This document shows positions 1 to 64,000 of a stretch of 64,000 bases of DNA, piece after piece (positions within the stretch are counted from its first letter, which is position 1; every line of letters starts with the position of its first letter). Source of the DNA: Pachyseris speciosa. Taxonomy: Eukaryota > Cnidaria > Anthozoa > Scleractinia > Pachyseridae. The position numbers and the translations under genes are program-made. The stretch lies in contig JAEMWC010000615.1 in NCBI GenBank assembly GCA_016490735.1, forward strand, positions 418,501 to 482,500. Direction: 5' to 3'. Under the pieces are notes generated by a model. That model had not been told where the DNA came from. It ran no database searches and worked only from the letters and a program-made list of their open reading frames with translations.

Positions 1-980
1 GGTTTTGACAGAACTGATTTTAACAATTTAAGGATATCAACTGATATACTGAAAGGACCTGTAGCCTTGCCAGATTTTAATCTAGAAATCTCATTTTCAG
101 TCTCAACAGACGTAGTTGTGGAAAATAAAGAAACAGTCATAAACTGGATTGCGTAGATATTCCATGGGGGTTTTAATTACTCTAGGTATTGATTTAGCTA
201 GTCCACTGCCTATAGTGGAAAAATATGTATTAAAAACGTTTGCAACCTCAGCTGGGTTAATAATATCCTGGTCATGCACTCTAAGTTTGATTTTTTTTTT
301 ACACTGGTTTGAGGTTTAAAGTTAACTATTTTTTTTATTATCACCTATGTTATCAAGGAAATAGTTGTCGTAATATTTCCTCTTAGATATTTTCAGAAGA
401 TGATTTAATTTATTCCTATAATTTTAATTTTGTATGAATGTATATAGATTTAGTCGTTACAAATTTCTTGTGTACATTATTCTTGACATATATAGATTTC
501 CTCAAAACAGGAGTAATCCAAGACTTTGAGAGTAACTTACGCTCATTCTTAGAAAGTTGCTTAACAGGATTATGTTTATCAATAATAGTAGAAATCTTGT
601 TATAGAAAGAGCAAAACATGGCTGAAGGATCAAGTTCAGATGACATGATACTTTCCCAATTGATTAACTGAAATTCACTTAACAGGTCCTGTGGAGTAAA
701 TCTTGAGTAATGTCTGCTATAAATAAAAATTCACTTAACAGGTCCTGTGGAGTAAATCTTGAGTAATGTCTGCGAGAGATGAAAATTTATCAAAAATAAG
801 AAAATTAGGCAAATGATCTGAAATGTCATAAATTATATTACCACTGATTGTGAAATGCTCTTCCCGCACCTTACAAAACGAGTTATTGATGACATCAACA
901 ACAAACAAACAATAGACAAACCGACTAATTTGACTAACAATAAAATCACGGTTTACAGTCTTCACAGCCAATAACATCAC
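1..980 (-). pseudogene. LINE (non-LTR retrotransposon) endonuclease-RT fragment
   Basis: Read on the reverse strand, broken frames give the end of an APE-type endonuclease (a SDHLP-type motif near 810-840, the usual Ser-Asp-His close of the domain). The linker before the reverse transcriptase follows at 416-646, with FYNKISTIIDKHNPVKQ. The stretch leading into the RT fingers lies near 1-300, with a SGKATGP-like segment at about 60-100. Stops and frameshifts break it, and it runs off the window start, so the catalytic RT core is not visible. The layout fits an L2/CR1-like LINE, the same broad type as the forward copy at 1.96-5.96 kb, but the two are separate insertions in opposite orientation. 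Confidence 0.7.
672..773. repeat. Tandem duplication of a ~45-bp segment inside the LINE fragment
   Basis: A 45-bp stretch beginning aattcacttaacaggtcc occurs twice, at about 672-716 and 729-773, separated by a short AT-rich spacer. It is a local duplication within the reverse-strand LINE remnant and shifts its frame. Confidence 0.85.
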
Positions 981-1084
981 GGCTTAACTGACAGACGACC
1001 AATAACATCACGACTTCGTTGCTCAATCACACCAACGGCCAGAGTACTTATACCATCTCCTGACGTTACTCAAATCGCTTGACT

Positions 1085-1123
1085 CTGATGATGACTTCCG
1101 CTCAGATTGTCGAAACATCAGTC
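1085..1123 (+). ncRNA. Hammerhead ribozyme-like motif (Penelope-type, minimal stem III)
   Basis: The catalytic core elements appear in order: CTGATGA at 1085-1091, a stem II with GAC/GTC closing pairs at 1093-1095 and 1109-1111, GAAA at 1112-1115, and a 2-bp stem III (AC/GT) around a four-base loop ending in the cleavage triplet GTC at 1121-1123. Minimal type I hammerheads of this form are known from the terminal repeats of Penelope-like elements, which are abundant in this window. I could not draw a convincing stem I from the flanks, so activity is uncertain. The nearest Penelope coding remnant (1253-1905) lies on the other strand, so the motif probably belongs to a separate insertion. Confidence 0.6.
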
Positions 1124-1252
1124 AATGTCACCACAAACAGTCCTTCTCAGGACTACAGTCACCCGGACGATCGTGCTTCACTTAGTTATGAATCACTGTC
1201 GAGAGTACTTGATAAGCTATTTTTGCTAAGGAGCGACCCGATGAAATCATTT

Positions 1253-1905
1253 CTATCCCCAAATATGTTTGTTTGTCAACGATAGGTAATGTTTCTGATT
1301 CATATTTAAAATTTTATTTGTTTTTGGTTTAATCGCTTCCACTAAATATGATGATATTAGAATCATCTTGAGTTTCCAATCCTCTGCGTGCTTTTTAATA
1401 ACGTTATTCGATTGCTGTATAGTCCTTATTGGTTGCGTAGTGCCAAGCCAAAAGATAAGTTCCATTTCCAATTGTTTACGTCTGACATTGACTCCAGCGG
1501 ATTTCCGCAAACCTCTAACAACGATGTCAGATAGACTGTGGCCGGGAGAGTTAAAGCTCGCTGTGACCGGGAAACCACTAGTGTTCTTTTGAACGCTCAG
1601 TAACTGTTCGCCGAATCATTCGCGTAGTGTGCGACCGGTCTCCCCGATATATAACTGGGGACATCGACGGCACGAGATGTAGTACACAACGTTCTCCGAC
1701 TTACAGGTAAAGTGTTCACGGATGGTGGTTGTATTCTTGGGTCCACGTACATGGACATCGGACGATGTGTAAAAGCAAGTGCGGCAGCGGAGATGTTGAC
1801 CTGCGGAAGTTCCTGGTATCTCTGTCTGAGACCTGTCAGAGGTGTGTACACTGGTGACACTGCAATATGGCCGCCGGTGATAGAGTTTTGACCAGCGCAA
1901 TCCAT
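1253..1905 (-). pseudogene. Penelope-like element, GIY-YIG endonuclease C-terminal fragment
   Basis: The reverse strand at 1616-1900 encodes a CxxC-bearing segment followed by VVYYISCRRCPQLYIGETG. This is the cysteine-linked GIY-YIG nuclease signature that ends Penelope-like retroelement proteins. The conserved tail (LSDIVVRGLRKSAG and further residues to about 1440, then 1253) continues after a frameshift near 1600. The reverse transcriptase part is absent here. The family copies RNA into the genome and nicks with the GIY-YIG domain. This copy is truncated and frameshifted, so it is a dead remnant. Confidence 0.8.
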
Positions 1906-1987
1906 TACCTTCTTCCGTTAACTAGTGATTTGTTGTAAGTTTTTGACTTTGCTATTCATTGCCTTACAGTTAAGTGATCCATTTATC

Positions 1988-2699
1988 ATGCTGACGCGAA
2001 ATGCTAAAAGCTCTATGAACTCTACTGGAAAGGACGCCAACACTGGAAAAGACGCTGATCCTTCCAACACTGAGTTCGTTTCTCTAGCGACCCTGAGAAA
2101 GATGCTCCAGATACAGGAGCGGATGTTTAAGAACATGTTTGTCTTCCGTAAATACAGGAATTGACAAGGTTGTCAAATCTGTCGCGGAATTGAAAGCGAG
2201 CCTGGAATATTCACAACAAGATATCGACGACTTAAAGGAAGCTGCGGACGCCATAGACGACATGGACGAAGAACTTGAGGACATCCAACGTGGCTTACAT
2301 AATCATGAAGAAAAAATGAAATACCTCGAGAATCAAAGCCGAAGAAATCATGTCCGTATAAATGGAATTCCCGAAGAAAACAACGAGACCTGGCTGAATA
2401 CTGAAACAAAGGCGAAGGAAGTGCTTCAGGAAAAGCTAAACTTGAGTTTTGAACCGGTGATTGAGCGAGTACATCGCACTGGAGCAAGGTCAAGACCAGG
2501 TGCTGCTGATGGTATCAACAGACGTCCAAGAGCCATAGTGTGTCGTTTACGTGACTGGAAGCAAAAGGATGAAATTCTTAGAGCCGCCCGAAGGATGAAA
2601 CCGCCTGGTATATTTGTGAACGAAGACCTCGCAAACGAGACTATGGAAAAGCCGAAAGCGCAGCTTGATAAACTCAAGGAGGCCAAAATAAAGAGCTAG
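1988..2699 (+). pseudogene. LINE ORF1 protein (coiled coil plus RNA-binding region)
   Basis: The ATG at 1988 opens a frame that shifts near 2135 into a second frame running to the stop at 2699. The product starts with a Ser/Thr/Asp-rich leader. It then has an acidic coiled coil (heptad-like DIDDLKEAADAIDDMDEEL near 2225-2285) and an RRM-like region with LENQSRRNHVRINGIPE at about 2320-2370. A basic C-terminal region contains VIERVHRTG. This is the order seen in L1-like ORF1 proteins (transposase_22 type), which trimerise and bind the element RNA. One frameshift separates it from an intact gene. It lies about 140 bp upstream of ORF2. Confidence 0.75.
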
Positions 2700-2841
2700 G
2701 AAAATGGCATATTTTGTGTTGGACAGACTTGTTATAAAGGACAGACGAAGAGTAGAGTCCAGCTAAGTTCTTTTTCCATTTTTTTTAATTAATTTATTTT
2801 TTTATTTACTTACTTCTTTCTTATCCACTTAGTAACGATAA

Positions 2842-5649
2842 TATGTCCGTTAATGCTTTACCGTTTAGTCACTTGGATGATATTGAATTTGCTGAATTTT
2901 GCTGAATTTATGAATTCAGAAATGGACCTGTTCGTTTCGATCCTGAGGGACTATCAAACTTATCTATAAATCCTTCGACTTGTGATTTTGAACGGTTTTT
3001 AGTTCGGTCTGATGACCTAGACCCTGACGTACATTTCAAAATTGACGGTGGATGTTCTTATTATGTAGAAGATAAACTTAACGATACTCTCCAAAATGAA
3101 ACCGTGATCAGTCGTGAACAATCGAACCACCTTTCGTTTTTCCATCTTAACATTCGTAGCCTTCAAAATAAGGTTGATGAATTATCGACTCTTCTATCCA
3201 CCCTAAATGTAAAATTTTCCGTTGTTGGAATAACTGAAACCTGGTTACAGGATTCATCACTTGGAGTCAACATTGATGGTTACAATTTTGTTTACAAAAA
3301 TCGCTCCGCCAAATCGGATGGAGTTGTTGGTTTGTATGTGTCAGTCAACCTTGATTTTAGAATTCTCACTGATATTGATGCTTATGAAGATGAGGTGATG
3401 GAATCATTGCTCATAGAGATCATTCGACCCCATGAGAGAAACGTTGTTGTTGGTATAACTTATCGCCCTCCTAATCAAAATGTAAATGATTTCGTGATTA
3501 GAATGAACGACGTATTAGGGAAAATATCTCAGGACAACGAAATATGCTATTTAATGGAAGATTTTAATTTGAATTTCCTGAACAACCAAAATCACAACGC
3601 CACTTGGGAATTCTTAGATGGCCTGTATTCTCATATGTTTTTTCCCTTAATTACGCTTCCTTCTCGAATTACTTCTCATACTCCTACTCTGACCGACAAC
3701 ATTTTTTCCATCCATGTCGAGCATAGTTATTGGAGGTCCGGATTCTTAATAACTGACATTTCGGACGATTTGCATGCGTACCCATCAACGCCGAGAAAGT
3801 TTATTTGTCCGCGACAAGAGCGAGAAAAATATATCCAACCTCTTAGAGCAGTTAGATTGTATTGACTGGACTAACCTCGACAGGTATAGTGATCCTAAAA
3901 TCTGCTATAGTAAATTTTTCTAGCGATACACTAAAACTTACGAAACACATTTCCCTTTGAAGAAATTGAAACGCTGCCTTCATCCGAGGAGGCCATAGAT
4001 ATCTCGGGGCCTACTTAAATCTATAAAGCAGAAAAATAATTTATACAAGCAGTATCTTTCAAACCCTTCTCCTCAGAAGGAATTGAAATATAAAACATAT
4101 AAGAACAAATTCAATCACTCCTTAAGAATTGCGAAACGCTTATATTACCATAAGAAGTTAAACGAGTCAAAATCTAATATGAGAGCCACTAAACAGAAAG
4201 AAATTGAGACGTAGACCCAACCCTGTTTTCAAGGGTGATGACCAAGAAATTTCTGACCCAATGGAGATTGCAAATCGATTCTGCTATTACTTCAGTAATA
4301 TTGGACCAAACCTTGCCAAACGGATTCAATCTGCCACTTCGCATAAAAATTTTCTTTTTGGTGATTTCCCTCAGTCTATGTTCCTAAATTTAGCAACTCA
4401 GGAGGAGATTGTAGACATAGCATGTAAGTTCCCGGCGGAAAAATCGGCAGGGTATGACAACATTCCCATGTCTATTATGAAACAATCTATTAGAATCATT
4501 TCCTCTCCGTTAACACACATTGTAAATCTCTCTAATATTCACGGTATCGTTCCGAATGAATTGAAAAATCAGGTGACAAAGCTCTCTTCAGTAATTACAG
4601 ACCTATTTCAATTCTACCCTGCTTTTCAAAGTTTTTGGAGTGAATAATCTACAACCGTATCATAAATTATCTTAATGACTTCGATATCCTTTCTGATATG
4701 GCTTTAGAAAAAATCGTTCCCCTAGCCTTGCGCTTATCGATTTGTGCGACAAAATATCTTCTGCTTTTTCTTATTGGAGTATTTTTAGATCTTTCGAAAG
4801 CATTTGACAAGGTAATCATGTCATCCTTTTTGACAAACTCGAGCATTATGGGATCCGTACTCTGGCACTTGAATGGGTAAAAATTTATTTTTCCTAGAGG
4901 AAACAGTTTGTCGAATTTAACAATGTTAGGTCTTACCCACAGGGGATTTCCTGTGGGGTGCATCAAGGCTCTATTCTTGGCAAAAAAAGCAATCGTTTGA
5001 ATTTCAAGTTTTTATAAACGAGAAGTCTATCCTTCGTGTGTCTGAAACCATGTTCTTGGGTGTCTTTCTAGATGATAATCTGACCTGGAAACCTCACATA
5101 TCTTTATTAGCTAGTAAATTATCAAAATCCATAGGAATCATTCATAAATCAGGGCTTTTTCTCTCAACTCAATCTCTTCGTACTTTGTACAGTTCAATGA
5201 TACTTCCATATTTATAATATTCCAATCTAGCTTGGGGTGGCACCTATAAAGCGAACCTTCAAAGAATTAATTGTAATCTTACAAAAACGCGTGCTAAGAA
5301 TAGTGAACAACTCTACGTACGATGCCAACACTAGTCCCATCTTTAAGGAGCGTAAACTTTCAAAATTTCACTATATCCATTCGTTTCAATTAGGTCTTTT
5401 TATGTTTTCAGTCCAGAACTCTACACTCCTTTCCAAATTCAAAAACCTCTTCCTAACAAACAGTCAAATACATAATTATAATACTAGAAATGCCCACTCT
5501 TTTCGTTTGCCACTATGCAGAACGAACACCAGACAGTTTATTTCCAAGGTCCAAAGTTTTATAATTCGCTGAATTCTACTATAACTGGTTCGTTTTCCTC
5601 CGCTTCGTTTAAAAGAAAGCTTAAAGAATTCCTTCTTAGTAAATATTAG
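2842..5649 (+). pseudogene. LINE ORF2: APE endonuclease and reverse transcriptase, lacking YxDD
   Basis: The likely start is the ATG at 2842, soon broken by a small direct duplication (tgctgaattt) near 2890. The endonuclease spans about 3104-3790, with FHLNIRSLQNKVDEL, ITETWL, a YRPP motif, EDFNLN in place of the usual GDFN, and a degraded SDH near 3760. RT pieces follow: fingers at 4204-4647 (AGYDNIP), motif A FLDLSKAFD near 4780, and a motif B glycine-rich loop near 4954-4980. At about 4983 the sequence jumps directly to the region after the palm, FLGVFLDDNLTW near 5055, so the YxDD active site is deleted. The C-terminal thumb region continues to about 5649. Many stops are present. Confidence 0.8.
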
Positions 5650-5920
5650 CTTCAGCATGGCTCAAACTAAATTTTTAGATTAATTAAAATAACATGTATG
5701 TGTGTGTGCGTGTCCGTGTGTGTGTAAGCCGCGGTCAAAGCTAAGTTAGCCATCATAAGCCCATACTGTAATTATTATATCAAGACTAGTTTATCCTAAG
5801 TTGAGGAGACATGACTCATTATAAGCCTCGTGGTTTCTTTCGGGTCTCCTCGCCATTACTTTTTTTCTTTAATCCCATATTATTTCCAACTTGTGTCGTA
5901 AATGTTGTATATATGGCAAA

Positions 5921-5956
5921 TAATTAATTAATTAATTAATTAATTAATTAATTAAT
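5921..5956 (+). repeat. (TTAA)n microsatellite tail of the LINE
   Basis: Nine units of taat/ttaa follow the LINE 3' UTR directly and mark its 3' end. Confidence 0.9.
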
Positions 5957-6039
5957 CTCTCAGGCTGCGATCACGTCGATGTGCAACTACAGGTGGAGCT
6001 GGAAAGATTGCTGCAGTAGCAGGGTCACTCGTCAGGATG

Positions 6040-6255
6040 CTAAAGTTGCTGAGCAGAATGTGCTTCATACGCGAACTCAAGGTAGAAAAAGGCCGTCATT
6101 TCTTGACATTTCTGTAGAAAACCATTATCCTCGGAGCAGAGACGGCGAGGACGCAAAAACTGGGAGTATGGAATACCGTTTTTGCAGTGCAGAGAATGAG
6201 AGCAGGTGTAGTGTAGGTAGTTGTGGGTGTCGATGTCTAACCATGCTTTGAGCAA
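6040..6255 (-). pseudogene. Penelope-like element reverse transcriptase fragment
   Basis: The reverse frame holds DTHNYLHYTCSHSLHCKNG, then IPYSQFLRPRRLCSED. This is the block found just after the RT palm in Penelope-like proteins (substrate-binding part of the RT thumb). Only about 70 codons remain and no catalytic residues are present. It lies directly beyond the LINE tail and is one of four Penelope remains in the window. Confidence 0.75.
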
Positions 6256-6730
6256 CTCAGCCCTGGCAGTTGGGCTTGCAGGCTGGTGGGCTGGCGCAAT
6301 GACGATTGGGTGAGCAGGCGGGCGGGCAGGTGAGTGAGGTAGTGAGTGGTTTGGTTGGTTGGTTAGTTAGCTACTTTATGTCTGTATTTCCCAGGTAAAA
6401 CCATACTTTGAGGGGTAGCAGTACTAAATGTCCAACCACCAAATTAAAAAGTCATAAGTGCGTTAAAAAGTGCATAAGTGCGTTTTATGAATTGTTTAAC
6501 GACGTCATAATCATTCTATAATTAAAAATACCATTTAAGAGGACTGATAAAAGTTCATGGTAGCATATATGTAATTATCTTAATTTGTGCGCGATTTTAT
6601 TTCTTATATTAGATCACGTAGTGCAAATCGGAGGCCGATTATCAGGCAATATACCCCGCCCGCGTTGATATTTGTCCTCCGATTTTTCTGTCGCAAAAAA
6701 AGACAAAACGAAGCCAGTCTTTATAAATTT
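6256..6730. other. Non-coding stretch with G-rich simple sequence
   Basis: Repeated ggcgggcag, gtgag and ggttggttggtta tracts occupy about 6290-6370. The remainder is AT-rich with a short duplication of aagtgcgtt near 6450-6485. No gene was recognised. Confidence 0.6.
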
Positions 6731-6731
6731 C

Positions 6732-6934
6732 CAAATAGTGGAACAGAGAATTAACTCTGAAGTGTAAATTAAAGTGCTACTTAAATCCATGAATAAACCA
6801 CTGGGCGTTAGCCCTAGTAAAGGGAAACAGGGAACCACACGAGGCAAAGAAAAAATCTTTTGACCTCGGTGGGAATCGAACCCACGACCTCCGGATTAGA
6901 TCTACCGTTACTCTGCCGACTGAGCTACAAGGTC
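6732..6934 (-). repeat. tRNA-headed SINE, copy 1
   Basis: On the reverse strand a tRNA-like head (6934 to 6862) is followed by a body of about 130 bp reaching 6732. The 165-bp part from 6732 to 6896 recurs almost unchanged 298 bp downstream at 7030-7194. A tRNA head plus an unrelated tail is the SINE design, with an internal Pol III promoter. Reads of the body as protein (for example MPRVVPCFPLLGL) are not meaningful. Confidence 0.65.
6862..6934 (-). tRNA. tRNA-like sequence (SINE head, probably not a functional tRNA)
   Basis: Seventy-three bases fold with a 7-bp acceptor stem (GACCTTG with CGAGGTC), a D arm (GCTC with GAGT) and a perfect T arm with the B box GGTTCGATTCC. The anticodon arm pairs only at CGG/CCG and leaves a ten-base loop, so a canonical anticodon is not defined. 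The degenerate arm and the presence of a truncated copy at 7161-7194 argue for a SINE promoter and against a working tRNA gene. Confidence 0.5.
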
Positions 6935-7029
6935 GCACAGAGAAAGTCGGGGACGATTTTAGATGGTGGATCACGGCAAAGAGAAAGTAAGGGTACATAT
7001 GAATGTTGTGCCGCGTAGCACTAGGAACA

Positions 7030-7194
7030 CAAATAGTGGAACAGAGAATTAACTCTGAAGTGTAAATTAAAGTGCTACTTAAACCCATGAATAACCCACT
7101 GGGCGTTAGCCCTAGTAAAGGAAAACAGGGAACCACACGAGGCAAAGAAAAAATCTTTTGACCTCGGTGGGAATCGAACCCACGACCTCCGGAT
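7030..7194 (-). repeat. tRNA-headed SINE, copy 2 (5'-truncated)
   Basis: Nearly identical to 6732-6896. The homology stops inside the tRNA-like head after the T arm and part of the variable region, so the acceptor and D arms are missing. Same orientation as copy 1, spacing 298 bp. Confidence 0.8.
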
Positions 7195-7702
7195 AAATTT
7201 CCTTCAATTTCAAATGAAAGAATCCAATCACAGCTTCAATAAGCTAAACTCGACCAATCAATTCAGCTGCTTATGTCATTTCCAATGGTCTTCAGATCAC
7301 TTTTATCGACATTTTTAACTTTCAACTGTGTATACGCGTTACGAAAATTAAAGAGACTATGTCAGCTGTGGCACTTGCGAAGTAGAGACCGGCAGGCACT
7401 AATTTTTGCATACAGCTCATGACAGCAGTCTGGCTTCGCACGGACGCCCGCCATTGTTTCTCACGCGTCCACAACACATTTATACAAAGAGGAGAGAAGA
7501 ATTTACCAGCCTTTTTTTTTTTTTCAAAATCATGGAAATTGACGTCGCTGTCTTCGAAAGTGCGTCTAGTGTGGTGTGATTAGCCTGCTTGTTTGCGTTG
7601 TATGTTGTCTGACGTGAGTACTGCTGTCATTTTTCGTCGGATCGATTGAGGCAAACACTTTTTTGATGACAGTGACTTACTTTGCTTTTCTTTGGTTTTT
7701 AG
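7195..7702. other. Intergenic sequence upstream of the CXC-like exon
   Basis: AT-rich sequence with a T tract at 7510-7524 and no recognisable coding potential. It could hold an upstream exon or promoter of the exon at 7703, but I see no decisive signal. Confidence 0.4.
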
Positions 7703-7843
7703 GCCGATCCTTGCAGCTGCAAGAATACTTGTTCTCGAAAAACTACCTCACAAACCAATGGTTGCCCCTGTAAAACTGCAAAAGTGCATTGCACCAATTT
7801 ACGTACTCGTGGCACGAAGAAAAAGTCATGTCACAACCAGACG
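7703..7843 (+). CDS. Cysteine-rich (CXC-type) exon
   Basis: A 47-codon open segment is bounded by an acceptor (tggtttttag) and a donor (ACG|gtaagc). It carries seven cysteines spaced as PCSC, TC, NGCPC, VHC and SC, with the block TSQTNGCPCKTAKVHC. This resembles the CXC / tesmin-like cysteine-rich DNA-binding motif and related short cysteine modules found in transposon-linked genes. Two positions where cysteines are common in such repeats read Arg (LRTRGTKKK), so this copy may be decayed. Neighbouring exons were not found. Function would be metal-stabilised DNA binding if the family call is right. Confidence 0.5.
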
Positions 7844-7856
7844 GTAAGCTTGAAGG

Positions 7857-8060
7857 TCTCATCAAATGCAAAGCATCGAAGAAGATGCCCCGCGAACTTG
7901 GAATCGGTGGAATAACCGCACTTCAATTTCGCCGAGACCAAAGAAGAATAAATTAACCAAATCCTCCGATGACCCCGTTCGCAAACTTTGCGTCTGATGG
8001 CATTGCTGTCGTAAATTCTCTTTCGTCCGCTGCCAGCACGACGACCGCCACTAGTAGACA
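7857..8060 (-). pseudogene. Short N-terminal fragment of an unrecognised basic protein
   Basis: The ATG at 8060 opens a frame beginning with a Ser/Gly/Arg-rich basic leader (GGRRAGSGRKR). It continues with a segment containing RRIWLIYSSLVSAKL and STDSKFAGHLLR. A basic leader followed by a W-to-HLL block of this kind occurs in N-termini of several cnidarian transposon-linked proteins, which is the only basis for calling it. It faces the CXC-like exon tail to tail. Confidence 0.3.
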
Positions 8061-8228
8061 TCACAATTCTACGAAAATAATTCTTCCAAAGCCAAATCTC
8101 AAAAATATATCGCTGCAAACACCGTCTGTATTTACTTAAGAGTGATTGTGAGAAAAACCTTCCTCAATTTTCCTCAGGATTAACGCGATTCAAACAGATG
8201 AAATCGGTTACTTGGAACCTTCGACAGG

Positions 8229-8261
8229 ATTTGAAAACGTTGGGCCAACGTTTTCAAATCT
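8229..8261. repeat. Near-perfect 33-bp palindrome
   Basis: Arms GATTTGAAAACGTTGG and CCAACGTTTTCAAATC meet with almost no loop. This is probably the centre of a small fold-back element; its ends are not clear. Confidence 0.8.
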
Positions 8262-8399
8262 TTCTGACCAACTCGCGCAAGCGCGTTGGATGATATAGTC
8301 CCTTTAATCAGAGGGTTATTAATTAAATAAACCCATTTCTGGTTTGCTAGTATATTGGAGAATATTTTCCTTGGCTGATAGACTGTCCTCAAAAATTTC

Positions 8400-9187
8400 G
8401 ACGCTTCTCGGCCTACTGTTCATTTTTCGGACAATCTATCAGCGGCAGACATTATCCTCTGATATACCAGCCGCCGAAAGAGTTTGATTTACTAAATATG
8501 AATGATTTTACGGTCTATAACATAGATATCATGATACTGTTTAGGATGGAAATGATTCTTCATTTTGTTAAAAGAATTATCAGGACATATTTTAGATGTG
8601 GCATAACCTACCTTCTTAAATATTCAATAACTAGAAAATCACTTTAACCGCTGAGATGCCGCCTGCTGTACTGACTGTAGAGCAAAGTCAATGAACATAT
8701 TTCTTGTTTTCTTTCTCGTGTGACTGATCGAAGAAAAATCCATTTCCTGACTCGTAAATTACACCTTGTATTGTGACGAGGAATCCCCTCTTCAGGCAAA
8801 TATTTCTATTACTGGAAACATAATGTGCAGCTGGGTGGCACAGGGTAAACAATTTAAAAGGGGGACAAAACTTATGCAGGTTCAATCTATTTTTGTAATT
8901 CTTTGCTATATTTAAGACCAGTAGTCGCATATAGACAATATTTCAACAATTTTCTAACTTGGAAGCATTAAAATCGAAGTCGATTTTTAGTTCAATAGCC
9001 AAACTTCACAAGACGTATCTCAACGTTTTGGTCCCTACCCTTTGGATCGTAATCTGATTTTTCATTTCATTTCACGTCTACCGTAATTGTTAAAAGCCTG
9101 TTAGTCCAAAGGCGTATGCATAGTGATATCGCATTACATTACTATTCACATAAATTGATGAAAGTAATGGAGTAAAGCTCATAATAC
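8400..9187. other. AT-rich stretch without recognised genes
   Basis: Only short open frames with no familiar motifs are present. It may be intron of the reverse-strand host gene if the exon call at 9188-9279 is right. Confidence 0.4.
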
Positions 9188-9279
9188 CTGATTTTTGATT
9201 TCTCACGAAGCGAGCGGTGATGCGGATCAGTGACACTCTTGCATACACGAATTGGCTGACTATCCGTAATGACGACAAC
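9188..9279 (-). CDS. Possible exon of the reverse-strand host gene (start of a VWD-like segment)
   Basis: On the reverse strand an acceptor (ttgtcag) precedes about 30 codons and a donor (CAG|gtatta) follows. The reading frame, phase 0 at its start and compatible with the phase-0 end of the exon at 13,447-13,764, includes VCKSVTDPHHRS. A C-x-S-x-x-D-P-H run is typical of the beginning of von Willebrand D domains. The next residues do not follow the usual TFDG pattern, so the exon may be mispredicted or decayed. Confidence 0.35.
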
Positions 9280-10280
9280 CTGACAAAGAAAAAAGTAAAA
9301 CGACGAGGGTAATATCATGAAGGGTTTAAGTCATCGTGGTTAATGATGATGCCCCCTTTAGCCTTACGACTGCGCGTGACGGTCAACTTTACCGCTTGAC
9401 TTCCAGAGTAAATAGCGCCGAGTATCATCATTGCGTTTTGAAACGGCGAAGCTGTAAGTTCGATGAATCCATATATATCTAACGTGTTCTTTAATCTGTT
9501 CATGCATTAATTTCCCCATTTCCTAATATAGACCTTACTAAACACGCTAATATTAATGCTGCACATTTCTTCTTGTTGTTTTGCTGGATAGACAGAGTTC
9601 TTAGGTCAAACAGGTGTGATCTTAGAGTTGTCACATCTAAAATCAGTCCTTATGGCTTGCTACTATAGGCAAAAGCGAAGAGCATCTGATAAGCTTTTCT
9701 TGTAAAGTTTTGAGTTTACTAAAACACCATCCCTCGAAGACTAACCGTCACAGGTGAGAAACAACAGACCATATAAGGCTTGAAAGATCCACCAAACTGA
9801 TTTCTTTCGGCAAAGGTCGTGCCACTGAGTGCAGTGCTGAACGAGAACATTCACCAAGAAAATATGGAATCTAACAGTGATTGACAAAGTTCCATACTTC
9901 GTCACTTGGACGACGGAACGAACGATTTGCGAACGATCACACCTGATTCAGTTACGCAAGCAACGTCAGAGGAATACTACAACAACTCTGGTTCAACAAC
10001 CTCTGCAAAGATATTGCCCTTGTTTCGAGCGAACTCCCCGCTGAACACACAAGTGGCCACATGCAAGCAAACGCAATTAGATCTGTGCTAATATTCCTTT
10101 GTTTGCCTTAAGAATGCTCTAAATATAGAAATTGTCACGGCGTTTGAGGCGGGAAGGAGATCGAGATATGTAAAGTAAACAATACGTTTTACATATTAAA
10201 TTTTGTCAAACTTCACCGTTGCCTGGATTAACGTTTTTACTTAAGATGCATTGCGACAGAAGGAACTGAAGTACAGTCCG
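9280..10280. other. Stretch without recognised genes
   Basis: Short frames at 9315-9503 (reverse) and 9906-10091 (forward) show no motif I can place. Probably intronic. Confidence 0.4.
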
Positions 10281-10317
10281 TTCCGCTTAGGGCTCTTGTC
10301 GTCTTGGCAAGCGCATA

Positions 10318-10632
10318 GTGTTTTGGCTCAGGTTCAGTGGAAGGTTTCAAATTACACACTCTGCAAACAAACTTTTGGTGGAAAACTATAAGCCTATTTC
10401 TGTGCTGCCAGTACTAAGTAAAGTTTTGGAAGGCGTGGTACACACACAAACGAGTGCTCATTTAGATCACTTAGGCTTGTTCTACAAACATCACCACGGA
10501 TTTAGGCGTGGTCGTAACACGGTACATGCGGTGGGCCAATGGAATAATCTTGTACTTCATGCCATTGACGGAGGAAAAGTCACTGGTATGCTATTTCTCG
10601 ATATATCCAAGGCGAGTAGTATATCATGTTAA
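10318..10632 (+). pseudogene. LINE reverse transcriptase fragment (fingers to motif A)
   Basis: The frame holds ENYKPISVLPVLSKVLE, a QHGFR-like segment (HHHGFRRGRNT), and motif A as LFLDISKA followed by an abrupt end near 10,630. These are the N-terminal RT blocks of a non-LTR element. The catalytic YxDD region is missing. It is a short, double-truncated piece unrelated in position to the full LINE at 2-6 kb. Confidence 0.75.
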
Positions 10633-11264
10633 TAATTAAGCCCAGTCTTGGATAAGGGGATTAGGTAAATCATTAGTATTCAAACTGCCAAGATGGATTA
10701 GGTTAAATGTCTTCCTGCATACTAATAAGTGGATAGGCATACTAATGAGCGTCACTCAAGTACAATAGCAACACTAAACCTACCCAAAAAAGCCCACTGT
10801 TCGTCAACACGGATTGGTCAGTCAAGAATCTATTATGTGCTCGAAATAAACGCGTGCCCTCTGTTGGTTGCGTCACTTTTGCAATTCGTTTGCTGGGATA
10901 ACTTTTCTCCGGGATTTTTAGCTCAAGAAGTTTATCGACCATTACTGGTAAATTGGCTTGCTCAACTGTTAACGATTTCTAAGTTGCTTTGAACGCTTGT
11001 GTATCTGTCTCTCTTGCTTTCCGCTTCATTAGTTATTAGCTAATTATGCAAACATGCAGTTCCCTACATAGGATCTATTTTGAGGGGTTAAAATGCTAAG
11101 GCCAAATTTTATAGATTTATTCATTTAATAAGGGGTGAAATCTCGAACAAAAAGTCCTTTTGAACTTCAAAAGGAACATTTCGTTCCCATTTTAACTTTG
11201 CGCAAGGTACTTCAGTTTAAGTTTCAGTTTAAGTTTCAGTTTATTTTTGCCACTTATTGTTATT
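10633..11264. other. Intergenic or intronic sequence
   Basis: AT-rich, with a triple repeat of agtttcagttta near 11,215-11,245 just before the TTAA element. No gene recognised. Confidence 0.5.
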
Positions 11265-11268
11265 TTAA

Positions 11269-12736
11269 GGACGGTGCCTCCTATTGCTAGTGCGCATTCG
11301 TTCTGCGCACCACGCAACCATGTTATCTTGCGCGATTACTCGCGCGATTTCCTCAGAAGATTGTTTGTTTTGATGGTTATCGTATTTTTTGTAAGCTCTT
11401 GATTTAGCGGATAGTTTTACTGGATTGGCAACCGGCTGTCTACACCAAAAACCCGTAAACGAAAGTGTTATTGTGGTGTGTTTTATGAAATGACGCTGAG
11501 TCACGCCGGGAAAAGCAATTGAAGGGAAGTGGCAAATAATATGACTTAAGCTTAATCAAAACTTATCGCTGTATAAACTGATTCAAGGGAATCGCTTAAA
11601 AAAGTCATGTGCTACACATATCGGTTTAATACACAACAAATCCGTTTCGGTTTTATTCTTTTATTTTATTGCTGTTTCAACAATAATAAAAAGAAAGATG
11701 TTTTCACCGAACGTAAGATATGACATAACACGATGTCTTACCTTCGTAACTGATGAAAAGATTGAACTTAATTGGCCTGGATAACGGACTGCGAAAATCA
11801 GAAGCAAGGGATCACGAATACTGGCTCTCAAACTGCGTAGTTTTTATCAATTTCAAAACTCCTTCCAGAAAGATAATACAACCACAAGAAACAACTGCGA
11901 AAGTAATTGACAAAACTACAAAACGTGATCTAACGTACGTGTTAGTCTTCCACTTCGCCAGAGCCTAAAAGGGCAAGTTATACTGGAAAAAAACTTTGAA
12001 ATTTACGCAAAATGCACATCTCAAAACGTCTTCGAATTTCCTCTTAGCATTCAAAGCCATCTTCATTGAAAAAATGTCCTCTAATTCCCGAAGAATCAAG
12101 AAAAATTTTTGTTCCAGCATGTGTCGCCATACCAGATATCCCAGCATGCCCAAGGAAAAGACATGCAAATATTTCACTTACTAGGGAGGGGGTAGAGCAA
12201 AAACTGTCTCAAGCCCCCAAAACAGCGCCTTAAAAGTAGAAAATAACCAGTTTAGCTCTAAAAAACGCACTTTGACCCCCACTTTTTACCTCACAAAACG
12301 AAAGTGGTAAGCCTACTCAACACATGGTAATTTTTTCGTAGTTCGCAAAATATATTTAGCCTGTGTTTTTGCTCAACTAAAAGGGAGCAGTCAGAGCCAA
12401 AAAATGCCTCCAATGCAATGATTTTGTAATAAATACCACATAAAAAGTAGTTTTTATATCACCAGTTGCTATGTGTTCCAAGGCTTGTGGTTTGTTGTTG
12501 CCTTGGTATATGTAAACAGGAATTCAAAGGAAATGTTCAGAGAAATATTTCTTCTTTTCTTTTTTGCGAAAAAAATACTTAGTCTCTATTTTTTGCAGCT
12601 TTGAACTTAATTATCTCTGGAAAATGCACGGTTACCCCCAATTTTCTATTCAATTTTCGTTAGCCCTTACCAACATCTACATTTTAGCATAGTGATAATC
12701 CGCGAAAAAATATCTTCGTATTAGGAGGCACCGTCC
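11269..12736. mobile_element. Non-autonomous TTAA-type DNA transposon (1468 bp)
   Basis: The 15-bp terminal inverted repeats GGACGGTGCCTCCTA are exact at both ends (11,269-11,283 and 12,722-12,736). Each is flanked by TTAA (11,265-11,268 and 12,737-12,740), the target duplication used by Kolobok and piggyBac elements. The interior is AT-rich, with short frames only (for example 11,753-11,968 forward) that I do not recognise, and no DDE transposase is apparent. It is therefore most likely mobilised in trans. Which of the two superfamilies it belongs to cannot be settled from the ends alone. Confidence 0.85.
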
Positions 12737-12740
12737 TTAA

Positions 12741-13108
12741 ATTACAAAATAAATATATATTAAACTACTTGAGATATTAAATGATCACTTGCTCTCATTA
12801 CGTACGTATTTATTTAAAGAGTATATACGAACTATGAGGACTGTTCCAAAAACACTCGAAATATTCATGAGAAGATTGTTGTTACTTTGTTCAAAAGCAA
12901 TTGCAAGTGTGATTGAAATCTTGAGGTATTAACTTCTTGCGCATTTCAAGGACTGAAAAGAACATTCAAAATGAAACCCCGTTTTCTGGACTGGTTATAC
13001 GTCACGTGCACCGAAAGGCAGTGAATTATAATAATTTGATCCATAGCTTAAAAAGTACACGTTATTGAATAAAACTGCAATTTTTTGTCCAAGTTTTCGT
13101 CGAGAATA
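12741..13108. other. AT-rich intronic sequence
   Basis: No gene, repeat boundary or strong motif seen between the TTAA element and the next MITE. Confidence 0.5.
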
Positions 13109-13278
13109 TAGACCCTATGCAAAAATGGACGCCGTTTAAATATTCTTTTGTGTATATTGAAATTGGCGTTCGAGATAACACATTCCTTTGAATTTAGTCC
13201 CAAGATCGAGGCTAGTTGGGGCTGTTTGAATATACACAAAAGGATATTTAAATAGCGGCCATTTTTGCATAGGGTCTA
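13109..13278. mobile_element. Fold-back MITE with ~50-bp inverted repeats
   Basis: The left arm (starting agaccctatgcaaaaatgg) and right arm (ending ccatttttgcatagggtct) are inverted copies with few mismatches, enclosing a roughly 60-bp loop. TA lies at both outer edges, which would fit a Tc1/mariner-type target duplication. No coding capacity. Confidence 0.75.
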
Positions 13279-13396
13279 TGAAGGAAGGAAGCAAGCAAAC
13301 AAGCAAGCAAGGGAGGCGGAAAGGAAGAGAGGAAGTAGGGAGGAAGCAAGAAACGAAAGAAAGAAGAAATGAAGACGAAAGATGCAAGATAGACGC
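13279..13396. repeat. Purine-rich simple sequence (GGAA/CAAG/GAAA)
   Basis: Long run of aggaagg, aagcaagcaa, ggaagagagg and gaaagaaag units with almost no pyrimidines on the forward strand. Confidence 0.85.
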
Positions 13397-13446
13397 TGAA
13401 GTCATTGTTAAATCATTAACGGCGTGTTATAAAAAATAAAGCATAC

Positions 13447-13764
13447 CCAGACTGTCGGCAAACCAAAGCCGCCCCAGAACATACTCTGTACATCAGTGGT
13501 TAGGACTCTCGGAGTAATAACTGCCCATTTTGTGAACGTTTTTACTTCAGCGCAGGTGACCCCAACTGGAACTATTTTAGGCGTTAGATCCTGCAAATTG
13601 ATTGTGCAGTTATCCGTATTCATCATGCGAAACCCCTTTGGTAGAAAAAATCTCACATGAAGACCGTCTGTCGCCTGTATTCTAACAGGTATCGTCGGAG
13701 CCAGTGTAATGTTCTTGTAGTAGGGCTCTTTACATTCCTCTATGATGAGAGTAGAAGGGGATAC
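13447..13764 (-). CDS. Host gene exon (secreted cysteine-bearing protein, VWDE-like)
   Basis: An acceptor (aatttacag) and donor (TGG|gtatgc) bound exactly 106 codons in phase 0. The residues include VSPSTLIIEECKEPYY, a DGLHVRFFLPKGFRM strand-rich stretch, an N-glycosylation-like DNCTINL, and VGVTCAEVKTF. The exon joins in phase to the exon ending at 43,805 across a roughly 30-kb intron. The pattern resembles large extracellular cnidarian proteins carrying von Willebrand D and EGF-like parts, a resemblance from memory and not a search. The open frame, correct splice sites and matching phases make this a working exon, unlike the decayed transposon genes around it. Confidence 0.65.
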
Positions 13765-13864
13765 CTGTAAATTAAAAACAAATACCTTCATTTAATATAA
13801 ATCTACTAGCGTTCTATCACGAATGCCGTTCTCTGTTTGGCTACGCTACTCGCTATCTATTTAA

Positions 13865-14048
13865 ACAATAGAGTGTTTCTGTCGAGGAACTATCGGCTGA
13901 TAGTTGCCCCGCGGGAATTTGATGTTCTTAAAACAAATATTTGCCCGAGAAGCGAAGCTTCGAGCACAAATATGCTAGTTTTCAGAACATCAAATGTCCA
14001 AGGGGCAACTATCAGACCGATAGTTCCGAGACATAAACACTCTATTGT
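13865..14048. mobile_element. Fold-back MITE
   Basis: The outer arms acaatagagtgtttctgtc / gagacataaacactctattgt pair, as do longer inner arms around ctatcgg, gatagttgcccc, gcgggaatttgatgttct and a central tgcccgagaagcgaagcttcgagca hairpin. Almost the whole 184 bp is self-complementary. Confidence 0.8.
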
Positions 14049-14246
14049 CTTTATTGTTCACCACTAAATTTTCTTCCGCGCGCCACTTCAAAAACTTCAA
14101 AAAAACAACGCGCCACAAAAAAAACAACACTTCAAAAACACTTCAAAACGCTTGTTTAGTAGCGAAAATTTTTCACGGACGACTACTATCCATCCGGGTA
14201 TTTTTCTCGGACGGGCACTATGGGCTGATAGTGTCTCCGATAGTCT

Positions 14247-14293
14247 CGCGATAGTGTTCATCCGCGGAGGCTCCGCGGATGAACACTATCGCG
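14247..14293. repeat. Perfect 22-bp-arm palindrome
   Basis: Arms CGCGATAGTGTTCATCCGCG and their exact complement surround a three-base ggc loop (plus two paired bases). It lies in a stretch with further copies of the gatagt motif shared with the MITE at 13,865-14,048, so it may be a decayed relative. Confidence 0.85.
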
Positions 14294-14478
14294 TCACGTG
14301 ATCAGTTTAAACCAATAAGAATCGGAGAAAATTTAGTGGTGAACTATAATCTGTGATAGATAGTCAGTAGCGATTGTCAACGAAATGGCGCCCGCTTCTT
14401 CGGGTTTTCGAAGTGTCTGCGAGGAGGAATTAGATAATTTACTTGTTTAGTTTTGAACCACTAGTAGATTTATGCTAA

Positions 14479-14570
14479 AACAATCAGATTATTCGCTCTC
14501 GATTTCTATGCGTGATAGCAGATCATCAGCAATCACGCGATAGAAATCTCGAGCTCATAATCTAATTGTT
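14479..14570. mobile_element. Short fold-back element (92 bp)
   Basis: Ends aacaatcagattatt / ataatctaattgtt, and inner tcgatttctatgcgtgat / aatcacgcgatagaaatctcga, are inverted copies. The element is nearly all stem with a small loop. Confidence 0.75.
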
Positions 14571-14879
14571 AAATTTACCTACGAAACAAACTGCTTGGAA
14601 GTTTAGGTCCGAAACTTTCTTAAAGCTAGCTGATGCTTGCAAGACGTAAAGGAGGCATCGTTTTTTAGGTGGATTCTTATTGACGTGAAACGTAGAATAC
14701 CATGATTGTCATTAATGTCACATGGACGTTCCGATCTGTTCAGAGGCTTGATCAAGCAACATTAATGGTAGGTAGTAACTTTAATTCAACTCGGGTTGAT
14801 GAGGCTGATTAGGCCCCTAGAAATACATGCTAATATGAGGAGAAAAGTATAAAAATATCAAAGATTACATGATCAATTA

Positions 14880-15190
14880 ATGACTAACATTCTATCTATA
14901 TCAATAAATATATTAAAACATCATAGTAAACTGTACATTTCAAATGTAACTCTCTTGTCGTCTGGTAAAGAATTCCACTCTCTGGCACCAATAAAAGTTG
15001 TAGATTTTAAGCCAAAGTTTATAGTTTTCTTACGTGGGACGGCGAGTTTGTTGGTGCCTCTCAAGCGCTTCACATTATTACGTACGCATATCCGTACGTA
15101 CGTATATCCCGGTAACATACCGTTTACAGCTTTAAAAATTTATATGGCAATGTCCTGTAGGCAACTATTGGACAAAGTTAAGCCGTAGTC
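14880..15190 (-). pseudogene. LINE reverse transcriptase C-terminal fragment
   Basis: The reverse frame encodes RLRGTNKLAVPRKKT, then a GAREWNSLPDD block that is typical of the very end of L2/CR1-type LINE ORF2 proteins. Upstream of it, the DYGLTLSNSCLQDIAI region (15,190-15,130) is also recognisable. No catalytic part is present. Distinct from the similar end fragment at 19.6 kb. Confidence 0.7.
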
Positions 15191-15198
15191 ATCATCCC

Positions 15199-17048
15199 AT
15201 GAAGTGGCACCCGTTCGCTCTAGACACACCTTTGGGCTCTAACATTAACTCATTTCTGTCTGGCTCTGTAATTTATGCGTTCTCAGGGGCGCATGCTTTG
15301 AAAACCTGCAACTTTCACAAATCCCGGACTGTGGTTGAAATTAGCCAATGTGATAGCCAAATGCTTAGTTGTTTAGACGTTACCACCCCCAAAATCCCAA
15401 TTTTCATAGAATATGACCGTTTATTCTGTTGCAAACCAAAAATTGGCTTTCAACGCCCTCGGACAACACCAAAAAGCTGCAACTTTTGTCTTGAACTTTT
15501 AAAGACAAAAAATCCTCTTGAAGCTAAAAGTCTACATTGGCAGTAAACTTAAACTCCTCGTCTTCCAATCAGTTTCACATTTTTCTGCTCACTTCTTTCG
15601 CGCGAAGTGGATAACGTTATTTGATTACCGTTCCTCCTACCGTCTGTAATTTTCGCGTTTGTGACCCAAAGGAATTCTGGGATATTCTTCGATAGCAGCC
15701 GCATAGCAGTCCGCCAATTTCCATTTCAGATATTTCTTATAAGTGTCGAGCCACCCGGTCCTGCTGACAAAATACTGCTCCGATTGCATTATTTACAAGT
15801 CAAAACTTGCCAGAATTGCCATGTCAAGTCCCGGAATCCACTCACAGAACGACTAAAGACACAACTTCACTCCGTGAATTGCCACCACTTGCTCGAAAAC
15901 TTTAAGCGGCTCACTTGGTGTGAAATTGCTTCTCACCTTTGTTTTCTTTCAAAGGATTGCCTCTATCCATCAACCCAGCTTTATGATGCTAGGCAGGGGG
16001 CTTCTGAGGTGGAAAATGGCTCGAAAAACACACTTATAAATCAAATAAGTAACGAATTGTAGCTGCAGTAATCGTTTAGAAATAAACGACACTGGCTAGC
16101 GTGACAAGCGTGACATGAAAGATAGAGCCTTCGATGTTGTGGACCAACGAAATCTCCGTGGTAACCCCTCATATGGAATAACCAGATCGACTTCACCTCA
16201 ACCCCTCGAAAATTACAGAAAAACACGTACAAAATGACGGACAGAAATGAGCTAAGCCTTTCCAGCTTATGCTAATCAGATTACATACGGGTTGTAGAGG
16301 CGCACCTTTGAAGAAATTGATAGCTTGTTCTTTAGCCTGGCGGTCAAATGCTTTGAACGTCTTGTACTTATTGTGCTTGAGCTGTGAATTTAAGACGGTA
16401 TTTTTTCTGCATGCTTGTCTACTTACCTTCAGACTGTGTTGACAGATTTTGTCGCCACATTTCCAATCGTTTCGTGGACACAAAAAGTGGAAGGAGGATT
16501 TTGTCACCATTATTATCAAAACAAAGCCCGCTTTTATGCAGAAAAGCAGGGGGAAAGCGGTTCCCCTAAACGTTCCACCATTATTCCCCTTCTCCGCAGC
16601 TGTGAAATCAAAGCAAGTTGCTAAAAGGAAGTTCTCACTTCTGTGCACACGTCCGTACCGGCACTCAATCCATCAAATAAATCGACTTTCTCAGCCTCTT
16701 CATCCAGCGAAAGTCGGGTATCTACGGTCCTAGAAGCCGATTACAAGAAGCTGGAAGAAACACTTAACGACCTTCGGAATCTAATTTCATCGAAGGCAGA
16801 TATGCAAATGACAAAAGCTAAAAATACCGCGCTCGATTGCACTCAGCTAAAAATAGAGGATATATAGCGCCCTTTGAAACGATTTGAACAAGCTGAAAGA
16901 TTAACTTGATGCTGGAAGAGTGCTACACCACAGTCAGAACCTCAGAAAATGAACGTCACAGTTTGATCACTACAGTAAAGTTAATCAACGACTACGAGGC
17001 AAGAGCCACTCATCATGCTGACAGCTCAACATAAACTGATGGTGCCTC
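15199..17048. other. Stretch with long open frames but no recognised gene
   Basis: Forward frames at 15,199-15,546, 15,661-16,062 and 16,643-16,867, and a reverse frame at 16,193-16,648, are open for 70-150 codons. The 16,643-16,867 frame has a Ser-rich leader and a heptad-like LEADYKKLEETLNDLRNL stretch that could be a coiled coil from a decayed retroelement ORF1 or an unknown gene. None carries splice sites or motifs that let me name it. Confidence 0.4.
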
Positions 17049-17051
17049 TTC

Positions 17052-17107
17052 AGCCCGGTTTACACGACAAGTTTTTGGGCCCGGCACTCCTAAATTTCGG
17101 CTAGGGC
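17052..17107 (+). repeat. Left terminal inverted repeat of the Harbinger element
   Basis: Begins agcccggtttacacgacaag and matches the complement of 23,250-23,305 with few mismatches. Confidence 0.8.
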
Positions 17108-17295
17108 CAATTTTTTTGGCCCGCTACTGTCCCATTTACACGACACAATTTTCCTGGATAAGGGCGAGCCCGGTTTTGTGGTTAGGCACTCCGGAAACGG
17201 AAAACGGCACCGTGAATGTCCGAGCAAGTCGATGCTGGTGTCATCGGCTTAACTACTTTTGGGCAGATTCTTCATGTACGCCAGGCGTTTTCAAG

Positions 17296-18463
17296 ATGGC
17301 GGACGTCAACATAGCATGTGCTATTTTGCGAACAGATGTGTTATCAGGAAAGAAGCCAACTCCTTTTATTCTTATTGTGCTCATCTCAAAAGGCGCAGGT
17401 TGTTTTTCGTTCAGGCAGTTTTAGCAGTACCCAAGAACCAACACCTGGTTTGAGATAGTAAAAGAATCTTACAGTGAGGAACTGTGGTATGAAAATTTCC
17501 GAGTTACCAAGGAAACGTTCTCGTTCATCTTAAATGAAATTCGTGGGGATATATCTCGTAAGGATACAGCTATGCGAAATGCTGTCTCTGCTGAACGCCG
17601 ATTTGCTTTAACCCTCTACTACTTGGCATCAACAGCAGAATTCAGAACAATTGCACATCGCTTTGGTTTTTCAACTTCATTTGTATGCATCTGCGTCAAA
17701 GAGGTTTCCGAGGTCATAAATCGAAAGTTGCCCAGAGTAATAAACTTTTCCCAGGGTGATGATCTAGTCCAAGTAATAGACGGTTATGAGGAAAGATGGG
17801 GGATACCAATGTGTGCCGGGGCCAATAACGGCACACGTATTGCTATTATCGCTCCTAAAGAATGTCAAGCTGACTACGTCAATAGAAAAGGATTCCATAA
17901 CATTATTATGCAAGCTGTTGTGGATTGTAATTATAGATTCAGAGATGTGGTAATTGGATGGCCAGGGAGTGTACATGACGCCCGGGTATTGTGCAATTCG
18001 TCCATTTACAAGAAGGGCAAAGAAAACAAACTTTTTCCATGGATTCAGACTAAACAAATCAGAGATCAGGACATACACCCTTTTCTTATTGGAGATCCTG
18101 CTTATCCTTTTATATCTTGGCTGATGAAGCCTTACCCAGACAACAGCAGCACACCCAGGATTGAACGTGTTTTTAATTATTGTCTGAGTCGTGCAAGGAT
18201 GACTGTCGAAGACATGTTTGGACGATGGAAAGGCAGGTTTTCTCGTTTTTTCGAAACGTGTAGATATGGCTGTGACCTCACTTATTCCCCTCACAAAAGC
18301 ATCCTGCATCCTTCACAACTTGTGTGAAATACAAAATAACAACTTTCTTCCTGAGTGGGAAGAAGTAAATTCCTCTTCGCAAGAACCAGTTGTGCATGAA
18401 GACCATGATATAGAAAGAAGAGATGCTGAGGATGTCCGTGGGACCTTGGCAGAATATTTTTAG
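17296..18463 (+). pseudogene. HARBI1-like DDE nuclease (PIF/Harbinger transposase)
   Basis: The ATG at 17,296 opens a product of normal family length (about 385 codons), with frameshifts near 17,310-17,400, at about 17,445 and at about 18,240. Visible parts are a Cys/Arg-rich N-terminus, a WYENFRVTKETF block, and a helix-turn-helix-like FRTIAHRFGFSTSFV near 17,640. The nuclease core follows: GANNGTRI near 17,820, HDARVL near 17,978 and RMTVEDMFGRWKGRF near 18,198. The family uses an Asp-Asp-Glu triad. Here the first Asp position reads Asn (NNGT instead of DGT), while the second Asp and the Glu remain. With the frameshifts this makes it inactive. Confidence 0.85.
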
Positions 18464-18935
18464 CCCAACAAGCATGTTAACATTTTTGCACTAGTTAGAA
18501 CTGTCGTTACTGCGACATACATTCCTTCTTTAGCATTTACTTGAGGCCCCTGAAGTACTGTACATTAGTTTACTACATGTATAATGATCCAGAAAAATAG
18601 CAAGATTGTTGATTGTAAGAACATGAATACTCAGCAGTAGACTGTACCTTTCTGTTCAAGTTTTGATAATAGTGAGTGACACAATGAATAATAGTCATTA
18701 ACTACAATACAATCTTGCAGTTTATTTCTACAAACACACTCACTGTACAAGGCGCTGTGCGGCAAAGCTAGCCTTTCATTAAAGAACAAGCAACATAACT
18801 TGAACGGAAAAATTAATGATGAAATATCTCTTCATCTGATCTTTGAAAGGGAACCAGACATCTTTACAACACTCACTTTCAAACAAAACTTTGAAGGCTT
18901 TGCATGCCGGGTAGCTCAAAAGCCAATTTACTGTT

Positions 18936-21900
18936 TTAATAATACAAACATAATTTAAAATATGAAGTAGAATGATCCAATGAAGCATTGGTGTTGCTAC
19001 TGGAATGGCTTCCATAGAAACTTGTGGAGGAAAAGTTTGCATTAACAGGAAGGTTGAAATCATAAGTTACATGTAGGTTTGGAGGGGAGGCTTCAATATG
19101 AGGTCCTGGTACATAACCCATCATCATCTGAAGCATCTTCATCTCGTGTTCACGTTCTTCCCGTCTTCTTTGGTTTTCCAAGATGCTTTGCTGTAATCTA
19201 AATTCGTGCTCCTTTTGAAGTTTTGTTTCCTCCCACTGCTGAAGTCTGCAAAAAAAGTCAAACACTCCATTATTAAATAAACTGTAATTGAGCAAGTTAC
19301 CTTGTCAAACACATGCGGCACCTACCCTCCCCTATCCCAACATTAACACTAACTTTTTAACTTATCATACATACATACATACATACATACATACATACAT
19401 ACATACATACATACATAAACTTTATTTTCTCTCGAATTTCAGTGTAGCTTGCAAGAGCTAATATCTTCGAGAAAACATAAAAAGAAAGTATATCTACACA
19501 AAACAACTAAAATACACAGTATTTACAAGTATATATTACATATCATCAGAAATTTAAGCAGCAAAAGTGAAAATAAGCGAAAGCGATTACACAAAGATAC
19601 GGCCCTGGATTTCCCTCTTAAAATCAGTAAATGCACTTATACGGATAGAGTTAGGCAGAGTATTCCATAGCTTAGGTGAGAAGAAAGAAAACGAATTAAG
19701 GCCATAACTAGTTGTTCTAGGTTTTCTAAGTGACAGTATGTTATCACCGCGAAGATTATAAGAAGAGGTCCGAAGTGAAAACATATCTTTCATATAAGCC
19801 AGAAAATGAGTGAAAAACAGGCTCTTATATAATAATATAAGGAGTTTCTGAACGCGCTTATTGCATAAGGAATTAGTGTTGACTCTAGTGAGAAGGCTAT
19901 CATATGGAGACAAGAAATCCCCAAGAATAAGTCTAAGTATTCTCTTGTTTAGCAGGAACTTTTGGGGTTAGGAGAGGGGTAGGTGCACAGTTGCCCAGAT
20001 ACTGACATAAAATCTCATAGTTCCAATACATGTATGATGTCTTTCATCCTCACCTCAATTACCCTGATCTAAGGACTTGAGTATTGTAACTCACTCTAAA
20101 ATTAAGTCACATTACCTGCTAAAATCAGAACTTGAGGCATCCTGGAATTTCTGAAACAGAACATCCAATGACTTTTCCACATTACTTTTCCTTTTTCTCT
20201 TTGTTGTGGTGGCAGCTGTTTTGTTTTCTTTTGGAGGTAAAATGTCTTTGCCATCATTTGCACTGGTATGGTCACCAGTCTTGCCATTTTCTGCTTCCCT
20301 ATTCTTATCGAGACCATCAACAGTGGTATGGTCACCAGTCATGCCATGTTCTACTTCTCTATTCTTATCGAGACCTGCAACAGTGGTATGGTCACCAGTC
20401 TTGCCATTTTCTACTTCCCTAGTTTTATCAAAACCTGCAATGAGTAATACAATCCAGTGGTGCTTACAATAATTTTGGACCCACTGAAACAGTTTTTTGA
20501 ATAGGACATTAATATTATGTCCTATTTAAAAAACTGTTTCAGTGGGTCCAAACACTTGCAGGAGAATTTGTTGTTTGGTCATGGAAAGTTAGTGCAAATT
20601 CCTGTGTTAACATGAGATTGTTAGTGCAATTTTTGTTGAATAGAGACGAACACATTTTTTCTATGCCTGAAATAAGGCCACTGAAAAGTTAATTGGTACT
20701 CGTTTACTCCAAGAGATCCCCTAAAATTCGAACTAATTAGCGGTAATAACTAATAAATATATCAATAACATGTATAATGATAATGTTGACAACATTATAG
20801 ACTTTGCTCCAGGAATGCTTTTCACTTGGAATTTAACATAGCAATTTATATTGTTGAACAGCTGTTAATTAATTTACTCTCTGCAAGCAGAGAATTTTAC
20901 TTGCCCACACAAGGATCAAGTTTACAGATATTGACATGTTAGACTCTGCCAATGATATTGCAAAAATCTTTGTGTTCACTCATTACTATTTTGTTTCTGA
21001 TAATAAGGAAGAGGAAAATCAATCAGTTTTTTGTTTCATAAAAAAAATTAGAAGTAAAATTAATTTTAATTTAAAAGCAATTTTAATGGTTAATTACATT
21101 ATTCTGGAAGACACTTAAATTAGAGCAGAAGCATGACTTACTTTCCAGTATGTCATCTGAGTTCCTGACATCACAGACACAATTTGGGCACACAAATTCA
21201 TCGTCATCAGAATAAACTTTGATCACCCCACAGTGAGCACATGAACTCCAGCTGTTTGTATAATTTGCTCATAGTTGCACGTTTCACATTTCCTAAGATA
21301 TGTTTCCCCTTGCCCATACTTTTGTGTGAGTTCTGCCTCAACATCTGTAATGAAATATACTGTGATCAACACTATGCATCGTTTCTGGAGTGTGGAATAA
21401 AATATACATGCAGTGAGATGGTTATTACATCTGAGTGCTCTGACCTATTCTCCGTCAACTGCAACATGGCAAGTTTCATACTTAAAGGCACCTAAAACGT
21501 TTCCTTCAATCCTGGATATTTCTTTACAGATCACTAGTCTGAAAAACAGAGTTCTACCCTCCCTATATTTCTATCCTTTCTGCAAGTCACAACTAAACAG
21601 CATCACTTATCGAGCATCTTCAGGCAGTGTACTAATTAATTAGAATACCTCACAAATTAATGAGACTAGGTAAGCTGAAAGCCACTCATTGAACACAATG
21701 GCCAGTTGGTAGATTTACAATTTCATTGCTTATTTTATTCATGTGGATATTCGGTCCTTAGTATTAGCTATGCCATGCACATGGCGACAGTGACCAATAA
21801 GTGGCTTTCAACTTACCTAGACACATTAATATTATTTGTGAGGTATTCTTGTCACTCCAAGCTGCATCCCACAAGTTTAACATCTTCAATGTACTAATTT

Positions 21901-22044
21901 GTTTTCTTTCTAGGATTATACTATTTATGAAAGAAAAATACATTCAGTTCCTGCAAATCTCGTTTGAGAAGTCTCTCATGATTGAATGTTGTCCTTGTAC
22001 TCACTTTGTGGGGCTGAAGTTTCAATGTCCTCACTTTCAGCCAT
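18936..22044 (-). CDS. Harbinger accessory gene: zinc ribbon, GDHTT repeats, basic patch, coiled coil (four exons)
   Basis: Four exons with good splice sites join in phase: 22,005-22,044 (ATG at 22,044, MAESEDIETSAPQ), 21,142-21,344, 20,116-20,434 and 18,936-19,245. Exon 2 carries CETC and then CAHC and CPNC pairs, a zinc-ribbon pattern, but one base is out of frame between the first and second pair. Exon 3 has three copies of a 20-residue unit containing TGDHTTV.GLDKNRE and a nuclear-signal-like KRKRKSNVEK. Exon 4 is a charged coiled coil (QRRREEREHEMKMLQMMM), as in the Myb/SANT partners of Harbinger transposases. No Myb/SANT domain is visible, which is unusual. Its likely role is DNA binding or nuclear import of the transposase. 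One frameshift only. Confidence 0.65.
19366..19950 (-). pseudogene. LINE 3' fragment with (CATA)n tail, inserted in intron 3
   Basis: The reverse frame 19,587-19,913 encodes SSYNLRGDNILSLRKPRT and then LWNTLPNSIR, the C-terminal block of L2/CR1-type ORF2. Downstream on that strand the element ends in a (CATA)n microsatellite at 19,366-19,417. It is 5'-truncated with no RT core. Confidence 0.8.
20264..20436. repeat. Three tandem 60-bp units coding the GDHTT repeats
   Basis: Units start near 20,264, 20,324 and 20,384, each containing ggtatggtcaccagtc. The unit length keeps the reading frame of exon 3, adding 20 residues per copy. Confidence 0.85.
20477..20549. repeat. 73-bp near-perfect hairpin
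   Basis: Arms ggacccactgaaacagtttt and aaaactgtttcagtgggtcc continue through gaataggacat / atgtcctatt to a small ttaat loop. It lies in intron 2 of the accessory gene. A MITE or a miRNA-like hairpin are both possible. Confidence 0.85.
21643..21848. mobile_element. MITE with inverted terminal repeats, in intron 1
   Basis: gaatacctcacaaat at 21,643 and atttgtgaggtattc at 21,834-21,848 are exact complements. Further arms (gaaagccactcattg / gtggctttcaac) pair inside. No coding capacity. Confidence 0.75.
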
Positions 22045-23244
22045 GGTGTTAATTATAACTGGTGGTTCAATGTTATGCTTAGTTTGACAAAAATGCATCC
22101 ATTTTCTGAAAAAACTTCCATTCTTTACCCCTGTTGCTTCCACTTATTCTTCTCTTGTCCTTTTCGGACTTGTACTTTTGTCGAAGTTATTTCATTTTAT
22201 TTATGACCTCCTTCACTGAGAATCACTCACAATAACCATTGCTTTGTAGTTTAACCTGAAAAACGTTGAGGATACATCATTGGTTACTAATAACCATTTT
22301 CTTAAATCCTTCTCTGGCTAATTACTTGAATAGGGGCTTATTTTTAAATCATAAAATGTAACAAGTTTGTTTCCAAACCAGATAAAAACTACAGAATACA
22401 CTTGCATATATTCCGTAATTACAAATATCGTCTGATTGAGAGGGGTAGCTTTTATGAGAATTTTTACGATTTGGAAACATCTTTAAATATTTCCTTTGTT
22501 TATATAGATTCCAACTTTAACCTGTTGCTTAGTATCACAAAAACTGTCCTTCTCGGTCAAACGACATTCATTATTACAAATTGAAACATGTAAATGACCT
22601 TCCAATTTCCTTGAAAAATTGGAATGTTAAATTCATCCTAATAATATATCACGTTCAACTACGCGGTATTCTGATCAAACTCTGTAAAAATAGTATGTCA
22701 ATTACCATACGACCGGATGGATTGACAATTTATGCCCACCAACATGGCAATACATGTCCCAAGAATACGTTTGAAAAACAGCATGTGAACGAGAAGAAAC
22801 TTCTCTTATCTCAGTCATTATGAATCTTAACATACGTGACTGACCCTCTCACGAACTGGTGATAAAACCGAACGTACTCATTTCATGAGGGTACTCACCA
22901 GCAATGTTTTGTAAACCTCCCATGTCTCTTTCGACGTTTTGCAGTTATTTAAGGACAGCTGTATATGTTCTTCTCCCCAGGAAGTCGATCAAAGCTCCAG
23001 TAGCCTCCTTACTCCAAGAAACACCTCGATTTGTACGGGTCGGTGCGGCTTCCTTACTCTCAGAAAGAGACGCCATCATGAAACAAATGCGCATGTCTGA
23101 GACAAAAATATTGGCACGGCTCGGCCATCAGACGGGCCGAGACTACCTCGCCATGCGGTCTCGACCCGCCTAAGTTTTTGGGCTCGCGGGCCGTTGAAAT
23201 TTGCTTTTATACGGCAAAATTAGGAGTACCGTGCCATAAATTAT
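22045..23244. other. Non-coding 3' third of the Harbinger element
   Basis: Upstream of the accessory gene ATG and before the right terminal repeat. The first bases should include its promoter. Frames at 22,402-22,823 are AT-rich with no motifs. Confidence 0.5.
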
Positions 23245-23305
23245 TGGCCCGCGTGCCAAAATTTAGGAGTGCCGGGCCCAAAAACCTTATCGTGTATACC
23301 GGACT
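23245..23305 (-). repeat. Right terminal inverted repeat of the Harbinger element
   Basis: The reverse complement begins agtccggtatacacgataag and aligns with 17,052-17,107. Confidence 0.8.
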
Positions 23306-23648
23306 TTCGTTACCTTCACAAACCGCCAAGGCGACAACAACAGGCGTTTCACGCATATATTTTTTTTTTTCGACAACGGAGTTACATACAAACCCTGTAA
23401 TTTATGTTCTGTTTACGCATGCCTACTCGCCAAGATGGCGTCTTAAACCGTGATAAGGTCTATAGTTTATCTGCCCAGTCGGTGCCAAAACTTCTGAATT
23501 TATGTACACTGTAGTGTATATTATCCCTTTTTCGACTTATCTTTTTTATGTTTTATGTTAATTAAAATATAAAACCGGGCCGGAAATCACAATAAAAGGC
23601 CTCGACGAGGACACGTTGGTTACTGGTTATGAAAACACACAAGGAGAA

Positions 23649-23681
23649 GGAAAACAACAACAACAACAACAACAACAAAAA
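23649..23681 (+). repeat. (CAA)n microsatellite
   Basis: About ten caa units in a row. Confidence 0.9.
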
Positions 23682-23807
23682 CATTGATTTCCAAGTTGTT
23701 TCCGTTTGAAAAACTTGAGCAATCCGCTGAACGGTCCTGATAATCCGTTCGGAAGAAAATTAACGAAGCGTCCGAACGGGTAGCCCGCTCGCTGAAGCAG
23801 ACTAATC

Positions 23808-24066
23808 GGCCGTTTTCACACTAGAGACGAACAAATCTTCTCAGACGGACAAGTCGTCTTAGTGTGCAAACGGGACGAACAAATTTTTAGGCCAACAAAC
23901 CGTATGAATTTGTCCGCCTGTTTCTCCGTCTGTGAAGACGAGTTTTAGAAGACGATTTGTCCATCCAGACGAACAAGTCGACTAAAGTACGACCTAAATT
24001 CACATCAGATAAACAAAGATGAACAAATCGTCAGACGATTTGTTCGTCTCTAGTGTGAAAACGGCC
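23808..24066. mobile_element. MITE with 30-bp inverted repeats
   Basis: ggccgttttcacactagaga at 23,808 and its complement ending at 24,066 are exact. The interior has repeated gacgaacaaat and gacgatttgttcgtc blocks. The end sequence style (gttttcacact) resembles Harbinger- or hAT-derived MITEs. A clear target duplication was not found. Confidence 0.8.
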
Positions 24067-25128
24067 ATTCAAACACTCGACTTCCTGTTCTTGGCCAACA
24101 AGTTCGCGCGAAACAAATCAGTCTTAAGATGTTTGAAGCTAAAAAATACTTAGCTGAAAGAATCAAATGCAACTGTGATCGGTGCATCATAGAAGCGTTG
24201 AAGAAAAATCTTCTCTGTAAAGAGTGTATTTTACCGTTGTAATCAGCGAATTGCATTGTAGCGAAGAGAACCAGACGTATAATTTTTCAGCGCTTGTCGT
24301 GAACCCGGAAGAAAGATCGTGTCAGTGAATAGAGTATTTTACCGTTTGAATCACCTCATTGTGCCGAGGAGAACCAAAGATATAACCTTTTTCAGCGCTT
24401 GCCGAGGCCGCAATTAATTAAATATTCTCAAGGGACGTTTCCCGGCTTTATTTATGCAAATGAGGCATAACATATGACAGCCAACTGTCACATGAGATCA
24501 CCACCGGTTTACGACGGATTCTTATGAAACCTCGCATATTTACTAAATGCGGCATGGTAAATTGATCTAATGAGGGTTTTTGCTTTGTATGAAAAAAATG
24601 AAAAATCACTATATTGCATAACATCATCCAAGTGGTCCACAGTTAGCGAGTGGGATAAAGAGTCTGCAGTGTCAAACATTTTGCCTACGTTTGGTCAGCG
24701 GTGAGGGCCTACTTAAAGTACATACCAATGCGGAATTAGTTTGCGGAATGGCTTGTGGCGTGACTTGCGGCATGGCATAATGTGCGGAATGTAATATATG
24801 CAGATTGAAATTAATTCAACTGAAAGCGCGCCCTTTCTGTAGTTGAAATTTCTACAGTTCGCGATTATTGGTCGTGTCTGACAGCCTAACTAAATGTGAA
24901 TAATCGCAAACTAGTTGCAGAACTCGGTCACAACAAAATATTGTAAAAAATTGGTCATAATTTGACCGAGAAATATTTCAGTGTTGAGTACTGCTCTCTA
25001 ATCTAAACTCTTGTGATTGTGTTAATCCGGATGTAACTGTTGACATGAAATCTACATTTACATCCATTTGGTCGGCAAAACGCACCAACCATCTCAAACC
25101 AGATAGGACAGATTTGTCGCTTTAGGTG
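24067..25128. other. Intronic sequence without recognised genes
   Basis: AT-rich. A partly repeated phrase (gagtattttaccgttt...aatca...attg...cgaagagaacca) occurs at about 24,219-24,280 and 24,325-24,395, marking a local duplication. A gcggaatg cluster lies at 24,730-24,800. No genes. Confidence 0.5.
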
Positions 25129-25880
25129 AAACGAGAACAAGAGGCTACAATTAGCCTAAACCCGGGCTTGCAATTAGGGATAAGTTAGGGATACAGTATT
25201 GTATCCCTAACTTAGTGCTAAACAAAAGAATAGAGGGAAGTCTGTCTTTCTTACATCGGACGCATTGTGTTTAGCTTGTGTTGGAGTCTATTTCTTTAGA
25301 CCCCTATCAACATATATTCCACTAAAATACAGCTCAACCATTGAGAACAATAATTATAACACTTGTAAAAAATATTTCTAAAAGAACAAGAAAAAGAGAA
25401 ACAGAAAAAATAAAGCCCGTGATATATACCACTAACAGACATCGAACCCGGGTTAGCTGCGTCACAGGCAGGAACAATGACCTTTAGGCCACAGAGGTTT
25501 ATCATTATGCAAGGTGATAAAAATAGTGTATTGATTTCAAAAAAAAACTAAGCACACTTGTTTTCGCTTCGATGGATAATTGTTTGAGAAAGGAAACGCT
25601 TATCGAACGATGTAGGATTTTTTCGCATAAATGTGAATGGAGTCTCGGTGAAATGTGAGTAGAAAATTAATTAGCAGAGTGAAACTGTTTACAAATACGT
25701 CAATCCAGGGTCATTTGAAACACAAGAAAGGAACGTTTCTGGACAGTTTCAAGGGACGCTAGTACATTTGTAAAAACTAATCGCTTATCATTCAAACATT
25801 AAAGTCCAGAAATTAAAATAGTAAATTAACTACCTGTCAAAGTCTCAGGGGTGTGTGATATCCCGTACTTGAGTTATTCA
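25129..25880 (-). repeat. ~700-bp interspersed repeat with tRNA-like Pol III boxes, copy 1
   Basis: The same sequence, with many substitutions, occurs inverted at 56,820-57,530. On the reverse strand near 25,505-25,430 it holds an A-box-like tggcctaaaggtca and a B-box-like gggttcgatgtc, as in tRNA-derived SINEs. Homology runs past the tRNA-like part on both sides, so it is not a simple SINE. A small hairpin (ttagggatac / gtatccctaa) lies at about 25,187-25,210. Confidence 0.7.
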
Positions 25881-26651
25881 ACAAAATGTACATCTCAATG
25901 GAGCGGATACGGGGAACACGGCAGTCCATCTGGAGTTAAATTTTGGTCATGTTAAAAGCTTTCTTCTCGCTGCAAGCAGGGAGAGAGAATAAATGAATTG
26001 AATCGAAGTGACTAAAAGGAATCTTTCGTGAGTTTGACTGTCCCCCACAAGTTCGGTACATCTCCACGGTGCTTGCTTTGATAAAAATACTTAAAGGGAA
26101 ACAAGGGTCTAGAAAATTTTTATCATAAGTGAAAGGCCATGTACACAGGAATTCAAATCTGGTATTCGTTTGATTAAGTGCCGTTCTGAATTCTATTCAG
26201 ATGACTTTGAAATCGCGCTAAATAGCCGCTTTTGAGAGCAAGAGGCCGCCAACTTGGAACTGAGAAATGGTATCGAGGCTGTGACGTAACATTAGACAAG
26301 CTGATCTTTGGCAGAAGCCTGAAAAAAAAAATCAGGACTTCAACGGGGTTTAAACCCGTGACCTAGCGATTACCGTTGCTCCAAAAGTAGATTTTCGCAC
26401 CAAATTGGTGACGTCATTCAAGGACAAACAAGGCGAAGATTACGAACTAGCGGGCCTGAAGGTAATGATTACAGCGCTTGATAGACACTTGGCAAACAAA
26501 CTAGCCTTATAGCTGTAGCCAGTAATTGTTTAGCCGGTTTTTAAGGCTAAAAAACACTTTCAAAACATTAAGAAAACTGTTGTTTTTTTGATTTTCAAAG
26601 ACCACAAATTGCACTCGCCCTACGGGCTCTTGCAATTTTGTGAGTCTTTGA

Positions 26652-26687
<36 letters not shown>

Positions 26688-26902
26688 TCGAAATCATGTG
26701 ATTACCTATACAAATAGGAGTTCACTTGAAGCCTCCACTAAGAAGCAACTCTTCCCAGTTGTATTTCTCATAGTATTTGGATGTGAACATGTTTGAATAA
26801 TGTTTCAGTGGCATAGCCTGGATTGTAAAAGATGCCACATAATTCATCAATATCACTAGTATCCTTTTTAGCTCATGGATGACAAAGTCATGCCATGAGG
26901 TA
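25881..26902. other. Sequence between the interspersed repeat and the virus-like element
   Basis: Includes another B-box-like tRNA remnant at 26,340-26,395 (reverse), and a repeated phrase aaattgcactcg near 26,605-26,690. No gene recognised. Confidence 0.5.
26898..26902. repeat. Target-site duplication aggta (left)
   Basis: The same five bases follow the right end of the element at 42,236-42,240. Confidence 0.65.
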
Positions 26903-27006
26903 AGTAGTATAGGCGGAGTCAATCAAATACCACCCGACCCATATGACCTCGTCGCTCCTCAGTCACGTGGGTCGGGTTGTATTTGATTGAGTCCGCCTAT
27001 ACTACT
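26903..27006. repeat. Self-complementary terminal hairpin, left end
   Basis: Outer arm agtagtataggcggagtcaa and onward is complemented by inner arm ttgattgagtccgcctat...actact at 26,967-27,006. The stem is about 37 bp with a roughly 30-base loop. Each end of the element can therefore fold on itself independently of the other. Confidence 0.85.
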
Positions 27007-27247
27007 GAGATGTCAAACCAAGCCCCGATGCGACTAATTAGAGAATAGTATCTTCTCAGTAACCCACACCCATCACTTGCGATGGAAAACAACGCAAGGA
27101 AACGCGACGCGTCCGTCCAATTAGAAAGAAAACCGTACTCTAAAACCAACGAGATGGAAACCAACTCAACAGAAGCTTAGATCGACGAGGCCGCGCTCCT
27201 TTCCTTTTTGGACAGCGTGTTTTCAGAGGCAAAGCAGCCGACGCCCA
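26903..27247 (+). repeat. Left terminal inverted repeat (~345 bp)
   Basis: Aligns with the complement of 41,864-42,235. It contains the end hairpin, a shared upstream region (cagtaacccacacc, cacttgcgATGGA) and the first roughly 50 codons of the polymerase gene. The left copy lacks about 12 bp (tccattgtatat) near the second Met and about 20 bp of the hairpin loop relative to the right copy. Confidence 0.85.
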
Positions 27248-30200
27248 CCTCTCCCCCCCCCCCCCCCCCTTCCCCCCACACACACAAAAAGCGGAGGCTG
27301 TTTAGGAGGGCCGGCGAGCCGTTGGTCACTTTTGCTGAAACAGTTGCCCCCCAAAGTGCAGTGCGCCACCCACCACCTGTTCTTCGCCCGTACCAACCAC
27401 CTTACCCAACCCCCACCCCTCGACAAACAACCATCAAGACTGAGCTGTTACGAGAGTTGAAACTCCAGTCAAAAGACGGCGAACAGCGGTTAGTTATCAG
27501 GGAGAGATTCGGGGCTTGTTCGACACAACATTCGAGGGGGTTGAAGAGGGGGGTCGAGGGAGGCGCTTTGTTCTTTGGCGTTATCTGAATGGTTTGGAAA
27601 AGGATCAAACGAGGCACTTCATGGAAAAAATTCGTTACAGTGTTAACACCACTCTTTACCTGAGATACGTTAGTCTATATCGGTTGCACAACATCGAGGA
27701 TGGTTATATCATGGTGTACTCCGACAACGTTGACAGCGGCTACCCCTGGTTTCAAACGCTGCAGGCGGCCGGCCGTTGATTGGCGAAAAAGGAAAAGGCA
27801 CGTCTGGAGCTCAAAAAAATTCAGCGACCAAACACGAAATGGGTGTTCGAAAGTTTCTACCGAGTGGATGAAAGAGTCGTGCTTGACCGCCAACCACTGT
27901 TGGGCACGGAGCCGCTTCCAACCTGGTTGCGCAACCTGGCCCACAACCACGGGATGATCGGACTTGACACCTTTCAAGACAGACCTTTGCTTCTGGCGCT
28001 GCTTGGCCGTGCACCGTGGCGCAAGACCGGACAGAAGCACCAACATGGCCCGTGGGTTGGCTCAGAGTTATCTCCAGCTCCCCACCTCCCCCAAACGATT
28101 GTCTCGGAACGTCGCTGGACGAGTTGTACCAGATCGAAAGGCATTTCAGTCGGGCGTTGCCCGCTTCACAATGGCTTGCCATTCGAGTTTACGAGCCCGA
28201 ACGAGGTGTTGAAGGAAATGTGGTTTCGCACCTCCGACGGAATCCAACCAACCAGCTGAGGAACATTCTTCTGACAATTGCAATCTTCGTAGGGCACGCG
28301 TTTTTCATCCGGGACATCACAAAACTTGCGCGTGTTTAACCTTGTGCCCAGTGCAACGCGAGATTCACGAAAATTTCAAATCTCCAACGCCATGCAAACG
28401 ACAGATGTACAAAAGGAGAGACCACGATCGCCTACCGGTGAAACAGCTTGAAAAACCGCAAACGACCTTTGAGAGGGCGTTCTTCCCAAAGAGTGTTCGT
28501 TTCTCGTGCACAGCAACGCGCTGGCTGCAACGAGAGGCACACAAACACAAAACCCACATTCACCACGCGCTGTGCGGGAATGGGGGCGAGCGGTGGATTG
28601 CGGGGGCGCCCGTGGATGGCTTCGACCCCGTGTCCAATACCGTATTTCAGTTTCACGGCTGCTGGTACCACGGGTGCCGCAGGTGTTTTCCTGAAAACCG
28701 AGCCGATCGACGAGTGTGGGATAACGTTGGAAGACCGGTTAACAGCGACCAAAAAACGTACCTCGCGTGGCGGGCTTCGAAGTTGTGGAGATGTGGGGTG
28801 TCAAGTAGGGCCCCAGCAGAGCAACCTCTTGCCCAAACCCTTCACGAAAAGCTACTCCCACGCGATCCTTTACGACTTCAAAGCGTTCGGAGACCGCAAC
28901 CGTCGGAAGGCATCAACGCGGACCCTCACGATCGAAAACGTGCACGTGCTGATTTCCGTTTCGGTCGGAGACACTGTGGAGCCGTAGCTTATGCACATTT
29001 GTGACAAAGACTCAACCACACTTATTCAACACTTCATGGAAGAGTTGGCGCGGCGAGGAAGAAACATCCGAGCGGCAGTGAGGGCAGAGTTCCTTCCGAC
29101 TGACTTGGAGTACCTCCCCAAAAATCAGCGCGGTTTTATCGAAGACTGGTGCAACCAGGTTCCGACCCTCGGTTTCAACTCAGGCAATTACGACTTGAAT
29201 CTTATCAGGGACCACTTCGTGGGACGGCTGACTGACATGACCAAAAAGGTCGTTGTGGCAAAAAAAGCCAACAAAATCATGTCAATCACCACACCCGAGT
29301 TTCGTTTTCTCGACATCGTCGACTACCTTGGTCAAGGGACCAGCTACGACAAATGGGTGAAAACTTTTGAGTGCGAGGGTGAGAAATCATGGTTTCCATA
29401 TGAATGGTTCGACTCGCCCGACAAGCTTGATTACGAAGGACTTCCATCCTATTCCGCGCGGTATTCCAAACTGCGTTGCGAGTACGTGCTTTCATTGAAC
29501 CACTGGGAGCAGTGCAACCGCCTGTTCCAAGAAAAGGGGATTTGGACTTTCACCGACTGGCTGCGGTTTTACAACAACTTGGACGTGGTTCCAGGGCTGT
29601 AGGCCCTGAATAAAAAGCGGGGCTTTTACACAGGGAAAGGAATCGACATTTTGAAAGACGCGGTTTCGTTTCCCGGAGTCCGCATGCACTATTTTCTCCT
29701 GGGAGCGGTCGAAAGGGGCGCCGAGCTGTGGACGCCGGGCAAAGAAGCTTACAAAATACTGAAAGGCACAGTAGTCGGTGGGCCAAGCATCGTCTTCACT
29801 TGGTACCACGAAGCGGGGAAAACCAGCATCCGCAGTTACCAAGTTTCCAGCCCCCGCCCATGCCAGAAAATCGTGGGCTTTGACGCTAACGCTCTTTACC
29901 TCTCAACAATGCTGCAAGACATGCCCTGCGGAAAGGAAAGGATCATGCGCTACGAAGAAGAAGGGGCGGCCAGAGCGGCGCCCGATTTCACGCGAAGGCT
30001 TCGAGCGGGGACCTGGTTTGGTTTCACCAAAGTTGTTCATCGAGATTCCCAGACCTCTGTGGTCGAAATTCGAGGAGATGTGCCTGTTCTTTGTCAACAA
30101 GCAGGTGCCCACCGAAGCCGTTCCACAACACATGTTGGATTACCTGCAGCGCACCGGCAGAAGCCTCACAGACGGATAAAAGCTGGCGGGCGCCCTGGCT

Positions 30201-31457
30201 GCGAAAAAATTGTTGGTCTTCGCCCTCCTGCCGAAATAGTACGTTGATCATGGAGTGGTGATTACAGCTGTTTACCGCACCATCGACTACCAGGCCGCCA
30301 AACCCTTCACTTGGTTTCTGGAAGAAGTCACCATCACCCGAGGGACCGGCGACACGGACAACAGCAAAGCACTCCTCGCCGATGTGTTCAAGCTGGCTGG
30401 CTTGGGACAAGTGGAGCGGGCACATCCTGGACTTTTCAAACTCGAGTGCGAAGGTCGGCGGATGATTGCGACCTGCTCGAAGTGTTATTTCGTGGACGTC
30501 GACGGCTCTGAGGCACACGCCAAGTTCAGCACAAAAGGGATATCATGGAGTGGTGATTAAAGCTGTTTACCGCACCATCGACTACCAGGCCGCCAAACCC
30601 TTCACTTGGTTTGTGGAAGAAGTCACCACCACCCGGCGGACCGGCGACACGGACAAAAGCAAAGCACTCCTCGCCGATGTGTTCAAGCTGCTGGGGAACA
30701 GCGCGTACGGAAAAATGATCGAAGCGGTGGAGCGGCAAACGAACGTGATTTACATGCGAGACGAAAAAGTCGTCGACAGAGCCCTGCAGAGCTTGTTTTT
30801 TGAGGATCTGGACGAAATCGGGGACACGTACAAACTGGAAAGTCGGAAGCCCAAGGTCGTGATAAAGCGCCCCTTCCAAGTCGGAATTGCGGTGTACCAG
30901 CTGGCGAAGCTGCGGATGCTGGAGTTCTACTACGACTTCCTGGACAAGAACGTCGACCGCCAAGACTTAGAGTTGCTCTAGATGGATACGAACAATCTAC
31001 TATCAATCGGACTATCTGACGATCAGTGCCGAGAATCTCGAAGCTGCTGTGAAGCCGGCATTGAGGGAAGTGTTCGACGCGGAAAAAAGAACTGGCTGGC
31101 TTGGGACAAGTGGAGCGGGCACACCCTGGACTTTTCAAACTCGAGTGCGAAGGTCGGCGGATGATTGCGACCTGCTCGAAGCGTTATTTCGTGGACGTCG
31201 ACGGCTCTGAGGCACACGCCAAGTTCAGTACAAAGGGGATATCGAAGAAGCAGAACAAAGTCACGTGGCAGCGTTTCAAGGCGGCACTCGAGGGGCACAA
31301 AGACGCGGCAGCGAACCGGGGTTTGCGCCTGAAAGGATGTCAGATGGTTACTCACCACCGGCAGAAGCTGGGCCTGCGCACGTACTACGACAAACGGCGG
31401 GTTCTGCCAGACGGGATTCACACGGAGCCTCTCGAGTATCATTTGGCCGCAATTTAA
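27082..31457 (+). pseudogene. polB: Protein-primed-type DNA polymerase B (viral)
   Basis: Likely start ATG 27,082 inside the terminal repeat; a CAG-to-TAG change stops it at 27,178, and many later stops and frameshifts follow. In order I see a poly-Pro stretch (17-C run at 27,253), WRYLNGLEKDQTRHFMEKI near 27,585, a C2H2 finger (CAQCNARF...H) near 28,346, and FQFHGCWYHGC near 28,650. Exo I follows as YDFKAF at 28,871, then Exo II GFNSGNYDLNLI near 29,171, PolA FDANALYLS near 29,880, PolB GNSAYGKM near 30,696 and PolC MDTNNLL at 30,982. The exonuclease Glu reads Lys and the second PolC Asp reads Asn. The gene would copy the viral genome from a terminal protein. About 1,450 codons, usual for such elements. 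Confidence 0.85.
30244..30541 (+). repeat. Chimeric duplicated block inside the polymerase gene
   Basis: 30,244-30,393 matches 30,542-30,690, and 30,391-30,540 matches 31,093-31,241. The block is thus a fusion of two later parts of the same gene, skipping the roughly 400 bp between them. Junction overlaps are about three bases (ctg and atc). Confidence 0.85.
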
Positions 31458-31824
31458 GAGCGGAATTAGATGTCAAGGTTTACAATTTTTTTCGCCACGG
31501 CCCACCCCTCCCAGTAGCCAAACGGACTGTAATAAATTTGAGAAAGGCGCTGTTCCCATTTTGAAGCAACTTTTTTCATTTATATAATTTACCTTGGTAA
31601 GATATCTTTAAGGGAGTTTCCGCCTGAACCGGAAATAAAAAAAGCTTGACAGCAGCTTGCTGACTACCAGCAAACCCTGCAGTTCCCCCCCCCCCCCCCA
31701 CCCCCCACCCTTGTTCTGAGACTGAGAAAAAAAGAGAAGACGATGTCATTGTGGGGGAAACATGGTCGAGAAAAAAGAAACTTTCGAACAAGTGTGTCAA
31801 AACGGCAGAGAGGTAAATGAGCTT
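31458..31824. other. Convergent intergenic stretch with 15-C run
   Basis: Lies between the 3' ends of the polymerase (forward) and the next reverse gene. It contains a 15-C run at 31,685-31,699 followed by acccccc. No gene assigned; some reverse frames here may be the 3' part of the neighbouring gene. Confidence 0.5.
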
Positions 31825-32345
31825 GACACAACAATACCCCTTGACACATCGGAAAAGCAACAAGAGGTTGATTCCAAAAAAACGCGACACCTTTGTCAAA
31901 CACGGTATTTTGGAGGGTGTTAACACCGTCAGGTTGGATGGGAAAGAAGTGTACGACCCATCACGACACGAAGCTGGGCACAAGAAAGGTTTCTCAGTTG
32001 GTGGAATTCCTTTTTCAGACGGCAGTGAAACATTCGTTGTATTTCACTTGAAGCTTTTCGGGAATTTCCATGCAGTGGTCGCTGACAAAGTCGTCGATCA
32101 TTTTCAGCTTGTCAAGAAAATCTTTCTCGTCAAGGGGTTCACCCCTGAGATGGAACCTGGTCGCGTCCAGAGTTTTCTTGTACTCCACCCTTGTAAAGCC
32201 GGCCTTTTCGGGTTTTTTTGTCGTATATTTTGGCGGTCGCGACAATTTTCACCACAGCGCCAAAAGCGGTCAAACAGGATTAAGAGTGACTCCTCCTGCA
32301 ATGGCCCCAGTCAGCACCGCCTTTCCAGCAACCACATTACAAAGC
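31825..32345 (-). pseudogene. Unrecognised viral gene with a glycine-rich hydrophobic segment
   Basis: On the reverse strand near 32,330-32,270 there is a hydrophobic VVAGKAVLTGAIAGGVTLNPV. A frameshift leads to FGAVVKIVATAKIY, and then a charged part (FHLRGEPLDEKDFLDKLKM near 32,150) to a stop at 32,015, with degraded continuation towards 31,825. The hydrophobic Gly/Ala run could be membrane-active. It sits directly downstream of the fibre gene on the same strand, so a late virion role is plausible. The opposite-strand frames here look like shadows. No family recognised. Confidence 0.45.
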
Positions 32346-32435
32346 AAATTTTGCGTTGAAATGTTTGGAAAAGCTTTTCATAGCGTGCGTGCGCGCTGGC
32401 CATTGTTATATCAGAAAAGATCATTCTTGTTGTCA

Positions 32436-34451
32436 TCAATTTAAATTGCAGATAAAAAGAACGGAACCACGCATGACGAGTTTTTTACCGTCTCCAGGGT
32501 CTATATCGAGCGAAACAAAATTCGAGTGTCTTACATTCGCGTTCCAAACCAAAGTAGAGCGCACGGTTACTGTAGCGGTGTGCGTTGGGGATGGATGCAA
32601 GTGGTCCAAGGACAGAGTGATTCGTTGTGGTGTGCGCGAGTAAAGGGCGGCGATGTGTACACGAATTTGGGCAATGGTTGCTTCGCCCGGCAAGAGCTCA
32701 CATGTTTCTTCAAAGGGGCCAAAAACGCAGTTCCCCCAAAATTCGAGTTGATGAACTTGAAGTGCCCAAGAAGGTAATACGGTAAACCCACTAACTGTTT
32801 TCCTTTCAAATTCACGTCTTTTTGCAACAAAATTTGCCCGCCGTGAAACAAAATGACCTCGTGAATCCCATGCCCGTTCAGATCCAAATCGACGTGCAAT
32901 TTCATTCTGCCAGAATCATCGATTTCGAACCCGTCCCCGTTTTTACCGACCAGACTGTACCCATTCATGTCCAGGTCGTTATGCGTTGTCATTTGCCCGT
33001 TTGTTCCGCCAAACAATGCCTGATTTCCATTGACCACATTTCGACCATCCAAATTCAAATCATCGCCCAATTTCACTTGGTAAATGGAAAACCCATCCAG
33101 GTCCAGGGCAGTTTCCATCACCATCCCATTGACGCGTCCACAGACAAGCGACAGGCCGTTGCTGTAAACGTTTTTGTAATTCAAATCCAAATCACCCCCC
33201 AATTTCGCTTTCAAAAGCAAATTTCCTTTCAAATCCAAGTCGGGCTGCATTTTCATTTGCCCACCGTCAACCACCAAAAACTGGTCATACACGGTCGAAG
33301 GCACGTTTGAAACGAAGCCGTTCACGCCGCAGACCACCATTCTGCCCGCTGGCGACGAATCTGTTGATTACCCATCCAAATCGAGAAATATGTAGTTGGG
33401 GGGAGGGGTAAATTTTGAAATTGAACCAAGGTTTTCACATGAGGAGCAGCCAAACCAACCGCGGGGAAAGCTTTCGATACCTGCCCCCTGATTGACAAAG
33501 TGGTTTCGCTGACGTTCACACTGACATTTTGCATCTCTGGAGGGAAGTATTCGACAACGAGTGTATAGTAACCAACGGGCAGGCTGAAGCTTTCAGAAAA
33601 AGTTAAATGGGCCGCATCGACATATTTTTTGTTGACGACATCGCCGGGGTTTGTGGGATCTTTGAAATTCGCGAGCACGTTGTTCTCTATTTCAATCCCC
33701 CCCCCCCCCCCCACCCCCATTTTCCCGCCAGCAAGTTTGAGAAAAGGCGCTTGGTTCACATCAACCCTGTTCACGGCATCTTTGTCGTCGGTTGGAGCCC
33801 CCAGATTTTTTATTTTGTGGCTGCCCATGACCAGATCTCTGTACATTTCTCCTGTCCTGTCTCTTCGGTCAAAATTGGAATCGGCATATTCTTTGTTCCC
33901 TGCGTCTGCCGCGGTGAAAGGTGGAGCAAGCTTGGTGATTGTGCTGTTGTTCATGTTCATATCCGCTTGCGCAATTGCATTTAATTTGGTCCGCAAATTG
34001 TCGTCCAAGTATTTTTTGTTGACAGCGTCGCCTTCGCGCGAGCCAGAATCGATGTCTCTCAAGTTACGAAGTCGGTGCCCACCCATATCCTGATCACCCC
34101 ACTAGGGTGTTGGCCCCGTCGATTTTCAGACCGCAACCCGCAACTTCTGAGTCGAGAGGCCTTTTGTTCACCACGTCCAAAATGCGTATTGCGTAGCCCA
34201 CGTTTCGATTCAGGTTTTCCCCCATGTCAAGATTGCCTATCATCGCGGTGCTGCCGTCTTTTTTCACGTAATCCCCATGTGAGCCGGCAGGGCCTTGCGG
34301 GCCTTCAGGGCCTGTTGGGCCCGGCGGGCCAGGGTCGCCTTTCGCCCCATGTTGGCCTCGCGGACCAGGAAAGTTGGGAGGACCAGCGGGGGGGTGGGGG
34401 ATCCCGGGCTTTTCGGAAAAACATGCCTGGCAGCTCCTTCAGCCACCCCAT
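32436..34451 (-). pseudogene. Collagen-like fibre protein with VNKKY and DLDLNG repeats
   Basis: The ATG at 34,451 lies 12 bp after the ATPase stop. A frameshift in the G-rich run near 34,390 leads into Gly-X-Y collagen repeats (GAKGDPGPPGPTGPEGPQGP near 34,340-34,290). Next come three or more units of the phage-tail-fibre type with GHRLRNL...DAVNKKYLD, SHKIKNL...DAVNRVDVN and DVVNKKYVD, at 34,086-33,600. A jelly-roll-like middle follows (33,600-33,360), then a beta-rich array with DLDLKGN, DLDLNYKN and DLDLNGHG at about 33,280-32,860, and a C-terminal domain to 32,436. This is a trimeric fibre architecture that would project from the capsid and bind cells. A 16-G run (reverse strand) lies within it. 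About 670 codons. Frameshifts break it into several frames. Confidence 0.75.
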
Positions 34452-34463
34452 GATTTCAAGTGT

Positions 34464-35153
34464 CTATATCTCCTCATGGAAATTTGTTTTGATCAGTTTT
34501 TTGGGTTTGTCGTAATAAAGGAAAGAGAACTTTTTGTCGTTGGCGCGGTCCAGTGCGCGAGGCTCCACCCCCAGCTCGTCGGCGATGCGTTTGTTTTCTT
34601 TCGGGAGGAAACGGAAAATGCATAAATGACCGCAGTTGTCCCGGATGTTTTTGGGGACCTTGTAAAAGGTTTGGGAAAGATAGATGACACTGCAGTTCCG
34701 GTGCCAACCGTCGATGAAGTAGTTGATGATGTCGTTTTGTTTTGATTTTTTGTTTTGTTTGGTTTTTTTGTTTTTTCACAAACCAGGTCGTCAAACACGA
34801 CGAGTTTTGGGTTGTCAGTGGGCAGCTCCTCAAGCTGAACGATTTCGTCCCCCCAAACGCTTCGACGACTTGGTAACCAAGATGGGGGTCAATGTTCTCG
34901 GCAAAGCCTTGCAGGAGTTTCTGGTACTTGTTTAGGTCGAGGTTTTCGAGAAAAGCAAAACTTTGTCGAACACCAACAGCTGGTAAAGCATGTGCAGCAA
35001 AATGTTTGTTTTGCCGGAATTGCTGGGGTCGCAGAACAACATCCGGAAAACGTCTTCGGGCATGGACGGATCCCCTCGTTCCCAATCCGTCGCGGAAACG
35101 CCTGTGTCATAATTCGGAATTTTGCGGAAAAACCTCCCTTGACACGGCAGCAA
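34464..35153 (-). pseudogene. DNA-packaging ATPase (A32/FtsK-HerA type)
   Basis: The Walker A region near 35,045-35,015 reads DPSNSGKTNILLHML, with Asp where the first Gly of GxxxxGKT is expected. Walker B is VVFDDLV near 34,815-34,790. A YLSQ sensor-like motif follows near 34,680, and the frame ends at the stop 34,464-34,466. A T/G-rich insertion-like tract (tttttgttttgtttgg on the forward strand, 34,735-34,780) shifts or stretches the frame after Walker B. The enzyme drives DNA into the empty capsid. The start is uncertain: no ATG lies near 35,153, and the first in-frame ATG (SMPEDVFRM) is near 35,065. Confidence 0.75.
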
Positions 35154-36105
35154 TGTCCCTGAAAAAGTGGCAGCAACGGGCAGCGGCTGAGGCTGAGCTT
35201 GAACACCAAAAACAAGAAATCGGGCAACAATTCAAAAAGAAAAAAATCGCAAAAGTATTGGGCCAATTGTCGACGACGGAGCTGTTCAAACCGATCACCG
35301 GGCGGCTGGAAAAACCGCCAGAGCCGGAACCCGAGGAAACCGGCCCAAGCTAAGAAATGGACGAGTTCGACAGGCTCAATCCATTCGACTAAGAGGAGGG
35401 TTTCAGACCGGAAGGTGAAATGCTGAAATCCCACCCCCTTAACCGCTTTCAGAAGATGACGGTGATGAGTTGCCGCCACCCCCACCACCTTTAGAGGAGG
35501 TTGGCGATTAGGTTGCAGTTGACATGGGGAAAGCCAACGCCACCAGAGCTTCTCGAAAACTACGAATCGAATGATTTGCGGTGGCTTGGCAGCATGATCA
35601 CGCAGATGAACAGGACTGACCAAGAAGTGGTGAAGACTGGAAGATATGCCGGTTGGCCTTTGGGGGCCCTTGAACGGCGCAGAGACAAAATTCGTGCCCG
35701 AAGAAGTGGAGGCAGGCTCCCGTTAGCGAGCCAGCTCCAGGAAGGAAAGAAGCAGTTGGCGAAAACACCCGCACAGAAACAAGGGGAACCCGCTCCAAGG
35801 CGGCTTCTCCCCCCTTGGAAAAGGCTTTCGAGCAAATCATGGTCCGCAGATCGACCGTTGCTGGGCCAGACGATGAGGATGAGGAGTTTTCGGAAGAAGA
35901 GTGGGTGATGAAGGGCAGCGGGGTGAACATTGACACATTCGATGAAATGATCGAAAAGTTGTACTTGATGCTCGGAAGTATCTGGGCCAAAAACAATTCA
36001 GTGAAACTCCGAAACGCTGTTGCTTCTGTGCTTTCCGAGCTCGTCGATCGCGGGTTTTTCACAAAGGCACAGAAACAAAAAATTATCCGGGATTATATAC
36101 AATGA
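35153..36105 (+). pseudogene. Acidic, Pro/Lys-rich virion or scaffold-like protein
   Basis: The ATG at 35,153 opens a charged helical N-terminus (MSLKKWQQRAAAEAEL, EIGQQFKKKKIAK). An acidic Pro-rich stretch follows (EPEPEE near 35,335 and a poly-Pro near 35,480). The middle contains LLENYESNDLRWLGSMI at 35,545. A better-kept end holds STVAGPDDEDEEFSEEEW and LRNAVASVLSELVDRGF up to the stop at 36,105. At least three frame changes separate the parts. It starts back to back with the ATPase, so both strands may share a promoter region. No family recognised; the composition resembles scaffolding or core proteins. Confidence 0.5.
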
Positions 36106-36279
36106 CTTACCACCTGTTGTTGGACTCAAGCCTTGCGAAGCTGCAAGGATGGTGGGGAGGGGGGGTGGGCCACCGAACAGAAGTCCCACGATTTTTCAAT
36201 CAATATCCCAATATCCCCCCCCCCCCCCCCATTGAGCTCGCCCTGCCGGGAAGCCGCTCTTGACGAGCTGATCACAATG
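36106..36279 (+). other. Junction with 16-C run before the penton gene
   Basis: A frame continues for about 40 codons (DLPPVVGLKPCEAARM) into the 16-C run at 36,215-36,230. It may belong to the 3' end of the preceding gene, with 36,103-36,105 being a secondary stop. Confidence 0.4.
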
Positions 36280-36849
36280 ACCTACTCTTGGCACAACGTT
36301 GCGGAACAGTACAACAACAACAAAGTGAGATAGAGAAAAAAGTATAGCGCATGGAAAACTTTGACTTTTCCTGACGGAATGTATGGTTACACCAACCTCA
36401 ACACGTTTTTGTAGGGGCACACGGGGTTTGTTGACCCCGATGCCGACAAAAAGGAGCACATTTTCAATCTGTACTTCGATTTTCTGGTTTACCGGGTTGT
36501 GGTTGTGATGGCCAAGAACTTCGAGCTCGACCTCTCTGTCGGGAAGTTCGCAAATCTGCTCGTGTTCGACAAAAAGATTTTGAAAGACGGGACGAATTTC
36601 ACGGGCGTCGACTGGATTTTCATTCACTGCGATTTGATCACACGGCGAGCAAAAGACGTGCCAAGCGACGTTTTGTTCAGTCTGTCCACCGTGGGTCGTC
36701 CGGACAGTTTCGCTTTCAAAAAAAGCCCCGGAGTCTCAAATTTCATTCCGTCAACAAAACGCGGATTGACGCCGTGGGAATCCGGATCACAGACGCGCGA
36801 AACAACATTCTGGATATCAATGGGTCTGATGTGGCGCTGGATCTTGTAA
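36280..36849 (+). pseudogene. Penton-like minor capsid protein (single jelly roll)
   Basis: The ATG at 36,280 gives MTYSWHNVAEQYNNN. A TFPDGMYGYTNLNTFL block near 36,365 follows, then NFELDLSVGKFANLLVFDKK, DWIFIHCDLITRRA and VPSDVLFSLSTVG in the frame 36,499-36,849. The order of a DGMY segment, an L-x-F-DKK segment, an IHCDLI segment and an SDVLF segment is that of the penton proteins of Polinton-type capsids. Stops near 36,330 and 36,413 and a frame change near 36,720 break it. It would occupy capsid vertices and hold the fibre. Confidence 0.65.
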
Positions 36850-36902
36850 TCCGAGATCGAATCCCCACCTCATGAGAAAATTATTTTGAAGAATATACGT
36901 AG

Positions 36903-37240
36903 ATGAACCACCAAAGTGGGTGGATGGAAATTTTTGACACGCGCGCCGGTCGATATCGCTACAAACACAAAGGCTCGGGCGTGATTCGCCACACCCTCAT
37001 GACCATCGGGCAAAAATTCACAAGAAAAGCGAATGCACAAAAGCGGCATTCTGCGAAATCCCCGCCTTTCCAGGTGGGAAGAGAAGGAAAAGGAAAGGGA
37101 TGTCGAAAAGGGCGCAATGGTGGCTGAAAAGGGGACAGAAAAAATCCAACAACTGTTGCGGAAACGGCGGCCGCGGCCCTCCCCAGACGCCATGCTGAAG
37201 CTGGCCCGAATTTTTGGCAAACCGACTTTAATTTTTTTTT
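36903..37240 (+). pseudogene. Small basic viral protein
   Basis: The ATG at 36,903 gives MNHQSGWMEIFDTRAGRYRY and RHTLMTIGQKFTRKA. After frameshifts come a Lys/Glu-rich helix (MVAEKGTEKIQQLLRKRR) and PRPSPDAMLKLARIF. It lies between penton and capsid genes and is strongly basic, so a core or DNA-condensing role is possible but unproven. Confidence 0.45.
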
Positions 37241-37256
37241 TTCGTGAATATACGAA

Positions 37257-38498
37257 ATGGAACGTTTCAGGTCACCACGCTATCTCGAAAAGGTGGATTA
37301 TGAGCGGTTTAATCTCGATATCCCGCTCACGTTCCCAGCCAATGGTCAGACCCAAACCAAAACCGGAATAAAGTTTTCTGTGAAAGACCGGGTTGTTATC
37401 CATGACTGGTAAAACGCCTATTTCCATGCTGAGTACAGGTTCGAAGCTCTTGCGGACGGAGCCAACGTTGCGAACAACGCACAAACAGCACCAGTCAACA
37501 AAATACATGGTCGAGAAATCTGCAGGAAAAGTACTTTACGTAGTGAATGACGTCCACAAAGTAATCTTTATCAAAACCTTGTTGGACTATTCTGACGATT
37601 ATTCGAGAAGTGTGGCAAAAGATGAGTTCTGGTATTTTGACACCGACAACACAACCGTGACAAACCCCGCCACCCCCGCAACGAATCTCGAAATCCAAGC
37701 TCGGCACGTCCGTTCGCGGGGGGCTGGCACGGTCAAAACCGTCATCCCCCTCAAACACTTTTCGTTTCTCGAGGAGTTGTCGGACAAACTTCACCCCCCA
37801 ATGCAGCTTCTTTTCGAAATCGAGCTGCAGAGAGACAATGAAATGATCTTTTAGAAGGACGCCACCGGGCGGCGAATTGTCGTCAAAAGGCTTGTGGGTT
37901 CCAAAACTGCAAATGACGCCTGAAGGACAAAAACTGGTCAACGAAAATTTCCCGAAACCGACTCAATGGCGTTACTTGCAAGAAACACTGATCCCCAGCG
38001 ACAGCCGAGGTGATGTCGGTGGACAATGGCAAATAACTCCTGGCGTGAAAAACGCCAAACACGTCTGCGTTTTCTTCCAACAGACACGAAAATAAAACGC
38101 ACCGACCTTCAACCCCTACAGCTTCGACACTTTCGACCTTGATGGGGACGACTCAGCGAAACTGAGCACTTGCCGCCTGCAGTACGGAGGGAGCTATTAC
38201 CCCGAACTAGAGTATGACGGTGAAGAGCACACGCGCATCCACCGCGATCTGATCGATTTCCGATACAGGAGAAATGATCCCAATACGGGAACTGGACAAC
38301 TACTCAACTGTTTACCCTGTCATTTACTTTGACCTCCGAGCGACCAAAGAAAGCATGACAGGTGACTCAAAGAAGTTGGTTTTGCATTACCGGTTGAATG
38401 AAGCCGCCACTGCTCAGAATTACACAATCTTTACTGCCGTTCTGAATGAGGAACAATTTGTGATAAAACAGGTTGGAAATGAGTTGGTTGCAGCATGA
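37257..38498 (+). pseudogene. Major capsid protein (double jelly-roll type)
   Basis: The ATG at 37,257 begins MERFRSPRYLEKVDYERFN and LDIPLTFPANGQTQTK. Stops or frame changes occur at 37,410, about 37,490, 37,854, about 38,095 and 38,270. Clear parts include DWYNAYFHAEYRFEAL (after the first stop), the strand-rich middle EIELQRDNEMIF, the segment from 37,877 (VPKLQMTPEGQKLV), and the well-kept end YPVIYFDLRATKESMTGDSK with HYRLNEAATAQNYTIF and LNEEQFVIKQVGNELV. Size (about 410 codons), position before protease and minor protein genes, and the beta-rich HYRLN end fit the Polinton/adintovirus capsid protein. The family call rests on context and remembered pattern. Confidence 0.65.
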
Positions 38499-38532
38499 AA
38501 CCAAAGGGGGAAGTTCTTTTCTTCAGTATAAG

Positions 38533-39146
38533 ATGGCGACGATGTATCACCCGTTCAAAATCACGCTGACTGACGGCCAAAAGAAAAGCCTTCAGAAAGC
38601 TTTTGCCGCAAAAACGGCTGTGACTCTCCGTGTCAAACCCGAACAGCTTGGGCGTGGTGATGACCTCCTTTTAACCACCACCCAAATCAAGATTGCAAAA
38701 ACTGCACAGCGCGGCAGCAATCTTTTTTTCCACAGCGCTCAGTCTGGCTCGGCCTTTGCTTGCACCGGCGGCCAAAGCTTTGGAAACCGCAGGACTCAGC
38801 TTTGGCTGGCTGTTGAAGAAAATCTTTGGAAAAGGTTTCGGGTCGCAGGAATTGCAGCTCAACGGTTGACCCCAGCCCAGAAAAAAGCTGTGGAAAGAGT
38901 GCTGGTTGGGCGGGGGTTGGTCCGCGGTGGTGGTGCGGCGCAATATGGCGGCTTTCTTGGCATATTGGCTTCCATCGGGGTTCCGCTTGCTATTGAACTT
39001 GTGAAAAAGATGTTCGGAGAAGGAATCCACGTGCGTCCGTGACGCTCACTGCCCCCTCCGCGGCTTCCACCACCTCCCCCTCCTCGAGGAAAAGGAATAC
39101 ACGTCAATCCCCCCTGGTATCGCCCACCATCTGTCTGGGGGCGGTA
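38533..39146 (+). pseudogene. Minor virion protein with VTLRxKPxQLG repeats and hydrophobic C-terminus
   Basis: The ATG at 38,533 is followed by KITLTDGQKKSLQKAF, then a TAVTLRVKPEQLGRGDDLLL unit and a TTTQIKIAKTAQ unit. After frameshifts there is a second TPAQKKAVERVL-like unit near 38,870. A hydrophobic helix follows (GGFLGILASIGVPLAIELV near 38,945-39,003), and a basic/Pro tail ends near 39,146. A DGQK-led helix, a TLR-type repeat and a membrane-seeking helix recur in cnidarian virus-like elements. An adenovirus pVI-like, membrane-lytic or core role is plausible. It sits directly before the protease, its probable maturase. Confidence 0.55.
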
Positions 39147-39164
39147 GGAGGATTACGAAAAAAA

Positions 39165-39501
39165 ATGAAATGCAAGGACGTGCCACTGTCCAACGTTGAT
39201 TTGAGGAATTGGTGTGAGTGGCTCAACATTCCATTCAAGGGAATCTTCTCGTGCAACGAAACCAAGCCTCTGCACCTTTCCCCCTGCATCATCAACATGA
39301 ATGATTTTGGAAGTTTGGCCACGCATTGGGTTTGCTGGTGGCACGGGAAAGTAGTGGGAGAAGGAAATGCTAAAACTGGGGAAGAAAACCTTTATGCGCA
39401 ACGACAACCAAATTCAGGCGATCGACAGTGTGCGGTGCAACTATTATTGTTTGCTGTTTCTCAATGAGCGTAACACCGAACCGCCGGTACAAGACCGATA
39501 G
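39165..39501 (+). pseudogene. Adenain-like cysteine protease
   Basis: The ATG at 39,165 opens a product with LSNVDLRNWCEWLNIPFKG and the catalytic histidine in THWVCWWHGK at about 39,325-39,355. Then a frameshift (39,360-39,375) leads to the catalytic cysteine in VRCNYYCLLFLNER near 39,428-39,470, stopping at 39,501. This is the His ... Cys order of the adenovirus-type (C5) protease that matures capsid and core proteins. The acidic residue between them lies in the shifted part and cannot be read. At about 110 codons it is close to the short Polinton versions. Confidence 0.75.
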
Positions 39502-39509
39502 ACCGGACT

Positions 39510-40237
39510 TTGATGGAAGTGAAATTTCCATCCCTTTCCCGTTTGTCGACTTCGGAAAACTGTGGAACATCGTTTCCGACCCAAACCTTCTCAAAGGTCC
39601 CGAGATTTCGGAGAAATAAGGCCGGGCGATGGTTGCTGAATACAAACGACAGTGCCAAGATTACAAACGCCAGGGCGGCACACGCAGGACTCGGAAAGGG
39701 GTTCACAGGCGTGGATCGCTTCGTTCCCGGTTGTTTTCTGTACCGAACTTCAGCCCGAAGTTGCTGAAAGCTTTTGCGAAAGCGGTCCCGAACCACAAAG
39801 GTTACGCGGACATTCTCGGGAAAACGTTGCGGAACTATTACGGCGCGGGGGTTGACATCCACGCAATGATTGGGAAACTGCCGGCTCCAAAAAAAGGTTG
39901 GACGTTACCTGGACACAACTACACCAGCCCATACAACCCCCTAGACAAACAGCTTGAATACGACCGCGGAACGGGGACAATCGAGAAAATTTATTAACAA
40001 CCAAGTGGCCCCACTGATGCAGTTTTCATGTAGCACGACGACGATTACAGCAGCTGTGGTTTTCGTGTAAAAAAAATATATGGTGAGAACGAAAAAAAGT
40101 GCAAGCTCGTCGCCGACCGCAAAACGGTCAAGGCGGTTGACGCAATCTCGTGGAAACAAAGACAGTGGGGCCACACTCTGGCCCGGAACGCGATTAACAC
40201 CAAACAGAAACTTGGTCTGGGTGTCGCTCGGCGTTGA
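39510..40237 (+). pseudogene. Phospholipase-A2-like virion protein
   Basis: An upstream part (39,510-39,620 and MVAEYKRQCQDYKRQ at 39,629) is basic. The better-kept centre has FAKAVPNHKGYADIL, LPGHNYTSPYNPLDKQL near 39,905 and a stop at 39,995. After a frameshift at about 40,030 comes HDDDYSSCG, then LVADRKTVKAVD and a C-terminal helix ending at the stop 40,235-40,237. A YNPLDK-like calcium loop followed by an HD-xx-Y active-site helix is the layout of the PLA2 domains in parvoviruses and some Polintons, used to breach endosomes. The histidine-aspartate pair is still present. The reading is broken, so the gene is inactive. Confidence 0.65.
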
Positions 40238-40330
40238 GCTCGTTTATTACCCGCCGCACTTCCTCAATGATCTCCCGGTTGGGATACAACCTTTCACTCA
40301 CGAAGGACAAAAAAGTTTGCACTGTGGCAA

Positions 40331-41070
40331 TCATTTTTTTTTTTTTCGCCTACTCAAAACATGCTTGTCTTTAATTTGTCTGGGCTTTTTTTCAAACTTG
40401 TCACAAACTATGTGGTTGAAACTTTCTGAAGCCTTCACAATAAAATTGTTGAGCTTTAACAGCGGCAACCCAAGAGTTTTCATCATTTCACCATACTCTT
40501 GCAAATCATTTTTTGACAAATTCCTGATAGATGGGGAGTCGTAGCCGTTTATTTGACGAGATAACTCTTCACAAATACTTCGGAAGTCAATAAAGGCTCC
40601 ATCAGAAAAATTTTGCAACTTGGATTAGTTGTTTTCAAAACTTCGTCAACAATTTCAAAACCTTTTGTGTGTTCCAACACTTTAATTAACACCCATTTCA
40701 CCAAGTCTTTGTTCACATCTTCGTTTCGCAGTTTGGCGAAAAGTTTTGCACTTTCACACTCAGTTGCACAAGGCTACATGGTTGGTATACTCAGAGTACC
40801 CATCCTCTAAAAAGGTGTACCGCGGATGTTGTCGTAAAGGTCTTGAGATTTTTTTACCTGTTCCACCATCCCCAGAAATGTCTCGGTAAAGGCTGTTTCT
40901 TTTGTTTTCTTCACGAATTCCCATGGGTTCGCCCAGTTTTGAAGTAAAAGTTGAACAAACACCATTTTCTCATAGTCCATTGAAGTTTTGCTTTCCTTTT
41001 TCAACCACTCTTCAATCTCATGAAGAAGTCGTTTTCGCATTTCGCGTGAAATAGAAATTTGATCCGCCAT
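40331..41070 (-). pseudogene. Unrecognised right-arm gene 2
   Basis: The ATG at 41,070 (MADQISISREMRKRLL) gives a charged helical protein with EEWLKKESK and FVQLLLQNWANPWEFVKK to a stop at 40,807. A shifted frame continues with a coherent helical stretch (DVNKDLVKWVLIKVLEHTKG near 40,720-40,660) and then ICEELSRQINGYDSPSIRN to 40,331. The AT content is higher than in the capsid genes. It is convergent with the PLA2-like gene. No motif was recognised; the all-helical, Lys/Glu-rich make-up could suit a replication or regulatory protein. Confidence 0.5.
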
Positions 41071-41094
41071 TGGTACCCCTGTACTTAACCTTTA

Positions 41095-42040
41095 AATTGG
41101 GTGTTGACCTCCTTTGTTTCAAAAACAAATTGACAAACGCGTCTTCATCGAGCTCATAAAGCCAAATTGGAAGGTGTTTATGCAATATCCCGAGTTTATA
41201 ACATTCGAAACAAGGATTGTTACGCCCGCAGATGCGGCATTTTCTACATTTTACAGTTTTAGTGATTCTCCCCCACCGTTCACAATAAGGGCAAACTAAA
41301 TAAAGTCATGCACTTCTTCCCAACCTTTGGTCGCGCGCTCTTCAACTTTCGCGACGAGAACCTCCTTCCAAATCCTTTCTCGGAGTCCTGCAGAAAGAGC
41401 TTGAATATCTTGGGTAAGCGAACAATTGGTTGCCATATCGGAAACAACAAGAGTTGTGTCTCGGGTGGTACCCAAGAGCTGCGTTTCTTGAACAGGGTGG
41501 TCAGCATGACAACCCCTGCATCCACTCCTCCCACACCCAAGCGGGGGGTCGTCCATTTCTTCCCAAAAGAGAGAAGGGGCGCCGGTTCTCAAACAAATAT
41601 CACTCTCATTGCATCCGCTGCATTTCAAACACCGAAAAGAACACAAGTCTCCCCCCCCCCCCCTCCCCCACCCCCTTCTCCCGGGATCGAGTAGCGGACG
41701 CGGTTGGGTTTTTTCTCCTCCTCACAAGGGGGTGGTGGTGGGGGTACAGCCGCATGATATCTTCCTTCATTTCTGGCCAGCTCCGGAAGGAAGTTTGTTG
41801 GGGGCGGGCGGGCTCTGACCGCTTTCTGCGGGGGGAAGGCACTGATCGATTTTTGCGAGGGGCGGGCGTCGGCTGCTCTGTCTTCGTAAACACACTGTCC
41901 AAAAAGGCAAGGAGCACGGCCTCGTCGATCTGGGCTTCTGTTGAGTTGGTTTCCATCATATACAATGGATCGTTGGTTTTAGAGTACGGTTTTCTTTCTA
42001 ATTGCACGGACGCGCCGAGTTTCCTTGCATTGTTCTCCAT
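41095..42040 (-). pseudogene. Right-arm gene 1: N-terminus shared with the polymerase, Cys-rich zinc-binding C-terminus
   Basis: The ATG at 42,040 lies in the right terminal repeat. The first roughly 50 residues (SVQLERKPYSKTN, then METNSTEAQIDEA and FLDSVF) are nearly the same as those of the polymerase at the other end. Past the repeat it becomes Arg/Pro-rich, crosses a 13-G run (reverse strand, frame change), and reaches a cysteine cluster (CSFRCLKCSGC, CGRSGCRGC near 41,645-41,510) and a helix. A second cluster lies near 41,270-41,190 in another frame (CPYC, CRKCRIC, CFEC). These look like two zinc-binding modules. No family recognised. Confidence 0.55.
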
Positions 42041-42235
42041 CGCAAGTGATGGGGTGTGGGTTACTGAGAAGATGCCATTCTCTAATTGGTCGCATCGGGA
42101 GTTGGTTTGACATCTCAGTAGTATAGGCGGAGTCAATCAAATACAACCCGAGCCATGTGACCGAGGAGCTAAGCGGAGCGGAGCGACGATGTCACATTGG
42201 TCGGGTGGTATTTGATTGACTCCGCTTATATTACT
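41864..42235 (-). repeat. Right terminal inverted repeat (~372 bp)
   Basis: Complement of the left repeat with about 90% similarity by eye and two indels. It includes the ATG at 42,040 and the upstream region. Confidence 0.85.
42117..42235. repeat. Self-complementary terminal hairpin, right end
   Basis: agtagtataggcggagtcaa at 42,117 and its complement ending tattact at 42,235 form a roughly 35-bp stem. The 49-base loop contains a GC-rich inner palindromic stretch (gagctaagcggagcgg). Confidence 0.85.
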
Positions 42236-42240
42236 AGGTA
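42236..42240. repeat. Target-site duplication aggta (right)
   Basis: Matches 26,898-26,902. Confidence 0.65.
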
Positions 42241-43804
42241 TAGGAGGCACTTTTGATGTCACTCACTCACTCACTCACGCACTCGATTCTGATCAATTTA
42301 TTCATCAAACTTGGATGAAACTTTTTTTTTCTGTCCTTCCCCTGGTGAGTATTGTATTTGAGCCCGTAGTCCTCTTTGCTAAAGGTTTGCAAGTTTCAGG
42401 GGGTAATAGAAATGCGTAAATTCTTGCTCGACTGTTTATGTATCATGAAGTGAATGAATAGCGTCGATCAGTGCATGTGAAGATTGTAAAGCGGACTATT
42501 TTTAGTCCGATCCTCTTGAATATACGTTTGTGGAGTTGTAAAGCGGAAAGCTAATACGATTAAGTACACAAGTGGCTCGAATCAAACTTCTGATGCTTGA
42601 CTCGTTGTACGTAGGCGCAAGAGACAAAACTGGAGATAAATGCTTAGTCATGAGATCAAGGTTTGCTGTCATTAGCGATTTTTTTTCCAAAGGAGATTTT
42701 GAATTAAAGAATTTAAAGCAAAGATGCAAATGTTTGTGCAGATCTGAGTACAGAAAATTAGAGTTAGAGGGGGAGGGTAGCTCGAATGATCCCCAAAATG
42801 CCCAACATTGTAACCAATGACGAAATCAGAGACAGAGGGGTGGTTATTTTGAAATTCGGCTTAGCTAAACATTTAAGGATCATAAGAGCTGGACAACAGC
42901 AACTATTTATCCCAAAGCGTCACAGTGGTGTGGGAGTGTCTGTCACGTGACTAATTCTCACCCAAACTCTAACTCTCACACTAATAATAACTTCGCCCTA
43001 AGGACCAGAACTTATCCCAAACCCTGGATATTAACCCTGGTCTTCCAATCCTAGCTCCAACCCTAGTTTTGATTAGTGCTTGGTTATTGCTTTATCTTTT
43101 GGTGTCACAAGTCCTGGTCACGTGATTTTTAGTTTCTCCTTACTGAATCGGAGAAAATCATATCTTGCGCTGTGGAGAAGAGGGTGAGGATATGGACGGT
43201 CGTCGTAGTTAAGTAGTAGCTTTAATCAGGCTTGTGCGTAAATGCTTTTAAGGGCTTCTATATTAACTACAACTTTGGTGGCTTTCATAGCTGCAACAAT
43301 TGTCCATATCTTTACTATTTACAGTCGCAAACTAAACAGAAAATGCAATGGATCACATTTCGTGTATTACAAGGTTGTCTCCCGACTTGTTCCAATCTTC
43401 TATCGCTATTTCTTCCGACACACACTGGCTGAAAAACAAAGCTATAAAAATAGCGACTGGTTCAGCATTAATTTGTGCCGAGCTTATTTTTCCCAACTTC
43501 ATTGCTTGTTTGTTAATTCTTCGCAAGTTTTAAACAAGTACTGACTATCTCAGCATTTTGTTCCATAGCTTTACTCAAAGCTAACATAATCGCAGATACC
43601 ATCAGCCTCGGACTAATTGGTTAGCAACACAGTAGTCGCGAGATGCCATGGCCCCAGTGAAGAATACGGTAGTCCTCCAATCGTCTCTGATTTTTTTTAG
43701 AATTTACCTTGCTAGTAAAATGCTATGATTTGGCACTGAAAAAACGATGTCAAAAACCAAAAACCCTATATAACGTACAATAATAGCTTGCTTAAGTTTC
43801 TTAC
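42241..43804. other. Intronic sequence of the host gene
   Basis: Contains (tcac)n at 42,259-42,277 and a stretch at 42,960-43,080 rich in ccaaaccctgg, aaccctgg and ccaaccctag, like degenerate telomeric repeats. A forward frame at 43,242-43,544 starts with a signal-like hydrophobic segment (MLLRASILTTTLVAFIAATI), but I cannot support it as a gene. Confidence 0.4.
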
Positions 43805-43906
43805 CTTTACACCAGCAAAAAACGGTTCCACGACAGGAACGGGCTCACACCAAGGATGATAATCCCGATCCACTGCGGTGAATTTTGCTTTTACTTCACA
43901 GGATAA
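43805..43906 (-). CDS. Host gene exon (34 codons, phase 0)
   Basis: An acceptor (tttcatag) and donor (AAG|gtaaga) bound exactly 34 codons that follow the preceding exon in phase: GQW at the exon end at 44,169, then LSCEVKAKFTAVDRDYHPW and CEPVPVVEPFFAGVK. The next exon in order is at 13,764, about 30 kb away. Confidence 0.7.
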
Positions 43907-44168
43907 CTATGAAAACAGCCAGCAATTAATTAATTCGATCCATTAATCAAAAAGTAATTCATCCTCGTCATCTTAAATAATTATAAGACCTCGCATTTTT
44001 TGTGTTTGGGGCAAAGGAGAAGGGGGGTGGTCTCACTCTTGTTTATAAGCCATAAAAATCGTACAGCTGACAATGAGATGACGAGGCACTATTAATTTAG
44101 TTTATCTAAATTAAACTTTCGTTTAATTACTCCTTTGACTTGACTGCTAGAATTGAAAGACAACTTAC

Positions 44169-44482
44169 CCATTGCCCAGGATGGTAATCGCCGTCCATAC
44201 CACCACAAAGTTCAGAGGCAATTTTATCGCCTGGACAAGAGTTTGCATTCTCCGATTTATTTCTTAGCGGAACACAAAACTGGTTCAGTTGATCCTTTAT
44301 TTCGTCCGGTTTCGTGGGCTTCCCATCTACAAACCATTTAATGATATAAGTCACATTTTTCCATCCTTTTATTTTTGCGTCAAGCTTCACTGTGCACAGC
44401 AGACAAATTCTCTCTTCCGTCCCAGGTTTAATAGATATATTAGGATGACCCAAGTACCTCTTGGGGAACATCTGTGGTCCAT
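44169..44482 (-). CDS. Host gene exon (cysteine-bearing extracellular segment)
   Basis: An acceptor (tttttaag) and donor (TGG|gtaagt) bound 314 nt in phase with the exon at 49,378-49,434 upstream and 43,906 downstream. The product has ISIKPGTEERICLLCTVKL, NVTYIIKWFVDGKPT (with an N-glycosylation site), LNQFCVPLRNKSENANSCPG and MDGDYHPGQW. The DYHPGQW-W/C pattern and spaced cysteines suggest a folded extracellular repeat, as in large VWD/EGF-type proteins of cnidarians. Function unknown beyond that. Confidence 0.7.
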
Positions 44483-44846
44483 CTTAAAAAAGAAACAAGA
44501 GACTAAAATTAGCCTTAACTTGGGCCTGCAAAAATGGCGTCTGCCTCATTTAGCGTTAGACAAAAGATGACCATGAAAAAATAATAATAATAAAAGCGGA
44601 GTAGGAGAACAGGAAGGCAAGAATAAAAACAGACCACGAAAGGTGCTCAAGCGAGGATCCGAACCTGGCTTCTTCACACAAAGGCGACAGTTATCTCCAT
44701 TTCCCAAGGTGATATGTTCGGGTATTAATAGCCCTCTCTTGTTGCAACACTTAATAATGTATTGTCAGACATTGAGCCGGCATACATTCGTTCACGACAG
44801 CAAACAAAGATCAAAAACTATTTGCCAGCGGTCTACCTCAAAGCAT
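44483..44846 (-). repeat. Relative of the ~700-bp interspersed repeat with tRNA-like remnant
   Basis: aacaagagactaaaattagcc and the following caaaagatga resemble the edge of the repeats at 25,129 and 57,530. A B-box-like remnant (gaggatccgaacctgg, reverse) lies at 44,650-44,670. Divergent. Confidence 0.4.
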
Positions 44847-44999
44847 GTACAGTCCAACCTCCATTTGCGACCACTTCTCCTCAGCGATCAGTTTTCCAAA
44901 ATACCAAAAGTTTCCACGTCAACTCGCGATATTTGGAATTTCTTCTAAGCGACCACCTCTCGTAAGCGACCGTGACCACTTTGAGAGCCAAAAGTCTGA

Positions 45000-46989
<1,990 letters not shown>

Positions 46990-47600
46990 CTATTGTCCAA
47001 ACTCTGCTAAAATTAAGTATAATGGATGCGGTTTTTTGAATGAAATTCTTGTATTTTATTAAGTCCATAAGGTGAAAGGGAAAATAACTGCGCACTCCAG
47101 TATGCTTCTTTCGTAATTAATAGCTGTTCAGTGTTTTCGGACGTGTTAGTTTGGATTTGATCGATACATTGAAATGTAAAGTCCGAAAGCACGTGTGGAG
47201 TTCAGTTGAAGTGTGTGGCGACCTCGCAAGTCTTCTTATTGGTTCTCATGGACGATTTGTGATTTCTAAATCTAACTTTAAATTTCGTGGTGGTCGAGCC
47301 AATATACTGGAGATTGCATTTCTTACAATGAACCAGATAAATCACATTTGAGGAATTACACGAAAGTTTCTGCCGAACAAAATAGGTTTTACCAGTTTGT
47401 GCGCTACAAAAATTTTGGGAGTTGACAAAGAAGTTCTTGCAAAGATCGCATCTAGATTTATCACATGTGAAACAGCCGGCTGTGGATGCTGTATTTGATT
47501 GAAGCGAGCTCTTACTGCACTTAGAAGGTGCCAAAATTTCTTTGAGGTTCTTAGGTCTGCGAAAAGAGGGATTCTGTTATTTTTGTGCTAGCCAGGTCAT
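46990..47600 (-). pseudogene. Penelope-like element GIY-YIG fragment (second lineage)
   Basis: The reverse frame 47,202-47,534 encodes a cysteine-rich linker (CFTCDKSRCDLCKNF), then NVIYLVHCKKCNLQYIGST and FKVRFRNHKSSM, the GIY-YIG nuclease with its preceding CxxC region. It differs clearly from the fragments at 1.6 kb and 55.3 kb, so several Penelope lineages are present. The RT is absent. Confidence 0.8.
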
Positions 47601-47663
47601 TCAAAGGCTCTTTGTTGGGAAATTATTACTTATTGTTGGTTGGCCCAGGAAGCGCCTTCAACC

Positions 47664-47666
<3 letters not shown>

Positions 47667-47712
<46 letters not shown>
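47667..47712. repeat. (AT)n microsatellite
   Basis: About 23 at units directly beyond the Penelope fragment. Confidence 0.95.
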
Positions 47713-47716
<4 letters not shown>

Positions 47717-47765
47717 AGGTTAATTTGGGAACAGAAATCAACAACTAAGTAATTAAGTGAAAATG

Positions 47766-47990
47766 TGGCTCAGCCAGGCCAGGAATCGAACCTGGGTCTC
47801 CAGATTACTGTACTATATATATATTTTTTTGTTTTTGTTTTTTTTGTTTGTTTGTTTGTTTGTTTGGTTTTTTTTTTTTTTTTTTGTATTTTTTTGTTTT
47901 TGTTTTTTTTGTTTTGTTTTTTTTTTTTTTTTTGTTTTTGTTTTTTTTGTTTTTGTTTTGTTTTTGTTTTTTTGTTTTTTTATGGCTACT
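47766..47990. repeat. tRNA-like SINE remnant followed by a T/G tract
   Basis: Reverse-strand B-box-like ggttcgattcctggcc (47,780-47,800) is followed by an AT stretch and about 170 bp of (G)TTTTT units. This could be a SINE with an A/T-rich tail on the opposite strand. Confidence 0.45.
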
Positions 47991-48157
47991 CAAAATTATA
48001 GGCTTAGATGGGCATTGGTGCATGGGGTAAGTCTCTGTAGTTACCATATGCTAATGAACTAAATCAGTTTGACCCAATATGGCCTAAGATCTCGTAAGCA
48101 ACCACCTCCCTAAGCGACCACCACGGCTTGACATTTTGGGTGGTGCTCCACTGTACA

Positions 48158-49377
48158 AGTATTGCAGCTTTCTCCCATCCTATTTTCGCGCCAGACCTCA
48201 TTAGTTACTCCGCTGTCTGACGACAGTGCTCAAATTCTGGCTTGAAATGTTGTGACAGCTCAAGCTGCTCAGCTTCCAAGTATGAATTTATTCTCATTGC
48301 TGCTCTTTCCATCATTCAAATATTCATCATTCACATATTCGTAAAATAACATCATTGATAGAAAATGCTTAAGAAAGGAACTAAAATGACTATCTTGACT
48401 AATACGTCATGAACTTATGCATCGTGAGTCAGGCAATTTTATGTGTGATTACCACTGGAAATATGGCATGATACACCATATGTCCACACGAGATCATAAT
48501 AATTGAAATTTTCTGACACATAATTCATCAAGGAAGAGGACCGACCGTCCATAAAGATTAAAATGAGAGAAAGAGTCACTTAATCAATCACATAATCTAT
48601 TTTAGCTTAATTGAATTAAGCTTAACAAACATATTTTTAAGTGTTAGCTTTGAACAGCGAAGTCACGGAGTTAATTCGCCAAATCCCAGCCGTCATCTTC
48701 CCCTTCCTACTATTGAACTGATATAATTGACTTTGACGCCGGAGGTTGTACAATGTCTCGTAAAAATTGGTAGCTCTTTTGTTGAAGGAGAATGCGGGCC
48801 ACGCCCACAATTTGCGATATTATTTTTGTAATATTAGAGCTGATTTAAAACGTCAACAAACATCTCCACCACAGTTTTCTTTTAATAATGTACCAGATAA
48901 CGTTCAACGACGTATTGTCATTGAAAAGCGTTCCCACGCTCAGAGTTTAGTGTAAATTGTCTGCTTGTGACAGTGGTAAAGGGAGCCTTATTCCTAAACT
49001 CGGGTTACAAGAGCTGTCATCTCCCAGGAGAATTTAAACTTTTCGTCCCTTCTCAGCTTCCTTCGCTTCGTGCTCGTCAAAAGAATTTCGTGTTTTTTCA
49101 GTGGGAGATCTCCAACGATTTTGACCATGCTTTTGACACCCAATTCCCAGCCACCCATTCAAAGCTAACTGTGTGTCCGCTGTAAGTGGCACACGAAAGC
49201 AAACTGTCGTTCAGAGCCCTCACTTGACAAAGAATATTTGCCAATATGCGCATGCAGCCGTCATCAAGCGAAAACTTAACGAGCATGTTTTACAGAATAT
49301 CACATAGTCACCTGAAAATTATGATTAGTTTTAGAACAGGAAAAGAGGTTTGTTATAAAATAAAGGAAAAGGCTCAC
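48158..49377. other. Intronic sequence of the host gene
   Basis: AT-rich with no recognised element. Short forward frames at 48,767-49,185 lack motifs. Confidence 0.45.
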
Positions 49378-49434
49378 CGCTACATGTTGCTAAGGATGTT
49401 CCCGTTTGTCCATAAGGACATGGTTGGCGGTCAC
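49378..49434 (-). CDS. Host gene microexon (57 nt)
   Basis: An acceptor (tttgacag) and donor (AGCG|gtgagc) bound 57 nt in a 2+54+1 phase, which joins the next exon (44,482) to make CS then DGPQMFPKRY. The product holds RQPCPYGQTGTSLATCS, a two-cysteine loop. The phase match on the downstream side is the main evidence; the upstream partner was not found. Confidence 0.55.
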
Positions 49435-49860
49435 CTGTCAAACAAACATATCAGTTAGGTATAGCATTTTCCAAGATTAACTTTTAAGAAGAAGGAGAAG
49501 AAGAAGAGGAACGTTTCCCAAACTTCCTTGTTCCCTCGCAGTTGTTGAGCTTTATCTGTGAAACTTATGACTTGATTTTCTTCTAAGCTGCCCATTCTGC
49601 TGAACGATAAGCGTTTTATTTGGACTAAATTGTTTTTCACTTGAATGAGGATGGCAATGTTGAAAGCACGTACAGTTCTAGTCAAGATGACATTTTGGTT
49701 CAAGGAACGAGGAGGACACTGTGACAAGGTCCAACTTGCTCCCATACTGGCTTAAGTGCTCTGTCTTATAATATTAAAGTGATAACTTTGGTGCTCACTA
49801 AGGCCTTTAGCTTGTAATATAACCTTCTGAAGCCTTAAACTAACTCAACTCACATACTAC
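49435..49860. other. Intronic sequence
   Basis: A short aagaagaagg purine tract at 49,486-49,512, otherwise unremarkable. Confidence 0.5.
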
Positions 49861-49865
49861 ACTCA

Positions 49866-50460
49866 TATTCCCTTTAAATCCGTTAAACACGTCATTCCCG
49901 TTTCATACCAGAGGTTTATATTGGTTAGAACTTGCAGTGTCAGCATACTGATGAAATGTAATACATTAGCAATAACAAAAACTCCTGTACGGACGGAAAC
50001 GACGGATTTCACGGATTTAACGGGGATATGAATATTTAACTACTTCTCACAATTACTTTAAGTGTCTTTATAATATTACATATTTATAAAAAGTAAATGA
50101 TTAGATATTCATATCCCGTTAAATCCGTCATTCCCGTTTTATAGCTGGTTACACTGTTTGAAACTCAGCGAAATGATGAAGTGGAATATATCAGCAAAAA
50201 ACACAACCTCCTGTAAGGACGGAAAAGACGGATTTCACGGATTTAACGGGGATATGGATATCAAATCATTTACTTCTCTTCTTTACTGTTAGTATTATTT
50301 AGGAATATATAAATATATAATATTTATAAAGACACATACAGTAATTGTGATAAGTAAGTAGTTAAATATTTATATTTGGCACTACAAGTTCTAACCAATA
50401 TAAACCTCTGGTATGAAACGGGAATGACGGGCTTAAAGGATTTAGCAGGAATATGAATAT
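49866..50460. mobile_element. Nested fold-back element with repeated GGATTTAACGGG units
   Basis: Outer arms (aatccgttaaac...cccgtttcataccagaggtt...attggttagaact and complement) are about 75 bp, at 49,866-49,940 and 50,385-50,460. Inside, gacggatttcacggatttaacggggatatg occurs at about 49,997 and 50,227. The segment 50,025-50,140 is an inverted repeat of its own. At least two generations of inverted duplication are stacked. Confidence 0.75.
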
Positions 50461-51233
50461 CTCGTCTTTTACTTCTTAATTTACAGAAATTTAGAGCAGT
50501 TAATCCGCACAATCCTTTGTTTACGTCCCTGAATGACGCTGTGTTTTTGCTGTTGTATAAAACTCGATCATTTTACTAATGTCAAGTTTTAATTCATATG
50601 AGCTTCTTCTTCAGAACAGAAATGGCGGATTTAACGGGAATATGAGTTGCATCTTGACTGTGACTTTCAGGAGACCAGCAGCCTACATTTTCAAAACTGG
50701 CCTTGAACTTGCAATATCAACACCACCCACCGACATCTTGTGAGAAGGAGTTTTAATGATTTCAACACCAGCTAGATCAAAACACTTTTCCATCACTTGA
50801 TTTACAGCACACAGTGTATACAAAACATGTGAATGAAAAAAAAAAACAAGCCACACAAAAAGTCGGCACCATCGTTTTTTCTTCAGAATTTGTCGCGAAA
50901 GTGCGAAACAAGATTGCGTAACGTTAGTCACAAGCGTTCCGAAGTCAAATTAACACCAATCTCTGTCCTCTTGTTTTCTGCGAGGAGCTTACAAGAACAT
51001 GCGAAGTAAGGCCATGGATTTTGCGAAACAGCGACGCAGCGCTTTCTTGGATTGTTTTCTCTATTGTGTTCGAATCTTTAGGTCCTAACGAAGCTGAGAA
51101 ATATATCTAAGGTCCCCGTAACCACAGGCAGCGTTGAGGACAAAAGTGTAACTCTCTTGAGGGGAGAACAACTATAACACAAGATTAATACGTGACAATA
51201 AATCAAATTAATTTATTCGTATTAGTTTTGCAA
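50461..51233. other. Sequence upstream of the forward spliced gene
   Basis: Contains a further aatggcggatttaacggg phrase near 50,622 related to the fold-back element. A promoter or first exon of the gene at 51,234 might lie here but no signal is decisive. Confidence 0.45.
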
Positions 51234-51689
51234 GATGAGGACCACTATTTAAGCAGCCGTTTGATCTCATTTCTGTCTCCAAATTTTCCGAATATGCGTC
51301 GAGAGAAAACACCATGCAAGCAGTTGAACAGCGAGGACATACGAGGTGCAACCTTATGCTACATGAGTCCCGTTATTGCTGAACAGTGCAGCGTTATTAC
51401 CGCAAAATGTGTATGGAACGTGAAAGAAAAGGACCTCCTAAGATCATGGAACTTCATCTGTAAAAAGCGCGACATTTGCGACAAAGCCATTTCAGGTTAG
51501 TTTTCACTTAGTTAAGATTATTCTTCATCAGTGTTATACGGTCCTGAAAACGTTTTGTTCTATTTTTCACAGCTATACCAGACACAGCGTTCTTCTTTAG
51601 CGCGATATCAACACACGAAAAGACGAATGGAAGCATAAACGAGGAGAGTGACGATAGCGAAGCAGAGCATGAACCTAGTCCACTACCAA
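51234..51689 (+). CDS. Two exons of an unrecognised forward-strand gene
   Basis: Exon 51,234-51,495 and exon 51,573-51,689 are joined by a short 77-bp intron (TCAG|gttagt ... tttttcacag). They read in phase: EDIRGATLCYMSPVIAEQCS, WNVKEKDLLRSWNFICKKRD and, after the splice, IPDTAFFFSAISTHEKTN and an acidic tail. A donor (CAA|gtacgt) follows at 51,690. A possible third exon at 52,042 stops after about 17 codons. The product is small, with four cysteines in the first exon. I do not recognise the family. It lies in an intron or upstream region of the reverse-strand host gene. Confidence 0.5.
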
Positions 51690-52041
51690 GTACGTTTTCT
51701 CAACAATTTCTCGATGGAAATCCAACATTGATCAACAAATCGCTGTGATCTTCAATCACATATTGGCTTGCACTGACCACACCTAACGGTGCGCTTGCCA
51801 ATCCCTTGGTAGTCCATCGAGCATTGCTAGAGTGTGGGTGTGGAATGGGTGCATTGATCGATGGCGCGAATTTTTTTACTGCGAATTTAAAACACATTTT
51901 CCCTGAGAAATAACGCCTCAAAGGCTCAGTAAAACTGCATAAAAAAGCTCAAGCTCTTACGTTGCAAAGTTACCTTTTCTCTTTTAGTACCTCAGTGAAG
52001 GCTACAAATGTTTGCGCGTATTAAAAGTTTATATTGTTAAC

Positions 52042-52905
52042 AGGTTCAGTTTCAAGATGGACAAGAGTGCACTGCCATCAAGGAACTCTACAACCTGCTT
52101 AAAGACCACAAAAATCCACACATGTAAGACATCGTAACAGCTTCCTACCAGCATAGTTACCAAGAGAGAACTCTCAAATCTGGTTTGAATTTCACAAATC
52201 AGCACTCAGAATGATGAATTACTTCCCATCGATCCCGACTCAACTATGCCAAGTGCTATCCAAAGGAATCTGCAGAAAAACAATGATGACCGAAAAGTGC
52301 GCCAGTAACAAGAACGACGCGAAAGGGCACGCAAAGCATTTGAAGGTCCCTGGTTACTCGGCAGGGAGAAGGAGCTACACGACTGCGTCAGGTCCACATT
52401 CACTTGTCTTGATCCCGGCATGCGAAAGTCGTTGACAGCATACCGTGAAGTCCTGGAAGACAAGTTGAGGAACCACCACCGCAACCTTGGAACACTTGCT
52501 TCCAGCGAGGCCTTGCAAGAAAGAAAACGTGTCTGCGTGTCTCTAGGTCTGCTTCAAAACAGGCATCAAGATCTGGTGAAAGAGTGTCTACGGGGCTTTA
52601 CCAACCACAGAGGAGCTCGGCGAGTGGTCGGCTTCTGGAACACACCACGAAGAAGGGTGCGCGCAAGAAGACCCAGGAGACCATACTGGTGAGCAGAATT
52701 GCAGCTACGAAGACGTACCAGAGGACGACGGCGAAAACATCTTCGTCACCCCAGTGCCCAACTGGCATACCAGTCACACCGAGTTTGAAAGAACACGCAA
52801 AGCAACAACTGACAAGGCCAGCTCCCAGATCAGTGGAAGGAGGCCGCGATCACAGAGCGGTCGGTTGGAGAAAGTCAAAAGACCGTGTAAAAACACCATA
52901 ACTAG
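52042..52905 (+). other. Decayed coding-like stretch of unknown origin
   Basis: Several forward frames look protein-like in turn: QECTAIKELYNLLKDHKN near 52,070, TFTCLDPGMRKSLTAYREV near 52,395-52,450 and LQERKRVCVSLGLLQNRHQ near 52,525. Stops and frame changes lie between them. The higher GC content than the flanks and the lack of introns suggest a retrocopy or transposon gene remnant. No family recognised. Confidence 0.4.
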
Positions 52906-53164
52906 GTTTTTTTCCAGCCAGCAATAGTCGAGTTTTCACGTGTCATTGCGCCTGTTGACATTATGTTTGTTTATTTTCACCTTGGGTTTAGTTCTATAAG
53001 AGTAATTGTTGGCTTGAACTACACAAGTATGGCCATATATAATAAAATTGCAACAGTAACTTATGAAATGAGTGTGGTCTATATTTTAATGCCAAGGGGG
53101 CATAGGCTTTCTAAGTAGCATGCATATATACAAGACAAACGCATCTGGGCGTTTGGGAAAGTGT

Positions 53165-54875
53165 TCAGTTCAGGTGCATTGCCCCTAAGAAAATTTGATT
53201 GCAGCCCTTTTCCTCAGAGAGTCCGCCGTTCTTCCGTTTTGAAACTTCAAATCGGGATCTCTTAGAATGGCTGTCCAAATCGGTACCTATCCATCCCTTT
53301 CTTGAGAACATCGTCCTCGTCCCCGTAAATTTCAACACCCGGCGATGACTTCTTTGGATTTGTAATCGGTTTATCGGTGGGGCATCCCTCTTAGGGGGCT
53401 CGCTTTTCTGTTCTGTAGTTTCAGCCAGTGCTGCAAAACTTGAAGTTGCATCGATAAACCTCGCGCTCACCTCCTTATCCACCTCAGAGCCTTTAATACC
53501 TTGTAGCTTTTGCAGTCACTCGTGAGCCTTCAAAGCAACTTCGCGCGACCTTTGCTTTTGATAGTGAACTTTGGCGACGGCCGAGCTGTGTTTCTGATCT
53601 TCCGACAAAATCCTTTGCTCTTTGCTAGGAGCTGATTGAGGCTCTGCGTTTCGACGATTTGGCGATAGCGCGTCGGGTGAATGTATTTTCCGATTGCGTC
53701 AAAAACTAGTTTAGTCATGACGTCGCCCAATTTGCTGTGTTGGCCTCCATTTCTCGTAACAAGAACGAAGTCGCACTGGGGTTTTAGCAATGGCCTAACG
53801 AAATTGAAGAAGCTATCGAACACCTATATGCTTGCATCGGTTAGAATCAAGGAGTCAAATCCGTATTTTATGGCAGTCTTGAACTTTTTCTGGTCAATAA
53901 ATCCCCCGTTCTCCCTCGCTGCCCTAACCATGTCGACTGTCAAGTGTTGATAAGTCATAGGGCGCGACCCCTTCACTTTAATGAACAAGTACACCGACAC
54001 AAATCTCGAGGCAAATGTTAAGTCCGATGGGCTCACTTGACCTGGATTGCTTTTGAACGTCTTTACGGTGTTTTCGTAACGTGGCAAGTGAAATGTGACC
54101 ACTTGCAGCAATTCTTCCATTGTAGTTCAGTGACCTCGAACTTCCAATGTGTCGATGTCCACTGCAATCTCACCATTTTCGCCACCGTCTTTCGAGCTCT
54201 CTTAAGGTACAATTCAGTCGCGGACAGGTTTCGCAGAACTGCATCTGATGGCCCACTGATTTTTCTCTAGTCCATCAGTTCGGAAATTGCTTCTATGTAT
54301 CCCAATCGCCCACCATGTCCGAGTTTGCATTCGTCTTGCAAGTAGTCTATGGACTTGAACAAAAGATTTGGGGAACAAAGACCGTAGTCTATTACTGCGA
54401 ACGTCAATTCTTCCCCTTCCTCGCAACAAAATTTCAGAAATTTAAAGCTTCTCTTCACTATTTGTTGAGCTGTGCGATCTTTCTTGCAACCCCCACCACT
54501 CCCAGTCAACCATTTCGCGAATGCTTCGCCAATTTGGCCGGAGACTGAAAATGAAGAAACAACGATGACACCATCTTTTGGTCTTTCGCTTGATTTGCAG
54601 TCATTTGTAGTGGTCTTTGATGACTTAGTGTCAGGCGCTTGCAATGAATATTGAAGTTCTGTCAAGTCGGGTTTTTCGTCAAAATAAAAGAGCCAACCGT
54701 GCTTAGAATTGACATCTTTCCTGCATCTGCGCTGACTTTGAAATCCTTCGTGTTCGCATACTTGAATTGGACAATGGAACAAGCTGTCCGTATCTTCTTT
54801 TTCTAAGTGAAGCCGTTTTGGTTTTGGCGATGCACCGTCAACTGCAGACCAATCGACTTTGACCTTCTTGTTCAT
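53165..54875 (-). pseudogene. Zinc-finger plus tyrosine-recombinase-like transposon gene (Crypton-like)
   Basis: The ATG at 54,875 (MNKKVKVDWSAVDGASPKP) leads to a C2H2-like finger (CPIQVCEHEGFQSQRRC..DVNSKH), where one expected His reads Asp. A SAM-like helical region follows (IGEAFAKWLTGSGGGCKKD, LQDECKLGHGGRLGYIEAI). The C-terminal half has SRPMTYQHLTVDMV, CDFVLVTRNGGQHSKLGD and KYIHPTRYRQIVETQS near 53,690-53,640. The H-x-x-R in HPTRYRQ, a preceding Gly-rich strand and a downstream HYxK region (frameshifted, near 53,555) suggest a tyrosine recombinase fold. Breaks are at 54,267, about 54,120, 53,824 and about 53,610. The last part (53,165-53,482) holds a Myb-like RKGWIGTDLDSHSKRSRFE. The recombinase call is an inference from motif order. 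Confidence 0.5.
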
Positions 54876-55189
54876 TCTTGAAAAAGAGGAACCGATTTAG
54901 CCAACAGACTTGTTTGTACCGCTAAGCAAAAACTGACTTAAGAATCAGACCCATTGAAAAACATCAGAGTGATCATTTAATTTGGAGATTGTCAGCACTT
55001 ATCCCTACTTGCCCGAGCTTATTACTATTGTAGTCAAATTCATAACAGAGAGTTGCATCTCAAATGGGGTCTGGCCTGCCCGGGCAAGCCTGTGCATGCC
55101 TACGACAGTGGCTGCATTGTTCAAGTTCAAACTTGCCTAAGCATGCCTCTGCAAGCCACGCATTGTTCATATTATTCTTAAGTAAATTG
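54876..55189. other. Short non-coding stretch
   Basis: Contains repeated gcctgcccgggcaagcctgtgcatgcc-like phrases near 55,072-55,160, otherwise AT-rich. Confidence 0.4.
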
Positions 55190-55536
55190 AATCTGCTATT
55201 GACTCTGTTTCGTGTTGCTTCAAACTTAACTGAACACTACACCAAACATCGGCGAAACAGGAAATACTACACCAAACATCGGCGAAACAGGAAGACGACT
55301 AGGTGACCGATTCCGAGAACATCTTCGTGATGGTTGAGAAAGATAACAAAGATGCATCCAAACCAGTCGCTCGGCATTTTAATCTCCCTAGCCATTCCAA
55401 ACAACACATGTCGATCTCCGGCCTTTCCCTACATCAATGTACCATGGAAAGCCGTAAAAATCTCGAGCAAAAATTTATCTTTCAAATCGGCACTCTTAAT
55501 TCCTACGGTATCAACGAGCGCTTTTCATTCAATTAA
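55190..55536 (+). pseudogene. Penelope-like element GIY-YIG C-terminal fragment (third lineage)
   Basis: Forward frames give RRNRKTTRLGDRFREHLRDG, then DNKDASKPVARHFNLPSHSK and a C-terminal block NLEQKFIFQIGTLN before the stop at 55,536. This is the end of the GIY-YIG domain. A 30-bp unit (ctacaccaaacatcggcgaaacagg) is duplicated in tandem at 55,240-55,292, and one frameshift lies near 55,340. The element 3' non-coding end follows directly. Confidence 0.75.
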
Positions 55537-55631
55537 TTTGTTCCTGTTTTTCACGTTACCATGTTGCCACCAATAGCGTAGCTCCATTTTCCGTAAATAA
55601 ACCATACACAACCCACAATTCCTCGATTCGC

Positions 55632-55659
55632 TCCGACGAAGGGCTAACGCTCGAAACGT
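55632..55659 (+). ncRNA. Degenerate hammerhead-like core in the Penelope 3' end
   Basis: CCGACGA, a 4-bp stem II (GGGC/GCTC around TAAC) and GAAAC follow in order about 100 bp after the Penelope stop codon and on the same strand. The first core box has C where CTGANGA has T. No proper stem III was found, so activity is doubtful. Confidence 0.35.
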
Positions 55660-55719
55660 GTTCAATAGGAACGTTTTCAACAAAGGCGAAATAAAAGGTG
55701 AAATCTTATATTAAGGTAG

Positions 55720-56819
55720 CTAACACCGGTTTCCAGCACTTTGCAGCTCCTGCACTTTAATGGATCATTATTGCCTATCTAAATGCCTTTTTACCTTTGT
55801 AAGTTGATCAAGCAAATGCACGATCATCGGTGAACAGGTTCCGAACGTTTGCCCACTTAACAGGTTACCACAGCAATACTATAGCCTGTCAGAAACACTT
55901 GTTTATTGCACGAATTTCAAGCAATAAAAATGGGAATCATTGGGCTCGTTTTTTTTTTAGGTATTATCGCTTGAAGCTAAAAATAGGGGTGTTTTTGAAA
56001 GGTTATAGTGTTGCTATGGTGACCTACTAAGTGAAAAAGAACCTGTTCACTGATTATTGGGCATTTGTTTCATACCACTATCAAGGTAACAATATCTAAA
56101 GATTGGTAGTAACTTTCCATCAAAGGGAAAGTGCTAGTTGGAAACCGCTATGAGCCACCCTCAGTAAAATCCCTTTTCAAATTATAGAGGTCACGCAGTT
56201 CAGACACGTATTGGCTGTCATCTCATCGAATAATTGTGGCGGAAGATACGCGCTAAATTCCGTCCAAAAATTGAAATCAAACCGCCGACTTCAAACGATC
56301 TTGGAAAAATCTATCCTAACCTCGAATTTCGTTCGGTCTGACAGAACAAGCTAACACATAAACACAAAAGTCACGCATTGTCTGTCATGCTAACTAAAAG
56401 CCTATTCGATAAGAATTTTTACTCACAATTTAGTTATAATTCGTGCTAGGCAACCCGTCTGAGTGTATGCTTGCTACCTGTAGGTCTTATTAATTACTCG
56501 GGCTAGTAAAAAGCCCGAGGTTTAAAATTGGTTTCATTTTTCGTCGTCGTCGTGTTTCATCCGCAAAAGGCACCTCCGGCGTTTCTGCGTAAGCGCGAAC
56601 TATAAATAACCACTCACAACAGCAAGAATGATGCCTGTTGTCACGTATCAGATAACGTCGATTCACCTTGTGTCTTTGAAGTCTGAACGACTAATATGTT
56701 GAGAGAAGTGTCTATAAGAACGTTTGCAAGTTCAACTGCGAGAAGAATACTTTTAACATTTTCAAACTGAAGTCCATATGCTTTGAATTAGACTGCCGTG
56801 TTTCCCCGTGGCGGCTCCA
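55720..56819. other. Non-coding sequence
   Basis: No gene recognised. A cgtcgtcgtcgt run lies near 56,538-56,550. Confidence 0.45.
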
Positions 56820-57530
56820 TACTAATCTAATTTTGAGTGGTACATTTTAATGAATAATTTTATACACCCCTGAGACTTAAACAGGTAGTTTATTTACTAT
56901 TTTTTCACAATATCTGAATTTCTGGACATTAGTTTCAGAAACCTTACTCTCTTTCTTATGTTTGTAAACAGAATATTTTTTCTTCACACATTTCACCGAG
57001 ACTCCATTAACGTCTATGCGAAAAAAATCCTACGTCGTTTGATAAGCGTTTCCTTTCTCAAACACTTAGCAGAAATATTCATCGAGGCGAAAATCAGTGT
57101 GCTTAGATTTTTTTTTTTTTTGTTTTGTAATAAATAACCTATTTTTACCTCATTAGCTATGCTGAACCCCAGTGGTCTAGAGGTCATTGTTGCTGTCCCT
57201 AATGTAAACAACCCGGGTTCACCTCCTACTAGTGGCACCGATCGCGGACTTTTTTTCTTCTTCTTTTATAAATAATTTTTACAAGTGTTATTATTATTGT
57301 TCTCAATGGTTGAGCTGTAAAGCAATTTTATAATTTTAAGGGGATATTTGTTGATCTGATAGGGGTCTACGGACATACACTGCAAAGAGATAGACTCCAA
57401 CACAAGCTAAGCGCAATGCGTCCGATGTAGAAAGACAGACTTCTATTCTTTTGTTTAGCGCTAAATTAGGGATACAATACTGTTTTTTGCAAGCCCGAGT
57501 TTAGGCTAATTGTAGCCTCTTGTTCTCAAT
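56820..57530 (+). repeat. ~700-bp interspersed repeat with tRNA-like Pol III boxes, copy 2
   Basis: Inverted relative to 25,129-25,880. Shared blocks include gtttgagaaaggaaacgc (complement), tggagtctcggtgaaatgtg and ggacgcattg. The A-box-like agtggtctagaggtca and B-box-like gggttcacctcc lie at 57,168-57,225. Confidence 0.7.
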
Positions 57531-58925
57531 ACACGGGGGCCTAGAGAAAATGCGCGACGGACTCAACATGCAGAGTTAATTGGTACGCCATAACGGTCGA
57601 GTTCACGTGAAATATTGCTTGGATTTATTACCACCAGTAATAAATTAAAGAAAGAAAAGTAACCTTAACTTATTCGGTGTATGTTCGGGTCAACACGTGG
57701 CTTATAATAACTGAAAGTCGCGAGCAGCTGCAGGCACCATTGCATTCTCAGCCTCCGAATTATTTATGCTGGTTACTAGTCACTAATTCGGCCCCAAAAC
57801 ATTACTAGTGCACGCTCTCTGATATTGAATACTTCCTATAATATATGTTCTCTAGAGGATTACCCTGTCCGCGTTAAATTAATGGCATATGAGAAGTTAT
57901 CACATGATAGCACATGTTGACCGAAGATCTAAGTGCATTGCTTACTCCTTAATTTGTCGCATCAAATATCTTAAAAGGGCTAGGACACGCTGTGAGTATG
58001 CGCACTGAGACCGTTTTATCTTTCATCAAGCATCACGAAAATTCCACCGATCGGTGAAAATAACTGCATCAGAATAAAGTTTAGTAACTGTACTTGAAAT
58101 TACTAAAATATCAGATAAGTTCGACGTCGCGGTTGCTCAGGATTAAGCAGATAGAGTTCGAGTCGACGGTAATGGCGGACAGTTAGAAAAAAAAGGTATC
58201 CCACTCTTTTTCAAAGTTGTTGGTTCCCAGTGCGCATGTGCGAGTCATGGCCTAGCCCCTTTTTGTGGCTACTGTTGCTATTGCTATCACTTGCGTGGAT
58301 TACGTGAGACTGGTTATTCGTTTGCGCGCCACTTTGCAATATTGTCACGCAATGTTAGTGTTTTGATTGGCACTTTGCGCCGAGCTAGTTGCGGGCTTAA
58401 ATTTCAACTGTTGGTAAAAGCGTTATGTTTCAGGTATTTGGACCCGCTAAAAACAATGATGAGCTTTATTTTTATAATATAAATTTACTCTCCATTGTGT
58501 GGAATTCGCGAGGCCTTGGACAGAAAGCAACTTTTAAATGACAAATCTACAATGACTGAAAATGTTTTGCGAAATAGCTGGCGTGATTGTTTGCAAACCT
58601 TGAATAATCGCAAGTTCTGTGAAGTTAATTGAAAACTGTTCATGTTGTCTCAAATACGCCTTCATCAACCTAAAATTAAAATTAATTCTGGTTTTCCGTG
58701 ACAACTCCGTGGTGAAAGCCGCAATTGTCCATTATACCGAATAACATCTCCGTTCGCCAAGACTGGATTCCCCACAAGGTCTACAGCTCGTAAACTTTTC
58801 GAAAATCAAAGGGCTCTTGGAGCCAGCTCATTCAATGTAATGGACAATTTTCATTGTACTGTTGAATGCTGCTAATCTGAACCAAAAGGGGAAAGAAAAG
58901 ACTGTTAGAAATGTTCATATTTACT
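57531..58925. other. Non-coding sequence
   Basis: No gene, long repeat or clear splice-bounded exon recognised. Confidence 0.45.
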
Positions 58926-59174
58926 CTACTGAGGGGTTACACGGACGAGACGAACCGCTGCTTTCGACGCTTGCTTTTCTTTCACCTCGTCCCACTTATC
59001 CGCAGCAGAACACACAACTCTTCGAGTTTCATTCCTTTCTTGTACTTTGAAATCAAAATACCTCGCTCCGGATGAAGGAACTTTTACGTAAGAAACTTTA
59101 TGAATGTAGCCTTCAACATCTTCATATTTATCTGAAGAACCAGATGCTGAAGACGCTTGCTGTTTACCTGCCAT
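58926..59174 (-). CDS. Small unrecognised protein, OB-fold-like
   Basis: The ATG at 59,174 opens 82 codons: a Ser/Gly-rich leader (AGKQQASSASGSSDKYED), then a beta-rich run VEGYIHKVSYVKVPSSGAR and FDFKVQERNETRRVVC, and a Lys-rich end. The strand pattern and the FDFKVQ block recall OB-fold single-strand-binding modules, and similar short N-termini occur in transposon-linked cnidarian genes. No intron signals were seen. A MITE (59,179-59,617) sits four bases upstream of the start codon and must have separated the gene from its original promoter. Confidence 0.4.
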   Translation of the reverse strand: MAGKQQASSASGSSDKYEDVEGYIHKVSYVKVPSSGARYFDFKVQERNETRRVVCSAADKWDEVKEKQASKAAVRLVRVTPQ

Positions 59175-59178
59175 ATTC

Positions 59179-59617
59179 CAGGGGCACCCAACGACAAGTT
59201 TCGGTAGATATCTGTTCGGTGGAGGGTAGTTCGCCTAAGGCTTTCGGCGTCGATTAAAGAGTGCACTCGGATTTTCGTAAGTAAAACGTGGCCTAAAAGA
59301 TTCGTAATGTGGCAATCTTAACCCCTGAGGTTTTCGGAAAGGTCGTTATTGCTGTTTTTGGCAGTAAAAAACGTCAGCTAGCATTTTCGGAAAGAAAAAA
59401 AGGTTCCCTAGAAAGTTCATTTCAGCTAGTATTTTCTCAAAGAAAGATTTTGTTCCCTAAAATTTTCGGACAATTAACATTTCAGCTAGGGAATCCCGAA
59501 CAGATCAAAGTTTTCTAGCTAACCAAAACATCACTTTAAACAGACTTCAAACACCATAACGTACTTAAAAATGCCTTTCTACAGCTTTTGGCTGGTTTGG
59601 CTCGTTGGGTGCCCCTG
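59179..59617. mobile_element. CAGGGGCAC MITE, copy 1 (439 bp)
   Basis: Ends caggggcacccaacga and tcgttgggtgcccctg are exact inverted repeats, flanked by the 6-bp duplication atattc (59,173-59,178 and 59,618-59,623). The interior has several copies of ttttcggaaa and cagctag phrases. About 450 bp of it recurs inverted at 62,692-63,138. Confidence 0.85.
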
Positions 59618-61257
59618 ATATTCGAAATGAAAGTTTCACAAGGTTCGTGACTTGAAATATGTGATCTGCTCGTGACCCATCTAGAAAATTTAAAGACTGG
59701 CAAGTTTTTGATAAACAAGTCACGTTTCGTTATTTTTAACTTTTTAATTGTTAATTTGGCCGGCTGCTAGCCATTTAACCGAAATTTGGGTAGAAATTGC
59801 CTACGGCAATATAGCAACTTTGAATATTATATTCAATGTTCATCACTGTAAGAGGTTCAATGGCACAGTGTACCAGATGAACTTTATATCTCTTTGTTAA
59901 AATCAAACAATTCTTTATGTTTTTAGTAGATGTGATTTCAAGTAATAATAACGGATTCTCTGTTGAGAAAACTTATCAACTGGAGACTCATTGGAGGTCT
60001 CACGCTATGATAAGGATAGAAAGGTCACGTGAAATATTTTCATTGCAGTTTACAAATAGTAAAATACAAAATGGCAGTAAATTTCTCGTTAAAATGCATG
60101 TAACAATAATTATGACGAGTTTGCACATGTAGTTTATGTAGTTTATCTAAAAAAAGATAAAGAATGGCAACTTTTTGATAAACTGGTCACGTTTCGTTAT
60201 TTGCATATGACTGCTCGCAAATTTCCACAAATTTTTACTGCAAATGCGTACAACAATATAGCAGCGTTTGCAAGCATATTCAAAGTTCATCTTTGTGAGA
60301 GGTTTCCATAGTTTCCATATGAATGCATATCTTTCTAAATCAAACAATGCTCTACTTATAACGTTGAATGAGAAATCTTACATACCAGAGTATTACGAGA
60401 TGTCAAAACAAAAAGAACAACGAACAATTTCTGATTCTTGAATCTTTTTATTTACATTGCTTATAACTCCTCTTTTTCAGCTATACTTTGTATTTGTCTT
60501 TTCTAACTACCCAGGTGTGTTTTGGTTCTTGCTCTGTTGCGAGAATTTTTGATGGAATTCAATTTACTAACAGGGAGGGTAAGCGGGAAAAATAAATTCC
60601 GGTCGCGGCATCAAAAACAGTCGTTTACGGTCCACCTGGGTGTGAAGATTTCGGGGTTTTGATCCACGTTACACACTTCAGAAGTGCCGAAATTGCGATT
60701 TCATGTTATTTGTTTATTTTTGAGACTGTAGAAGCATTTTTGTTTTTGCACATATGTAATTTAGCTTTATCGAAGTTAATTTTCAATTTACTAACGGGGA
60801 GGGTAAGGGTGCAAAATTACTTCCGGCCCCAGCCTCGTTCGGATCCCTCGCTCATTTCCGTCTAAGCGTCTACAACACATTCCATTTTGTCTACACATTC
60901 CATTCTACATTCGATGCCACGATACTCATTCATTGCGCTATGAGGCAATGAATGAGCTAAAATGAATCATTTCACATCCATTAGAAGGGCTTCCACAATA
61001 TTAAAGTGCCTATAACCCCACAAAATGTTTTTTGCTTAAATAAATGTTGGTATATATCTGAGAAACGGAGCGCAAAAATTGTTGCTTTTGGTTAAAACCG
61101 CGATTTTTTTATGATTTTTTAAAGAGCGTGAAAATAGCCCTTTTTAAAAACACGACCGAGCCACTGAATCGTTGAAAAGGGTCTGGAAATAGTTTTATTT
61201 GTCACGTCATTCCAGGCCTTTGATCGCTTTCTTGTTCGGAACTGTTATTGCTTCGGA
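59618..61257. other. Non-coding sequence with local duplications
   Basis: Two related stretches share ttttgataaac..gtcacgtttcgttattt and the words following (59,705-59,860 and 60,170-60,320). Another pair shares caatttactaac.gggagggtaag (60,558-60,625 and 60,782-60,850). No gene recognised. Confidence 0.5.
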
Positions 61258-61722
61258 ATGCCAGATAAATGTGTTGTTTTCGGTTTTAGTAACGGGCCAA
61301 ACAAGGGTAAGAGTATATCATTGCACCCAGTATCTTTTGAAGAGGCTGTTGATCCGCAGAAACGCAAGAGAACAACAAATTGGGTCGACTATGTCAAAAT
61401 AAAACCGTGTTCATTGGGAGCCCACGAAGTACTCGGCAGTACAGTGTGTGAATACGTTCCTTTCGCGTCGTTCACTCACTTTGTATTTGTAAAATTTTGC
61501 TCATCAGTGGTTTCCAAGAGTGCATTCCTCCTAAAGATCTCTCCGTGTCTCATTTTATCCAGAGGAGGAAAGACGCGCTGGTCCGCTTGTGTCCGCTCGC
61601 GAGTCGAACCCGAGCAAAAACGTCGGAGAAAATGCAATGAATCAGCATATACTGCCGCCCTTAGTCGCTTTTGCAATTTCATTTCAAGTTCTTCCTCCAT
61701 TTTCCTTTCTGCTTCAATGTGA
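61258..61722 (+). pseudogene. THAP-type zinc-finger N-terminal remnant
   Basis: The ATG at 61,258 gives MPDKCVVFGFSNGPNKGKS, then LHPVSFE and NWVDYVKIK, the opening of a THAP domain (C2CH DNA-binding finger, invariant first Cys, Pro and Trp). The second cysteine of the C-x(2-4)-C pair reads Phe. After about 60 codons the frame no longer follows the family, and 61,589-61,720 continues in another frame. THAP domains occur in host regulators and in P-element-type transposases. This one looks broken. Confidence 0.5.
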
Positions 61723-61729
61723 GCCAGTC

Positions 61730-62045
61730 ATTCCTCGTCTGCTATCGCCTCATTGGCATAGATATTTCCTGGTTCTTCTTGTTCGCTGGCAATTGATGAA
61801 CCCTTGACTTCTAAAGCCGCTGTTACACGTTTAAACTTTAAGCTGAAACTTATGTGCAACGGCAAGACAAAACAGAGCAAGACTAGTTTCACGAGGTGGT
61901 GTTACACGGTGAAACTCTTGTTTCTATCACCATTGCAATCGTTGCGACCGTTTTCGTGAAACACGTCTCACAAAGGAAGTTCGAAAAGGTTTCACGAAAT
62001 CGATCATGTTGCACGGTGCAACGTCTTCTAATACTTGTTTCGCAG
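61730..62045. other. Non-coding stretch with MITE-like ttacacg/gtgaaac phrases
   Basis: gctgttacacgtttaaac, gtgttacacggtgaaac and gttgcacggtgcaac recur within 220 bp, suggesting a small decayed fold-back element beside the satellite. Confidence 0.45.
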
Positions 62046-63480
62046 ACGGCCCGAACGGTTTGTACAGACCCTAAAATAGAGAGTCAGTCGGTATACGGAC
62101 TGAAAAATGCATCTCATTAGCGGGACTAAGAAAATTTATCGTGGATGTTGCCGGCGAAACATGTTGACCGTCCGTAGGGTTTGTACAGACCGTAAGATAG
62201 GGAGTTGGTCCGTATACGGACTGAAAAATGCATCTCATTAGCAGGACTTAAAAAATTTCAAGTGTTCTATCGTGGATGTTGCCGGTGAAATATGTTGACC
62301 GTCTGTACGGTTTGTACAGACCGTAAGATAGGGAGTTGGTCCGTATAAGGACTGAGAAATGCATGTCATTAGCGGGACTTAAAAATTTCAAGTCTTCTAT
62401 CGTGGATGTTGCCGGTGAAACATGTTGACGGTCCGTACGGTTTGTACGGACCGTAAGATAGGGAATCGGTCCCTATACAGACTGAAAAACGCATCTCATT
62501 AGTGGGACTTAGAAAATTTCAACTGTTTTATGGTGGATGTTGTCGGTGAAACATGTTGACGGGCCGTTCGGTTTGTGTAGACCATAAAATAGAGTCAAAT
62601 AAATAAAAAAATGCATCTCATTAGCGGGACTTAGAAAATTTATCGTGGATGTTGCTGGCGAAACATGTTGACCGTCCGTACGGTTTGTACACAGGGGCAC
62701 TCAACGAGCCAAATCAACCAAAAGTTGTAGAAAGGCATTTTCAAGTGCCTTATGGTGTTTGAAGTCTGTTTAAGGTGATGTTTTCGATAGCTAGAAGAAT
62801 TTGATTTGTTCGGATTCCCTAGCTGAAATTTTAATTGCCCGAAAAGGTTAGGGAACAAAATCTTCCTTTGAGAAAATGCTAGCTGAAGTTAAATTTCCAT
62901 GAACTTTCTAGGGAACTATTTTCTTTCCGAAAATGCAAGGTGACGTTTTTGACTGCCAAGAACAGCAAATACAACTTTTCCGAAAACCTTAGGGGCTATG
63001 ATTTCCCCATTGCGAATCTTTTAGGCCACGTTTTAGTTACGAAAATCCGAGTGCACTCTTTAATCGCCGCCGAAAGCACAAGGCGAACTACCCTCCACCG
63101 AACAGATATCTACCGAAACTTGTCGTTGGGTGCCCCTGTGTACAGACCGTAAGATAGGGAGTTTATCCGTATACGGACTGAGAAATGCATCTCATTAGCA
63201 GGACTTAGAAAATTTCAAGTGTTCTATCGTGGATGTTGGCGGTGAAATATGTTGACCGTCCGTACGGTTTGTAGAGACCGTAAGATAGGGAGTCGGTCCC
63301 TATACAGAATGAAATATGCATCTCATTAGCGGGACTTGGAAAATTTCAAGTGTCTTATGGTGGATGTTACCTGTCAAACATGCTGACGGTCCGTACGGTC
63401 TGTACAGGCTGTAAGATAGGGAGTCGGTCCGTATGCGGACTGAAAAACGTATCTAATTAGAGGGACTTGGAATAACAACG
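62046..63480. repeat. ~123-bp satellite array, interrupted by a MITE
   Basis: Units starting near 62,046, 62,170, 62,297, 62,426, 62,549 and 62,671 (split by the MITE), then 63,256 and 63,385, share gtccgtacggtttgtacaga, ccgtaagatagggagt, ggtccgtatacggactga and atgcatctcattagcgggac. Two palindromic words per unit (gtccgtatacggac and cgtacggtttgtacg) give it a strong inverted character. Confidence 0.9.
62692..63138. mobile_element. CAGGGGCAC MITE, copy 2 (447 bp), inside the satellite
   Basis: Ends caggggcactcaacga and cgttgggtgcccctg, with the duplication tgtaca at 62,686-62,691 and 63,139-63,144. Removing it restores one satellite unit. Inverted with respect to copy 1. Confidence 0.9.
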
Positions 63481-64000
63481 AATAGAAAAGTAAATGGTAA
63501 TAAAGTGTGACAATTGAAATCTCCAATTGTAGTTTGATATCATTTAAAAACCGCTGAAATGGCAATTGCACAATAGCACAATAAAGTGATTTAAGGTCAG
63601 ACAAATCTAAGCAATTCCGACAATTACTCTACCATACACGTGCAAAATTGACAATTACTCTATCACGTCCAGCGAAATAGGTTATCTTACCCTCTGACTG
63701 AATCAATTCGATAATGGCAGCCCTAAATATGTATCATGAATGTATCTAAATATGTATCTCAGATGAAAGAAGGCAGTTGTTGCGCGTGATCAATTGAGAT
63801 GCTTTCTACCCCATCAAAGTAACGATTGTGGCTTCATTGCCGGTTTTTGAAACGACACGGCGCGACGATTCGACTCCACACTTTAAGAACGAGGCATACT
63901 CGCAAGCCATATTACGTTCGCTTACTTCCTCTATTGCAACGAGAGTCTTGTCGGTGGAGCTCTAAGAACGAGGCATACATGTGTTTAGCCTGTTTGTTTC
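63481..64000. other. Non-coding end of the window
   Basis: A repeated taagaacgaggcata phrase occurs at 63,883 and 63,963. No gene recognised. Confidence 0.5.

What the first reader, a model, noticed from the sequence alone, without database searches (positions are those of the whole stretch)
26903..42235. A 15.3-kb virus-like element with a full particle-building gene set but no visible integrase
The sequence shows a PolB, packaging ATPase, capsid-type, penton-type, adenain-type and PLA2-like gene between inverted repeats with a 5-bp target duplication. Polintons and adintoviruses normally also encode a retroviral-type integrase, and I found none in any frame. Either it was lost in this copy, is too decayed to see, or the element inserts by another route, possibly involving one of the two unrecognised right-arm genes.
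Basis: partly seen in the sequence, partly recalled or inferred. Interest (0 to 1): 0.85.

Follow-up and report, generated by a model that had tools for sequence, protein, structure and literature searches.

The report
Decayed polinton-like virus lacking integrase
An old, broken copy of a polinton-like virus sits in this genome between matching ends; it carries copying and particle-building genes but no recognisable gene for inserting itself, although its ends look like those made by the usual polinton inserting enzyme.

Summary
The element is real: 26903-42235, GC 0.502 against 0.393 outside, terminal inverted repeats with 320 of 351 ungapped columns identical, and a 5-bp duplication AGGTA. 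Tools support a PolB piece, an A32-type packaging ATPase, a collagen/phage-type fibre and a gene with 166 relatives. Capsid, penton, protease and PLA2 names rest on motifs I recall. No integrase was seen among the listed matches of 292 of 295 stop-to-stop pieces of 32 aa or more. In a small control this level of decay left a DDE domain visible in 4 of 5 copies. Most likely a Maverick-type integrase, not encoded in this copy now, inserted it: the gene was lost, or was supplied in trans. Whether intact relatives carry an integrase is untested: no animal-genome collection was on offer and the genome search did not complete.

The parts
26898..26902 (.). left target-site duplication AGGTA
42236..42240 (.). 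right target-site duplication AGGTA
26903..27253 (+). left terminal inverted repeat, begins AGTAGT
41857..42235 (-). right terminal inverted repeat, read inward begins AGTAAT
26903..27006 (+). left terminal palindrome: two 45-nt arms (91% complementary) around a 14-nt loop; inner arm ends ACTACT
   Evidence: DNA fold -42.6 kcal/mol, z -15.6
42117..42235 (-). right terminal palindrome: two 45-nt arms (89% complementary) around a 29-nt loop
   Evidence: DNA fold -35.8 kcal/mol, z -10.1
27082..31450 (+). PolB gene, interrupted by stops and frameshifts and by internal duplications; first codons lie in the TIR; 3' end approximate
   Evidence: Pfam DNA_pol_B_2 E 1.7e-4 at 30466-30978; coding signal on + strand in most, not all, windows; duplications
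31900..34455 (-). fibre-like gene: collagen stretch, then phage tail-fibre-type repeats; low end uncertain
   Evidence: Pfam Collagen E 2.2e-6; 33325-34101 matches PHROG head decoration E 7.6e-14 and tail fibre E 1.3e-13 (no single stretch passing alone) while 32570-33367 matches none; tblastn to phage tail fibres best E 2e-4
34467..35350 (-). A32/FtsK-type packaging ATPase, broken; high end uncertain
   Evidence: 34467-34775: Pfam Pox_A32 E 3.6e-5, PHROG terminase large subunit E 9.9e-9; pieces 34496-34888 and 34892-35722 matched none
35260..36105 (+). unrecognised gene between ATPase and penton-like gene; start approximate
   Evidence: open pieces, part with coding signal; piece 35674-36102 only chance-level Pfam match E 0.35
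36300..36900 (+). penton-like gene (name from recalled motif only)
   Evidence: open pieces, coding signal in most windows; no match
37000..38430 (+). major-capsid-like gene (name from recalled motif only)
   Evidence: open pieces, coding signal in most windows; no Pfam match, PDB chance level, best E 0.59, model unusable
38533..39039 (+). conserved virion-cluster gene with 166 relatives
   Evidence: best E 2.4e-41; 40-54% identity in the 120 listed rows; alignment
39150..39600 (+). protease-type gene (adenain by recalled motif)
   Evidence: 68% identity over 63 aa to the ORF following in P0071; no Pfam match
39640..40234 (+). PLA2-like gene, broken
   Evidence: HDxxY motif at 40034, once in six frames of the element; no Pfam match to a PLA2 family
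40197..41091 (-). right-arm gene B, unrecognised, AT-richer
   Evidence: minus-strand coding signal in 6 of 8 windows starting 40203-40903; Pfam chance level only; one piece against PDB, best E 0.29; protein database not searched
41021..41436 (-). right-arm reading frame A, cysteine pairs by eye, unrecognised
   Evidence: open pieces; no window above 3 in the coding scan at 41003-41503; no candidate homologue, no Pfam, no PDB match at E 1
41609..42040 (-). right-end reading frame whose first codons are shared with the PolB gene through the TIR
   Evidence: 108 candidates, none at E 0.001

Best explanation
This is an old endogenous copy of a linear polinton/adintovirus-like DNA virus. It entered the chromosome as a linear molecule joined at its AGTAGT-type ends by a Maverick-type (rve, DDE) integrase, leaving a 5-bp duplication. 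The copy now shows no integrase gene: either the gene was lost from this copy or its lineage, or the lineage relies on integrase made in trans by resident relatives. Shown: ends, duplication, PolB piece, ATPase, fibre, gene layout, no integrase match. Inferred: entry by an rve integrase, protein-primed replication, the capsid-type gene names, and the reason for the missing gene.
For: Left end AGTAGT, right end AGTAAT; the commonest vertebrate Maverick end is (AGT)2//(ACT)2 (PMC8097293, section 7 read). 5-6 bp duplications are stated for mavirus and Maverick/Polinton elements (PMC8547959, passage). PolB, A32 ATPase and TIRs of several hundred bp fit the kind. No rve, chromodomain, integrase zinc-binding or tyrosine recombinase family among the listed Pfam matches of 292 of 295 pieces of 32 aa or more (one search shows 25 of 34 families), nor in NCBIfam on 150 pieces at E 0.05. 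Borrowing of a resident polinton's integrase by integrated PLVs without one was proposed in print (PMC4642659, passage).
Against: The duplication is 5 bp, not the 6 bp of vertebrate Mavericks. One copy only was examined. No gene context of a relative was available, so neither trans supply nor deletion is shown. The decay control is small, and at twice the decay it failed in 5 of 5. Pfam missed other genes thought to be present here (protease, PLA2-like).
Confidence: 0.62

Rival explanations
1. The integrase gene is present but too decayed or too divergent to be seen.
For: The protease and PLA2-like pieces gave no Pfam match either, so the profile search misses genes here. A host DDE domain decayed to 10% substitutions and 1.2% indels was found in 0 of 5 copies.
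Against: TIR divergence suggests about 4-5% change per copy if the repeats were identical at insertion (31 of 351); at 5% and 0.6% indels the control was found in 4 of 5. PolB and ATPase pieces are seen. The end opposite PolB, where vertebrate Mavericks have their integrase module, holds minus-strand reading frames that match no integrase.
Confidence: 0.15
2. The lineage uses no rve integrase: one of the right-arm genes is an unknown recombinase.
For: Right-arm reading frames have no recognised relative: the right-end frame and frame A in the protein database, all in Pfam, A and a piece of B in PDB.
Against: No recombinase signature in the scans; end motif and duplication are of the rve-integrase kind. 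Frame A has no codon-usage signal.
Confidence: 0.08
3. The viral DNA was inserted by chance repair or by a retrotransposon's enzyme, and the ends and duplication are coincidental.
For: Integration of viral DNA by host repair is known in general (recalled, no call).
Against: Insertion is exactly end to end, with an exact 5-bp direct duplication and a Maverick-type end motif.
Confidence: 0.05

Closest known systems
Adintoviruses (Eupolintoviridae, formerly Adintoviridae), including entries named for corals (Stylophora, Corynactis, Rhodactis)
   Same: PolB, A32-type ATPase, a cluster of virion-type genes, TIRs (taxon names; renaming: PMC12451622, passages)
   Different: No integrase found, while the published description includes an rve integrase with chromodomain (PMC11071296, passages). 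No sequence of a named adintovirus was available to compare.
Vertebrate Mavericks / Polintons
   Same: AGTAGT-type ends, TIR length (351/379 bp; published mean 402), size 15.3 kb (published mean 16.9 kb), PolB and ATPase (PMC8097293)
   Different: 5-bp instead of 6-bp duplication; no integrase; other gene order; palindromic termini, which the section read does not mention
Integrated polinton-like viruses (PLVs) without integrase
   Same: Capsid-type element in a chromosome without its own integration enzyme (PMC4642659, passages); collagen and phage-type fibres are also reported in PLVs (PMC12220804, passages)
   Different: This one has PolB and a protease-type gene; PLVs mostly lack pPolB (PMC11071308, passages) and those of PMC4642659 lack the protease
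Parvoviruses and bidnaviruses
   Same: Terminal self-complementary hairpins; PLA2-type motif (resemblance recalled)
   Different: No NS1-type helicase or parvoviral capsid family among the listed matches; a polinton-type packaging ATPase is present

Membership tests
[quoted passage not shown]
   Pfam DNA_pol_B_2 E 1.7e-4 for one piece, below the curated cut-off; protein priming not testable
Polinton/Maverick (Polintoviricetes) | retroviral-type integrase | tested here: not met
   no listed match in 292 of 295 pieces of 32 aa or more; may be lost in this copy
Polinton/Maverick (Polintoviricetes) | TIRs of hundreds of bp with Maverick end motif | tested here: met
   against PMC8097293; right end differs from the motif at one base
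Polinton/Maverick (Polintoviricetes) | 5-6 bp target duplication | tested here: met
   AGGTA, 5 bp; 5-6 bp for MPEs in PMC8547959; vertebrate Mavericks have 6 bp
Polinton/Maverick (Polintoviricetes) | packaging ATPase of A32/FtsK type | tested here: met
Polinton/Maverick (Polintoviricetes) | double jelly-roll major and single jelly-roll minor capsid proteins | tested here: inconclusive
   recalled motifs only; searches gave nothing usable
[quoted passage not shown]
   no reference adintovirus sequence available; the Starrett 2021 paper not held
Adintoviruses (Eupolintoviridae) | rve integrase with C-terminal chromodomain | tested here: not met
   description from PMC11071296 (passages)
Parvovirus-like hairpin-ended viruses | terminal self-complementary hairpin | tested here: met
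Parvovirus-like hairpin-ended viruses | NS1-type superfamily 3 helicase/endonuclease | tested here: not met
   no such family among the listed Pfam matches

The most novel reading that the evidence does not exclude
A lineage of particle-building, PolB-bearing viruses of this host has given up its own integrase, ends in terminal hairpins that carry the integrase site in both orientations, and enters chromosomes by borrowing the integrase of resident Mavericks.
Probability: 0.18. Interest if true: 0.7.

Novelty: new variant of a known kind. Interest (0 to 1): 0.4.

Why it matters
Polintons are named for polymerase plus integrase. A family with particle genes and integrase-type ends but no integrase would be a natural parasite of other polintons and would show how integrating viruses can lose integration. 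Palindromic ends would also make a link between protein-primed polintons and hairpin-ended viruses testable. If the gene is missing only from this one copy, the missing gene is ordinary and only the palindromic ends remain of interest.

Tried and rejected
Relatives' DNA: the search for related loci in viral contigs with a PolB piece, a capsid piece, two alignments of the conserved gene and the protease alignment confirmed no relative; these scans rest on short exact patterns and are not exhaustive. The conserved gene in genome contigs: none. A TIR pattern: 0 stretches in viral contigs, 1 in genome contigs (a bacterial contig, L001, not followed up, taken as chance). Conserved gene by tblastn against phages: no match. 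PolB piece against phages: 8 records, best E 0.5, chance level.

Right-arm frames: the right-end frame had 108 word-sharing candidates, none at E 0.001; frame A none. Profile of the conserved gene against PDB: 0 at E 1. Its AlphaFold model (38 sequences, mean pLDDT 66.6): 0 matches at E 0.001 in BFVD or PDB. Capsid piece model: mean pLDDT 37.6, not used. A C2H2 zinc-finger match (E 0.0025) among the short pieces was not placed: 10 pieces tried singly gave none. PHROGs on 150 pieces: 31 families at E 0.01, 25 shown, being fibre, tail, head and terminase entries and some unnamed, no integrase among those shown. Rfam at gathering scores: one tRNA, in the flank.

Not favoured: a host insertion as the cause of the lower GC at 40.2-41.2 kb, because 6 of 8 windows starting 40203-40903 carry minus-strand coding signal.
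Full report
What is there. The stretch 26903-42235 has GC 0.502 against 0.393 outside; 1-kb windows run 0.417-0.551 inside and 0.319-0.478 outside, and the lowest inside stretch is 40201-41200 (0.37-0.43 in 200-bp windows). It is bounded by inverted repeats, 26903-27253 against 42235-41857, 84.4% over 379 gapped columns, 320 of 351 ungapped columns identical. Immediately outside both ends stands AGGTA; a sixth base does not match. A 5-bp match between random flank positions occurs with frequency 0.0014.

The ends. The left end begins AGTAGT; the right end read inward begins AGTAAT. In vertebrate Mavericks the commonest end is 5'-(AGT)2//(ACT)2-3', TIRs average 402 bp and elements 16.9 kb (PMC8097293, section 7 read), with 6-bp duplications (passage). 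Mavirus and Maverick/Polinton elements are said to make 5-6 bp duplications (PMC8547959, passage). So ends and duplication are of the kind expected from an rve integrase, and I see no need for another route.

Terminal palindromes. Each terminus is a palindrome: arms 26903-26947/26962-27006 (91% complementary, 14-nt loop) and 42117-42161/42191-42235 (89%, 29-nt loop). As single-stranded DNA they fold at -42.6 and -35.8 kcal/mol, z -15.6 and -10.1, with 0 of 200 shuffles as stable in each case. The inner arm repeats the end motif, so each end carries it in both orientations. Since both TIRs share the palindrome, it most likely predates the insertion. A 19-base part of the arm occurs 4 times in the window (up to 3 mismatches), all in these arms. 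One literature search was aimed at such ends (listing of 15 of 262; one listed paper opened for passages) and showed none for polintons, which is weak evidence. What the hairpin does is unknown; self-priming of a displaced strand, or a double site for a terminal protein or integrase, are guesses.

Genes. Left to right: PolB (+), fibre (-), ATPase (-), an unknown gene (+), penton-like (+), capsid-like (+), the conserved gene (+), protease-type (+), PLA2-like (+), then two or three right-arm frames (-). Tool support: PolB piece E 1.7e-4, below the curated cut-off; collagen E 2.2e-6; for piece 33325-34101 PHROG head decoration E 7.6e-14 and tail fibre E 1.3e-13, though no single repeat passes alone and piece 32570-33367 matches none; ATPase E 3.6e-5 and 9.9e-9. 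The gene at 38533-39039 has 166 relatives at E 0.001 or better among 499 candidates; the 120 listed are 40-54% identical. In some relatives the protease frame follows in the same ORF, as next door here. Several relatives stand for dozens of member sequences (87, 66, 52, 51), so the family is large. Capsid and penton names are recalled motifs without tool support. The PLA2-like gene has HDxxY once in six frames and no match to a PLA2 family in Pfam.

Integrase. Pfam on 150 of 153 pieces of 60 aa or more (34 families at E 0.5 or better, 25 shown, the last shown at 0.16) and on 142 of 142 pieces of 32-59 aa (18 families at E 0.3 or better, all shown) listed no rve, integrase zinc-binding, chromodomain or tyrosine recombinase. 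A MuDR DNA-binding entry at E 0.078 is at chance level. NCBIfam on the same 150 pieces at E 0.05 listed 14 families, no integrase. Right-arm pieces tested singly gave none. In vertebrate Mavericks the integrase belongs to the module opposite to PolB (PMC8097293); here that end holds minus-strand reading frames of other kinds. Codon-usage signal, trained on pieces I took as genes, favours the minus strand in 6 of 8 windows starting 40203-40903 and exceeds the threshold in 0 of 6 windows starting 41003-41503, so a coding role of frame A is uncertain and roughly 0.6 kb near the right end is unexplained.

Could decay hide it? TIR differences (31 of 351) mean about 4-5% per copy if the repeats were identical at insertion; 5 synonymous against 11 amino-acid-changing codon differences among 56 codons of the shared reading frame fit drift without constraint. 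As a control I decayed a host Harbinger-type DDE ORF (best Pfam E 3.6e-23 intact) in a script and scanned the longest open piece of each copy: found in 4 of 5 copies at 5% substitutions and 0.6% indels, in 0 of 5 at 10% and 1.2%. So a complete integrase at the estimated decay would probably, not surely, have been seen. The control is small and is another DDE family, and the protease and PLA2-like genes are missed by Pfam here, so sensitivity is limited.

Family view. I could not obtain DNA of relatives: five related-loci scans of viral contigs and one of genome contigs confirmed none, a pattern scan of viral contigs none, and the genome search did not complete (thirteen calls). Hence whether intact members carry an integrase is open. 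In print, integrated PLVs without any integration enzyme are known, and borrowing of a resident polinton's integrase was suggested (PMC4642659, passages); genomes with adenovirus-class virion proteins that lack recognisable PolB and integrase are mentioned (PMC11071296, passages). Cnidarian capsid genes fell outside the main Maverick-Polinton cluster in one study (PMC10120064, passage). A Stylophora coral adintovirus with a separate terminal-protein gene is mentioned (PMC11071308, passages); its integrase status was not visible. The original adintovirus paper was not held.

Host. Not identified. The flanks carry a Harbinger-type DDE ORF, and reverse-transcriptase and GIY-YIG pieces. That it resembles a cnidarian is my recollection of similar sequences, not a test.

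Verdict. A moderately old endogenous polinton-type virus with Maverick-type ends, no detectable integrase and unusual palindromic termini. By the published definitions it fails the integrase criterion, so I do not file it as a Polinton or adintovirus in the strict sense; it works like, and probably descends from, one.

Noticed in passing
26903-27006 and 42117-42235: Both element termini are long palindromes folding into stable hairpins, with the Maverick-type end motif repeated at the inner side.
   Followed up: yes
30247-31243: PolB region holds internal duplications: 30247-30400 like 30542-30694 (95%) and 30393-30544 like 31092-31243 (97%).
   Followed up: partly
33325-34438 (-): Fibre-like gene combines a collagen stretch with repeats matching phage tail-fibre and head-decoration families.
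   Followed up: partly
27082-27253 and 41857-42040: The TIRs contain the first codons of two different reading frames, so PolB and the right-end frame share an N-terminus.
   Followed up: partly
41003-41600: About 0.6 kb of the right arm without codon-usage signal and without recognised genes.
   Followed up: partly
17425-18324: Long open reading frame of a Harbinger-type DDE transposase (the name Harbinger is recalled).
   Followed up: no
6732-7194: A 165-bp segment repeated at 98% identity, with a tRNA match at 6861-6934 on the minus strand.
   Followed up: no
25133-25666 and 56978-57527: Inverted copies of an unknown repeat (72%) on either side of the element.
   Followed up: no
59179-59617 and 62042-63472: A 131-bp satellite-like array; 59179-59617 matches 62692-63138, between its two parts, in inverted orientation.
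   Followed up: no
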